Below the pieces are notes generated by a model, which searched no databases, was not told the origin of the DNA, and worked only from the letters and a program-made list of their open reading frames with translations. This document shows, piece after piece, positions 1-64,000 of a stretch of 64,000 nucleotides of DNA. How positions within the stretch are numbered: position 1 is the stretch's first letter; the number at the start of each line of letters is the position of its first letter. Source of the DNA: Utricularia gibba (Eukaryota > Streptophyta > Magnoliopsida > Lamiales > Lentibulariaceae). The translations under genes and the position numbers were made by a program. The DNA lies in the NCBI GenBank assembly GCA_002189035.1, contig NEEC01000012.1, positions 1,860,001 to 1,924,000 of the forward strand. The letters run 5' to 3'.

Positions 1-3000
1 TTTTTTTCTGAGTTCCTCCCTTTACATTTTTTACATCCCTCATTATCGAACATAGCTGAGCTGTCAATTCAGTTTGCCGCACCAAACTCTGCCAAGCTTA
101 AAACCATCCTCACTGGCATTTAAGCCTGAAGACATCTACAATGATAGATCATGTCAATCAAACTCACCAACGAGACAAAATACTCACAAGGAAGTTGAGC
201 ACTGAAAAATAGAACCCATTTTTCTGGGAGGACCTTTAATATACTTTCTTCCAAATTCTCGTAGGTGCTATAAAATCGTCTTGCATATACAGGATCATGG
301 AGTTCACTGCTACATACCACCGGAGAAAGCTAGCCAAGTCAATGTTTCTCATTGCTGTAAAATTGAAAAAGATTCGGATAAAAATATAACCAAAGAAATT
401 TGAAGTGGTATGAATGCGACCTTAGCACTTCAAACTTACATCGCTGAACAAGGAAATGACTAAGACGAGACTTATCAGAACGTTCAAAACGCAGTGCATG
501 GACCAACTGAAGAAGGTAGCACTGGAGCTCCCCATCATCAGCTCTTTCTAGAACACTCACAGCATATGCGCGGACCTGATGAAAAAGTCATACCATGGAT
601 CTCTTATGCCATTGAATTTATGAATCCAACTCAAATCAGCCATACTTTCAGCCAACAAACTGAGGTGATTATTGAATTTCATGAAGGCAATCATCTTGTA
701 GCCGAATTATGTGTACCAAATACTAACCAAGGATCTTTAAGTTAATGAACTGAAATGAATAAAACAGAACAAATATTAACTTCTTCACTCTCAAAAACTG
801 GTGATAGAAGCTCCAGCGCATCACAGACATCAATTGCTTCCCACTTGTTCATCAATTCCAAAGCCTGTTTGGCTTCCTGAGGAAAGAAGAAAAGGAAAAA
901 AGATCGCACTTAAAGGTTAATCAATTCAAAAAGACCAAACAAGAAGTTAAGGTTTATTTGCAATTTCCAGGAGCCAAATATTTGATAAATGCATTTGGAA
1001 TCTGAATGGCTTGATTTATCTTTTTGCCTTGAATTCATGAATTCCTTAATTAAATGGAGAATTCAACATGAATTTCAAGATAAAGTAGAATCACAAACCA
1101 AAAAGATAAAACACAGAATAACCCATAAATCTCCTTGCTCAGAGTTTTAAGAATACACGGATCTTCCCTCTTAAAAAAAGAAAAATAACGGCTCATGACA
1201 TAAAAACAAAGCAGTATCAAATCTTTGATGTGGTAATTTAAAAATGTCAGAAGAAGTATATGAGAAAACGCTTAAAAGTAAGGCTTATATGGTCATCAAC
1301 TCAACTACTGCACATCAAAATCATACCTGAACATCACTCCATTCAACACAGCGCAAAAATTTTGTCAGTGCCCTTTTATCAGACACCAATGAAAAACGAA
1401 ATTTCCAAAGGAGATGCTTCTCTTCTCCACTTAATGCCCTTGTTGGTGGATATTTAATATTCTCTGTATGGATCTATTAAATATCAGATGGTAAGTTGCT
1501 GACCCAAAAAGGCATAAATACATAGTAATTAGTGAAATCATTCCGGCGTTATAAGTCAAATCAATCAGCCATAAGCACCCACGTTAATTAAGAGATTTAC
1601 ATGAATGAGACATGCTTCATGGTCCACAAAAAGGATCACTGCATCTATGAAATTACAGTTGCATCCCTTAATGCATACGGTAGATGGCCAAAGTAAAGAA
1701 CATGCAGTGACAACAGGGCCAAAGATGGAAGAGCATCACGGGCTGAATTAGTAAAAAAATCATAAAACTTACTTTCTTTCTGTCGAGCTTGGTTTGAGGT
1801 CTTTATCAATAATTCCTCGATTTAAACTTCTTGCCAACTTAAGCTGCTTGTGTTCAGAAGGGTTGTTCTTTCCCACTTCAGGATCCCACACCATGACAAG
1901 CTCGTTTGTTGAAGCAATGGGAGATGGAATTAAGAATTTCGCACCTGACTCCTGTCCCTCACATAACAGTTAATTAAGTTTACGCATGCACCAGCAGATT
2001 TAGGAAAACTGTGGATTAAGTACCTGAAAAACTACTCGATGCTCAAAGCTGCAGAAATCAACAACAACATACAAATGAGCATTCCCATTTTTTAAGGTTT
2101 CTTGCTCCTTAATATTTTCCATAGCCTTGAATGTAAGCCGGTCCAGCCAATCAACTCTCTGAATTAACCCTCTCTCATACTTGTTTACAAGCTTCTCCAA
2201 ACGCTCCAATTCACCTCTCTCTTGTTTAGGGACCTAAGGTAGAAAACAAATTTCAGCGACTAAGGCATTTCGTATTCTAATTTGGAAAAGGAAGCGACAT
2301 CAGGTGATAATCTATTGAACCTTTCCAGGAGTAGTCGTGTTGATGGAACCATCTGCTTCTTTTCCCATCCAAAGTCTGAGCTTATGCTTCCCAGTTTTAA
2401 GCTGCTTTTCCTTGTTAAACAAATGAATTGCTGTCCCACCTACTATTTCCCCCTTGCCTCCACTTGAAACATCCCAGACCTTCACATGAATCCGAAAATC
2501 GAACTTGAATACAGAACACATGCTATAAGAGAAAACAGACATAGGCAAAGCACATTGGAGCTTACCGTGACAGCGAGTTGGGAACTCGCAGTCAAATCAC
2601 GGTATTTTGAACTCAGAGTAATTAGTTCATTCCAACAATATGACGACTCGATAGACACCAACCTATGATTTCATCACCATCACAACAAATGTTTTTTCCA
2701 TCAAATTAAAAAAAAAAAAAAAAAGCTAATAGATGCATCCATACAAAAATGTAACCTTGTTCTCATAGGGAGCCCAAATGGTTCCCCATCAATGTACAAC
2801 AAGCATTCCGCGTACAACTCTGGTTTTTTCTCCTCAACTGCACAGTCACCATCAGCTGAAGAAGACCAGTTTACAAAAATTCGATCAACATTCCACCGAG
2901 AACCCAACTAAAAGATGTAAAGGCTGCAAACGGGTAGCGTCCCGAAACAGCAGCAACTCAAAAACTCAAAACCGCAGAAACGCATTTAGCGATCAACCTG

Positions 3001-3147
3001 GGGCAGAGGCCCAGCAACCTGAACTCAATCAGCAATACCTGAATCTTCCGTTCTACGGTGAGGTACTTTTCCTTCCAATCGCTCAACCTTGAAGGTAACA
3101 GGAAGATTAATGTCGCAGGACAAGAAGAAACATTCGCTTCCGCCCAT
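1..3147 (-). CDS. VPS34: Class III phosphatidylinositol 3-kinase (VPS34), 5' part, runs off the window
   Basis: VPS34 makes phosphatidylinositol 3-phosphate on endosomes, vacuole and autophagic membranes. The visible part covers the N-terminal C2 domain and the start of the helical (PIK) domain; the kinase domain lies beyond base 1. Exons as I read them: 3147-3039, 2837-2756, 2662-2566, 2479-2321, 2233-2024, 1951-1773, 1473-1327, 876-781, 575-440, 354-234 and 135-1. Landmarks are FFLSCDINLPVTF at the start, YIDGEPFGLPMRTR and VWDVSSGG in the C2 domain, FCSFEHRVVFQ, WKFRFSLVSDKRALTKFLR, and ELQCYLLQLV in the helical domain. Phases join cleanly except for three single-base losses: near 1454 (AAA where TTA-AAA-TAT is expected), near 304 (GTGAACTC for GTGGAACTC) and near 94 (CTTGG for CTTTGG). 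Each breaks a well-conserved stretch and all lie in homopolymers, so I suspect sequence error rather than a dead gene. The identification rests on strong family resemblance. Confidence 0.9.
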
Positions 3148-4191
3148 GCCCACGGATATTCTCTCCAGGTTACGATCGTCTGGCGTTGGCTAAACCACCA
3201 ATCCAGAGGTTTCAGAACACTAGAGACTCTTTAATAATCGATCATCCCAGGGAAAATTCAGTTCCCACTGTAGCAACAAGTTTTTTTTCCGGGAAGATAG
3301 CTGAAACCTGAAAATCGAAATCAAAGGTTCAATCTTTACCATCTGTGCCCTAGACCATAAAACCGCCCGGTCCAGCTCTCCAAAAACCCAGCCGGTTTTT
3401 CCAGTTTTTGACCGACTATTGACCAAACCACCTTTTTTTTTTTGGCCGCCCCCTTGGAATGAACGTGGGAAAATTAGCTTTTATAATTGAAAAATATACG
3501 TTAAATAATCAATTTTGATTTTTTAGAAACATATGTTCAACTCGAAATTAGAAACAATTCAATCCAAATCGAGGATTAAATTGAAGAATGAGTTTCATTT
3601 CTTTAAACAATAATTTTGTGTGAAATATTTTAAAATATAATAAAAGAATTAATGAAATGAATTTCAATGACTCTTAAAGAATTATTAATTCAAATTCAGG
3701 ATTAAATTTTTATTTACCGTTTTAGAACTTGTTCTATTCTAATAATTTACTAATTTATTCTCTTTCAAATTAAAAAATTCTTCTAAATTACCGTTTTTTA
3801 TTTATTCTAAAAATATATTTATATCATGTTATTAAATAATATAATAAATTTTATAGTATATATTTTAATTTAATTTAATTTAATAATATATTTTTATACT
3901 ATTACACAAAATATTTTTACAATATCAAAATTAATTCTATTCTATATAATTTGAAGTACAATTTTATTTTATAAAATAGTACCTTAGTATGATGCCATCA
4001 TAAACAAGGTTTTGTATTCATCCAAAAATTCAATGGTCCTCAAAGTTGATAAACCTTAATCATATTCTTTGCTTCTTCACTTGAAAAGGAATCATCTCCT
4101 TCACCTTTGCATCTGGCTACGAGTAGGCAGCATATATTCCAACCAAACCAAAAAAAAAAAAAAAAGCATTTCTCTGTGATTCTTCTTCCCC
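3148..4191. other. Intergenic DNA between divergent VPS34 and RING-H2 genes
   Basis: The first 300 bases upstream of the VPS34 start have mixed composition and presumably hold its promoter and 5' UTR. From about 3470 to 4000 the DNA is very AT-rich with no coding frame. A purine-rich run of A near 4150 lies just upstream of the RING-H2 start. I see no recognisable repeat. Confidence 0.6.
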
Positions 4192-4954
4192 ATGAACAGA
4201 AGAAGCTCTGGATCAAGCAACGGCCTCTGGGCTCATCGGCCTCCATCTCCCCGACGGGTTTTCTCTCCTTCTTCTTGTCTGTGTTTTATTGAATAGTTGA
4301 ATACTCACTGTGTTCAAAACTGGCTTATTTTCAGTACCTCATCGGAAGAACAACTGATACATGGTGGTGGTTCGAGCAAACATTCATTGATCGGTATAAG
4401 TTTATGGGATGATATTTATGTTAAAATTTAAATCTGATGGATCGGATAAACACACACGTTAAGCTTAATTACATAAAAAACATAGATTATAATATAAAAA
4501 ATTAGACTCAATTAATTTGTAGTGATTATAATTTTTTATATATCAGTTTGATAATATGTAAGTTTGTGTATTCTAATAATTTGAAATTACTTATACCATA
4601 GAACAAATCTTTTTTTTTTTTTTTCTTGAACAGATCCCCGGCGCCGCTGGTGCCGCACTCCGATGAATCAAGAATTGGGGTGGAGCAGCAGCAGCAGCAG
4701 GTGCAGAACAGCGGTCTGAGGAGGAGTTCTACAGACCCCATCTCAACAACATCATCAAAAGGCTTGGGAGGAACGATGGTGTGGATGAGGAGGAGTGGGA
4801 GAGCTGCGCCATCTGCCTGGAGGACTTCGATACGCGGCAGTTCGTGATGGTGACGCCGTGCAACCACATGTTCCACCGTCACTGCATCGCTACCTGGATG
4901 AAGGGTAATCGTAGATGCCCCGTTTGCAGGGCTCCCGTCGGTGCCACCCCATGA
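4192..4954 (+). CDS. Small RING-H2 finger protein, probable E3 ubiquitin ligase
   Basis: Three exons fit: 4192-4257, 4335-4393 and 4634-4954, with a single TGA stop. The start codon lies in MNRRSSGSSNGLW. Exon 2 gives YLIGRTTDTWWWFEQTFID and exon 3 opens RSPAPLVPHSDESRIGVE followed by five glutamines. The C-terminus is a RING-H2 finger: SCAICLEDF, then TPCNHMFHRHCIATWM, then RRCPVCRAP, with the Cys/His ligands in the C3H2C3 order. Such fingers recruit an E2 enzyme. Exon 3 changes frame once, between NSG (about 4715) and EEEFYRPHLNNII (about 4722). One extra G (CTGGAGGAG instead of CTGAGGAG) would restore a protein of about 148 residues. I read this as a lost base in a GG pair. Substrate unknown. 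Confidence 0.7.
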
Positions 4955-6124
4955 AAAAACCACTCCACATGATACACATGATAGTGGTTATATTATATGA
5001 TATATTAATATATAAAAAATTACAGATTATTAATAATTGATTAAGTTTAATTTTTTTAATATAATTTATATTGTTATATAATTAGATTTTATATGTAATT
5101 ATGTGATACAGTAAATATTGAACTATTTGGTTGAACTTTTGAAAAACAAAAAAAAAATAAAAAAAATTCCTCAAAAAATGAGAAAAAGAGGATACATCAT
5201 TCCACAAAAATTCTATTATAACCAAATCAATGAATATAATTATAAGTTGATAAATAATATTATGGTTGTGTACCTTCACCTCCATTTAGAGTTCTCATTA
5301 CCATCATCATAGTCGTGTATGTTTCCTTCACGACATTCTAAGGGAAGATAACGTTATAATATTGTAAGAAGAAATTAGGAATCCAAAACTTGGTCTAATC
5401 TTGCATTGTTGTAATTAATTCCTAGTCTTACAAGGTAGCGGTAGACTTGACTGGCTATCGTAATTTTACGAATTCGAGTACATTTTATTCGATTGTTATT
5501 GTTCTATAAAAGATGATCTCCCTTTTAATTATAATATTGGGATAAGAAATTAGGAATCCAAAACTTGAGTTAAACTTACATTTTATTCCTAGTCTTGTAT
5601 TGTTGCAACCAATTCTTAAACTTACATAACACCAGAAAGTAGTAGACTTAACTTGATCTCTTAATTTTATGAATTCGATTGCACTATAACACGCTATCAA
5701 AAGAAAAGGGTTTGTCAATTTTCCCAAATGGCAGGGACCAGCATCCTCCTCTACCCATTTTCGAGCATTATCAGTCAGTTAGATAACTTCCATCAAAATC
5801 ATAGAACATGAATACAGTAATTCCTTTACTAAGTAATTTATGAAAAATAAAAACAATTATTTAAATATAATATAAAATTTTTAATAGTTTTTATAAAAGT
5901 TATTGAATCTAATTCAAAAAATCATAGATTTAGATTGAATTGGATTTTAAAACAATGACCTCACCCCTTAATGCATGCAATGCATTATAGTGATGAGAAA
6001 CCTGAAATGACAACTAACCATAAACACAAATGCTTTTGTGTAGGTACATGTTTCTCCTACAAGGCTTTCCTGATCCATTTTACAGCAGGAAAGGAGGTCG
6101 CCAATGTGGGTGTGAGTAGTAACA
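4955..6124. other. Intergenic DNA with a diverged local repeat
   Basis: AT-rich DNA between convergent genes. Two stretches, about 5365-5470 and 5540-5665, share AAATTAGGAATCCAAAACTT, then TTCCTAGTCTT and a tail ending in TTTTA(C/T)GAATTCGA, so they look like an old direct duplication of about 110-120 bp. No coding frame is supported. Confidence 0.45.
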
Positions 6125-9100
6125 TCATATCATCTTCTCAATGTCGTCCATTCTCTTCACCCTCTGCATTGATCTGATAACTAGACCAAGGAAGATACCT
6201 GCAGACACCACCATTACCACATAATCAACCTTTCAGAAGGACCGCCAGTCGCAACACTTGGTTGTTGCAGCTTTTCAGAAGCATTTCTGCCTCATGTTGT
6301 TTCATAGAGTTGGATAAGAACTAAGATAAAACAAGGTTATACTGATATCACAACTCACCACCCCCAATCAAAGCGACCTTCGATATGATGGCATAAGCGT
6401 CCTGGCTGCTCAAGCTCACCCCAATGTTAAACAGAGTACCCCTACCACTGTATGTATGGTTGCCATCTGCAGGATTGTTGCCTTCCGAGCTGCTCTCTCT
6501 GACTGAAAAACCAACATACCCATCAGTTCTTACGTGATTTGCTTATCTGGATAAAAAGTTGTATGCTCAAGGACGTGGATTATCCTTGGTGGGCTATAAG
6601 AGATTTCATTTGAAGAAGGTAAACCTCAAACCCAGATCGTGGATATAAAAAAAATAATATCAAGAGGAAGGTAAGCCTGAATCATGATTTTTATTTTGGG
6701 AGGTCATTTTGGCTCTAGTGCTGGGACTCTTACTACAGAAGTTAAGAGAGCAACATTTTTACCTCTAGCACTCGGATTCGGAGCTTGAGATCTCCTGTTT
6801 CAAGCTGATTCACTACATCTTCAATCTTCTTGATCCGTGAAGGCATTGAGATTGTGGAAAGCCTTGCCTGATAGATGATGCAAAATCAGTGTCTTGCCAT
6901 TAATCAGAGGGACACTGCTTCCTGTACTTCAATAGTTTATGAGGAGATTAGTTTACATCATCAGCTTGTTTCGTTAGCTCTTGAACAACCCGTGGTCCAG
7001 TATGTTTTTGCTGTATTGAACTTGATAGCTCCTGCCAGAGTTGAGTTCATGTAAGAGTTGAGAAAGGGATTAAGTGATTTCTGTAAGAAATGACGCAGAA
7101 CCTTCACGTAAGGAGCTGCAATCTCCGCAAAAGAAAAGTTGGGATTTAGACTGTATCCAATGCCTGCATGAGAAGAAAATGTTCAGTCCTCCAGCGGTAA
7201 GATAATACTCATCACCCAGGGATAAAGCAGAGGCATCACCTTCGACTGTTGAAAAAGCTTTTAATAGAAATATCAAGTTGGCAGGAAACCGGAACGAGTG
7301 ATCTGTTGCTATCGCCAGTAAATCCTGAAACAAAATCCTATCCCCATGTAGCATTTTTCGAGAACACCATGGAGAATTTTAAGTTTGAGAGCAACAGTAT
7401 TTCATAAAATGGAAACCAAGATGTGAATGTTGAAATAATTATTTAGTTTCCAGTTCTCAATATTTTGTACAGCATTCAAAGAGGGGCTGGTACCTCGCCA
7501 ATAGCTGATAGCATTTGCTGCTGATCAGGTCTTTTAGTTCGCAGATTATCCAACAAAAACTGTAGAAATTTTCTGACCTAAAACCAAAATAAAGATTAAA
7601 TATTAAAAATAATATCATAATCGAAGATTAGCCTTTGGTGAAAGCCATCTGACAGTATATGCATTAAAAGAACAGAGGAGTTGTTAATACAGATGACATG
7701 TCCCCGTTTCGTTGAAGCACTCCAAGATCCAATAGAATATCCATCACCTACAGTTTTTCATTAGATAAAAAGCTTCAATTATTCTCCATTAGGTCCGAAA
7801 CATCAGCTTCGTCTGCGGAGCATAACAAACGCAAGGTATGCAATCCATACTACACACATCAGCGAAGGAATGCATGAACTTGAACCTTTTTTACGTCCTT
7901 CTCATAGGCAGCATAGAAAAGATCAAGTAACTTCTCCCTGGTAAAATTCTTGATTTCTCCCATCATTCCATAGTCATAAAATATCAGGGATTCATCCACA
8001 TCAATAGCAAGATTTCCAGGGTGAGGGTCAGCATGAAAAAATCCAGTCTTAAGAATCTGAGACAGGGGAGTGGTCAATATAGTTATTAAACAGGAAACAT
8101 ACATATTGCAATATAAATTGCCATATGGCTCACCTGAATTAAGTAAGCTTCAGTGGAGCGTGATGAAATAGTCGCACGATTATAACCCCGTGCATCTATC
8201 ACATCGAGCTGGTTTATCTTGACGCCTAAATGCAATCCAATGTGCACAAAAAACCATCTTGGTTATATTTCTTTCATGGGAATAGGTGCGCAATGTTTCA
8301 AGAACAAGCAAGCCATTATCAAAAATAAGAAGTACCGGAACATATTCTGATGTCAGGACCTTTGATGATGTGTAGTCCCAGTATACCATCTAGGATGAAC
8401 CCCAAAAAAAGTCTTAAATCAGTTTTTGACACAGTACAGCTAAATGATGGTGAAAGCGGGAGAGATCATTTTCTAAAGAAGACTTACAGGTACTCGAACC
8501 CACTTTACATTGCGAAAGTCCCGACGAAATCTGTCAGCATTTTTTCCCTCTTTCACATAATCTATTTCTTGGTACAAGATCCTAGATATTACCCCAATGG
8601 AAAAGATATAAGTCATCGGATCTGGATCACCAGGATATCATCTGTATGATGATTTACAAATCTCTTGCAAACAAAAGCACTCACGCAGTTGTATAACTTA
8701 CTTTTCACATTCTTCATATATTTCAATCCAATCCCTGCCGCCAAGTGTTTCACTGCTCTGGAAGTACTCCGCGATCAGCTTTAAGTTTTCTACATTACAA
8801 TGATCACGCATTTCAGAAAACAAGCAATCAAAAACGAAGAAGCAAGAACAAGTAACCAAAATTACTAGAACTCACTGCAATCAATGTCAAAAAGCTTTCT
8901 TAGGCCAGGTCTTTGAACCTTCACAGCTACTTTCTGTCCACTGTGCAGGACAGCTCGATGTACCTAAAACAAATACAAAAATAAAGATTAAATTGAACAT
9001 GAGCAGGAGGGAAAAAAATAGGTATATCTTCTTGAAAATATGCACGTTTCTAGGGGAGAATATCCTTTCAACACAGGCAGTTAAACGTGATCGTATTTAC

Positions 9101-10070
9101 TCTTATTGCATATAGCCATTAATTTCCACCTCAAGGAAAGATGGAAACAGAAGTAAACACCTGTCCAAGACTGGCAGCTGCAATTGGCAAGTCTTCGAAC
9201 TCCTTGAACAAGAGATGTATAGGTGCACCCAACTCATTTTGAATGCAAATCTTTGCCCTAGCAGGTGAAAATGCAGGCACGCTATCCTGAATTATAAACC
9301 GAACTGTAAAGATATGTCCCAAATCCTGAATCATAGTTAGTCTACCTATTGATGAAGCAAACCTGCAATTTGGCAAGTTCTTCCACAAATTCTCTAGGGA
9401 ACAGATCAGATCTAGTGGAAAGTAACTGGCCGAGCTTAATAAATGTCGGTCCAAGTTGCACAACACGTTCTCTTACCCATACAGCTGTTCGTCTTCTTCT
9501 CTTTTCCTGAAGACCACATGGATCATACGCCAAAAGTCCAAATGCATATATATTACCAGGAAGAAACTGCTTCATATTCTACAGCAAGCTCACCCGCTTA
9601 TCTTCAGTGAATCCTCCTATGTATGTCAACTTTGCATCATCCAACAGAACAAGGACCCGAAGTGAAAGAACAAAGGCCCATACATCTATACTTCTCTGGA
9701 CTGAGTTATACCTTTCATTTGACCAACTGAAACCTTCCCTTACGGGTAATACTTTTTCATCCTCATTCCCTTGTGACGCTGGTGGAGCTCTATTTACATC
9801 CTTTTGTTCACTTTTGAAAGGCGAGATCTGTTTGTTGACCTCGGAAATTGGAAGCATTTTATTTGCATGTCCATTTATACCACTTTTTTTGAGCAGTTCA
9901 GCATTCTGCATTTTAGAGTACAACCTCCAGCGTCCTCTTCTGGTAGTTGGAGCCACTCTGTACAACTTGACATACTTTGTCCTTAAATGCCAAGGACTTC
10001 CTTCGACGTTCTGATGATTCAGTAGCTTATCAGATGACAAAAATGTTTCTGAAACCAATGTTGGCGCCAT
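6125..10070 (-). CDS. ABC1K-family atypical kinase (ABC1K7/ABC1K8-like), probably plastid-targeted
   Basis: Seventeen exons: 10070-9594, 9506-9363, 9286-9161, 8963-8876, 8789-8702, 8581-8488, 8389-8336, 8225-8134, 8056-7886, 7747-7691, 7577-7494, 7324-7240, 7163-7102, 7031-6957, 6867-6763, 6502-6359 and 6198-6125, for about 673 residues. ABC1K proteins are plastid or mitochondrial atypical kinases tied to prenyl-quinone and stress metabolism. The family signature is clear: TFIKLGQLLSTR (the KxGQ motif), PIAAASLGQV (Ala-rich loop), KVAVKVQRPG (ATP-site lysine), FFHADPHPGNLAIDVD, and FYDYGMMGE, where the metal-binding motif reads DYG rather than DFG. The first exon has few acidic residues, as in a transit peptide, and the last two exons encode hydrophobic segments. 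Two single-base losses are inferred: one G at the exon 7/8 junction (EYVP-GVKIN) and one G in the run at 6439-6442 (TVVGGTLFNIG). Confidence 0.87.
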
Positions 10071-12003
10071 CCAAGGGGTATGATCTGAGAAATGACTATT
10101 AAAACAATTAAAACATGAGCGGCTCAGCTCAGGTATTGAGGAACAACGGAGAGACTGGCCTGAACATTATAGACCAAACTCCCCTAAGCTCATATGCCCA
10201 ATCAAATATTACCTTGGCGTCTACCGAGCATCATTAACAAAATTGAATAACTTCAATGAAAAAAAAATTGATGGATTTGCTCCATCCTTAACTGTTACTT
10301 GAAACAAATAAGTAAACCTCTTATCATCCTCTAGTAATGCAGAAGTCAGAAACAATTCGTAGATCGTAAAAGACTTGCACCGCTGACAAAGCTCAGCTTC
10401 CCTTGATACATCATCAACGAGAAGGCAAGAAAAACTAACCTTTCAGTGCGAAATGAACGGAGAAAGACAGAGAATGATGCCACTGCACAGATCTCTGCCC
10501 CCCTTCGAAAATTTACATGAAGTTAAAACAAATTGTTTATGAGCACGCAAGAAGAGAGCTTCTTCAAGTCAAAGCAGGTGGTACACGGGATATGATCACT
10601 GTCATACATTTCAAATTATGAATCTTACACGTCTCATAAAAAAAAAGAAAATTGCTTCTGCAAGTGAATCGCTTGCCTTAGCAAGCAAACGATTGCGTTT
10701 AGAAATGATATACGGCATGAAACTTCCTTGGACCAAAGTACCCCAAGTAGTCGACGAAAAAAACTGTCGAAATCATGGGTTGATCGCAATGAAAGAACAG
10801 CCAAAACCAGTCCCTATTTTGCGAAAGAGCAATCATTCAGGTTGCCAATGACGAATCCATTTTACGTCCCATAATCGGAAGCAAATTCAATAATTGAAAC
10901 TAACAATCATTATTAGTAATGAATCTCCAGTACTCTTACTGCTACAGAATAGTTCAAGCAAGAACAAGAGCACCGACAGTTGGCGCCAGAAACACGAACA
11001 CCAGATATTGAAACTCCCAATGCTTGTCCTGTGGTTCCCGTGGAAGAAAATCAGGACGGCATTTCATCATCTTTGTACTGTACACCATAAACGAAATCAG
11101 CGCCGATGGATTTTGGACATTGACGAAGCGTCGATAGAACGCAGCCCGGCTCTTCCAATCTGTGCAGATTGAAAGCCATTTTACCCGGCACCAAGGGCGG
11201 CGATTGAAGTTCAAACGCTGGGCAATGGCATCCCACCTCAGTCTGCGCCATTGCCCGGCTTGGGAGTTTTTTTCCATGGAAAAATTTCAAAATTTGGTCC
11301 CTCACGTTTCATCAATTTCCACTTTTGGTCTCTATATTTCAAAATATTATTTTTAGAGAATTATTTTAATAAAAAAATCTGGTTTTTACAATTTTTTAAA
11401 GATTTACACATTTTTTGAAAAAGAAATGATAATAAAACCTTTTTGACATTTTGCAAATAACACACCAAAATAAAACTGTCTCGGGCCAGGTCCATTTGCT
11501 TAGCCGGCCGGGTCTTTTCTTTTGAAGCCCAGATCCATTCCTTTCGGGCATGTCCATTAATTTGAACTCATTAATCGGTTAAATTTTATTATTTTTTAAA
11601 TGGGAATCTGATATTAATAGAACCATTCTTTGAAAATTGGATTCAACCCATTTTTCAATTTATTCATGATTTTAAATTAAATCGTTTTTATAATAAATTA
11701 ATCAAAAATTATTATAAAATATTACGAAAAATAAAACATATTATATAAATTCATTTATTGCGATTTTTTTTATAAACATTGTTAAATTTAAAGTAATGTT
11801 TTGAAAAATTTTTAAAACCTATTTCTATTTTTCAGAAGTATAAATAGTTTTGTTTTAAAACAATTTTAATCATAAAAATAATTCTATCAAAAATACTTTT
11901 AAAATTATAACTACAAAAATTATTTTTAGAAAAATAATGAATTGGTTACTTTTATTTTTTATTTATACTTATCAAAAGTAATTTTAAAAAATAAAAATAA
12001 ATT
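10071..12003. other. Upstream region of the ABC1K gene and AT-rich intergenic DNA
   Basis: The first kilobase has moderate GC and may contain 5' UTR exons of the kinase gene. From about 11300 to 12000 the DNA is AT-rich and non-coding. The only notable reading frame is the small one listed separately at 10954-11277. Confidence 0.4.
10954..11277 (-). CDS. Unrecognised small ORF, 107 residues, hydrophobic C-terminus
   Basis: An open frame of higher GC than the AT-rich DNA at 11300-12000. It begins MEKNSQAGQWRRLRW, is rich in Arg and Trp in its first half, and ends in a hydrophobic segment (FQYLVFVFLAPTVGALVLA) that could span a membrane. I do not recognise the family. An overlapping frame at 11305-11051 (84 residues) competes with it. 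It could also be untranslated leader of the ABC1K transcript, which lies downstream on the same strand. Low confidence that it is a gene. Confidence 0.15.
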   Translation of the reverse strand: MEKNSQAGQWRRLRWDAIAQRLNFNRRPWCRVKWLSICTDWKSRAAFYRRFVNVQNPSALISFMVYSTKMMKCRPDFLPREPQDKHWEFQYLVFVFLAPTVGALVLA

Positions 12004-12362
12004 TTAAAAATTTTCTAAAATATTGCTTAACTCTCTCATTCCATCGGAAATTTTAAAACACGATATAGCTGATTCTCTTACATCACATACAAGAACGAGC
12101 AAAAACCGCACGAAAGAAGAAGCCCTGGGTGGAGCTTCCATCTTTTCTGGGAGGACGCAGACGCCGCACCAGCATTGATCCTCTGCATCATCGTGACGAC
12201 TGCAGAACTCCACGCTTTGCAGTGCAGAGATGACAGCAGCAGGAACAGGCAACTGCATGCTGTGTATATTCATGGCGTTCAAATCTCTTAGAGTATGTAG
12301 CAGTATATGTACACTGTGCACTGTGTTGCCAACTTGTTGTCGCCGTCGTGGTGCAACTGGGT

Positions 12363-13190
12363 TCATGGTTCCAGCTTCAGGGACACGACTCGAGACTGCC
12401 GGTTACGCTTGGCAGCCCGGTTGAATGCAGCGGCAAGGCAGGGCGGTGCCCACCATGGCCGTCGCACCCTTTGATCCCCTTTCAAGCAGGCCACTGAAAC
12501 ACAAGAATGGCTCAGCAAAACCAATGGCATTGTCAGGCATCATCACAAAAATGAATTGGCAGTACTGAAAAATAGCAGATCAGAGTCAGCTAGACGTTTA
12601 AGACACAAAATGCGAGGGCAAGTGAAATGTGGGATGGGACCTTTTATTCGTCTAAGTTCTCTGCATAGGATTGTGAAATCCCCCCACTTCATGTGACACT
12701 TCCTTATGAATCGCAGTATCTGCTCGGTTGTGAACATCGACATACCTTCCAAATACTCACCATTGACCCCATTTTCTTTGAAAATTTGTCGATAGCCACC
12801 AAGATTAATCTCTTCTAGCCACAGGCCAACATCCTGATCAGGAACACAGAATCAACACTTCCGTCATGTACTCACACTGGCACAACGGAAGTAAGCGATC
12901 ATCAACAGCTCCATTGCGAATGAACATGAAAAATCTTTCGTATACGAGGGTGGAAAAAAGATGAAACTTAGTTCTATCCACAACAATAACGACAAATTAA
13001 AGATCTGGTTTCCCACAATCGGGGACCGGCACCGACATGACGCAGATTCTAGAGATTTAAAAAAAATGGCCTTGGGTTTCAGAATCACGTTTCTAGAACG
13101 AAAAAGAGAGGGCAAGAGATCAAATACCGCAACACTCCAAATGAAGAAATCGATAGGCTCCGGTGTCAACTTCTCTTTGTCCTTGCTCAT
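12363..13190 (-). CDS. Small SAM-domain protein
   Basis: Three exons: 13190-13128, 12833-12641 and 12493-12363, in phase, for 127 residues. Exon 1 gives MSKDKEKLTPEPIDFFIWSV. Exon 2 is a sterile alpha motif domain with VGLWLEEINLGGYRQIF, NGVNGEYLEGMS and TEQILRFIRKCHMKWGDF. Exon 3 is a basic tail (KGDQRVRRPWWAPPC, then KRNRQSRVVSLKLEP). SAM domains mediate protein-protein and sometimes RNA contacts. This short single-domain form is common in plants but I know of no assigned function. I chose the ATG at 13190 because plant relatives start MSK; an in-frame ATG lies ten codons upstream at 13220. The frame is unbroken. Confidence 0.82.
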
Positions 13191-15035
13191 CGCCGCAAGA
13201 AGAACAATCCAACACTCCAAATGAATTCAAACACGAATGTCGAAGATAACAACAAATGCAGTCAGTTAATCGCCTCTCCCTCCCTGCCTCACTTTCACCC
13301 GTCCGAAGCAGAGGTAAGATCCATTGGGCCAATTGAACCTGGAAAAAGTAGCCCGGTAGCCCACACAATTCATAGGTCAAAACCGGGTCCGGGTCGACCC
13401 ATGACTAGCTCATCAGAACCAAAATAAATAATTTGGTAAAGTTTGGGAATCGCAGCTCAATTTACAGTTAGTATACATAATTTAAACTCCAAGTTTTAAA
13501 ATTGTAAACGCTTCAACTTGTTCTCTATAAACAGTTTGATCTCAAATTTATAAAACTATATATTTCATCCATTATATTAATAAAGTTAACCGAATTTGAT
13601 CCTAATATTATAATGATACATCATACGAAACACGATATAATCATTATTAATTTGAATTATATACTGCATAAATACAATATAATTATTGTTATTTCAAATT
13701 ATATGAGATACAAACGTGACATAACCTTAGCAGGGATATCATTGGATTCATGAAATTTTAGAATGTAAAAAGTTCTAACATGAAATTTTATTGGATTTGA
13801 AATTAGAGTTGGTTTAGGATAATGTAAACTGGTTCACTTTTTAAAACATTTGAAAGCCAAACGGTTTTCATTGCACAATTTTGATAATGTGATGTTTTTT
13901 TTTTCAATTTTGAAACTTGGAAATCAGAATCTTTATACTAAATTAAATTTGAGATGTTGTTTTACAGTTGTATCATAAATAATTGTGTTATTCATTCATC
14001 TTGTTTGGTTGCATGAAGTCATGACATGGGGCAACAGTTTCCAACGCAGTGGGACCCACTTGAAGAAAAAGTGGGCGTACCTTGCACCAGATAGAGAGAA
14101 GTCAAGGGTGCGCATGGCCTAACAAATAATTCCCTTAACAACTCGACGGAATATTGATGGATTCCCAACGCCCATCCCCAATTATTTCAGGTGCCATATC
14201 ATCCTCATCACCATCTCCTTTAAAATCATTGGTTGATTATATTTGATTTAATCTTAAATTATTATTAAATGAGTTCATTTTGTTTAAAATATAATTAAAA
14301 ATAATTCAAGGAGATGAATTCGACTTCTGTTTCAGAATTACAACCGAATTTAAAATTTTTTTAGAAATAAAAATGGGGATTTATCAGGGTCAATTTTGGC
14401 TTGAGAATTGGAACTATAATCAACATGGAATCTTGATGTCAGAAATGGGTGGACCCTTGACATACAAGCTACGTTTTCAACCCATCGGTTAACTATGAAA
14501 AAAGCGCATCGGATGATATATAAAATTATTAAATTATTTTATTATTTGTTTTATTTGACTTTGTCATTTTTATCATTTTATTTTATTATGAGTATTTTAT
14601 GATGAGATTATTTCAATTTTTATTTTAAAAAAATCGATTTATACTTTATACAGAAATATTTAAAATATATCTATCGGGTGAACCAATTCACCTCACAAAA
14701 ACAATCCGGTTATACATCCAGTTGAAAACGTAGATACACTACTGTTTGGATCGGTTCGACCGGGTTGATAACGTAGGCGCTATGAGTTCCATCCGGTTCA
14801 GCTCGAAGCACACGCTACTCGGTTCAGTTCATTCGATTTTACAGAATAACAAGAAACCCTGGGGAATTCCTTGTAGTTCCGAAAGGCGAAATCTGGAAGG
14901 TAAACAACAAGTCATGAACTGGGTTATCTACGTGAACAGAATCTGTATCTGTTCCTGATGACTGAGAAAGAGGCGAAGGGATTGAAGAAGCAGACTCCCA
15001 CCGATCACAGTTCGTGGAGTTTGATCTGAAAGGAG
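13191..15035. other. Intergenic DNA between the SAM-domain and RING genes
   Basis: About 200 bases upstream of the SAM gene have mixed composition and likely form its promoter and leader. From 13430 to about 14700 the sequence is AT-rich with no supported frame, tRNA or repeat. The last 300 bases are probably the 3' UTR of the RING gene. Confidence 0.5.
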
Positions 15036-15677
15036 TCAGAAGATATCGAGAATTTCAGCAATGGCGTTGTTGCAGAGAGGGCAGTTACCTCTTTGAACCC
15101 ACACCTCCCTCGAGCACTGCCTGCAAAACGTATGCCCACACGGAATGAAGGCCGCCCCTTTGTGTCTCACCATACACACACAGCACTTGTTGCAGTCCCC
15201 GGTTTCCAATTCCGACGATCCTTCCCCGTTGATCCTCACCTCCGAATCCGCCCACATTTGCCGATCATTCTCCGCCAGAAGCGCCATCAACGACACCCTT
15301 GTTGGTTCAGGATCCGGCGGAGGGTCGTCGGAGGGAGCGGCCTGCGATTCCCCTCCGGCGCCTCGGCGGAGCAGACGGATCTTTTCGGTTAGACTGCGCC
15401 AGCTTTTTCTAGCGTCTATTTGGGAAGGAGGGGTTGAGATTCGTTCCTCGTTGATGGCGTCCAGCAACGTTCGGGTGGAATGGTTGCGCGGCTCGTCGGA
15501 AGGCTCCGACTCCGCTGGCGACGGCTCCGGCGCCGGAGTCAACCGCCGTTTCTCGGTCAGAACGGCGTAGAGAGTTAGCCCAGAGGATGAAGCATCCCGC
15601 TCTTCCTCCCTGAGCCTCAGCAAGTCTCCCAAGTTCCGGGAGTAGAGTTTTTCCCCATTAACGCCCAAAATCTCCAT
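15036..15677 (-). CDS. Intronless C3HC4 RING-finger protein
   Basis: A single exon of 213 codons with much higher GC than its flanks. The N-terminal two thirds are low-complexity, acidic and proline-rich with no known fold (for example RRLTPAPEPSPAESEPSDEP). The C-terminus is a RING finger: CNKCCVCMVRHKGAAFIPCG, then HTFCRQCSREVW and GNCPLCNNAI, giving the C3HC4 ligand order expected of a ubiquitin E3 ligase that binds an E2. Two methionines are adjacent at the start (15680 and 15677); I used the second, and the choice changes only one residue. The frame is intact. It resembles plant RING/U-box superfamily proteins with a C-terminal finger; substrate and pathway are unknown. Confidence 0.82.
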   Translation of the reverse strand: MEILGVNGEKLYSRNLGDLLRLREEERDASSSGLTLYAVLTEKRRLTPAPEPSPAESEPSDEPRNHSTRTLLDAINEERISTPPSQIDARKSWRSLTEKIRLLRRGAGGESQAAPSDDPPPDPEPTRVSLMALLAENDRQMWADSEVRINGEGSSELETGDCNKCCVCMVRHKGAAFIPCGHTFCRQCSREVWVQRGNCPLCNNAIAEILDIF

Positions 15678-16061
15678 CAACCCACAGAACCAGATAAACC
15701 TTGGCGCTTGAAGAAATCAGATCTGATTCAGGCAAGGGATCTGGAGGATGGAGAAATGCAGAAAGGGGGCAGATCTGAGGCGGGATTCCGGCGGAAACTC
15801 GAGGGAATTGGGAGAAGAAAAAAAGGAGAAGGGAGAGCAGGAAAACAATGACACGAATTGGAAAGTAAAACCAAGAAGAGGAAGATATAAATGTTGTGGG
15901 CACGAGGTGCGTGAAAACGAATCCTAGGGAAAGCTAATGCTGTATTCCGATCTCGGTACCAGCATTTATTTACGGAACCAACGGAATTCGAAAATTCGAA
16001 ATTTCAGATGCTTGACCCTACTGCTCTTTATACTCGAACAAAAAGGAAGAAGGGAAGAATG

Positions 16062-18075
16062 CTACCAGGATCTCAACGCCTTGTGCATCTTGCTTCCGAG
16101 GTATCTCAAGCCACCAACAGCCCCAGCAGTCAGTAACCCAGCAACAGCTTGTCGCGCGCTCGACGCCATCACTTTGCGCCTTAGAATCTTCTGAATGGAT
16201 TCCACGCACCTTCTCCTGGTTGCCACTACACTAATTGCCTGCCCTGCAAACCGGTTACACCAGTGTAAGAAAATGCTGCAACGAGAAGCTCATATAACGT
16301 CACGGGGAGGCATCCATTCGTCACATACTAGACTTATCGAACACTTTGTCCTCCTCAAGCTTAATGCCCATCTGTAGACGGATTGGGGGAGGGAGATAAG
16401 ACACCAATGAACGAGTGCTGGACAGCCCACAGTCCTGATTTGACAAATCAAACCAAAACTCTTCTCTATTAATGCAGATAAATGAAAAGTACAATGGCTG
16501 AGAGACTTTTTCTTCTCATGGTTGAAGAGTCACATGGTACGAGTGGGATATTCTAACTAACCTGAATCATGTCTACTTTTTCACCCATGGAAGACGATAC
16601 TTGAAGCAAATCCCTTGCAGCGAGTTCCTTAATAACAGGATCATACATTGTTTGGAATAACTTAAATTGCCCATGAACAATCTTGTTGACCTGGAAAAAA
16701 AAATAGACTGGTTAAGCAGAAACATGTGACTATACGTTTGAGCATTTCACATTGGCACTACTCAGTTGAAGGAACTGCAAATTTATTAAGTTTGATGATT
16801 TATCCATGTTTACGGTAGGGAATCCAGAATAGAGTACAGAAAAACCAATATTTCATGATTCCTTCCGCATATTTGCCTTGTTTTTATCCTCCGCAAAATG
16901 CATTCGCAGGTCTCCCATGTATGAGAGACTGGATATTTGTGCATACAGCTCTTCCTGGAAAAAAGATGCCTAAGTATAATGGTTTTAAGCATAACATTCC
17001 AAGCTCAGTTGGAGAAACGTACTTCACTGAATTTTGATGGTAGAAATAGGAGAGCAGCAGCAGTTGCGGCCCTCAAATTTACAGAATTGAGTTCCATTAT
17101 CTTGGCGCGATCCAATATGGCAATGACCTATCATTGAGGCAGAAAGGAGTAAACATCATGGTAAAAAATCAAACAAAAACTGATAATGAAAAAGAAAAGC
17201 TGCAATATGCAATTACACAAAGCTTAACATACAGGTTTCTGCAAACGTCCACTGAGATAAAACCTTTCCCAGCCTGTGATGTCTTGGACCAGATCATGCA
17301 TCCGGACAACCCCATACTTCAGATTCTAAACATTTGCCGATTTCACAAATATTTATTGCAATAAACCGTGTTCAAGGCTTTTGACAAAAAAAAAAAAAAA
17401 AAAAAAAACGAGGCATATAAATGCAACTGCAACTTATGCAAAAAGAAGATACGTATTCTGAACAAGAAGAGATGGGAAGAAATTTAATACCAAATCATTG
17501 TGAGAAATAAATGGATTGAAGTGTACACCTACTCCAACATGATCAGCAACACCAGTTATCTGGAAGAACAAAGATGCCATCAAAGCATCAAGGGGCAAAA
17601 CGAAAACCAGGACCAACAAGAGACTAGAAATTGCATCTATTTAAAATAGCAAAACAATAGAAGAAGAATAAGCAGTACCAGCCGAGCACCTCCAAGTTGA
17701 AGTATCCGTGAAGCATAATGATTTCTATTTGTCTTCAGATTCTTCATTCGTTGCACCAAAAGCATCCATCAGTTTATGAAGTACAAGCATTACCTGACGG
17801 AGATACTTCATCATAATTTACCTCGTAATGCCATTGTAGAGGATCAGCCACACCAAGAATGTAGTCTATCATGGATGTCTGTATGTAACAAGAAACATAT
17901 ACACATACAAATTTTACAATGTCCAAGATTCCAAACGAATATTCAGTACAAGAAACAGAACCTTATAAACATTGTTTGAATGTAGAGAGGAACCATACAC
18001 ACAGCAAAATTCAACTGGAGGCAGAGTATCCAGAAAATTTGCATACTCAGGTTGCCTTTCAAGACCCATTCGCAT
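16062..18075 (-). CDS. TAM41: Mitochondrial phosphatidate cytidylyltransferase TAM41
   Basis: TAM41 makes CDP-diacylglycerol from phosphatidic acid and CTP at the inner mitochondrial membrane, the first step toward cardiolipin. Ten exons in phase: 18075-17962, 17878-17822, 17741-17679, 17559-17491, 17325-17233, 17127-17023, 16954-16877, 16690-16562, 16434-16329 and 16243-16062, about 331 residues. Landmarks are FCCVYGSSLH (nucleotidyltransferase GS motif), MIDYILGVADPLQWHYE with the catalytic-type Asp, NLKTNRNHYASR, GVGVHFNPF, KYGVVRMHDL, ERFYLSGRLQKP and SSARQAVAGLL near the end. An in-frame TAG lies just upstream of the first ATG (18075); a second ATG is at 18069. The intron after exon 7 begins GC (AAG|GCAAAT), apparently a GC-AG intron. 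Its length matches plant TAM41. The start is divergent to CSB/CHR8. Confidence 0.92.
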
Positions 18076-19025
18076 CTACCACCACTGATGCAACATGCAA
18101 GCGAAAGCCAGTATAAGATCAAATACATCACTATGGCTGCACATTCCATGTACAGGCTTGTTACACAACTTAGGAAAACAATGCTGAAAGGAAAATTCCT
18201 CCAACACATTTTATCAAACAGGTAATGTACACTAATTCCAAATCAGAAGTATTAACGCCAAATCTTACATCAGGGTCCGCTGATAACGTCATTCCATTTG
18301 CTCATAGGCGACGCGCTTCCAAGGCTCTAGAGGATACAGATTTAGAGCGTTTGTGAGGGGTCTGTGCCAAGTCCAACAGTAAAAGGCCCCGCAGTTTCAA
18401 AGGAGAAGTTAAGCACGCGGAACTCTGGCCCTGGGGTAATAAAAAATACCCAAAGCAATTATTATTATTTTTTATTATATATGAAAATATGTTTGGTTGC
18501 CGGTTGCCGCAGCATTTTTCTTGAATGTTACGTTTTCCTATCTGACCAAAGCAATCGCCGGAACCTTTCGATGTAAGATTCATTGAATAGAACAAGGGGA
18601 TTCATCATACGGACCCTGGATTTCGGAAAACAAGTCGGAAAACGGAGCTTCTTCCATGCTTGGCTGTTGAAATCCAGCGGTTATACTCTTGTTTTTGCTG
18701 TCGTGAGAGCTGCACTCTCCGATTCGAAGTTTGACTACTATTGATTCCGATGTGCTTTGGTCGTAAGAGGTTCAGTATTTGATTGATCTTCCGAGAGGTG
18801 CGTCCTTGATGCCGAGAGGTCATCCTAACCTTATACGCTAGTTTTGATTTCTGCTGGAAGTATGCCTTGTGGCAGAAGAAAGAACTAATAAATTTCTTTA
18901 ATTTCTCGTTTTATGTGTATGGCATCTGGTTCACGATTTTGTATGATGTCATTCAGGAAACCTGTGACTGTCATCTTTTTGACGCACAGGTGGCGGTTTA
19001 GTGTTGGAATTGTTGATACACTCCA
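18076..19025. other. Shared upstream region of divergent TAM41 and CSB/CHR8
   Basis: About 950 bases separate the two start codons. The stretch contains the 5' ends of both transcripts and probably a bidirectional promoter. I see no strong TATA box in either direction and no coding frame I would defend. Confidence 0.45.
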
Positions 19026-22000
19026 ATGGATGACGAGGAGGAGGATAAAATTTTACTTAGTACATTGGGTGTTACATCGGCAAATGTAGAAGATGTTGAG
19101 CGAAGGCTTCTGGAAAAGGTTATGACACTTGTCCATTTAATTGTTCACTGGTCATGATGAAGTTTTGTTCTTTGTAGATAGTAATGGTGCTTGTTCAGGT
19201 AAAATTTATTGATATCAGTATTATTATTTCATACAAGGCTTTTCAAGCGGCAAATGTTTATATTGGCAAGCACCAAGTAGACTTGCACAGGCTGTCTAGG
19301 CCATTTATGGGTTTATTCATTTGACCGGTAACATGTGTCTGAATTTACGAACTCTTTTTACAGAGAAAAAATGATGTAGGCGATAGTGAACAAAATTGTG
19401 GATGTGTAGTGGAGGAAAGTCTTGTTGGAAGAAGGAATGAGGCGTCTTCTTCCAGACACGGAAACTTGGTTAATAAATTAAGAGCTGTTGAAGTTGAAAT
19501 TGAAGCTGTTGCATCATCAATAGAGCATTTGCAGAACTTCAAAAGAGATGAAAATCATACTGAAACAGAGCAGGGGAATGTCTCAGCTGAGATAAGCGGT
19601 TTTCCCTCGTCTGCAAATGATTTAAGTCTTCAGCAGGCTCTTGCATCTGATCGGTTGGAGAGCTTGATTAGAACAAGATCTAAACTTGAGAAAGAAATTT
19701 TAGATTCTTCTGCCAGTAGCCAGCATGATAAACTCATTCGAGATATAGTTAAGGGAGAGTCTGTACTCTCCAAGAGAGGCTTCCAAAAGGTTGAGGAGTC
19801 AAACAAGAATCGGAACAAAAAACTTAAAAAAGTTTCACTGGGTGAAGATGATGACTTTGATGACATTTTAAATGCTGCATCAACAGGGTTTGTGGAAACA
19901 GTGAGTTTTTGCTTTAACAACACATACTGTGATATGCTTTTTATGTAAAATTCACTAATAGGACATTATTCGTATTTTAAGGAAAGGGATGCATTGGTTC
20001 GAAAGGGAATTATGACCCCCTTTCACAAGCTTAAAGGATATGAACGAGGCATTCAACGACCAGGGTTGTCACAGAAATCTGTAGGCCATGAGGTCACAGA
20101 GGATGAAAGTTCTCTTACTAAAAGCATTGATAGAACTGTCCGGCTTATGGACGAGGCTTCGAAAGCACGTCCAACTACAAAGTTGCTTGACCCTGATTCT
20201 GCACCCAAACTTGATGCACCAACTTTACCTTTTCAGAGGTTAAGAAAATCTTTGAAGATCTCTCAGCCCTTCATTGACAAAGAGAGAAAAACAAAGAAGA
20301 GACGACCACAACCTGGAAAGAAATGGAAGGAATTGCTGTCCAATGAAGAAAGGATCATTGAAGAAGATGGTTAGTCAAAGCCATGAAACACGTCATTCAT
20401 TCTAGATATTATTTTAACTGTTATATTACTTTCTTCTGGATAAATCTCTTTTCATATCATCAGTATGGATTTTCCTTTTTTTTCCCTTCTACTAGTCTTA
20501 ATTTCTTTTACCTTGCTTCATCACATGAAGCTGGAGAACGTTCTGCTGGTGAAGATAATGGCCCTGAAGATGTAGAGGAAGTGGCTTACGAAGGTCGTTC
20601 TTTTGTAACTCTGGAAGGAGGGTTGAAGATTCCAGAATCAATTTTTAGCAAACTTTTTGACTATCAGAAAGTTGGGGTGCAATGGCTGTGGGAGCTTCAC
20701 TGTCAAAAGGCTGGTGGGATTATTGGTGATGAAATGGGTCTTGGTAAAACTATACAGGTGTTAGCTTTCCTCGCGTCATTGCATTTCAGTGGTATGTACC
20801 AACCTAGCATCATTATCTGTCCAGTAACACTTCTACGTCAGTGGAAGCGTGAGGCTGTGAAATGGTACCCTACTTTTTGCACTGAGCTGTTGCATGATTC
20901 TGCCGAGGCATCGCACAGAAAAAAGGCTTCAAGATCTCGTGACAGTGACAGTGGGACTGATAGTTATAGAGATAGTGATGCTGATGGTGATAGTGATAGT
21001 GAAGGTGATTTTCAAATTGATTGTGATGAAAAGCCATCATTCAAAAGTACCAAAAGGTGGGATTCTTTGATAAATCGCGTTTTGAGGTCTGAATCTGGAC
21101 TGCTGATTACAACTTATGAGCAACTTCGTCTGCATGGTGGCAAATTGCTAAATATTGAATGGGGATATGCAGTTTTAGATGAAGGACATCGAATTCGTAA
21201 TCCGAATGCTGAAATTACTCTTGTTTGCAAGCAGTTGCAAACTGTTCACCGCATAATTATGACTGGTGCTCCCATTCAAAACAAGCTGTCTGAGTTATGG
21301 TCCTTGTTTGATTTTGTCTTCCCTGGGAAATTGGGAGTCCTGCCAGTATTCGAGGCTGAATTTTCTGTCCCAATATCTGTTGGTGGCTATGCTAATGCGT
21401 CTCCGCTACAAGTGTCCACGGCTTACCGGTAGCTTGTATTCTTAGAAATTTTTTCGCTGTTTTCATAATGAGACGAGCTGCTGATGGCCAGTTTCCCTTT
21501 GAAAGCAAGCATATCTCTAAAACAGGGTTTTGGAAAATTCCTCTGCTAATGAAAATATATGTGCGAACTTGGTTTTTGCATGTTTTGTGTTTTAAATTCA
21601 AGAAATTTGGATGAAAGCCATCATTTAGAGAATGAAATCTCCTTGTTTAAGATGATTTTTCATAATTAAACATTTTATGTTAATGCAGATGCGCTGTTGT
21701 GCTACGTGACTTGATCATGCCTTACCTTCTCCATCGGAGGAAAGTGGATGTAGAGGCTCAGCTTCCAAAGAAGACAGAGCATGTCCTCTTCTGTAGTCTT
21801 ACACCAGAGCAACGGTCTATCTATCGTGCATTTCTTGCTAGCTCGGAAGTTGAACAAATCATAAATGGCAATAGGAACTCTCTCTCTGGAATTGATGTGA
21901 TGCGTAAGATTTGCAACCATCCTGATCTCCTTGAAAGAGAGCATTGTCATGGGGATCCAGATTATGGGAACCCGGCACGTAGTGGCAAGATGAAGGTTGT

Positions 22001-23620
22001 TGCTGAAGTTCTAAATGTGTGGAAGGAACAAGGGCACCGTGTTCTTCTTTTCTCTCAAACACAACAGATGCTTGATATTATTGAACAGTTTATGAATGCT
22101 GGTGGATATAGCTACCGAAGAATGGATGGCCTTACCCCTGTTAAACAAAGAATGGCTTTGATAGACGAATTTAACAACTCAGATGATGTATTCGTGTTTA
22201 TATTGACAACCAAGGTTGGTGGACTAGGGACAAATCTGACTGGCGCTAACCGGGTGATTATTTTTGATCCCGACTGGAATCCATCCACAGATATTCAGGT
22301 ATGAATTCTTAATTTCAGTTATCATTGAAGATTTTTTGTTCTTGCAACTCGACATCTAGTGGGGGCAATGCGCAAATAAGTGTGTATTTGAAATCTTAAT
22401 ATTGTTTGAGAACTTTAAGTAAATATACTACCTTTCTGTTTAATGCAGGCCCGAGAACGGGCATGGCGTATTGGTCAGAAAAAGGATGTGACAATCTATA
22501 GATTGATTACCAGAGGGACAATTGAAGAGAAGGTATATCAGAGGCAAATATTTAAACATTTCCTTACCAATAAGATATTAAATAACCCCCAGCAAAGGAG
22601 ATTCTTCAAAGCCAGGGAACTCAAGGATCTTTTCACGTTGAATGATGATGGTGATGGTTGCTCGACTGAAACATCCAGTATCTTCAGCCAGTTGTCTGAA
22701 GAAGTAAATGTTCTGGGAACGGGAAGAAATGAACAGAATGAAGTGAAACCTTCGCAAGTTGGCACTGCAGTAACTGATAGCTCTGCGGTCAATCTAGAGA
22801 GCACGAGTGGTCAAAATGACTGCAAGACTGATGAAGAAACAAGCTTTCTACAGGGTCTGTTCGAGGCTCATGGGATTCACGTAAGTTCGCCCGTGTTAAA
22901 ACACAGCCTGCTATGTTTCCAAGTATTTCCATCTCATTTATTTGTGCCTTCCTATTTGCTGCTATTTTCCAGAGTGCCGTGAACCATGATGCCATCATGG
23001 ACGCCCATGATGGGGATAAGTTGAAGCTCGAGGAAGAAGCAGCAAAAGTTGCTCAGAGAGCTGCAGAGGCCTTGCGGCATTCACGAATTCTTAGAAGCCG
23101 TGAAAGCATAACCGTGCCCACTTGGACTGGCAAATCTGGAGCTGCAGGTGCACCTTCTTCCATGAAAAGAAAATTTGGATTTACCGCATACTCCCAGCTG
23201 GTGAGTACTTCAAAACCTCCCGACGAGGCAAATGGAGTCTCAGCCGGTGCATCCTCTGGCAGAGCTCTATCCTCAGCTGAGTTGCTGGCTAAGCTGAAAC
23301 AAAGACAAGAACAGGCTAGCAATGAGGGACTCAAACAGCAGTTTGCCTCAGCCAGTAGCTCTAACAGTCGAGAGCGACATTCGAAGAGCTCAAGCAGCAG
23401 CTCAGGGTTACCACCGGAGCTCATGATTCGGCAAATCTGCACCTTTATCCAACAAAAGGGTGGAAGCTCAAGTTCATCCACCATAGTGGATCATTTCAAG
23501 GATAGAGTGCCGTCCAAAGATCTCCCTTTGTTTAAGAACCTTCTGAAGGAGATTGCTACTCTGGACAAAACGCCCGGAGGATCACATTGGGTTCTCAAGC
23601 CTGAATATCGAGATAAGTGA
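19026..23620 (+). CDS. CHR8: SNF2-family ATPase CSB/ERCC6 homologue (CHR8)
   Basis: CSB is a chromatin-remodelling ATPase of transcription-coupled nucleotide excision repair that acts on stalled RNA polymerase II. Seven exons in phase: 19026-19118, 19364-19900, 19982-20369, 20531-21428, 21689-22298, 22449-22880 and 22973-23620, giving 1201 residues with no break. The N-terminal region has a coiled, acidic segment ([20 protein letters not shown]). The helicase core shows [20 protein letters not shown] (motif I), [11 protein letters not shown] (motif II, DEGH), [19 protein letters not shown] (III), [13 protein letters not shown] (IV), [18 protein letters not shown] (V) and RERAWRIGQ (VI). A Ser/Asp-rich insert sits between motifs Ia and II (about 20930-21020). 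After the core, [16 protein letters not shown] and a C-terminal segment ([16 protein letters not shown]) match the CSB tail. The start ATG precedes a conserved acidic [11 protein letters not shown]. Confidence 0.93.
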
Positions 23621-25245
23621 TTTCAACTTGAGAATTCCCATTTTGCTCATATTTTTTGAGAGCATGCCCGCAGAAGGTGTGATCCCTTTTTGGCTGTGGA
23701 GAAAGGATTTTTAGATCAGAAAATCAGGTGATTAGTGTCTGGCATTTTGAGGAATATTTAGAGGTGATTAATATGGGCTCTTTTTCTAATTATTCTTTGT
23801 AAAAAAGAACATAAAAACGGGTGGCAATTTCGGTTTAAAATCAGTGTTTTACCATTTCAACCATTTCAAGTAGTTCTAGTTAGACAGTGTGTAAAATGAA
23901 AATATGTTTATTGTGACATTGCATAGAGTGTCGATGACCATTGTATAAGATCGATATCTATGCTTCATATTTCGTTGCACGGTATTCATTGGCCCTTCAA
24001 CTAGAGTTGGGAACAAAACTATTTATGAGATCATCAATGCATCCACAAATTGATGATCACTCCTAATGCACTATCCATACCTTGGAGGTTGCTCTAAGTA
24101 TGCATGTTAAACCTTATTTGATAGTAAGGTATTAGTATGTTTACAAGTAGAAATTTAAATATATAAATAATATAGATATAATTAGTACTCATTTTATTTG
24201 TATACATCATTCGTATGTTCAAAAAATAAGTATGTAAATGATATAGATATATAATAATAATATACATATATTGATTAATCAAACAACGATGTATATGTAA
24301 ATTCAATTATAAATCTTCTATACTCAAACTATCAAACAGAGCTTGGATAGAAGAACACATCTCCCTAGTTAAATTTGTCTGCAATAACAATTTTCAGACA
24401 AGCCTAGAAATGGCTCCATTCGAGGTCATGTAAGAGTGTTGTTGCCACATGCGATGCATTGGGTAGCGAGAGGGAACATAGGATGTTGGGTCTCAATTGT
24501 GTCCCATAGGTAGAGAAAGCCACTCGTATTATTCTTGAGAGATTGTTAGTTGCACTACCGGTAGAAGAGTTGGGTAGATATTCAAAGGAAACCGTTAGAA
24601 TTCTAAATAAGAGAATGAGTATACTTAAAGGGCATGTTTGTTACAAGATATTATATAATGAGGGTTTTGGATTATTTATAATTGATGTATATTAAATATA
24701 ATATATTACACATTTTTATGTTTGGTATATATGATTGAGTTTATTTGTGATTAAACAAATTATACATTGATTTTAACAATCTTACCCATCCCCTCACGTT
24801 TCATTATTACTGCGTATGTGAAATTATTGTCAGTTGATTAAATCATTAGTGATTGTTCAATTATTCATACCAAACACATCAAAAATATAATTATAAGTAA
24901 AAATATTATTTATCTAACGTACCAAACATGCCCAAAGATATTACTATAAAAGTAAATCATTTGAGCATGACGACTGAACAAGCCAATGATATTTTAAATA
25001 TTAAATTTCCTGAGGATTAAAAAACTATTTCGGAATACTAATTATACGATTTAGGTAAAAGGTTGGAACCATTTACGCAAATTTCCTTTTTTAGTATTTT
25101 TTTTTCGCAATTTCGTTCAATCTTGTATAAAATAAAAAGCATTTGATTGTATTTTGTAGAGCAGAAAGCAGCTTCGTTCCGACTAGCAGTTCGAGTTTAG
25201 GGCTTTCAGTTCTTCGCTACTGCGTAGTTCGTGGGCTGTTCATCG
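23621..25245. other. Intergenic DNA between CSB/CHR8 and exportin-4
   Basis: 3' UTR of CSB for the first few hundred bases, then AT-rich DNA. It contains the MITE-like element described separately (24630-24933). The last 100 bases are the probable exportin-4 leader. No coding frame supported. Confidence 0.5.
24630..24933. mobile_element. MITE-like element, 304 bp
   Basis: The ends are inverted copies of each other: GGGCATGTTTGTTAC at 24630 and, read in reverse complement, GGGCATGTTTGGTAC ending at 24933, with 14 of 15 bases matching. The interior is AT-rich and non-coding. Three A residues flank each end and may be a target duplication, but the flanking DNA is A-rich so this is weak. The terminal sequence resembles Tourist/Harbinger- or hAT-type MITEs; the superfamily is not settled. 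Confidence 0.55.
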
Positions 25246-28200
25246 ATGGATCAGCAGGGAATGCTGGTAAACGATGAAGCTCACCTTCGCGGGATTATGG
25301 AAGCTATCGAGCGCGCCTGTCATGACGTTGAGGTTTTATCAAGATTCTGCATCATCTTGTGATTTTAGATAGTTCTTTTTCCCGAATTGGTGAACACTGT
25401 TGCTTTCAGGAAACCGTCCGTAGTATCCGCGATGAAGTTTTTTTTTGCATTTACTTGTTGCTAAGTTCATCGCCGAACACAGTGTGATTTATTTATGTTT
25501 TTGGCTGATACATTAGGTCCTCGAATTTTTTTGTACAGTGAGATTACTGCTGTGCTTTTTTCTTTTTTCTTTCTCAAATTTATAATAGTTAGTTCATGGG
25601 CACAGATGCAAATTAATAGTGCGGCGGCAGAAGCAACGTTGATGTCTTTATGCCAGTCTCAGAGCCCTTACAAAGCATGCCAATTCCTTCTAGGTATGCA
25701 TGGAAAAAGATGCCCTTATGCTATTTATGAATCATGAGGATGCATCCGTTTTTATAAAAAAAATTTTCTGTTGAGCTGTGGACTGTGTAGCGTAATGAAC
25801 TGTTACGGGATACTTTCGTTTTTTTATAGCACTTTATGTTAATTCATATGATATTTACCATTCGAAGTTGATAGCAAGCTTTCTGAATAAAAGCCCGAAC
25901 TAAATAAGGCCAACAGAAGAACATTGTAGAGTAAGGCCCTGTAACCCAACCCAAGGTTCAGGAAAATAAATGTGGTGGTATTCAACTGCAACCAGTGCAT
26001 TAAGGGCTTATTTCTCATGTTGTTTTCCAAAGGCCATTCTTGGCTCATCGTGATGGCCTTTTTTTGGTTTATTGTTCCTTTAGTAGTGTGAATGAGGACA
26101 ATATGCATTGCCTCGTTTATATTGCTATTCATCAATTCTCCTCAAAATTGAGTATGAACCTATCCTAAGCAGCGTTTTTGGAGATATGGTGGTGTGCATT
26201 GTGTGTGTTAAATGGTTGAAAGAGAAAATTCATTTTTTAAAAGATATAAATAACATGTTATGTATCTGTTTAACTTCGAAATTTTATTTTCTCATAAAGA
26301 AAGAAAGTCATATTGATGGTGATCTCATTATTGCTTATCCAGTTGTTAATTTCCCTTTGACAATTCAAAATCATTAGAATATTGACGCTAGAAAAATCAT
26401 TAGAATATTGACATCGTGCATGGAAAGTGATTCGCTAGTTATCTCAGTTCGCATAAAAAAATGTACAGCTCCTATATGTGAAATGCATGATTGTTCTATT
26501 GAATTCCTATATCCTTGTTAACCAGAAAAGGGGCCCTCTCCACTCAGCAATGGTTTACTTAATATTCAGAAAACTCTCAGATGGCACATGCAAGATTTCA
26601 TGCTGCTGGAGCTATTAGGGATGCTGCGATACGTGAATGGGAATTCCTTGGCGGTGATGACAAGAAAGGATTGATCAGGTACTATAGCAAGTTGAGCATA
26701 TACCTGTCGGTAAATGGAGTAAGTTATGCACATTGTATATTGCTTATTGGTGGGCTATTTTTACTTTTTTAACTCCTGGTCGATTGAGAGATGGTAGGTA
26801 AGGTGAAGAGAGAAAGTACCCAGGATCAAACCTTGATGTGATGTTCTAGTGATGAGATCCTTCTTAAATACTGGGGATAATTTCTGTTTAATCATTACTA
26901 GAATATCTCGATCTAAACTGCATAATTCTATCGTCCATCTTTAATGAAATTTTCTCAGTAGTAGCTATCTCGTATAGTATAACTGTATGCTTCCATTGAA
27001 TTTGTGAGAAATTGTAGGGGATTGTTTATTGCATGTTTATTATAATGCTCAATTCGTTTTGCGCAGTTTCTGTTTGCACTTCATTATGCAACATTCTAGT
27101 GCACCAGAGGGTTATGTCATTGAAAAGCTTGCATCAGTTGCTGCTCAACTGTTGAAAAGAGGCTGGTAGGCTCTCTGACCTTTAGCTACTGGTTAATATG
27201 ATCTTAATCATTCGCTCAAACTATTGATTTAATATTTTGAGAATGCTCATGCTGAGTAAAATTACTGCAGTTGGTCTTCAAAGAAACATATATCATTTCA
27301 TGGTAATGCTATTCAACGTGAACTTTGAAATGAGAACTTTATTCACTGTAAAATCTTGAAGTGCTATTGTTTCAAGGATAGAAAATTTGATACTTTATGA
27401 AACCTATAGATGCGAATTCCACTGATCAATGGATGATGTATGATAAGCATGTCAACGTACAATTCATTTTGGCATTTTGATAATAAATCAAATGCACATG
27501 AGTTTTGCCCATTAATTTCAGTAGTCTCAGTCTGCTACTAATTTGAATAAACTTGGTAATGAAATTTGGCTTTTCTTTATCATTTGAGCATTTTCCCATA
27601 CACTTTACCTGCTTGGTGAAAATGTAAATGCATCTTACATTGCGCTGTAAATTTCACCCACACTTAGTTATCGTGTGCTATAAATGAATTTTTCTTAACT
27701 ATTCATGCAGGCTAGGTTTCACAGTAGTTGAGAAAGAGACATTTTTCGTTGAGGTAATAGGGTGTTGGCTGATTCTGCTGTATCTTTTGTTATATTGTGT
27801 GTTAAATTATATATTGACATTTTGTTTATTAGCCTGACTACAAACCCAATAGATGTATTCTGCTGAAGCATGTTTTTTGGGTTTTAGTAGTCATGGGGTG
27901 ATGTATAGATGCTAATGATTTTTTATTGTATTAAATAATTATCAACTTTTCTAAAGGAACATGGGGCTTCTGAGGAACATGTTCAAATTGCTCTATTTAA
28001 TGACGGCGCTTCTCAGAAGTTCAAAGCTTAGTGTTTTTTGTTGTAGAATATCACTTATATGACATTGAAAGTTGTGAATTCTTCTCGTTTCAATTTATTT
28101 AGAAATTAAAGATCGATATTGGGATTTTTTATTGCTTCTCTTTATGTTTATATGCTAACAATTATGAGGAAACTGGTTGTTTCTTTCAGGTGAAAAAGGC

Positions 28201-31200
28201 TGTTGAAGGAAATCACGGACTGGATATGCAGTTTTCTGGAATTAGGTTTTTGGAATCTTTGGTATGTTTATTCTTGAAAATATACAGGATACTTCAGCTT
28301 TTGTTGTTTGTGTTAAAGTGTATCTTGTTTTCTGCAAGAGCAGGTCTCAGAATTCTCACCCTCTACATCAACTGCTATGGGCCTTCCTAGAGAATTCCAT
28401 GAGCAATGCCGATCGTCATTGGAGCATGATTATCTGAAGGTTTTTTCCTTGTTCCAGAATTTACATGAGCATTCTATGACCAATCATTTTTTTCTCTTCT
28501 TCAGTATTACTTCTCGCTTTTTGGGAGTCATGTCGTTACCTTGTTCACTTAACAGGCATTTTATACTTGGGCTCAGAATGCTGCTTTTTGTACGTCAAAT
28601 GCAATAATCGTATCTGACTCAGAAGTTCCAGAAGTGAAAGTCTGTTCAGCAGCTCTGAGTTTGATGCTTCAAATACTGAAATGGGAATTTCAGGGCAACA
28701 AGGGCAGTGAAAGTTTAAAAAAAGGGATTGATCAATTCAATGACACAAGGAAACCGGATGCTAACTCTTTGACATCTGGTTGCATTTTGGTGCAGGTGAG
28801 TTCAAAGAACAATCTCACTAGAAACATATATGCATCTAAGTTTTAGTTGTGCACTATACATTCAATTAAGAATGATCACACTACAAATTCTGTTGTTATA
28901 TCAAATTTGTGGTTGTTCCATGGCTTGATCAATTTTCCATGCTAGATGGAAAGGAATTTTGATGTATGATTCTGTATCTTTTTTTCTGTTTTGTATGATT
29001 GATATCTTCTTTAATTTTTAGTTGTCCGAATGTCATTCTTCTCAATTGTCAGATATCAATGTCTTTGAATATTTTTGTTTTTTTCCATTTTCTGGATATT
29101 TAAAAATCCATTTCTTGTCATTCATGAAGCCTGGCCCTGCTTGGTATGATGTATTGATTTCATCTGGCCATGTGGGATGGCTGATAAACTTCTATACAGT
29201 ATTGAGGAAGAAGCCTGGCTACTGCTTTGATTCCCCTGTTGAGCTTTCAGCACGTGAACTTTTAGTGCAACTTTGCTCCTTAACGGGAACCATCTTTTCA
29301 GGTAGACTTGAGCCTAGAGTATGTTCTTTCCTAGGATCTTTATATTTTTTCTGTTAGGATATCTCCATGGTGTCTCTATCTCCCTTTTCATTAAGTGGCT
29401 CATTGTCCTGTTTGATCTGAAGGTTAAGAAGAGTTGCTAATTTCAACCTGGGCGAGTGTACATCCATTTTGAAGAAGGCTTTTTCTTTTTTTTTTTTTTA
29501 CTTAGTGATCTTTTAGCAGTTACGTGAATGGTGGTGGTGTTTGATAATGACACCAATCTTCGTAAATGAAAAGACATGCAAATGTAAAGGTTTTCATGTT
29601 TCTTTACTTGGTATTTGTGATTTTGGGATGGAGCATATTTGGAATATGTGTAACTTGTACTTGAAACTGTAATCGGTTTACAAGATAAAATATCATTCCT
29701 TGTGGCTTCATAATATGACTTGGGTGCGTTGTCTTGTTGCTGTTGTTTATACCTTGGAGATGTATTCCTTGTTTTACCCTGTCGTGGTCATATATATACA
29801 AATTCCCATTGGTGTTTTGACAGTTGTGGTTGCTTAGTTTAGAACTTATCCAAATTGCCACTTATAAGAATCTAATTAAGTGCTGAAAAGAGACAGTTAG
29901 CAGAATAAGCCAGGGCTAGCATTTGTAATTTTGAGATCGTATCATCTTTTTTTTCTTCTTTTCAAAATTTTCACTTCAGCGTCAAGAGTTCTTTTTTCTT
30001 AAAAAAAATGTGATGTAGAGTCATTTAATCGTTTAGTGATTAGTATTTGTATTTGGAATTTAGATAAGGAGCATTCACAAAGGCAGCACCTCATGCAGCT
30101 CCTAGCTGGAATTGTAGAGTGGATTGAACCTCCTGATGCAGTTACCAGAGCAATTAAAAATGGAAAAAGTGAATGGTACATAATCAATAAAAATGTATCT
30201 TTGGTTTTTGTTTTGGTGTTCTCATTCCATGTTTTCAGGGAGCTGTTGGATGGGTGCCATGCACTTCTGTCAATGTCAAATGTCACAACCCCTACCATGT
30301 TTGATGAGCTATTGAAATCATTGAGGTCAGATGCCGAAAAATTATTGTGTTTTTTGATGTATCCATCTCTCTTTTCCCTGTACAATCTGAAAAGAATTTT
30401 ATGTTCCTATGGATTTTCCAAAACACAATGTTGCTGTCATGTGAAAAATTGACATTTAGAGATCTTCTTATCTATATACTTTTTCTTAAAAAAATTATGT
30501 CTGGTTTGTACTCCCCACTGGCAGCTGCCATCATATATGCAAGATTGGTTATCTGCAGATAATTTCATTAAAAACTTTTGTCGTGCCATATCGCAGACCT
30601 TATGGGACAATTACGCTATTATCTGCTTTGATGCATGAGGTCATTAAAGATGTCACAAATAATTATGCTGAAGAAGGATCCTGGAGCTGGATCGCACGTA
30701 ACATACTATTAGATACATGGACATTGCTTTTAACGGTACTTTGCTGCTTTAAAAATTCTCCTGTTTTTTTAAGGTTTAGGTTTAGCGTATCATACCTCTA
30801 AGGCAGGTGTTTGGTTTAGTCTATGTATGTTTATGGTGGACTGAATTCTTCATTCTACTTCAGCTCGAGTAATTATTGTGTTTGTAAACTGCAGCCATTA
30901 AATAGTGGTGGGCTGAAGCATTCAGTTGATTCTGACTGGGCTACTTCTGCTGCTCAAATTTTCAAAATGATCGTAGAATCTGAAATGATGGGTGATTTTG
31001 CTGTGTTGTTTCTTTATTTGATTTTTTCCTAAATTCCATCGGTGCTGAATTCTCATTCTTTTACGCTGTATCTTAAACAGCTGCTTCTGCATCGGCATTT
31101 AGTGATCATGATGAGGATGATGGCCATCTTGCTTCAGTTTCAGGTATCTTACCTGTTAGGTACATAAACCTGCTATGGAAAGCCAACAAACATTGTTTTC

Positions 31201-32337
31201 GTTCATGCATCTTCATGTTGATCATTTTCATATATTTCTTGGTTTAGCTATGGACGAGAGATTGAGTTCTTATGCTCTCATTGGTCGAGCAGCATTAGGA
31301 TCAGCTATTCATCTTCTCACTAAACTTTTTGAGGACCATGTATTGATGCTTCATCAGGTGATAATTTTTTTTTCTCCTTGATCGGAACTGACTGTTTTGC
31401 TACATAATTTATCTTAATCCAAAAATAATGAAATACATGCCTAGGATAATCTAGGGATGTGAAAGAAGGGCTGGTGACCATGGTTCTTCAATCATCATTT
31501 AGTGTGTGCCGCTCAAATAACGAAAACTATTTTTTAATTTCCAATTAGACGTGAAAATAACCGTTCACAATTTTTTAATGTAGGGAAAAGGTACAAGTGA
31601 TCCAACTGAAACTATGGAACGCCTTTATTCTCTATTAAAATTAGTTGGTCATATTTTGGCTGATGAAGGTCTAAGTGAAACTCCAATGGTAATGATGATG
31701 TTTCTTTGTTCTATTTTATTAGAAATATTCCTCTTGATATATTTTACATGGCTGGAAACATGTCAAGGTACTGAGTTATTTCAAGGAACGGGGACATGAT
31801 TAGTCTGTGTTCAGAAAATATATTGACCTTGTGGAATATCTGCCTGGAATAATATAAATGGTTCAGACTAGAAATTTTTTGTTCCCGTTCCATATCTTAT
31901 GTTGATCTCATATTATTTTGCCGCTTGGCCTATTTTGTGGTAGATTTTTTCAATAGAATTCATGTAGCATTTTGTATCACTTTCTATTAGTTAGTTTGGT
32001 CTTGATGCTTGTGTCTTCTCTGAGTCGATTTGTCTTCATTAGAGAATTTTTTCCTATACATTTCTTTGTGAGTCGTTCTCTTTCTATTACTATGGCGTAT
32101 TATACTATAGAACTTATTTACCTTTAGCTTGCTGATATATTTCCCCTGCAAATTTTTTAGGTTCCATTGGAGGTGGATCTGCATTTTTCTAATGAAAATC
32201 AGATAGAAAACCACCCTGTTATCAAAATTTCCAGGTGAGGCTGATCATGCTTCATTGGAGCATCGTAGCAGTTACTTTAGACTACTGCATTCTGTGATGC
32301 CGGATCATTTACCGCAGAAATTTATTTCAATAAAGTG

Positions 32338-32373
<36 letters not shown>

Positions 32374-35300
32374 TATATATATGTGTGTATTTGCATGAAG
32401 ATAATCCGTTATAAAAAGTGTTTATTAATATCAAGATAGATGTGTTTTTTCGTTTTATATTTTTCCCGCAAACGTTTATACTTTTTGGACTTAATACAGT
32501 TCAATCATAACATTTGCTGCTCAAAGTTTGGATCCTGAGGCCAGAATGTCTTTTTTTAGTCCAAGACTCATGGAGGTAACAATATGGCATCTTTCATTTC
32601 TGGTTTCTGTATGTACTTCTTTGATTAGTTAATGATGCAATTTGTGGTCACTGTGTTGCTAATATACCTGAGTCTTTATTCTAGGCAGTCATATGGTTTT
32701 TAGCAAGGTGGTCTCTAACTTACCTGATGCCCTCTGTGGACACTGGAGTCTCAGAAAACTCCAAATTTCTACACACGTTCTTTGCTGAGAACAATCAGGG
32801 AATGCTTGTCCTTGACATTCTTGTTCGTATCTCATTAAATACCCTTGTTTCATATCCAGGGGAGAAGAACTTGCAGGCATCAAATTGCCCTTATCTTTTT
32901 TACTCACTGTTTGCAGTGCAGAATGAATGACTGAATAAGTTTTAACAATACAGGCGTTAACTTGTCATCATTTGATCCATGCACTTGTGAAACGGAAAAA
33001 TATCGTTTCTTGTGTGGTGAAAATGGTAAGTAGCATTCTCTGATGTTGTCTGATTATTTATTTCACTTATTTTTTGAGTCCCTGGCTTCAAACGTGTGCT
33101 TGGTAACGGTGTAAATCATGGGGTGGAAAAAGGAGTTTTTTTTAAATATAATTAATATGAATTACAATGAAAAACATAGGGTGGGATACAGGAATTTTTC
33201 TATCAGGAGAATTAAAAATACACGAACTGCAAGAGGTAGTGTTCGTAGGACTTCAGCATGTAGGTGACTCCAAACCCTTGCTTACTGTTGATTCTGGGAG
33301 CTTGGTGTGGCTCGAATGCAACCGCACTGTCTGTATGAAAATGAAGCCCTTAATTCCATGCAGGACTCTGCGCTTGATGTTGTTTGTTTCCATGCAGGAC
33401 TCATGGCGTGACTTTGCACATGCTTTTTCTAGTGATAGAGCATTATTATCATTACATTCTGCTCACCAGGTACTCACGTTTAATATTCATTATGGTAGGA
33501 AGCGTTCTTTGTATCCTTTGCATGTAGGATAATATTTCATACTGATAGCATGATAAGCATAGTATGCTTAATCGTTGAGTTTCTCAAGATTATGCCAAGC
33601 CAACATGTTTTTCGCATTACCATGGATAGATGAATTCGTGTTTCAAGATGATTGTCTTCTGCAGTAGTGTTGATGTATTACAAGAGCAAATCTGATGACT
33701 CTTTCAGCATGGAATTCCTGTTTTTTTTTTCCTTCGTTTACATGCTTTTATACCTTCTTTGTTCTAAATTGTTTTTTTTTTTTTTTTACTGGAAGCCTGT
33801 TATTTGTCTTGTATTACTTTGCTGGAAAGAAACTAACTCTGCTTTTTTGCAGCGATCACTTGCTCAGGCATTTGCTCTTTCTGCTTCTGGAATCAAAGAT
33901 CCTCAGTTATTATTTGAGTAAGTTGATGCATGACTTTCAATATTTTCAGGTTCATTGCAGTTTTCATACTATTCTGCTTGTATAAATTTTTTGCTAACTA
34001 ACATTCATAGGTATCTGGAAAATTTGACAAGACACATGACAGATTATTTGGTGAATCTGTCAACACTAATGATCTAAAGGAAATTGCTCAGAAGCCTGAT
34101 GTCATTTTATGGGTACTGGTTGCTCAAATCATTCATTTTATATGTACATGGAGCATGTCACATCGTTAGCTTCTACCATAGGTTAGTTGTTCGTTGGAAC
34201 GGTTACGTGGAGTTGCAAGGTCATCACAACCTTCTACGCAGAAGGCTATATATCAGATTGGATCCGCACTGATGAGGCCTTTCATGGCCCTTCTTGAAGC
34301 CTACAAAGATGAGGTAACTTTAACTTTTTCTTGCAAAGAAATAAATGTTTTGTTTAATGTAAAAGTTATTTATTTTGTACTGGTGTTGGTAACATGGAGT
34401 GAGACTCACTTTTACGTGCGATGCATTGACATGGTTTTCCCTTTTTAGCACTGTTTCGTCACCTTGACCTTGCTATGCATGCAACACTTGGTTGATTTTA
34501 CCTCGTACATTTCTTCAAATCTTCCTTAATAAAAGTGGAAAAAATGATGGTGCAAATACCGTTTCCCTTAAAGGCCCCAAGTACTAGCTATAATATTGTT
34601 AGCACTGCCAGGTGTAGTATTTGGTGTATGCCCTGGAAGTGGCAAAACTGCAAGCATGTTCACAGCTATTATGGAGAATTTTGTTTTTGAATAACAATCT
34701 ATGCAACCCTTCTTTAATATTGTTCGCTCCATGTTCTATGGTCATTATAATTGTCGCATGGCTGTGATACAAGAATAATAATTTTTATTCATAGTTTGTA
34801 GTTTTCTATCTGCTACTCAAATTTGTTGCCGAATGGGTGGATGGCCAACTTATCTACTTGGAGGCTCGAGAAAGCGCTGCTGTCATTGACTTTTGCATGC
34901 ATGTTCTTCAGTTCTACTCATCTCACAATACCAGAAAGGTAACCTGATATAACAGAAGCTTTTTTTCAATTATATATCTATTCATGCATATAGAAATGCA
35001 CAACCAACAAAATTTCAATGTGCAGCATAGATGCGCATTTTGGAAACGACTATTCTACAAATTGTTTCTTTCATTATAGTCTTCACGTCATTTTTTTTCA
35101 TTATTTTTTTCTATTATTTTTTTAATTATTTTAAACAGTTCCTTGGATTCCTTATCTGCTTCACAGGTTCCATTAAGTCTCTCAAGTGCTTTACAAAATC
35201 AAGCAGATGTGGAGAAGTACAAGGATCTACGGGCACTTCTAAAACTTATCTCAACTTTATGTTCCAAAGATCTTGTAAAGTTTTTGATACTGCATCTATC

Positions 35301-37333
35301 TGTGTTTTCTAGTACTTGTTGTCTCCTTATTTCATTACATACGGTGTATGCCAAGAGATTTAGCCACAGGGATCTGCCTACGTGTTTTAATCAGATTTTT
35401 GACTTAGAGTTTTCCTTGTTACTTCGTGTTAGCAGCTAAAGTACTCATCATTAGGAGTTTTGTTTGTTTTCATTCAAACGCAAGCTTTTATGCTTGATCT
35501 CCAAGCATCGCATAACGTTTAAGTTCATGCATTTCTAGATACAGCATTGAAACCTGAAGGCAAAAAGCGTCTTCCAGGATGTTACTTAGGCTTATTCTTG
35601 TCATGTTCTGTGGTGTGGAATAGTTGTTTATAACCTCCTCACGCAATGAGTTTGATGTTTGGTATAAACCATCAGTAATCAGAAGATGCTCATTGGATGC
35701 TAACTTAGCAATCACTCAACATCGTTTATCTTCTTCCGTTATTAGTAATTAGTATTTTGAGAATTCGATTTTTTTGCAGGTTGACTTTGCTGCTGAACCA
35801 ATTGAAGCTTATGGTACAAGTATTTGTCGGGTAGTTAATGCAATATTTATAGCGTGATTCTTCATGTAATTTCTTTTTGACGTGCATTAAATATGCGAAG
35901 TGAACATACCAGATGATTTTTTTGCTATCAAAATTTCTTTTATAGGTACTATACACGGGTCTCTGTGTTCTAGCCCCATTGATCACTCCAGAGATGTTGA
36001 AGTACCCTAAGCTTTCTCACAGTGTATGCGTCTTTTCACTCTGGTTAAGACGCAGCAAATATGGAAGATAATACTTTTTTCTGTTCTGTGATAGTATTTC
36101 TCGCTGCTCTCACATATGCTGGAGGTTTATCCAGAAGTCCTTGCACAGCTAACCACAGAATCATCAAATCTAATATGTGGATCTCTTGATTTCGGCCTTC
36201 ATACATCGGTATAATAGTGAAATTATCCTTTTTTTTTTGTTTTGTTGTAGCTATTCCATTTCTTGCAGCGTGAATCTGGCTTGTACTGGTCCTTTTTATC
36301 TGTCTGCTTTTGGATAAGAAATAAACATTAAAACGATGGCTTTTGTTCACAATGCGGGGTTCAACATATGCATTATTTCATCAACACAATGATTGCTTTA
36401 ATCTGTACGCAACACACTACATGGTACCATTGAGGGAGTGCTGACTAGAAACTTTATTGTATTTCAAAAATGGAATTTGTTAGTATCTCCCACATTTGCG
36501 GAATGCTTGAAAGGAGCATCATTTTAGAGTTCGAATTACTTCATTGCCTTCTATCATCAATTTGAATTTTTGGTTATTGAATGTTCACATTTCTTATTGC
36601 CCGTCGAAAGTATCGGATCCTGATGTTTTACTTGCCATGTTACACCCTTTTCTCAGGATGTTGAAGCTGTTGATTTCAGTCTAAGAGCTGTTCAGGCGCT
36701 TGCATCTCATCACTACAAAGAAAAGTGTGCCGGAAAAGTTGGTTTAGGAGTGCATGCAACCTGTTACCACGATTCAGCTGGAAATTTCCATGAAGGAATT
36801 CTCACCAAGTTCCTACGTTCATTGATGCAACTTCTCCTCTTTGAAGATTACAGGCATGTGATGATGTATATAAACTTGTCATTGATTCTTATAAAACCCA
36901 AAATTGCTTTAGTCGAAGACCATTCCGCTTTCATGTACATTCCTATACTGTGTTCGTGGACAATGATCCCGAGAACCTCAGTCTGACTCTTGTCTTTCTT
37001 ACTTGCAGTACTGATCTGGTCAGTTCTGCCGCAGACACACTCCTTCCATTGATTCTATGCGAACCCGGTGTTTATCAGGTAAACTAACCTCACCATCATT
37101 GCAACACAGTTATGCTCTTTCATTCACCATTTTCTTGTTTTCAGAGTATGGCGAGTGAGCTAACGGAAAAGCAGTTGAATCCAGCGTTCCGATCCCGGCT
37201 AACGAATGCTTTCCAGTCCCTCACAACATCGAATGGCCTTTCTTCAACCCTCAACCGCCATAACAACCAAATATTCAGAAAAAACCTACACAGGTTTCTC
37301 ACAGAAGTCCGTGGGTTCCTGCGTACTGTCTAA
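25246..37333 (+). CDS. XPO4: Exportin-4
   Basis: Exportin-4 is an importin-beta superfamily carrier that in animals exports hypusinated eIF5A and Smad3. Thirty-two exons: 25246-25332, 25606-25693, 26570-26678, 27067-27165, 27711-27753, 28190-28261, 28344-28439, 28556-28795, 29130-29301, 30064-30175, 30239-30325, 30597-30735, 30895-30991, 31081-31143, 31248-31357, 31584-31688, 32161-32234, 32500-32575, 32685-32876, 32954-33025, 33398-33469, 33853-33917, 34011-34112, 34182-34313, 34795-34938, 35167-35274, 35780-35830, 35946-36023, 36095-36208, 36657-36853, 37009-37078 and 37145-37333, about 1151 residues. Landmarks: AAAEATLMSLCQSQSPYKAC, AAGAIRDAAIREWEFL, GPAWYDVLISSGHVGWL, IYLEAREAA-like IYLEARESAAVIDFCM, and RKNLHRFLTEVRGFLR at the C-terminus. 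Exon 23 lacks one A near 34062 (TCAACACT for TCAAACACT); without it the frame stops. Introns after exons 19 and 30 begin GC. Phases agree elsewhere. Confidence 0.93.
32339..32390. repeat. Compound microsatellite in an exportin-4 intron
   Basis: A (TC)n run passes directly into (AC)n and then a short TA/TG-rich tract, between exons 17 and 18. A simple sequence repeat with no coding role. Confidence 0.9.
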
Positions 37334-37759
37334 AAATCTTTGCCGTGAGTTGATTGAGATGCCCGAAGCCCCGAGGTTCTCTCGGAATCCCTCCCCGCCA
37401 TGGCATATCCTGCTTCTTTTTGGTAAGGCGTGATGAATGATGACTTGGGGGACGTGTGCTGCCTGCCCTCTCCATTTTTGTGCAGCTGCATATTCATTTG
37501 TTCAAATTCATGGTGTTTTGTCTGAGTTCCTTTTCTTGTAATTACGAATCATATCAAAAGTATTTTTTTCTTCCATGGTTTACATTGCTATTGCCATCGT
37601 GAACTGCATATGCTAGATAAAGTCTTTTGGATTGTAAAAAGCAATGGGAATCTTACACTTGCTGCAACAGTGCGACAAATGAAAGAATGTGTTGGTGAGC
37701 TACATGGCTAAATGTGTGATCCAGATTAACAGGAAAGGGGATTTATTTGTCCCTCAGGC

Positions 37760-38882
37760 TCAGGAGAAGGGGGACGGCAAGGCTGTGCAGTTGAGGGCGG
37801 CGAGGGTGGGCTGGATGAGGCTCTGCTCGATGCGGACGGCGATCTCCTGTGTGAAGTGGATGCCATCCCAAAACATGTGGTGTGCGGGGTCCGAGCACAC
37901 GGGCACTCCTGCAGTCCCGCAGAACCTGTTGCTGCTGTAGTCGTACTCTCCTCCGATGCCGCAGCACGCCTTCAGGGCGGTGTCCGCGTGTCCCTCTGCA
38001 ACACACGCCATAACCAGTCAAAAATCGGAACCACGGGTGTATCTATGTATGCATGTGCGTACCTTGATTTAATCTGTCGAGGACCTGCAAGAAGCCCTCG
38101 TCGAAGGCTCCGTAGATGAGGGTGACGTTGGGGAACTCCTGCCCCAAACTGTTGATGCCTCGCCGGAGATAATTGTTCTTCAGGTTGATGAGTCTGTTGA
38201 CGCTGTTGAGGCATCCCAAACGGTCGTACGCCGCGGGATCATCGGAGGGCATGGCGGAGAGGATGTAGGGGAAGCAGCCGAGGGGAGCACTTGCGGGGAT
38301 GACGATGAGCCTGGCGCCCATGGTGATGAGCTCCTGCAAGGCAAGCGGGGTTGGTATCAGTATGCTCTGAAGAACATGGAGGAGAGCTGGACAGAAATGA
38401 ATTGGTTAGTTAGTTACCCTGGTGGCCTTGATTTGTTCTCTGGTGATGGGGCCGATGTAGGACTGCGCTTCCTGGAGGGTTCTCCCTTGCGTCAAGGCGT
38501 ATCCGATGTCATTTGCCTCGAGGTCCCCCAAGAGCACGAGCGAATTGGCCAGCCTGTTGGGGATGCAGTCGGCCGAGGATGAGCCGCACACCGACCGGAG
38601 GTGGGTTCTGAACCATTCGAGCTGGGTGGTGAGGGAAACTGCGTAGGGCGGGATCCGAATGCCCCGGCGAGAGAAGAACCCGTGGTCCATCACCGGACTC
38701 CTGGCGACCGAAAAGATGACGCCGTTGCTGGAATTGGACCTCTCCGACAGGTAAGGAACTATCTCCGGGAACCCGAAGTCAAAGGCGGCGAAGTCGAAAT
38801 CAACGAGGCCGTCGGACCATCGCCCGTTGGGCGTGCCGGGATAAGTCCGGCCGTAGGGGGCACGCGTGTCGGGCAATGATCT
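37760..38882 (-). pseudogene. GDSL-lipase-like copy A, 5'-truncated
   Basis: Three exon pieces match copies C and D: 38882-38418 (partial exon 1), 38333-38063 and 37995-37760, ending LPSPFS. The signal peptide and block I are missing: similarity to the other copies starts at AGATCATTGCCCG and is preceded by TTTGCTTGTTTAG, which is the end of a copia element. What remains keeps the block III-type NDIG segment and the DGIHFT block V. The 3' flank (about 37618-37760) is also similar to the flank of copy B at 43981-44138, so this is a block duplication, not a retrocopy; both introns are present. It lies tail-to-tail with exportin-4. It is probably non-functional, unless an upstream exon beyond the copia element is used. 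Confidence 0.8.
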
Positions 38883-38883
38883 C

Positions 38884-41800
38884 TAAACAAGCAAATAAAG
38901 AATAGCTAGAGGAAGATGAGCGCAGTAAAATATTTCCGTAAAAAAAATCAGCTCTATGCATGAAAAAAAACAGCAGTCTACAAGGCTTATTTCAAGAAGA
39001 CTAAAAACCAGAACACACGCAAAGAACGTGGGTATATCACACGAAACCTCCTCTGCACGCTTTTCTGCACATCAGCAGGTTTAGCCCAGCTATTCCATAA
39101 TAACGTTCCTCTTTACTCCCTCCTCAAGCTGGGGAGGACAAGGTCGTAGCCCAAGCTTGCCGATGATAGTAAAAAACGGTAGAGAATCTAACGCCTTAGT
39201 GAAGACATCAGCAAGTTGCTGTTTAGAAGGCGTGTAGATGGGTAAAAGAAATCCAAGCTTGAATTGATCACGAACGACGTGGCAATTGATTTCTATGTGC
39301 TTCGTCCGTTCGTGGAAAACAGGATTTGCGGTAATGTGAATTGCAGACTAGTTATCGTAGTGCAAGGGAATAGGGAGAACGAAAGTCTCACCAAGTGACT
39401 GCGTCAATTGAACCAGAAAGATAACTCAATAAGCGTTTCAGAGCGATCCAATGTTCAGACCCCGGACAATGAACATACTGAGATAGCTGCTGCACCACAA
39501 AGTAAGATCAGGCCTTGTAAAATTCAAGTAAAGCAGCCGACCAACTAACCCACGATATTTCTCAACACAGATGGGATTAGAAACAGTATTGGCCGAGAAC
39601 TTAAAACTCTGTGGCATGGGAGTGACCACACAAGGAGATAAATCAGCACTCAAAGGCTGAAGAATATCCGAAATATACCGTCGCTGAGATAAGAAAAGCC
39701 CATTAGCAATTCGTGTGAGCTCAATCCCTAAGAAAAAAGTAGCGTCGCCAAGATCCTTGATAGTGAATTTGGCATGCAGATCTGTTTTAAGCTGGGTAAT
39801 GGCATCCAAGGATGAGCCCCCGAGAAGGATGTCATCCACGTAAATCAGAACAACGAGAATAGATATCGCATCCCGCCGCACAAATAGGTAAGTGTCCGAG
39901 GGGCATTGAGAGAAACCCAAGCTTACCAGAAATCGACTAATTTCAAGGTTCCACTGGCGCGAGGCTTGCTTAAGCCCCTATAAGGATTTACGCAGCAGGC
40001 AGACATCTCCCTCCTTGCACCCATATCCTTCTGGAGGGTGCATGTAGATCTCTTCATCCAGGAATCCATGAAGGAAGGCGTTGTTAACATCAATTTGATG
40101 CAGAACCCATGAATGCTTCGCAGTAAGCGCCAACAACAGGCGAATGGAAGTAGCCTTAGCAACCGGTGCAAAGCTGTCATGGTAATCCACCCCTTCCACT
40201 TGTGTATAACCTTTGGCTACCAAGCGTGCCTTGAACCGATCAAGATGCCCATCAGATAATCGCTTGATTTTGTAAACCCATTTGCAACCGATGGCACGCT
40301 TACCCTTTGGCAAAGGAACAACCCTCCATGTTTCATTGTGCTCAAGAGCCTTAATCTCTTGAGACGTAGCATCACACCAGTGGGGGAATCGTGATGCCTC
40401 TCTATATGTGCGAGGTTCAGAAAGGAGACACGGCTCTTCAGGGTCTCCCGCATCAACCTAAAAAATGTGGTAGTCACGCAACCAGTCAGGTGGGATATGG
40501 CTCCTCTGACTTCGCCTAAGTCCCGGATCAGGAGAAGGCACCAAACACGGCGAGGAGTGGTGTGTCCCACCGGACAGAGGGGGAGCATGTGTATTAATGA
40601 TGGGGTGCTCTGAATGATTAGACCCGTCAGGGAGAGAAGCATCAAGCACATCCGCTAGGTGCATCCCTCATAGCATCACGCATACCAAATAGGGACTCAG
40701 GCGGCATAGCAGCAACTGGGACCTCTGGGTCATCATTATCAGGAAACACTAATGGCAATAAAACCTCATGAGAGTCCAGATCGTGAATAACACTCTTCAT
40801 CGGAAATACTCCTTCATAAAATTTGACGTCGCGGGAAATGAACATTGTATGCGTCTCAAGATCATAGAGCTTATACCCCTTATGATCCATGGGGTATCCG
40901 ATGAAAATGCATTTGCACGCCCGACAAGCTAGCTTATTGCCCCGAGAATCCAAATTTGCTGCAAAAGCCAAACAACCAAATATCCGCATATGAGCTAGTG
41001 CTGGGGGTTGGTGCATAAGAACTTCAAAAGGAGTCACCCAATCAAGCACGGAGGAAGGGATGCGATTTATAATGTAAGTTGCAGTGAGAAGAGCTTCACC
41101 CCAAAAATTCTTCGGTACCCCTGATTGAAACATTAATGCTCGCGTAACCTCCAAGAGGTGGCGATGCTTCCGTTCAACTCTGGCGTTCTGCTGTGACCGC
41201 TGAGTGCATGAATATTGATGGCGAATCCCCTTCTGTGCACACAAATTCTGCAAGGCAGAGCTCATAAACTCTCCTCCTTTATCCGTGCGAAGATGCTTAG
41301 TAGTTAGGCGAAAATGATTTTCTACATACGCAAGAAAGGCTTGTATGTAATTATCAATCCCAATCTTATCGCGCAATAAGAAAGTCCATGTAGTGCGGGT
41401 ATGATCGTCCACAATGGTGAGGAAGTATCGCATTCCATTAAAGGTGGTAAGTTCATATGGCCCCCATAAATCACAGCGGAGCAGGTGGAATGCATGTGGC
41501 GCACGGGAAGTGCTCAAAGGGAAGGGGACTTTCTGAAATCGAGCATATTCGCAGACATCACAAGGAACACTAGATAAGCCACATGGAACATGCATATACT
41601 GAGATTTAGAATTTGAAATGTGCCCAAGGTAGCAGTGCCATAGAAGACGTTTATCACCACTATGCAAGGCATCAGCAAAGAAACACATAGAAGGTAGTAC
41701 CACATTAACAAGACTATTGCGGATAACAGGTTTGTGGGCTACTGCAGCATATGCCGAAATCACACTTGATTGGAACGACCTCTTGTCCACCACATAGAGG

Positions 41801-43259
41801 CCATCTCGCACACGACCAACCCCTAGGACCTCATGGGTATCCGGGTCCTGCACCAAGCAATGGTGACTAGAAAACACAACATTGATTCCAACATCATCTG
41901 CAAGCCTCTTGACAGATAGCAAGTTGTACTTAAAACCAGGCAGATACAGGACATTCTGTAGTTTAATCCGCCTAGTTGATGGTATGCTACCCATATGACT
42001 CACCGGGACAAACTGTCCATTAGGTAGAGTCACTTGTAAGTGAGCCACCTGCTTCATGCCCTCAAAACTGATGGTGGAACAACTAATATGGGTAGTGGCT
42101 CCAGAATCAATAATCCACTCCCATGGATTACATACAAAGCATGCAGATGCAGTGTTCATGACTCCTAACACCTGTGGAATCACCATGAAATTTATGATGA
42201 AGCAAGTCCCATGGGGAATGTGGAGAAACGAACAGGAAAGGTTCCTGGGAAACTGAAGAAAGGAAAGATGAAGGGCAACAGGCCGTGCTTGGATGTGAAG
42301 GAAGAAGCGGGCCACTCTTCAAAGGCCCATAAGGTGAACCACACCTACTGAGGCCCCATCCCAACCTGCCTACCCAACAATCAGCAACGGTTGCCTACTC
42401 TGGAGTTGAGGAATAGGCAACGGTCACAAAATCCGAACTCTATAAAAGATACACTCCGCTGTAGATCAAAAAGTAGGGTAATAACCCAAACTCCACAGAC
42501 ATCATTCCACAAATCTGTTCTTCTTTTCTACAACTCTTCAACACCATGGGTGACGTACCTGAGAATTCCAGTTTGGACAGATTGATTGATGGAGAAGATG
42601 ACATGTGACCTTCAGGGTTTTCCCTTGAGGTAGAAGGTGGAATGCTACCCATCAACTTTGTCAATTCTCGCTGAATGACCTGTAAACGATCAGTGGAGTA
42701 TGAGATATCAGAAGCGTATGAGAGAGACTCATCCAAAGGGGTCTCAACACAATGCACAGCAGGTCGATAAGAATTATAAGACACAGGCTGACGAGGTGCC
42801 AACGGCGCTTGTTGATACTGATTCCAAGGGGGGCGAGACTGCTCACAATGAGGTGATTGTGATTTCACATCTTGGGAACCATATTTACCCCCTTTTTTGC
42901 GCCACCAAGGGGGAGGTTCTTTGACCGTGAAGCAATTGTCAGATAGATGACCCTGCTTATTACAAATGGTACAGAACCTGTTATCACGACGCTATCCTGG
43001 TCCGGGATGTGTCCCAGGGTTGGGCTCTCGAATGGACTTAATCATCATGGCTGAGTTGGTGTGGATATTCACCACCTCAGGTGTCCTTCGACACATCTGT
43101 TGCTCAACATTCAAGAGGGCCCCATATGCCTTGGACACTATCATGAATTCATCCATGGCTAGTATCTGATTACGAATCCCATCAAATTTCGGGTGGAGAC
43201 CCAGCAGAAATTGAGTGAGCTTAGTTGATCCAAAGAATCTATCGGCATTTACTGGTATA
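38884..43259 (-). mobile_element. Decayed Ty1/copia retrotransposon, 5'-truncated
   Basis: Read on the minus strand the order is gag, protease, integrase, reverse transcriptase, RNase H, typical of copia. Gag (about 43259-42440) keeps a CCHC knuckle (CTICNKQGHLSDNC). The long frame at 42315-40642 has the protease motif (WIIDSGATTH) and integrase landmarks (CDLWGPY, LRTDKGGEF, RVERKHRHLLEV). RT follows in two other frames, with VLHQIDVNNAFLHG and then VVLIYVDDILLGG (YVDD). An RNase H remnant ends in [11 protein letters not shown] near 39200. A purine-rich tract (GAGGAGGGAGTAAAGAGGAA, minus strand near 39110-39130) precedes a likely 3' LTR of about 230 bp down to copy A. No 5' LTR is present: at 43260 the element is cut inside gag and joined to the inverted-repeat arm. 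Several frameshifts make it inactive. Confidence 0.82.
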
Positions 43260-43990
43260 TTGCATTTGTGCCTTGGGATGAATTTCTCATCATAATGCAA
43301 GCAAAGGTTTTTGGCCTTTGGTTCTTCGAATTCCTTCCGTGGTAGCTGTTTTAGGGTCATTGATATGAGATTCTCCTTTTTTTGTAGTTTGGTTTTCTAT
43401 TTGGGTAGTCTCATTGTCCTGATGGTTTACATTCAAGTGTTCTTTTTCTCTATTTATGTTGATTTTGCCTACTCCTTTGAAGGTTCCGTTCTTGCTGTGT
43501 AGTAATAGCACCAAGCTCGTGGCATCTATAGTGTTGCAAGGATTCTAGAGTGTAACTTGATTCTTAAGGTCATCGGGTAATCCATTCAAGTATATGCGCA
43601 TTTTGTTCATGGGATCCAAGCTTTGAACTGTGACTGCCATTTCCCAGAAGCAATGGTTGTAGTGTTCTAAGCTTCCTATTATAGATAGCTTTGCGAAATG
43701 CATCATATTGGATGTCCAATTCTAAGAACCAAACTGTAGATTTCAAAATCTTTTGAACTCATGACATTTCAAACCGGGAGATTATTGCTCTGTAACCATA
43801 TAAACCAGTTTTGTGCTAAACCCTCTTGATACATTAGATCACACGGTGGTTGTTCTCATCATCTGTGCTATGATGTTTGAATGCATGCTCACATCTGTAA
43901 AGCCATCCTAAGGGGTCGGATTCACCATTATATTTGGGCACTTATTGACGTAATTGGTTGATTCTGGGTTTCCAGTAGTAAAATCTTTCC
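43260..43990 (-). mobile_element. Ty3/gypsy gag remnant (left arm)
   Basis: Degenerate coding sequence read on the minus strand. A damaged zinc-knuckle region (RKEFEEPKAKNLCLHYDEKF) resembles gypsy gag/protease proteins. Upstream pieces with stops resemble the DPLGWLYRCE region of gypsy gag. The same sequence is at 59180-59893 in the right arm and, more diverged, at 53494-54110. Here it is cut at 43260. Confidence 0.6.
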
Positions 43991-44137
43991 GATTGTATAA
44001 AGCAATGGGAAAACTTACACTTGCTGTAAGAGTGTGACAAATCAAAGAATGTGTTGTTAGCTAGCTACATGGGCAAATCTGTGCCATGGAGAAGGGATCC
44101 AGAAGAAGAGGAAAGGGGATTTATTTGTCCCTCAGGC

Positions 44138-45462
44138 TCAGGAGAAGGGGGACGGCAAGGCTGTGCAGTTGAGGGCGGCGAGAGTGGGCTGGATGAGGCT
44201 CTGCTCGATGCGGACGGCGATCTCCTGTGTGAAGTGGATGCCGTCCCAAAACATGTGGTGTGCGGGTTCCGAGCACACGGGCACTCCTGCAGTCCCGCAG
44301 AACCTGTTGCTGCTGTAGTCGTACTCTCCTCCGATGCCGCAGCACGCCTTCAGGGCGGTGTCCGCGTGTCCTTCTGCAACACACGCCATAACCAGTCAAA
44401 AATGGGAACGGCGGGTGTATCTATGAATGCATGTACGTACCTTGATTCAATCTGTCGAGGACCTGCAAGAAGCCCTCGTCGAAGGCTCCGTAGATGAGTG
44501 TGACGTTGGGGAACTCCTGCCCCAAATTGTCGATGGCTCGCCGGAGATAATTGTTCTTCAGGTTGATGAGCCTGTTGACGCTGTTGAGGCATCCCAAACG
44601 ATCGTACGCCGCGGGATCATCGGAGGGCATGGCGGAGAGGATGTAGGGGAAGCAGCCGAGGGGAGCGCTTGCGGGGATGACGATGAGCCTGGCGCCCATG
44701 GTGATGAGCTCCTGCAAGGCAAGCAGGGTTTGGTATCAGTATGATTTCAGGAGACTTCAACATAAATTGAAGGAGTGATGAATTAGTTAGTTACCCTGGT
44801 TGCCTTGATTTGTTCTCTGGTGATGGGGCCGATGTAGGACTGTGCTTCCTGGAGGGTCCTCCCTTGCGTCAAGGCGTATCCGATGTCATTTGCCTCGAGG
44901 TCCCCCAAGAGCACGAGCGAATTGGCCAGCCTGTTGGGGATGCAGTCGGCCGAGGATGAGCCGCACACCGACCGGAGGTGGGTTCTGAACCATTCGAGCT
45001 GGGTGGTGAGGGAAACTGCGTAGGGCGGGATCCGAATGCCCCGGCGAGAGAAGAACCCGTGGTCCATCACCGGACTCCTGGCGACCGAAAAGATTACGCC
45101 GTTGCTGGAATTGGACTTCTCCGACAGGTAAGGAACGATCTCCGGGAACCCGAAGTCAAAGGCGGCGAAGTCGAAATCAACGAGGCCGTCGGACCATCGC
45201 CCGTTGGGGGTGCCGGGATAAGTCCGGCCGTAGGGGGCACGCGTGGCTGGCAATGATCTCCCCATGGCTGGACAAGGACGGAGTTGCCGACGTCGGTGGC
45301 GCCGTCGCCGAAGTGGTAAAGGTAGGGAAACGGGCACACGGGGTTTGAAGGCAAGTGATTACTACTTCTGCTGCTGCTGCTGTTACCCGTCGTCTGGGAG
45401 GAAGCGAGAGCACAGGCACTGGCGAGTGCGACGAGCAGCAAGAGCCGAGAGAGGGAGCCCAT
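44138..45462 (-). CDS. GDSL-lipase-like copy B, frame broken by one missing G
   Basis: Exons 45462-44795, 44711-44441 and 44373-44138, ending LPSPFS. The protein starts with a hydrophobic signal peptide (MGSLSRLLLLVALASA). Block I reads FGDGATDVGN, so the usual catalytic serine is glycine. The run at 45260-45263 has four C on the plus strand where the matching site in copy E (57891 region) has five; this shifts the frame after VQPWG. Everything downstream is intact in the shifted frame (NGRWSDG, EANDIGYAL, DGIHFT). A TATAAAG box lies at 45536-45542, about 75 bases upstream of the ATG. Copy B is head-to-head with C. I regard the break as likely sequence error because the other arm is intact here. 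Confidence 0.8.
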
Positions 45463-47118
45463 GACGATGATGATGATGCTGTGTATGGGAATGCCGAATG
45501 ATGATGATGGGTCTCTGGTCGCAGAGAGCGCGCCTCTTTATAGGCTGCCGGAGAATGGAATTGGAGATGTCAAAGGCCATTTCACAGTTACGTGTTGATG
45601 AATTCAACATACGGCGTCGTGTGCTCCTCACGCGTACGGCTTCCATTCAAAGACCACCTAACCCCTGCACGCCACGTGCACTCAGTCCATATTAAATTTC
45701 TAATATTCTTATTTTACTGTATCTGACGTCACTACAAAATTAGTAAAAGATGAATAATGAACATCACCATTTTTCTCATGCATATATCTAATTTTTTATT
45801 TATTCATTAAATCATTTCGTGTAATAATTAGGAAATAAAAGTGGATGATGCCATGGCCATGTCATCCCAAATGGCAACCCTAGTGGTTGACGAGAATTCC
45901 CCATCCAGTCATGGGCGGCTAAATGGGCAATTCGCCCTTCTGCCCAGTGCTCCAGTTCTCCCCTAGGCCCACGTACTGTATCTGATCATTTATTGGGTTA
46001 TTTTAAATAATAACTATTTTAATTTATTTTAAATATGATTTTTCAAATTTTTTTTAATATTAATTATCACAGGATATCGTGGGATATTTATCAGATTTAA
46101 CATTGTATGTATTTTAAAGTTATCGCGTGTTTATTAAGTATGCTGTTGTACCCTATAAGATATTATGGTATAATATCTTTACAGAGTGTTATTAGATATC
46201 GTTGAATGCGATTGAACGAAATCGAATATAGTAAATTTTAAAATAATTTAGCTTAGAAAAATTGTAAATAAATATAAAAAATTGAAGCACATATAAATAT
46301 TTATTTTAAAAAATATTTTCAAACCTTAAAAATCAATTATTTTTGAAATACAGTTTTTAAAAATACATTTATATGTTTTGTAAACAATTTTTAAAATATA
46401 TATTTAATATTTTTATTAAGTGATAAAATCTTTTTTATTATTTTCTTATAAACATTATCTAATAATGAATATAAATATAAAATACTACATGATTTATATA
46501 AAAATGAAGTAAATGTATTTTGGTTATTTTTATCAATATATGCATATTTTTATTAATTTAACTCATATTTATTAATGTAAGATAGTTATTATTCAAACAA
46601 ATATTAAAAGATGGTGAAATTTGAAAATTTTGATGTTGTAGTATGATTATTCTTCAAAATAATCCATTGTTTATTTGATTTTCTACTGTACCATCATTTA
46701 TAATCATAAATAAATGCCATGATATTTGGAAGACTATAGCATTGAAGACCATAGTATTCATGAGCTTTTATAATATTTATAAAAGTATCTATTTTTAATT
46801 AAAAAAATTAGAAATAGAAATGTGAGACGATGGTTCCGATACAAAATGCTCAAAAGCAGATGCACGTTGTTTAGAAGGGGGGAAAAGACAGCGGTGAGAT
46901 TTGTATTTATTAATGTTTGAATCACTCATCGTATAAAATTCATACGCGGGCTGAAGACAAAGAAAAACACGACGAGAGGAGTAGAAAGTCAGCGGTCCAA
47001 TGAAAACGGAAAAGTTGACATTTTCCGTTCCCGGCAGCCTATAAATAGGCGCGCTGTCTGCGACCAGAAACCATCATCATCATTCGGCATTCCCTTACAC
47101 AGCATCATCATCATCCTC
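45463..47118. promoter_or_regulatory. Divergent promoter region of GDSL copies B and C
   Basis: About 1.65 kb of AT-rich DNA between two outward-facing start codons. Both ends carry the same core: a TATA box (TATAAAG for B at 45536-45542, TATAAATA for C at 47040-47047), then AGGCGCGCT(C/G)TCTGCGACC and a leader with ATC repeats. The middle shows no coding frame. The same interval is repeated in inverted orientation at 56035-57690. Confidence 0.65.
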
Positions 47119-48440
47119 ATGGGCTCTCTCTCTCGGCTCTTGCTGCTCGTGGCACTCGCCAGTGCCTTTGCTCTCGCTTCCTCCCAGACGACGGGTAACA
47201 GCAGCAGTAGTAGTAATCAATTGCCTGCAAACCCCGTGTGCCCGTTTCCCTATCTTTACCACTTCGGCGACGGCGCCACCGACGTCGGCAACTCCGTCCT
47301 TGTCCAGCCATGGGGGAGATCATTGCCCGCCACGCGTGCCCCCTACGGCCGGACTTATCCCGGCACCCCCAACGGGCGATGGTCCGACGGCCTCGTTGAT
47401 TTTGACTTCGCCGCCTTTGACTTCGGGTTCCCGGAGATCGTTCCTTACCTGTCGGAGAGGTCCAATTCCAGCAACGGCGTCATCTTTTCGGTCGCCAGGA
47501 GTCCGGTGATGGACCACGGGTTCTTCTCTCGCCGGGGCATTCGGATCCCGCCCTACGCAGTTTCCCTCACCACCCAGCTCGAATGGTTCAGAACCCACCT
47601 CCGGTCGGTGTGCGGCTCATCCTCGGCCGACTGCATCCCCAACAGGCTGGCCAATTCGCTCGTGCTCTTGGGGGACCTCGAGGCAAATGACATCGGATAC
47701 GCCTTGACGCAAGGGAGAACCCTCCAGGAAGCGCAGTCCTACATCGGCCCCATCACCAGAGAACAAATCAAGGCCACCAGGGTAACTAACTAACCAATTC
47801 ATTTCTGTCCAGCTCTCCTCCATGTTCTTCAGAGCATACTGATACCAACCCCCGCTTGCCTTGCAGGAGCTCATCACCATGGGCGCCAGGCTCATCGTCA
47901 TCCCCGCAAGTGCTCCCCTCGGCTGCTCCCCCTACATCCTCTCCGCCATGCCCTCCGATGATCCCGCGGCGTACGACCGTTTGGGATGCCTCAACAGCGT
48001 CAACAGACTCATCAACCTGAAGAACAATTATCTCCGGCGAGGCATCAACAGTTTGGGGCAGGAGTTCCCCAACGTCACCCTCATCTACGGAGCCTTCGAC
48101 GAGGGCTTCTTGCAGGTCCTCGACAGATTGAATCAAGGTACGTACATGCATACATAGATACACCCGCCGTTCCCATTTTTGACTGGTTATGGCGTGTGTT
48201 ACAGAGGGACACGCGGACACCGCCCTGAAGGCGTGCTGCGGCATCGGAGGAGAGTACGACTACAGCAGCAACAGGTTCTGCGGGACTGCAGGAGTGCCCG
48301 TGTGCTCGGACCCCGCACACCACATGTTTTGGGATGGCATCCACTTCACACAGGAGATCGCCGTCCGCATCGAGCAGAGCCTCATCCAGCCCACCCTCGC
48401 CGCCCTCAACTGCACAGCCTTGCCGTCCCCCTTCTCCTGA
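47119..48440 (+). CDS. GDSL-lipase-like protein, copy C, intact but lacking the catalytic serine
   Basis: Three exons in phase: 47119-47781, 47867-48137 and 48205-48440, 389 residues, the normal length for plant GDSL esterases, which are mostly secreted SGNH hydrolases. It begins with a cleavable signal peptide (MGSLSRLLLLVALASAF, then ALASSQ) and a Ser/Asn-rich linker. Block I is YHFGDGATDVGNS, where family members have FGDS; glycine replaces the nucleophile. Other blocks are kept: NGRWSDGLVDF (block II region), GDLEANDIGYAL (Asn of block III) and MFWDGIHFTQE (Asp and His of block V). So the fold is probably preserved while hydrolase activity is doubtful. TATA box at 47040-47047. Copy D is the same sequence on the other strand. 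Gene role unknown. Confidence 0.88.
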
Positions 48441-48606
48441 GTCTGAGGGACAAACAAATCCCCTTTCCTGTTCTCCTGGATCCCTTCCCCATTTGCCCCT
48501 GTAGCTAGCTAACAACACATTCTTTGATTTGTTCAGCGTTGACAGTAACCACAAATGCATTATCAGTTTCTTCGAAACGTGTCGTGTGTTATGCACCCGA
48601 TTCACA

Positions 48607-51600
48607 GAGATAATTACTTATCACACCAACGGTTAGATAGAGAATTCCAAGATGTAGCCAACTTTGTACTTAGTGCTTCATTTTATTTACACATCATCAT
48701 TTTTTATTTAATTTTTAATTCAATTAATATTTTATATTTATATTTTACACGAAAATTAAAAAAAATAATATATTATATTTATTTCTTTTTATATTATATT
48801 ATAATCAATTTGATCATCACAATAATACATATGTAACATTGATATTTTCAGATTTTAACATTAAAATTCTAAAAAATTTTAAAATTAAAAAACGAAGCAA
48901 TAGTACACATGTGATACTGACATGTTCAGATTTTAACATTAAAATTGTAAAAAAGTTTGGTGTAATATTAAATTCATTTGTTTTTTTTCCAATTCAAAAT
49001 TCAAAAACGAAGTATATAATGAAATACGCATCTCATATCATCATTCTTTCTCCTTTTCTTCCTCTTACAATTTCAATGGCTTCCTCTTGAATTGAGATCC
49101 AATTGTAATGGGGAGGTAACTTGTTTTATGGAAACAATGGTGTGTGCTATGATTCAGCACCACGATTTTCTGCTTCGATTATTCGAGATACCTCAATATC
49201 CATGCTGCTGTCGTTGATTTATGAAGTTATGCAACTATCTTCAAGTGAGTATTCTATTACCATCATTGTGAATTATGTTGCTATGGATTCAACAATGGGT
49301 TTTCAGAGGTACTGACATCCTCTTGATCAAACGGATGTTAGTTTGTCTTTGATTTTTAATCAAAGTCGTATAGTTTCAAGTGTTGATATGTATATTAGTG
49401 CAACTCCAAGCTTCATGAATTTGATCATTCAACAACACACTGGTATGTAATTTTTTTTTCCAAATAACATTTATTATTATTAGTTTTATATTATATTTAG
49501 GATATGTTTTTTGAATTCATATGATTAATTTGTGCTAATGATATATTTTATGTTTTATTTCTAGTTAATGTTGGAGAAGCATCAACCAATCATAATAATC
49601 CATGCACTTTACCAACATATCACAATTCTTCATCACCAGAATCACCTTGTGATGAAAACATATTATGGGATTTGGATCATTTATGTGAGAAAGATGGTAC
49701 TGAGCAAGCTGAAAACGAAATGATGCAAGAAGTTATTCCATCTCCACTTTCTTCAAGTGATGATGATGATGAACAAATAGAAGTCAGGTTTTATGAAAGC
49801 GATGTGGCAATGGAAATTCCAACAGCATTTGAGTTTGAGAAGACTTTAAACTTCTATGATGGGACAAACGGTGATCCATGCAAGGGGGTTTTCTTCAAAG
49901 ATAAAACTTCAATGAAGGAAGCATTGAATTATTATTGTATCACGAAGCTGAAAATGCCTTTTCATGTTGAGAAGAGCAATAACAAGCAGTATGAGATAAA
50001 CTGTATCAACCGAAATGCAACACCTCCATGTGAATGGCGTGTTAGAGTATGGAATAGCAGTGTCACTCAGTTTTGGACTGTGACACAATATGAGGGGCCT
50101 CATACTTGCTTTTCTAACAGTTCCAAAACTATTAGAAATGATAGCATTACTAGCAAATTTGTGTGTCTTCATATCATGAACAAGGTTAAAGCAAATCCAT
50201 GGATGTGTGTTTCTGATGTGATTGATGATATTAATGAAGTTTATCATTTCAAGATATCATATAAGCTTGGATGGACTGCTATTAGGCGTGATATTATGCA
50301 TATGTATGGTACTTGGGAGGAATCGAAGACAAAGCTCCCTTCTTATTTGTTATCTATTAAGGAATCTAACCCAAATAATTCATTTTTATTATTTTACAAA
50401 TATTGATGTTTGTTTACTAACATATTTGTTTTTATCACAGATACTATATTTGAATATGAGAATCTTCGTTCCCATGATGGCAAGCAAATGCTACACCATA
50501 TATTTTGGGCTTTTGGATCATGCGTGCATGGTTTTAGGTATTGTCGTCCAGTTATTACTGTTGATGGAACACATCTATATGCAGGATATAGATATCACCT
50601 TCTAATAGGATGCACACTTGATTGTGACCGTACTATAATTCCACTTGCATTTGCTATTGTTGAGGAAGAATCTTATGAATTCTGCTATTGGTTTTTTAAC
50701 CTTTTAGTTAAGCATATCGTGAAAGGACATCGTATTCGTCTAGTAACTGACCGTGGTGCAGGATTATTATCTGCAATTAAGGATATACCTGCTTTCAATG
50801 AGCCTATGGGAGATTACAGATTTTGTATGCAACATCTACTTGCAAATTTCATATCCCATTTCAGGTCGAAACATTTGGTTGATTTATTTTGGGAAGTTGC
50901 CTTAGGTTCAAAAAAGAAAAGTTTCAGATAGCTATGGAGAAAATCAGAAATAAGAATGAGGCAGCATTTGAGTATCTCCATGAAATCGATCCAAAGCGAT
51001 GAACATTATCATATGATGATGGCATTAGGTAACTTGAAATGGTATAATTTTATTAATATTATTACTATGTTAACCTTATATTTCTTTTTTTGTAGATGTG
51101 GTGTGCATACCACAAGTATCTCTGAATTATTAAACAGTGTTTTACGTGGGGCACAAAGATTACTTCCAAAAGCTCTTGTTGATGCCACTTTCGAGAGATG
51201 TGTTAAGATTTTCACAAATAGTAAAGGGGTCAATTGCTTACTCCATATTCACTATCTGTTTATAGGAAATGTGATGACAAATCAACCAACTACAGGATCA
51301 AGAAATACAATGCAGAGAAAATGAGTGACACTGTGATGTCTCTGAGTAAAAATTCTAGAAAAAACAAATATTATTATATTATTTATTTGACAGATTTGAC
51401 ATGTACTTGTGGAGAGTGGCAGCAAAAAGTTATTCCATGTTCACATGCCATTCAGGTAAGAATTATCTTTTGATATATCATGTGATTTGTAATATCATAA
51501 CAATTGTTAACTTTATTCCTCTCTTAGGTGTACAAGGAATTCAATGAAGATACAAGTTATTATATTTCAAAATATTATCAAGTGAAGATCCTTGCGAAAA

Positions 51601-52142
51601 TATACAAAAGACAATTTAATCCACCAATTCCTGAGAGTGGATGAGGTGCATCTCCATTTGATCTTGTTCACAATCCAGCAATAAGATTGAATATCAGAGG
51701 TTGTGCTAGATCAACACAATTTTCAAGTAGTTTAACTCATATACATTCGAAGAGAAGATCAAGATTTAATTAATTTTAATTTTAGATATTTTCGAGAATG
51801 CGTTTTCGAGACTTTGGGATTTTAATTTGAATAATATTGCTTATGCATTTATTAAATATTTTATTGCATAATTTTTGCATATATTTAATTATTATGTTTT
51901 AATTTATTGATTAATATAAATATTGTAATATAACTATATTGTAATATATTATATTTAAATTTTTCAATATAAAATATGATTAAATATATATTTTTTTTTA
52001 GAAAAGTATATATTTATATGATTTTTTGTACAAAAATAAATAATAAATAATGATGTGGAAATGAAATGTACCATTATAAGACAAAGTTGGCTACATATTG
52101 AAATTCTTTCTCCAATTGTTGATGTGATAAGGAATTTGCCCC
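48607..52142 (+). mobile_element. Mutator-like element (MULE), 3536 bp
   Basis: Imperfect terminal inverted repeats of about 100 bp: the left end begins GAGATAATTACTTATCAC and the right end, reverse-complemented, GGGGCAAATTCCTTATCAC; both continue with ATGTAGCCAACTTTGT. Flanking 9-bp target duplications are CGATTCACA (48598-48606) and CGATTGACA (52143-52151), one mismatch. A 9-bp duplication is the hallmark of Mutator. The interior encodes a transposase. The right arm of the inverted repeat has the uninterrupted target (CGATTCACATATGTTGG on the minus strand near 54535-54555), so the insertion is in the left copy only. Confidence 0.88.
49109..51770 (+). pseudogene. MULE transposase (MuDR-type), degenerate
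   Basis: Exons roughly 49109-49442, 49565-50405, 50441-50932, 51097-51455 and 51527-51770. The first part resembles the PB1-like N-terminus of plant MULE proteins. The middle has the MuDR DNA-binding region (INCINRNATPPCEWRVRVWN and YEGPHTC). The transposase core has CRPVITVDGTHLYAGYRYHL and RLVTDRGAGLLSAI, with two DDE-type aspartates. The end has a SWIM zinc finger (LTCTCGEWQQKVIPCSHAIQ). Lesions: an in-frame TGA at 49313-49315, a missing A in the run at 50910-50915, and TGA where TGG is expected at 51000-51002. It is unlikely to make active transposase as written. Confidence 0.78.
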
Positions 52143-53205
52143 CGATTGACATATGTTGGATACGGGATATGAGTGATAAATATTAATAAGTACATTAAAA
52201 AATGAAAATTTAAAATTGAAATTCAATATTCCACATCTCATTTAATATTTTTTTATTTTTTTATTTATATTAAAAATAATAAAAAAGATAATTACCTTTT
52301 ATATAAATAAAATATTTATTATATTATTTGTAATTTATCAACAAAATTATATTTCATTCGATATATATGTGTATATATATAGATGTAACAACTCAATCAA
52401 GGCAACCTAAGGAACTGTACTATGAATAACATTAGCAACACAAACATATTCTACAAAAACCAATAACTTCGAAAATACATGTGATTGTTTACTCCAGATA
52501 CAACGGACCTCAATTATAATGCTTCTCTAGGTAGCCTTAGGCACGAGTTAGCACTTGAGTCACAAGTCAAATTTGATGAGTCAGGATAATAAAGATAACC
52601 CGTCCAGTCACGAGTCAAAAAGTTATACATTTGACTCGACTCTTATCATGAGTTATTTGGAGTCGAATATTTAAAATACAAACACTGTATTTAATCTATT
52701 TAGTACTTGTCATAATTTGTGAAAAAAATAACATCACAATTTATACAGTACCATTTGTTTTCCACTCAGTGTTTTTCCATAATTTAAAAAAATCAGTAGC
52801 ACTATCTAGAATCACATATACACTAAACCGATGCTTGTCATAACTTGTGAGATATAACAATATTATACAACGCAATATTTGTGTTTCTTAATGCTTATCA
52901 TATATATATATATTAAAAAAATACAAGTTGACTTGGATAAAAAAATATATGATTCAGTACGAGTCAACTCAAGAGTTACTCGAATTAACTCGTACTAGGT
53001 AGTAGTGCCCATATGTAAAAAAGATGGATAATAAATTTTGTGGAGCCCAAGATTGGACACTTGTCTCCTAGAACTATTTTGTGTTTTGTGTGCCTCGTGA
53101 TCTGAAGGCATAGCTTGAAGAAAGTACAAAGTCTCTTCTGTGATCAACACCACGGCAGCATTGGCGCTTGGAGACATTTCTAAGAATTTAATGGGTCCTG
53201 TTACT
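52143..53205. other. AT-rich spacer to the right of the MULE
   Basis: The first 29 bases contain the target duplication and the short tail of the inverted repeat. The rest is AT-rich with runs of TA, and a stretch at 52540-52690 and 52920-53000 with many copies of GAGTCA/GACTCG-like words. No coding frame is supported. Confidence 0.5.
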
Positions 53206-54110
53206 CGTTCTTGCACCATAAATACATCACATTTGGTATAGAGCAATCTTTCTGTACCTGTGAGATGGAAGAATTGAAGGAAATGATAAAAGCTCTTCAC
53301 ACCCAAATGGAACCATGCATGACTGCTTTAGAGCAGCAATTGGAGTCTCATCGTTGGGAACCATCTGTGGAGAGCTCCAAAACTTTACTTTTTGTTGTTG
53401 TTTTTCTTGCAGAATTGCTTGTGAGAGTTCATCCTATTTTGCTATCACCAATCATGTGGGAAAACAACTCGAAATGGAGAAACATGATGCCCCTTACTAC
53501 TAGCAACCCAGAATCAACCAATTACGTGTATAAGTGCCCAAATATAATGCTGAATCCGACCCCTTAGGATGGTTAACAGATGCGAGCATGCATTCAAACA
53601 TCATAGCACACATGATGAGAACATGCACCGTATGTTCTCAAGTAGCAAGAGGGTTTAGCCCAAAACTGGTTTATATGGTTACAGAGGAATAATATCCCGG
53701 TTTGAAATGTAATGAGTTCAAAAGATTTTGAAATCTACACTTTGGTTGGTTCTTAGAATTGGGCATCAGTATGATCCATTTCGCAAATCCATTTAAGATA
53801 GGAAGCTTAGAAGACTACAACCATTGCTTCTGGGAAATGGCAGTCACGGTTCAAAACTATAGATGCCAAGACCTTGGCACTGTTACTACACAGCAAGAAC
53901 TGAACCTTCAAAAGAGTACGTAAAAATCAACATAAAAAGAGAAAAAGAACACTTGACTGTAAACTATCAGGGCAATCAGACTACCCAAATTGAAAACCAA
54001 ACCACGAAAAAAGGAGAATCAAATACCTACCATGGAAGGAATTCGAAGAACCAAAGGCCAAAAACCTTTGCTTGCATTATGATGAGAAATTCATCCTGAG
54101 GCACAAATGC
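53206..54110 (+). mobile_element. Ty3/gypsy gag remnant (spacer copy)
   Basis: A decayed gag start (MEELKEMIKALHTQMEPCMT) is followed by sequence parallel to 59171 onward, including the KEHLTVNYQGNQTTQIENQT stretch and a damaged knuckle region. Many stops and indels. It forms the first part of the direct repeat that also contains a DNL gene fragment. Confidence 0.55.
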
Positions 54111-54527
54111 ATGAACCTATTTTTATTTTAGAATTCATTCACAATGAATTCCAAGATGATGGGGTATTCGAGGTGCATATGTTTTTTTCGATGAAAAAGG
54201 CCTATTTCGATCAAGTAAACTTTTAGCACATGAATCAATTAATCAACCAGTTAACCGATGTAAACCAATTGATTCCCAGAACACTTCTGCTTCATCAAGA
54301 AAACAGCACATAAAAATCTTTCAGTCAACACATACTAATGCTTTCCATATTTATTTCAGAGAACTGAAACCATAAAAAGCCAGCATACTAATGCTTTCGT
54401 GGTTCATCGCAACAAATTGTTAACTTGACTTGGCGAAAAAATGGCAACCGCAGCTTAATTCTTGCCAGCAAGATCCTCTAAGGTAATATTCAAAGAATCA
54501 GCAGACACCTTCTTGACTGTCTCACCC
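53494..54527 (+). repeat. Direct repeat 1, diverged copy of 59171-60333
   Basis: Over about 1 kb the two blocks share order and orientation: the AACCCAGAATCAACCAATTA start, the gag remnant, GAATTCATT(C/G)ACAATGAATTCC, CAGAGAACTGAAACCA and the 3' end of the DNL gene. Substitutions and small indels are frequent, so this duplication is older than the last homogenisation of the inverted repeat. The two blocks flank the GDSL D-E pair. Confidence 0.75.
54455..54527 (-). pseudogene. Fragment of the DNL zinc-finger gene (last codons only)
   Basis: Minus-strand sequence encodes GETVKKVSADSLNITLEDLA plus GKN and a stop, matching the C-terminus of the DNL protein at 60262-60684 with one change (GSAD to VSAD). 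It is cut off at about 54527, where the inverted-repeat tail begins. Only the 3' end and downstream DNA were copied. Confidence 0.85.
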
Positions 54528-54712
54528 ATATCCCGTATCCAACATATGTGAATCGGGTGCATAACACACGACACGTTTCGAAGAAACTGATAATGCATTT
54601 GTGGTTACTGTCAACGCTGAACAAATCAAAGAATGTGTTGTTAGCTAGCTACAGGGGCAAATGGGGAAGGGATCCAGGAGAACAGGAAAGGGGATTTGTT
54701 TGTCCCTCAGAC

Positions 54713-56034
54713 TCAGGAGAAGGGGGACGGCAAGGCTGTGCAGTTGAGGGCGGCGAGGGTGGGCTGGATGAGGCTCTGCTCGATGCGGACGGCGATCTCC
54801 TGTGTGAAGTGGATGCCATCCCAAAACATGTGGTGTGCGGGGTCCGAGCACACGGGCACTCCTGCAGTCCCGCAGAACCTGTTGCTGCTGTAGTCGTACT
54901 CTCCTCCGATGCCGCAGCACGCCTTCAGGGCGGTGTCCGCGTGTCCCTCTGTAACACACGCCATAACCAGTCAAAAATGGGAACGGCGGGTGTATCTATG
55001 TATGCATGTACGTACCTTGATTCAATCTGTCGAGGACCTGCAAGAAGCCCTCGTCGAAGGCTCCGTAGATGAGGGTGACGTTGGGGAACTCCTGCCCCAA
55101 ACTGTTGATGCCTCGCCGGAGATAATTGTTCTTCAGGTTGATGAGTCTGTTGACGCTGTTGAGGCATCCCAAACGGTCGTACGCCGCGGGATCATCGGAG
55201 GGCATGGCGGAGAGGATGTAGGGGGAGCAGCCGAGGGGAGCACTTGCGGGGATGACGATGAGCCTGGCGCCCATGGTGATGAGCTCCTGCAAGGCAAGCG
55301 GGGGTTGGTATCAGTATGCTCTGAAGAACATGGAGGAGAGCTGGACAGAAATGAATTGGTTAGTTAGTTACCCTGGTGGCCTTGATTTGTTCTCTGGTGA
55401 TGGGGCCGATGTAGGACTGCGCTTCCTGGAGGGTTCTCCCTTGCGTCAAGGCGTATCCGATGTCATTTGCCTCGAGGTCCCCCAAGAGCACGAGCGAATT
55501 GGCCAGCCTGTTGGGGATGCAGTCGGCCGAGGATGAGCCGCACACCGACCGGAGGTGGGTTCTGAACCATTCGAGCTGGGTGGTGAGGGAAACTGCGTAG
55601 GGCGGGATCCGAATGCCCCGGCGAGAGAAGAACCCGTGGTCCATCACCGGACTCCTGGCGACCGAAAAGATGACGCCGTTGCTGGAATTGGACCTCTCCG
55701 ACAGGTAAGGAACGATCTCCGGGAACCCGAAGTCAAAGGCGGCGAAGTCAAAATCAACGAGGCCGTCGGACCATCGCCCGTTGGGGGTGCCGGGATAAGT
55801 CCGGCCGTAGGGGGCACGCGTGGCGGGCAATGATCTCCCCCATGGCTGGACAAGGACGGAGTTGCCGACGTCGGTGGCGCCGTCGCCGAAGTGGTAAAGA
55901 TAGGGAAACGGGCACACGGGGTTTGCAGGCAATTGATTACTACTACTGCTGCTGTTACCCGTCGTCTGGGAGGAAGCGAGAGCAAAGGCACTGGCGAGTG
56001 CCACGAGCAGCAAGAGCCGAGAGAGAGAGCCCAT
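54713..56034 (-). CDS. GDSL-lipase-like copy D, same sequence as copy C
   Basis: Exons 56034-55372, 55286-55016 and 54948-54713, 389 residues. All frames read the same as copy C, including the FGDG block I and the EANDIG and DGIHFT segments. TATA box at 56106-56113. It points into the spacer, converging on copy C across the MULE. Confidence 0.87.
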
Positions 56035-57690
56035 GAGGATGATGATGATGCTGTGTAAGGGAATGCCGAATGATGATGATGGTTTCTGGTCGCAGACAGC
56101 GCGCCTATTTATAGGCTGCCGGGAACGGAAAATGTCAACTTTTCCGTTTTCATTGGACCGCTGACTTTCTACTCCTCTCGTCGTGTTTTTCTTTGTCTTC
56201 AGCCCGCGTATGAATTTTATACGATGAGTGATTCAAACATTAATAAATACAAATCTCACCGCTGTCTTTTCCCCCCTTCTAAACAACGTGCATCTGCTTT
56301 TGAGCATTTTGTATCGGAACCATCGTCTCACATTTCTATTTCTAATTTTTTTAATTAAAAATAGATACTTTTATAAATATTATAAAAGCTCATGAATACT
56401 ATGGTCTTCAATGCTATAGTCTTCCAAATATCATGGCATTTATTTATGATTATAAATGATGGTACAGTAGAAAATCAAATAAACAATGGATTATTTTGAA
56501 GAATAATCATACTACAACATCAAAATTTTCAAATTTCACCATCTTTTAATATTTGTTTGAATAATAACTATCTTACATTAATAAATATGAGTTAAATTAA
56601 TAAAAATATGCATATATTGATAAAAATAACCAAAATACATTTACTTCATTTTTATATAAATCATGTAGTATTTTATATTTATATTCATTATTAGATAATG
56701 TTTATAAGAAAATAATAAAAAAGATTTTATCACTTAATAAAAATATTAAATATATATTTTAAAAATTGTTTACAAAACATATAAATGTATTTTTAAAAAC
56801 TGTATTTCAAAAATAATTGATTTTTAAGGTTTGAAAATATTTTTTAAAATAAATATTTATATGTGCTTCAATTTTTTATATTTATTTACAATTTTTCTAA
56901 GCTAAATTATTTTAAAATTTACTATATTCGATTTCGTTCAATCGCATTCAACGATATCTAATAACACTCTGTAAAGATATTATACCATAATATCTTATAG
57001 GGTACAACAGCATACTTAATAAACACGCGATAACTTTAAAATACATACAATGTTAAATCTGATAAATATCCCACGATATCCTGTGATAATTAATATTAAA
57101 AAAAATTTGAAAAATCATATTTAAAATAAATTAAAATAGTTATTATTTAAAATAACCCAATAAATGATCAGATACAGTACGTGGGCCTAGGGGAGAACTG
57201 GAGCACTGGGCAGAAGGGCGAATTGCCCATTTAGCCGCCCATGACTGGATGGGGAATTCTCGTCAACCACTAGGGTTGCCATTTGGGATGACATGGCCAT
57301 GGCATCATCCACTTTTATTTCCTAATTATTACACGAAATGATTTAATGAATAAATAAAAAATTAGATATATGCATGAGAAAAATGGTGATGTTCATTATT
57401 CATCTTTTACTAATTTTGTAGTGACGTCAGATACAGTAAAATAAGAATATTAGAAATTTAATATGGACTGAGTGCACGTGGCGTGCAGGGGTTAGGTGGT
57501 CTTTGAATGGAAGCCGTACGCGTGAGGAGCACACGACGCCGTATGTTGAATTCATCAACACGTAACTGTGAAATGGCCTTTGACATCTCCAATTCCATTC
57601 TCCGGCAGCCTATAAAGAGGCGCGCTCTCTGCGACCAGAGACCCATCATCATCATTCGGCATTCCCATACACAGCATCATCATCATCGTC
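56035..57690. promoter_or_regulatory. Divergent promoter region of GDSL copies D and E
   Basis: Mirror of 45463-47118, of the same length. TATA boxes at 56106-56113 (copy D) and 57611-57617 (copy E). AT-rich, no coding frame. Confidence 0.62.
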
Positions 57691-59088
57691 ATGGGCTCCC
57701 TCTCTCGGCTCTTGCTGCTCGTCGCACTCGCCAGTGCCTGTGCTCTCGCTTCCTCCCAGACGACGGGTAACAGCAGCAGCAGCAGAAGTAGTAATCACTT
57801 GCCTTCAAACCCCGTGTGCCCGTTTCCCTACCTTTACCACTTCGGCGACGGCGCCACCGACGTCGGCAACTCCGTCCTTGTCCAGCCATGGGGGAGATCA
57901 TTGCCAGCCACGCGTGCCCCCTACGGCCGGACTTATCCCGGCACCCCCAACGGGCGATGGTCCGACGGCCTCGTTGATTTCGACTTCGCCGCCTTTGACT
58001 TCGGGTTCCCGGAGATCGTTCCTTACCTGTCGGAGAAGTCCAATTCCAGCAACGGCGTAATCTTTTCGGTCGCCAGGAGTCCGGTGATGGACCACGGGTT
58101 CTTCTCTCGCCGGGGCATTCGGATCCCGCCCTACGCAGTTTCCCTCACCACCCAGCTCGAATGGTTCAGAACCCACCTCCGGTCGGTGTGCGGCTCATCC
58201 TCGGCCGACTGCATCCCCAACAGGCTGGCCAATTCGCTCGTGCTCTTGGGGGACCTCGAGGCAAATGACATCGGATACGCCTTGACGCAAGGGAGGACCC
58301 TCCAGGAAGCACAGTCCTACATCGGCCCCATCACCAGAGAACAAATCAAGGCAACCAGGGTAACTAACTAATTCATCACTCCTTCAATTTATGTTGAAGT
58401 CTCCTGAAATCATACTGATACCAAACCCTGCTTGCCTTGCAGGAGCTCATCACCATGGGCGCCAGGCTCATCGTCATCCCCGCAAGCGCTCCCCTCGGCT
58501 GCTTCCCCTACATCCTCTCCGCCATGCCCTCCGATGATCCCGCGGCGTACGATCGTTTGGGATGCCTCAACAGCGTCAACAGGCTCATCAACCTGAAGAA
58601 CAATTATCTCCGGCGAGCCATCGACAATTTGGGGCAGGAGTTCCCCAACGTCACACTCATCTACGGAGCCTTCGACGAGGGCTTCTTGCAGGTCCTCGAC
58701 AGATTGAATCAAGGTACGTACATGCATTCATAGATACACCCGCCGTTCCCATTTTTGACTGGTTATGGCGTGTGTTGCAGAAGGACACGCGGACACCGCC
58801 CTGAAGGCGTGCTGCGGCATCGGAGGAGAGTACGACTACAGCAGCAACAGGTTCTGCGGGACTGCAGGAGTGCCCGTGTGCTCGGAACCCGCACACCACA
58901 TGTTTTGGGACGGCATCCACTTCACACAGGAGATCGCCGTCCGCATCGAGCAGAGCCTCATCCAGCCCACTCTCGCCGCCCTCAACTGCACAGCCTTGCC
59001 GTCCCCTTCTCCTGAGCCTGAGGGACAAATAAATCCCCTTTCCTCTTCTTCTGGATCCCTTCTCCATGGCACAGATTTGCCCATGTAG
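57691..59088 (+). CDS. GDSL-lipase-like copy E, C-terminus extended by one missing C
   Basis: Exons 57691-58359, 58443-58713 and 58781-59088. Counterpart of copy B with an unbroken exon 1 (five G after CCAT), so signal peptide, FGDG block I and all later blocks are in one frame. Near the end the run at 59003-59006 has four C where copies A, B, C and D have five. This replaces the usual LPSPFS stop with LPSPSPEPEGQINPL and a stop at 59086-59088. The other four copies agree against it, so the extension is probably an error. With five C the stop would fall at about 59013-59015. Confidence 0.82.
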
Positions 59089-59170
59089 CTAGCTAACAAC
59101 ACATTCTTTGATTTGTCACACTCTTACAGCAAGTGTAAGTTTTCCCATTGCTTTATACAATCGGAAAGAT

Positions 59171-60333
59171 TTTACTACTGGAAACCCAGAATCAACCAAT
59201 TACGTCAATAAGTGCCCAAATATAATGGTGAATCCGACCCCTTAGGATGGCTTTACAGATGTGAGCATGCATTCAAACATCATAGCACAGATGATGAGAA
59301 CAACCACCGTGTGATCTAATGTATCAAGAGGGTTTAGCACAAAACTGGTTTATATGGTTACAGAGCAATAATCTCCCGGTTTGAAATGTCATGAGTTCAA
59401 AAGATTTTGAAATCTACAGTTTGGTTCTTAGAATTGGACATCCAATATGATGCATTTCGCAAAGCTATCTATAATAGGAAGCTTAGAACACTACAACCAT
59501 TGCTTCTGGGAAATGGCAGTCACAGTTCAAAGCTTGGATCCCATGAACAAAATGCGCATATACTTGAATGGATTACCCGATGACCTTAAGAATCAAGTTA
59601 CACTCTAGAATCCTTGCAACACTATAGATGCCACGAGCTTGGTGCTATTACTACACAGCAAGAACGGAACCTTCAAAGGAGTAGGCAAAATCAACATAAA
59701 TAGAGAAAAAGAACACTTGAATGTAAACCATCAGGACAATGAGACTACCCAAATAGAAAACCAAACTACAAAAAAAGGAGAATCTCATATCAATGACCCT
59801 AAAACAGCTACCACGGAAGGAATTCGAAGAACCAAAGGCCAAAAACCTTTGCTTGCATTATGATGAGAAATTCATCCCAAGGCACAAATGCAAGATACTA
59901 TTTTTTTCAGAATTCATTGACAATGAATTCCAAGGCGATAGGGAGGCCGAGGGGCATTTGTTTTTCAATGAAAAAGGCCTATTTCGATCAAGTAAACCGT
60001 TAACACATAAATCAATTAATCAAACCAGTTAACCGATGTAAACCAATCGATTCCAAGAACACTTCTGCTTCAACAAGAAAACAGCACATACAAATCTTAC
60101 AGTCAACACATACTAATGCTTTCCATATTTATTTCAGAGAACTGAAACCAAGAAAAAAAAAAGCCAGCATTTGACTGCAGGATCAAGAAAGCCTTATCTC
60201 ATGCTCGTCGTTCATTGCAAGAAACTGTTAACGTGGCTCGGCCAAAAATGGCCACCACAGCTTAATTCTTGCCAGCAAGATCCTCTAAAGTAATATTCAA
60301 AGAATCAGCAGACCCCTTCTTAACTGTCTCCCC
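59171..60333 (+). repeat. Direct repeat 2, parent-like copy
   Basis: Partner of 53494-54527. Because it continues into an intact DNL gene, this is the likely source copy. Confidence 0.72.
59180..60000 (+). mobile_element. Ty3/gypsy gag remnant (right arm and beyond)
   Basis: Same remnant as 43260-43990, here continuing past the arm edge (59893) with KILFFSEFIDNEFQGDREAE. Several stops. It lies downstream of the DNL gene on the opposite strand. Confidence 0.55.
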
Positions 60334-61232
60334 ACGAGAAGCCAAAAACTCTTCAACACTTCCTGGATCCCCAAACCATCCCAGTCGATCAGCAATCAAA
60401 TGCAGATTGTTGCACCCATCACATCTTGCGATGACAATGCCTTTGTCGTACGATTCCCTGCAAGCTGTCTTAACTGATCGTGTATCACAAACTTTGCAGG
60501 TGAACACCATTACGAAATCATGCCTTTTAGACACCTTCAGCTTTGAATTTACTGCAGTCTCTATGCTTCCTGGAGTTGAAGCAGAACTCCCAGTTCCCGA
60601 TGCTGAGCTGCAGGTTCCGGCATCTGGTTCTCGGTGGGCAAGAGCAGTGTTGGATTCAGCAGGAGAGTGACATCTCCTTGTATACTGTCTATTGGTGTAA
60701 GGAAAATACGGTGACGAAGTACCAATCCATGAGATATCTGCAGCAGAAGATTTTCTCTAAAGTTTAAGGGAAAGTAATTGAAAGCGTTACTTGCATTTCA
60801 AATAAGTCTTAACCCTGCTAATTCCCGATACTCTAACATAAACCAGTGAACTTAGAGTGGACCTAAACTGTAACACTAACTGCCACAGCTCGAATGCACG
60901 CAATGATATAAAATAAGCCAAAATGAGCATATAAAATTCGATTCCATGAATCATGCTGATTTTCACTAAGCTTCATACATTTATCTCAGCTATAAATATT
61001 CAGAACCTTAAATTAACCCTAATGCAGATCAAATTGCATCCCCCAGTCCGTTCACTAAATCAAAATACAAACTTAACCAAACCCCAACTTCCGAAAAGGC
61101 AAACAAACCCATATATAAATTGCCATACAGACGTGTGACTTGTGAGAAAAGGATGCGACGTGGGTCACCTCTAGAAAGCCGAATTGGAGGAGATTTTGAA
61201 GCCAGGAGAGAGAGAACCCGACGAGCCGCCAT
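60262..61232 (-). CDS. DNL-type zinc-finger protein (Zim17/HEP1 family), organellar Hsp70 escort
   Basis: Two exons in phase: 61232-61140 and 60684-60262, 171 residues. Exon 1 is an Arg-rich, acid-free leader (MAARRVLSLLASKSPPIRLS) typical of mitochondrial or plastid import. Exon 2 has a Ser/Thr-rich linker and then the DNL zinc ribbon: FTCKVCDTRS and ARCDGCNNLHLIADRLGWFG, with two CxxC pairs, and the characteristic SVEEFL and ITLEDL segments. Family members keep organellar Hsp70 soluble and active. An upstream in-frame ATG at 61289 exists, but the MAARR start gives the better leader. The frame is intact. A diverged fragment of the 3' end is at 54455-54527. Confidence 0.9.
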
Positions 61233-62640
61233 CGGCTGATAAGCTGCTTTCTGAAGCGCTTTGCTCTGCCACGACCTCAAGTGTCTCAATTCATCGCTCT
61301 TTGTCTAAATGCAAATTAGGGCAGCGTAATGCACAAGAAATCAGTGGAAGAGGGGAGACTTGGCTTGGTACGTAGGTTCGGGTCGCCCGAGAGATTCAAA
61401 CCTTGCATAATGGACTACCGGGTTGGATATGTTACCCGAATCCTCACAAGCGAGATGCGGGCCATGGGCCGCGGATCATGCTTTCTAACCCTCAATTTAC
61501 GACGTCATTAAAATAATCAAATTTCAGTTTACTTTTTGCAATATTTAAATAAATTAGAAAAAAATGTTATTGGTCATTGTGGGATTATAGATTGCGGACA
61601 ACTGGTTTTCTGAAATTATTTTTTAATTATTGCATTTTCGATAAACTTTTATAATAACATATGTTTTTTTCAATTAAAATGAAATTTAACTAAAAAAGTA
61701 TTTAAATTATTTCCATTTAGATATATACATTATATAATTAAAATTTAAAGTATGTAAATATATAAGTTTGGATAAAATGGTAAAATTGGTAGTCATTATT
61801 AAGAAAAATGGAAAAATTAATCCTCATTTTTTAATGTTCATCCCATCGTTTAAAACTTATAGTGCAATTAATTCTCACTATTTTAAAATATTAGAAAAAT
61901 TGGTTGTTAAAAATTTAATATTCAATATTTGCTTAAATAGTTTGGTATTGGGCTAAACATGATTTTATTGATATTAGTTTGCAATAAAATCATTAGTTCA
62001 AGTATAAACTGAACTAGTAAAAAGTTCATGAAAAAAATATGTGGATTTGATTTTAGGATAAGGTGAATTTCAGCGATGAAGCAACATGTGAATCTTCTAG
62101 TGATATGAGGTTGTACGTAATGGTTTTGAGTAGATGATAATATGATGATAAGATTTATTGATTTTATGGTTAGTCATTGAAGTGAGTTATTTATCTTAGA
62201 TTAGATATTATCTCTTAAAATTGTAAATGTATTATTGATTCTTTATCTTACTTGTGAACGTTGTGTCAATCTATATTGATTGAGATCAATGGTGTATTAA
62301 AAAATTGATATTGGATTTTATGTAAGCCAAAGAAGTCTAGCTATCTGGGTGTATCATGATGAACAAATTATGTATTTCTTATTTTTTATATTCGTTAGCA
62401 TTATATATATATAAAATAAATAGTTTAATCCAACATCCGGAACATAACATAAAGTTCCAAACTTTTTAACATTTGAAAAATTTGTTCCTAATAAATATGT
62501 ATATTATTTATATTTATATATTTATTTACATTTTTTCTAATCAGAAATATTTTGGCATAGTATCATTGGGCCATACTCAATTACACTTGACAATGCCTAT
62601 CTAATAAACAATTATATTATAATATAACCATCTGATACGA
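61233..62640. other. Intergenic DNA upstream of the DNL gene
   Basis: The first 250 bases have mixed composition and are the likely DNL promoter. From about 61510 on the DNA is AT-rich with no supported frame. Confidence 0.5.
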
Positions 62641-64000
62641 CCCTCCAATCAACAAGTGATTGGCAAACCAGATCTTGGTTGAAAAGAAACAATCCGTCGA
62701 GAAAAAAGAAGTTGGCCCTCAAGGATTAAAAGATCCTTGCAACCCAAACTATGAAATGGTACCACACTCACAGAATTAAGGAATAAATTGGGAGTGATAA
62801 ACCACACACTAGACACCACAAGTAAGGCTTGATAAGTCTAAGTTCTACAAGAACTCAAGGAAGGAGAATTTGCTCTCAAAAGTGATTATAATCAAAGTTG
62901 TCCAAAACAAGAGTAAGGCCCTTCTTATATAGCTGAAGGATTGGGCATTATTGGAGGCAAAGTAGTCATAATAATGTATTTGGTCGTAATGGGCATTCTC
63001 TAATCAAGTTGATCCACTTTCATAATGTTGAATTCCATCCCAAACACCTCATAGCTTGGGTGATTGGCCCATAAGCTCTTAAGCACTTCTTGATTCCTTA
63101 TTGCTCTTGATCTAGTGATTGGCCCAACTGAAATCAATGAAGAATTATTGATCTTGTGTCCTTTGTCTTCATTGGAATAATCAGTAGCATCCATGATCTC
63201 ATCATCCCCCCCCCCTTCTTTTAGCAGATTCATCCTTGAATCGTCACTATCTACATCACAAGGAACCAAGTCAGCAATATTGAATGTGGAATGCACCGAA
63301 AACTCACCTGGAAGATCAATCTTATATGCATTATCATTGATTTTCTCAATGACTTGAAAGAGTCCATCTCCTCTAGGTAAAAGCTTTGAATGTCTATTGC
63401 TTGGAAATCTTTCCTTTCGAAAATGTACTCAAACCCAATCTCCTGGTTGTAGAGTAACTTTCTTCCTATGCTTATTTGCTTTAGCTGCATACTCCTTGTT
63501 TTTGGCTTCCAATTGATTTCGAACCTTCTCATGTAGTGTTCTGATGGCTTCTGCTCTCTTAGCACCATCAAAACTACAAAATTCATCAGATGGCAAGGGC
63601 AACAAATCTATAGGAGCACAAGGATTAAAACCATACACAATTTCAAAAGGAGAACAACGAGTAGAAGAGTGTATTGCTCTATTGTATGCAAACTCAACAT
63701 GAGGTAAGCAATCTTCCCATGTTCTAATGTTTTTTTGATGATGGCACGAAGTAGGGTAGCTAGGGTTTGGTTTGTTACCTCGTTTTGTCCATCAGTTTGA
63801 GGATGACAAGTGGTAGAGAAAAGAAGCTTTGTTCCCAACTTACTCCAAAGTGTACGCCAAAAGTGGCTAAGAAACTTCGTGTCACGATCACTTACAATGG
63901 TAAGTGGCATACCATGAAGCCTAACAATCTCCCTGAAGAATAAATCAGCAACATGCGAAGCATCATCAGTCTTGTGACAAGGAATGAAATGTGCCATCTT
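62640..64000 (-). mobile_element. Ty3/gypsy retrotransposon, integrase end and possible 3' LTR, runs off the window
   Basis: Minus-strand frames encode the integrase core ([37 protein letters not shown], with the central Asp and Glu region) and the C-terminal part ([50 protein letters not shown]), ending at 63000. A missing A in the run at 63730-63736 shifts the frame after RAIIKK, and a TGA stands where TGG is expected after QPGDWV (about 63422). The DNA from 63000 down to about 62640 contains a TATATAAG motif and may be LTR, but I could not define its ends. Confidence 0.75.

Follow-up and report, generated by a model that had tools for sequence, protein, structure and literature searches.

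In the 64,000-nucleotide stretch of Utricularia gibba DNA analyzed here (hereafter, the window), two near-identical arms of a large inverted repeat each carry a head-to-head pair of GDSL genes, and we consider it likely that this arrangement reflects the concerted evolution of an ancient divergent GDSL pair together with a recent rewriting of the left arm from the right arm. The arms, their genes and the adjoining DNL gene are arranged in the window as follows.

43255..48606, + strand: left arm, comprising the S segment, gene B (-), the common promoter region and gene C (+)
44138..45462, - strand: gene B, GDSL, three exons, with a one-base homopolymer deletion at 45259 that breaks the frame (possibly a consensus error)
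47119..48440, + strand: gene C, GDSL, three exons, intact, with a spliced protein of 389 aa
54547..59898, - strand: right arm, comprising gene D (-), the common promoter region, gene E (+) and the S segment
54713..56034, - strand: gene D, identical to gene C
57691..59015, + strand: gene E, equal to gene B save for two homopolymer indels
59172..60334, + strand: S, flanking gene E on its 3' side and reaching into the DNL gene
53494..54528, + strand: S', an older direct copy of 59172-60334 (84-89%), located in the spacer and ending in a DNL gene fragment
60265..60756, - strand: exon of the DNL zinc-finger gene, to the right of the right arm

Using base-by-base alignment, we confirmed that the near-identical inverted arms of ~5.35 kb described in the original prediction are real in the assembly. 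The core at 43260-48606 pairs with 59893-54547, the coordinates of paired positions summing to 103153 as had been stated, and 0 substitutions were found over ~5.35 kb (5353 bp of arm). The absence of substitutions and the two one-base homopolymer differences reported earlier were likewise recovered, the latter being one additional G in gene B at 44147 compared to gene E (59007) and a C absent at 45259 in gene B compared to gene E (57894). The match extends outward for 5 bp (43255-43259, 4/5 identical) and runs through intergenic arm DNA of 27% GC, which is also identical between the arms. Judged by this alignment, a perfect inverted repeat of 5.35 kb is far above chance expectation. The arms are separated by a non-repeated spacer of 5.94 kb, and the sequences outside the two arms are unrelated. 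The head-to-head organization of the GDSL pairs (B-/C+ and D-/E+) was equally borne out, as was the proposal that the two GDSL genes of each arm are themselves inverted paralogues (B and C share 94.8% identity over 1528 bp). The locus had been called a palindrome of palindromes, a description that is right, with the qualification that the inner palindrome is ancient; the outer one has either a far younger origin or a recent history of rewriting. In addition, S' shows that the window locus had undergone an earlier duplication. Five features were missed in the original prediction: a fifth GDSL copy (A), the MULE at the inner edge of the left arm, the truncated copia element at its outer edge, S' itself, and the occurrence of near-identical inverted pairs of the same family at other loci.

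We searched the genome (100.09 Mb in 516 contigs) for the same gene family, and the closest relatives of the window GDSL genes were again found in inverted pairs, all of them divergent.

C213:2316837-2319577: C213a, arms of 1315 bp with 99.92% identity and a spacer of 112 bp
C213:1827260-1830378: C213b, arms of 1381 bp with 98.84% identity
C451:5638375-5663974: C451, arms of 11.3 kb with 99.97% identity and a spacer of ~3 kb

The mismatches between the C451 arms are limited to one swapped CT/TC and two homopolymer indels, and each of these arms contains one GDG-type gene and one ordinary GDS-type gene (FGDSTVDSGN); a third copy (5691911-5695168) shows one mismatch across ~2.9 kb and is diverged thereafter. 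A single GDSL copy is carried by C3. C213b repeats the window arrangement GDSL-/GDSL+/DNL with every gene in the same orientation, and intact DNL copies number just two genome-wide, one in the window and one beside the GDSL pair at C213b. Because this order is shared and no other intact DNL copy exists, the divergent pair must be older than the window/C213 split and is ancient. Values of dS between the window and the C213 loci are 0.67-0.70 for GDSL and 0.43 for DNL, and within the window dS falls to just 0.064 between C and E and to 0 between C and D. The right arm is probably the older location, since it continues into the DNL gene, which is adjacent also at C213b. No shared synteny was found beyond the DNL gene, the protein tried there (63608-63997) belonging to a repeat family with >150 matches.

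C213a and C213b form a pair of segmental duplicates; downstream of the stop codons, like matches like between the two loci, minus gene with minus gene and plus gene with plus gene. Defining informative sites as those at which the four C213 copies split two against two, we counted 26 sites in the gene body that unite the copies of one locus and 0 that unite orthologous positions; in the 3' flank the counts are 0 and 158, respectively, the switch in grouping falling within ~ten bases of the stop codon. The C213 introns contain locus-grouping sites as well, together with a common 5-bp indel. The gene bodies of the C213 pairs have thus undergone concerted evolution. Moreover, the C213a spacer (C213:2318151-2318262; L031 6151-6262) corresponds to the C213b plus-gene promoter in inverted orientation (93.9%), as is expected of a product of recombination between inverted arms. 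These 112 bp constitute a single promoter, flipped relative to the sister locus; the plus gene of C213a may no longer possess a TATA promoter of its own.

A comparable switch is encountered in the window itself, to the left of the left arm.

37614..38883, - strand: GDSL copy A, 5' end absent, with a C/D-like body and a B/E-like 3' flank
38884..43260, - strand: Ty1-copia element, the 3' LTR end of which abuts gene A, with the 5' LTR and leader missing

Upstream of the stop codon, copy A agrees with gene C at 42 sites and with gene B at 3, and past the stop codon it agrees with B at 32 sites and with C at 5 (Fisher p=5e-14 for the switch), so that copy A is a mosaic. Exon 1 of copy A stops exactly at the copia 3' LTR, and the lack of a 5' end is explained by the copia element abutting this exon. 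The copia element is in turn truncated where the left arm begins on its outer side, a 5-bp microhomology (TGCAA) linking the arm to copia gag sequence; the missing 5' end of the element was sought in the spacer and not found. That the copia insertion created the arm is an idea we rejected: nowhere in the window is the 5' part of the element present, and instead of an LTR end the arm edge shows the 5-bp microhomology. Together, C213a/C213b and copy A show that gene conversion between inverted copies happens in this GDSL family. GC3 amounts to 0.79 in the GDSL genes vs 0.70 in the single-copy C3 relative, a value that is faintly suggestive of GC-biased conversion, and no more than faintly because the single-copy relative already stands at 0.70.

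On its inner side the left arm is bounded by a transposon, the decay of which bears on the age of the arms.

48607..52142, + strand: MULE (MuDR-type transposon), 3.5 kb, within left-arm sequence
48612-48716 and 52032-52136: terminal inverted repeats of the MULE, imperfect, ~105 bp, 81%
48598..48606, + strand: left TSD copy, CGATTCACA, in agreement with the right arm
52143..52151, + strand: right TSD copy, CGATTGACA, one mismatch in 9 bp
52152..52176, + strand: resumed left-arm homology past the MULE, ~25 bp, matching 54522-54546 reversed with one mismatch

All three hallmarks by which a MULE is recognized, namely a MuDR transposase domain (DBD_Tnp_Mut, E=1.4e-5, at the cut-off), terminal inverted repeats and a TSD of 8-11 bp, are found in the 48607-52142 element. 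As the MULE sits inside arm sequence, a left copy was already there when it inserted. The end branch of the MULE is 0.032, and its private substitutions number 44 in 2671 sites; those that lie within the transposase frames are distributed 6:8:4 over codon positions 1:2:3, with no third-position excess, and we read them as neutral decay of ~2-3%. Given that the MULE has decayed by 2-3% and that its TSD is mismatched, yet the adjoining arm shows 0 substitutions, the arms would have been converted recently. Arms as old as even a fraction of the MULE decay would be expected to show dozens to hundreds of substitutions, and none is seen. The TSD part of this argument has to be read with the caveat that the mismatch is a single base, and that the final bases before the end of homology could match by chance.

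According to the model that we favor, closely spaced inverted gene bodies would act as mutual repair templates, being homogenized time and again between start and stop codon, with divergence left to the 3' flanks. The two-gene unit is present a second time at the window locus, in inverted orientation, and its left copy would recently have been rewritten from the right arm, presumably through strand invasion with synthesis-dependent repair. Synthesis would have started at the MULE edge (48606) and proceeded through C, B and the S segment to the position corresponding to 59898, after which the new end of the left arm would have been joined to the broken copia element via the TGCAA microhomology. 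The MULE, where homology is interrupted, would form the inner limit of the rewritten stretch. The sequences themselves show the concerted evolution at C213, the mosaic structure of copy A, the position of the MULE inside arm sequence and the microhomology junction; the right-to-left direction, the strand-invasion step and the timing are what we infer.

The original prediction had offered duplication, conversion or a fold-back assembly artefact as explanations for the identity of the arms. Conversion is favored by the family relatives and the aged MULE, and a recent duplication alone is the lesser option. Under it, template switching would very recently have duplicated the segment in inverted orientation, with immediate insertion of the MULE and no conversion between the arms, a scenario that we regard as possible but rather unlikely. 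It is compatible with 0 substitutions across 5.35 kb, which are equally expected from a duplication too young to have diverged, and with the microhomology junction at the outer edge, which is typical of template switching; the 11.3-kb arms and the third copy at C451 show that large recent duplications do occur in this genome. However, the MULE bordering the arm gives the impression of an old element, with its 2-3% of private, neutral-looking substitutions and its TSD mismatch, and arms of the same age evolving at the same rate would hold well above 100 substitutions. Copy A additionally provides evidence of an earlier inverted copy on the left. Part of the private substitutions of the MULE could predate its insertion, because a decayed element can move in trans, and a variant of this scenario, in which the MULE decayed before moving and the arms are too young to differ, is a minority prospect to which we assign limited probability.

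An assembly error, be it a chimeric fold-back read or the misjoining of a second haplotype, would account for the only differences between the arms being single-base homopolymer indels, as a PacBio consensus leaves them. Such a fold-back, however, lacks a long unique spacer and carries the flank along, whereas here the arms are 5.94 kb apart and differ in their outer flanks, and their borders coincide with the TSD and with the copia breakpoint at its 5-bp microhomology; similar inverted pairs with diverged flanks are also present at C213a/b and C451. A U. gibba PacBio assembly generated with HGAP comprises 581 contigs, with a mean subread length of 10,385 bp at 88x (PMC5793159, review), and if this is the assembly used here, such subreads suffice to cross a 5.35-kb arm. 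We therefore rejected the fold-back artefact on spacer, flanks and junctions, and consider any assembly artefact very unlikely. Even less probable, to the point of being negligible, is the idea that the identity of the gene bodies stems from purifying selection and not from conversion. The between-locus dN/dS is indeed low (0.10-0.19), but homogenization extends to synonymous sites and introns, as seen from the locus-grouping intron sites and the 5-bp indel at C213, and the window arms are identical through AT-rich intergenic DNA; purifying selection as the cause of identity was rejected by the introns and synonymous sites. Conversion between inverted copies, with recent rewriting of the left arm, is thus the explanation that we retain.

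What is being homogenized in these pairs is a GDSL-fold protein with an unusual catalytic motif. The protein of gene C matches Pfam PF00657 over its whole length (E=4.2e-13, 50.4 bits, cut-off 23.6), has a signal peptide-like N-terminus, and the block III Asn and the block V Asp-His look present. In every clade copy that could be read (B-E in the window; L031 and L033 at C213; L024 and L026 at C451; L029, L035 and L036), block I reads FGDGATDVGN, Gly replacing the catalytic Ser, and the GDS serine was absent from all of them; a distant single-copy relative on C414 also has FGDGATDVGN. Owing to this replacement, the product is better termed a GDSL-fold protein than an active GDSL lipase. Based on the Ser-to-Gly change in every copy and the between-locus dN/dS of 0.10-0.19, the clade protein is kept by selection but is probably not a classical GDSL hydrolase. 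In gene E, a one-base difference near the stop codon alters the C-terminus, possibly as a consensus error. In each near-identical pair examined, in the window (44147, 45259) and at C213 (minus copies C213a-, L031, and C213b-, L033), one member has a frame-breaking one-base homopolymer deletion; these deletions may be either PacBio-type consensus errors or a sign that one member of the pair is decaying. Literature searches on U. gibba GDSL genes and on the loss of the catalytic serine in plant GDSL proteins (MVP1) yielded nothing usable.

A speculative extension, which we judge improbable, is that selection for a high and uniform dosage of this secreted, Ser-less GDSL-fold protein maintains inverted, mutually correcting pairs at several loci; if true, palindromes would represent an adaptive means, off the sex chromosomes, of keeping copies identical in a compact genome. 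Irrespective of this, one ancestral divergent pair, present at the window, C213a and C213b with datable flanks, offers a natural replicate test of concerted evolution, in which homogenization ends sharply at the stop codon across replicate loci. With it, the rate, tract length and direction of inverted-gene conversion could be measured in a plant, away from any known sex chromosome. It also cautions that such duplicates, when dated by dS, come out far younger than they are.

Palindromes on mammalian Y chromosomes are known to undergo arm-to-arm conversion; we know of no sex chromosome in the U. gibba genome. The process is already known, and the locus described here exemplifies it clearly in a plant, with nested inverted repeats and internal replicates; a literature search on one-sided conversion in plants gave nothing usable. 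In overall organization, the locus resembles the palindromes with arm-to-arm gene conversion on the Salix purpurea W chromosome, which are likewise gene-bearing plant inverted repeats with several arms, evidence of conversion and retrotransposons inside (PMC7023750). The Salix arms, however, are ~20 kb long and lie within a 200-kb non-recombining sex-determining region (PMC7023750), whereas those of U. gibba measure 1.3-11 kb and occur at several unlinked places. Compared to plant GDSL esterases/lipases (PF00657), the clade protein shares the whole-protein match, the signal peptide-like N-terminus and the block III/V residues, but differs at the catalytic position of block I, where Ser is replaced by Gly. 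Finally, a mammalian inverted gene pair with long-lasting concerted evolution, BMP8A/BMP8B, shows the same pattern of paralogues that are closer within a locus than true orthologues, confined to the gene body (PMC2720389). Unlike the BMP8 genes, which are located ~235 kb apart (PMC2720389), the GDSL genes are 0.1-15 kb apart and divergent, and the pair itself has been duplicated as an inverted unit.
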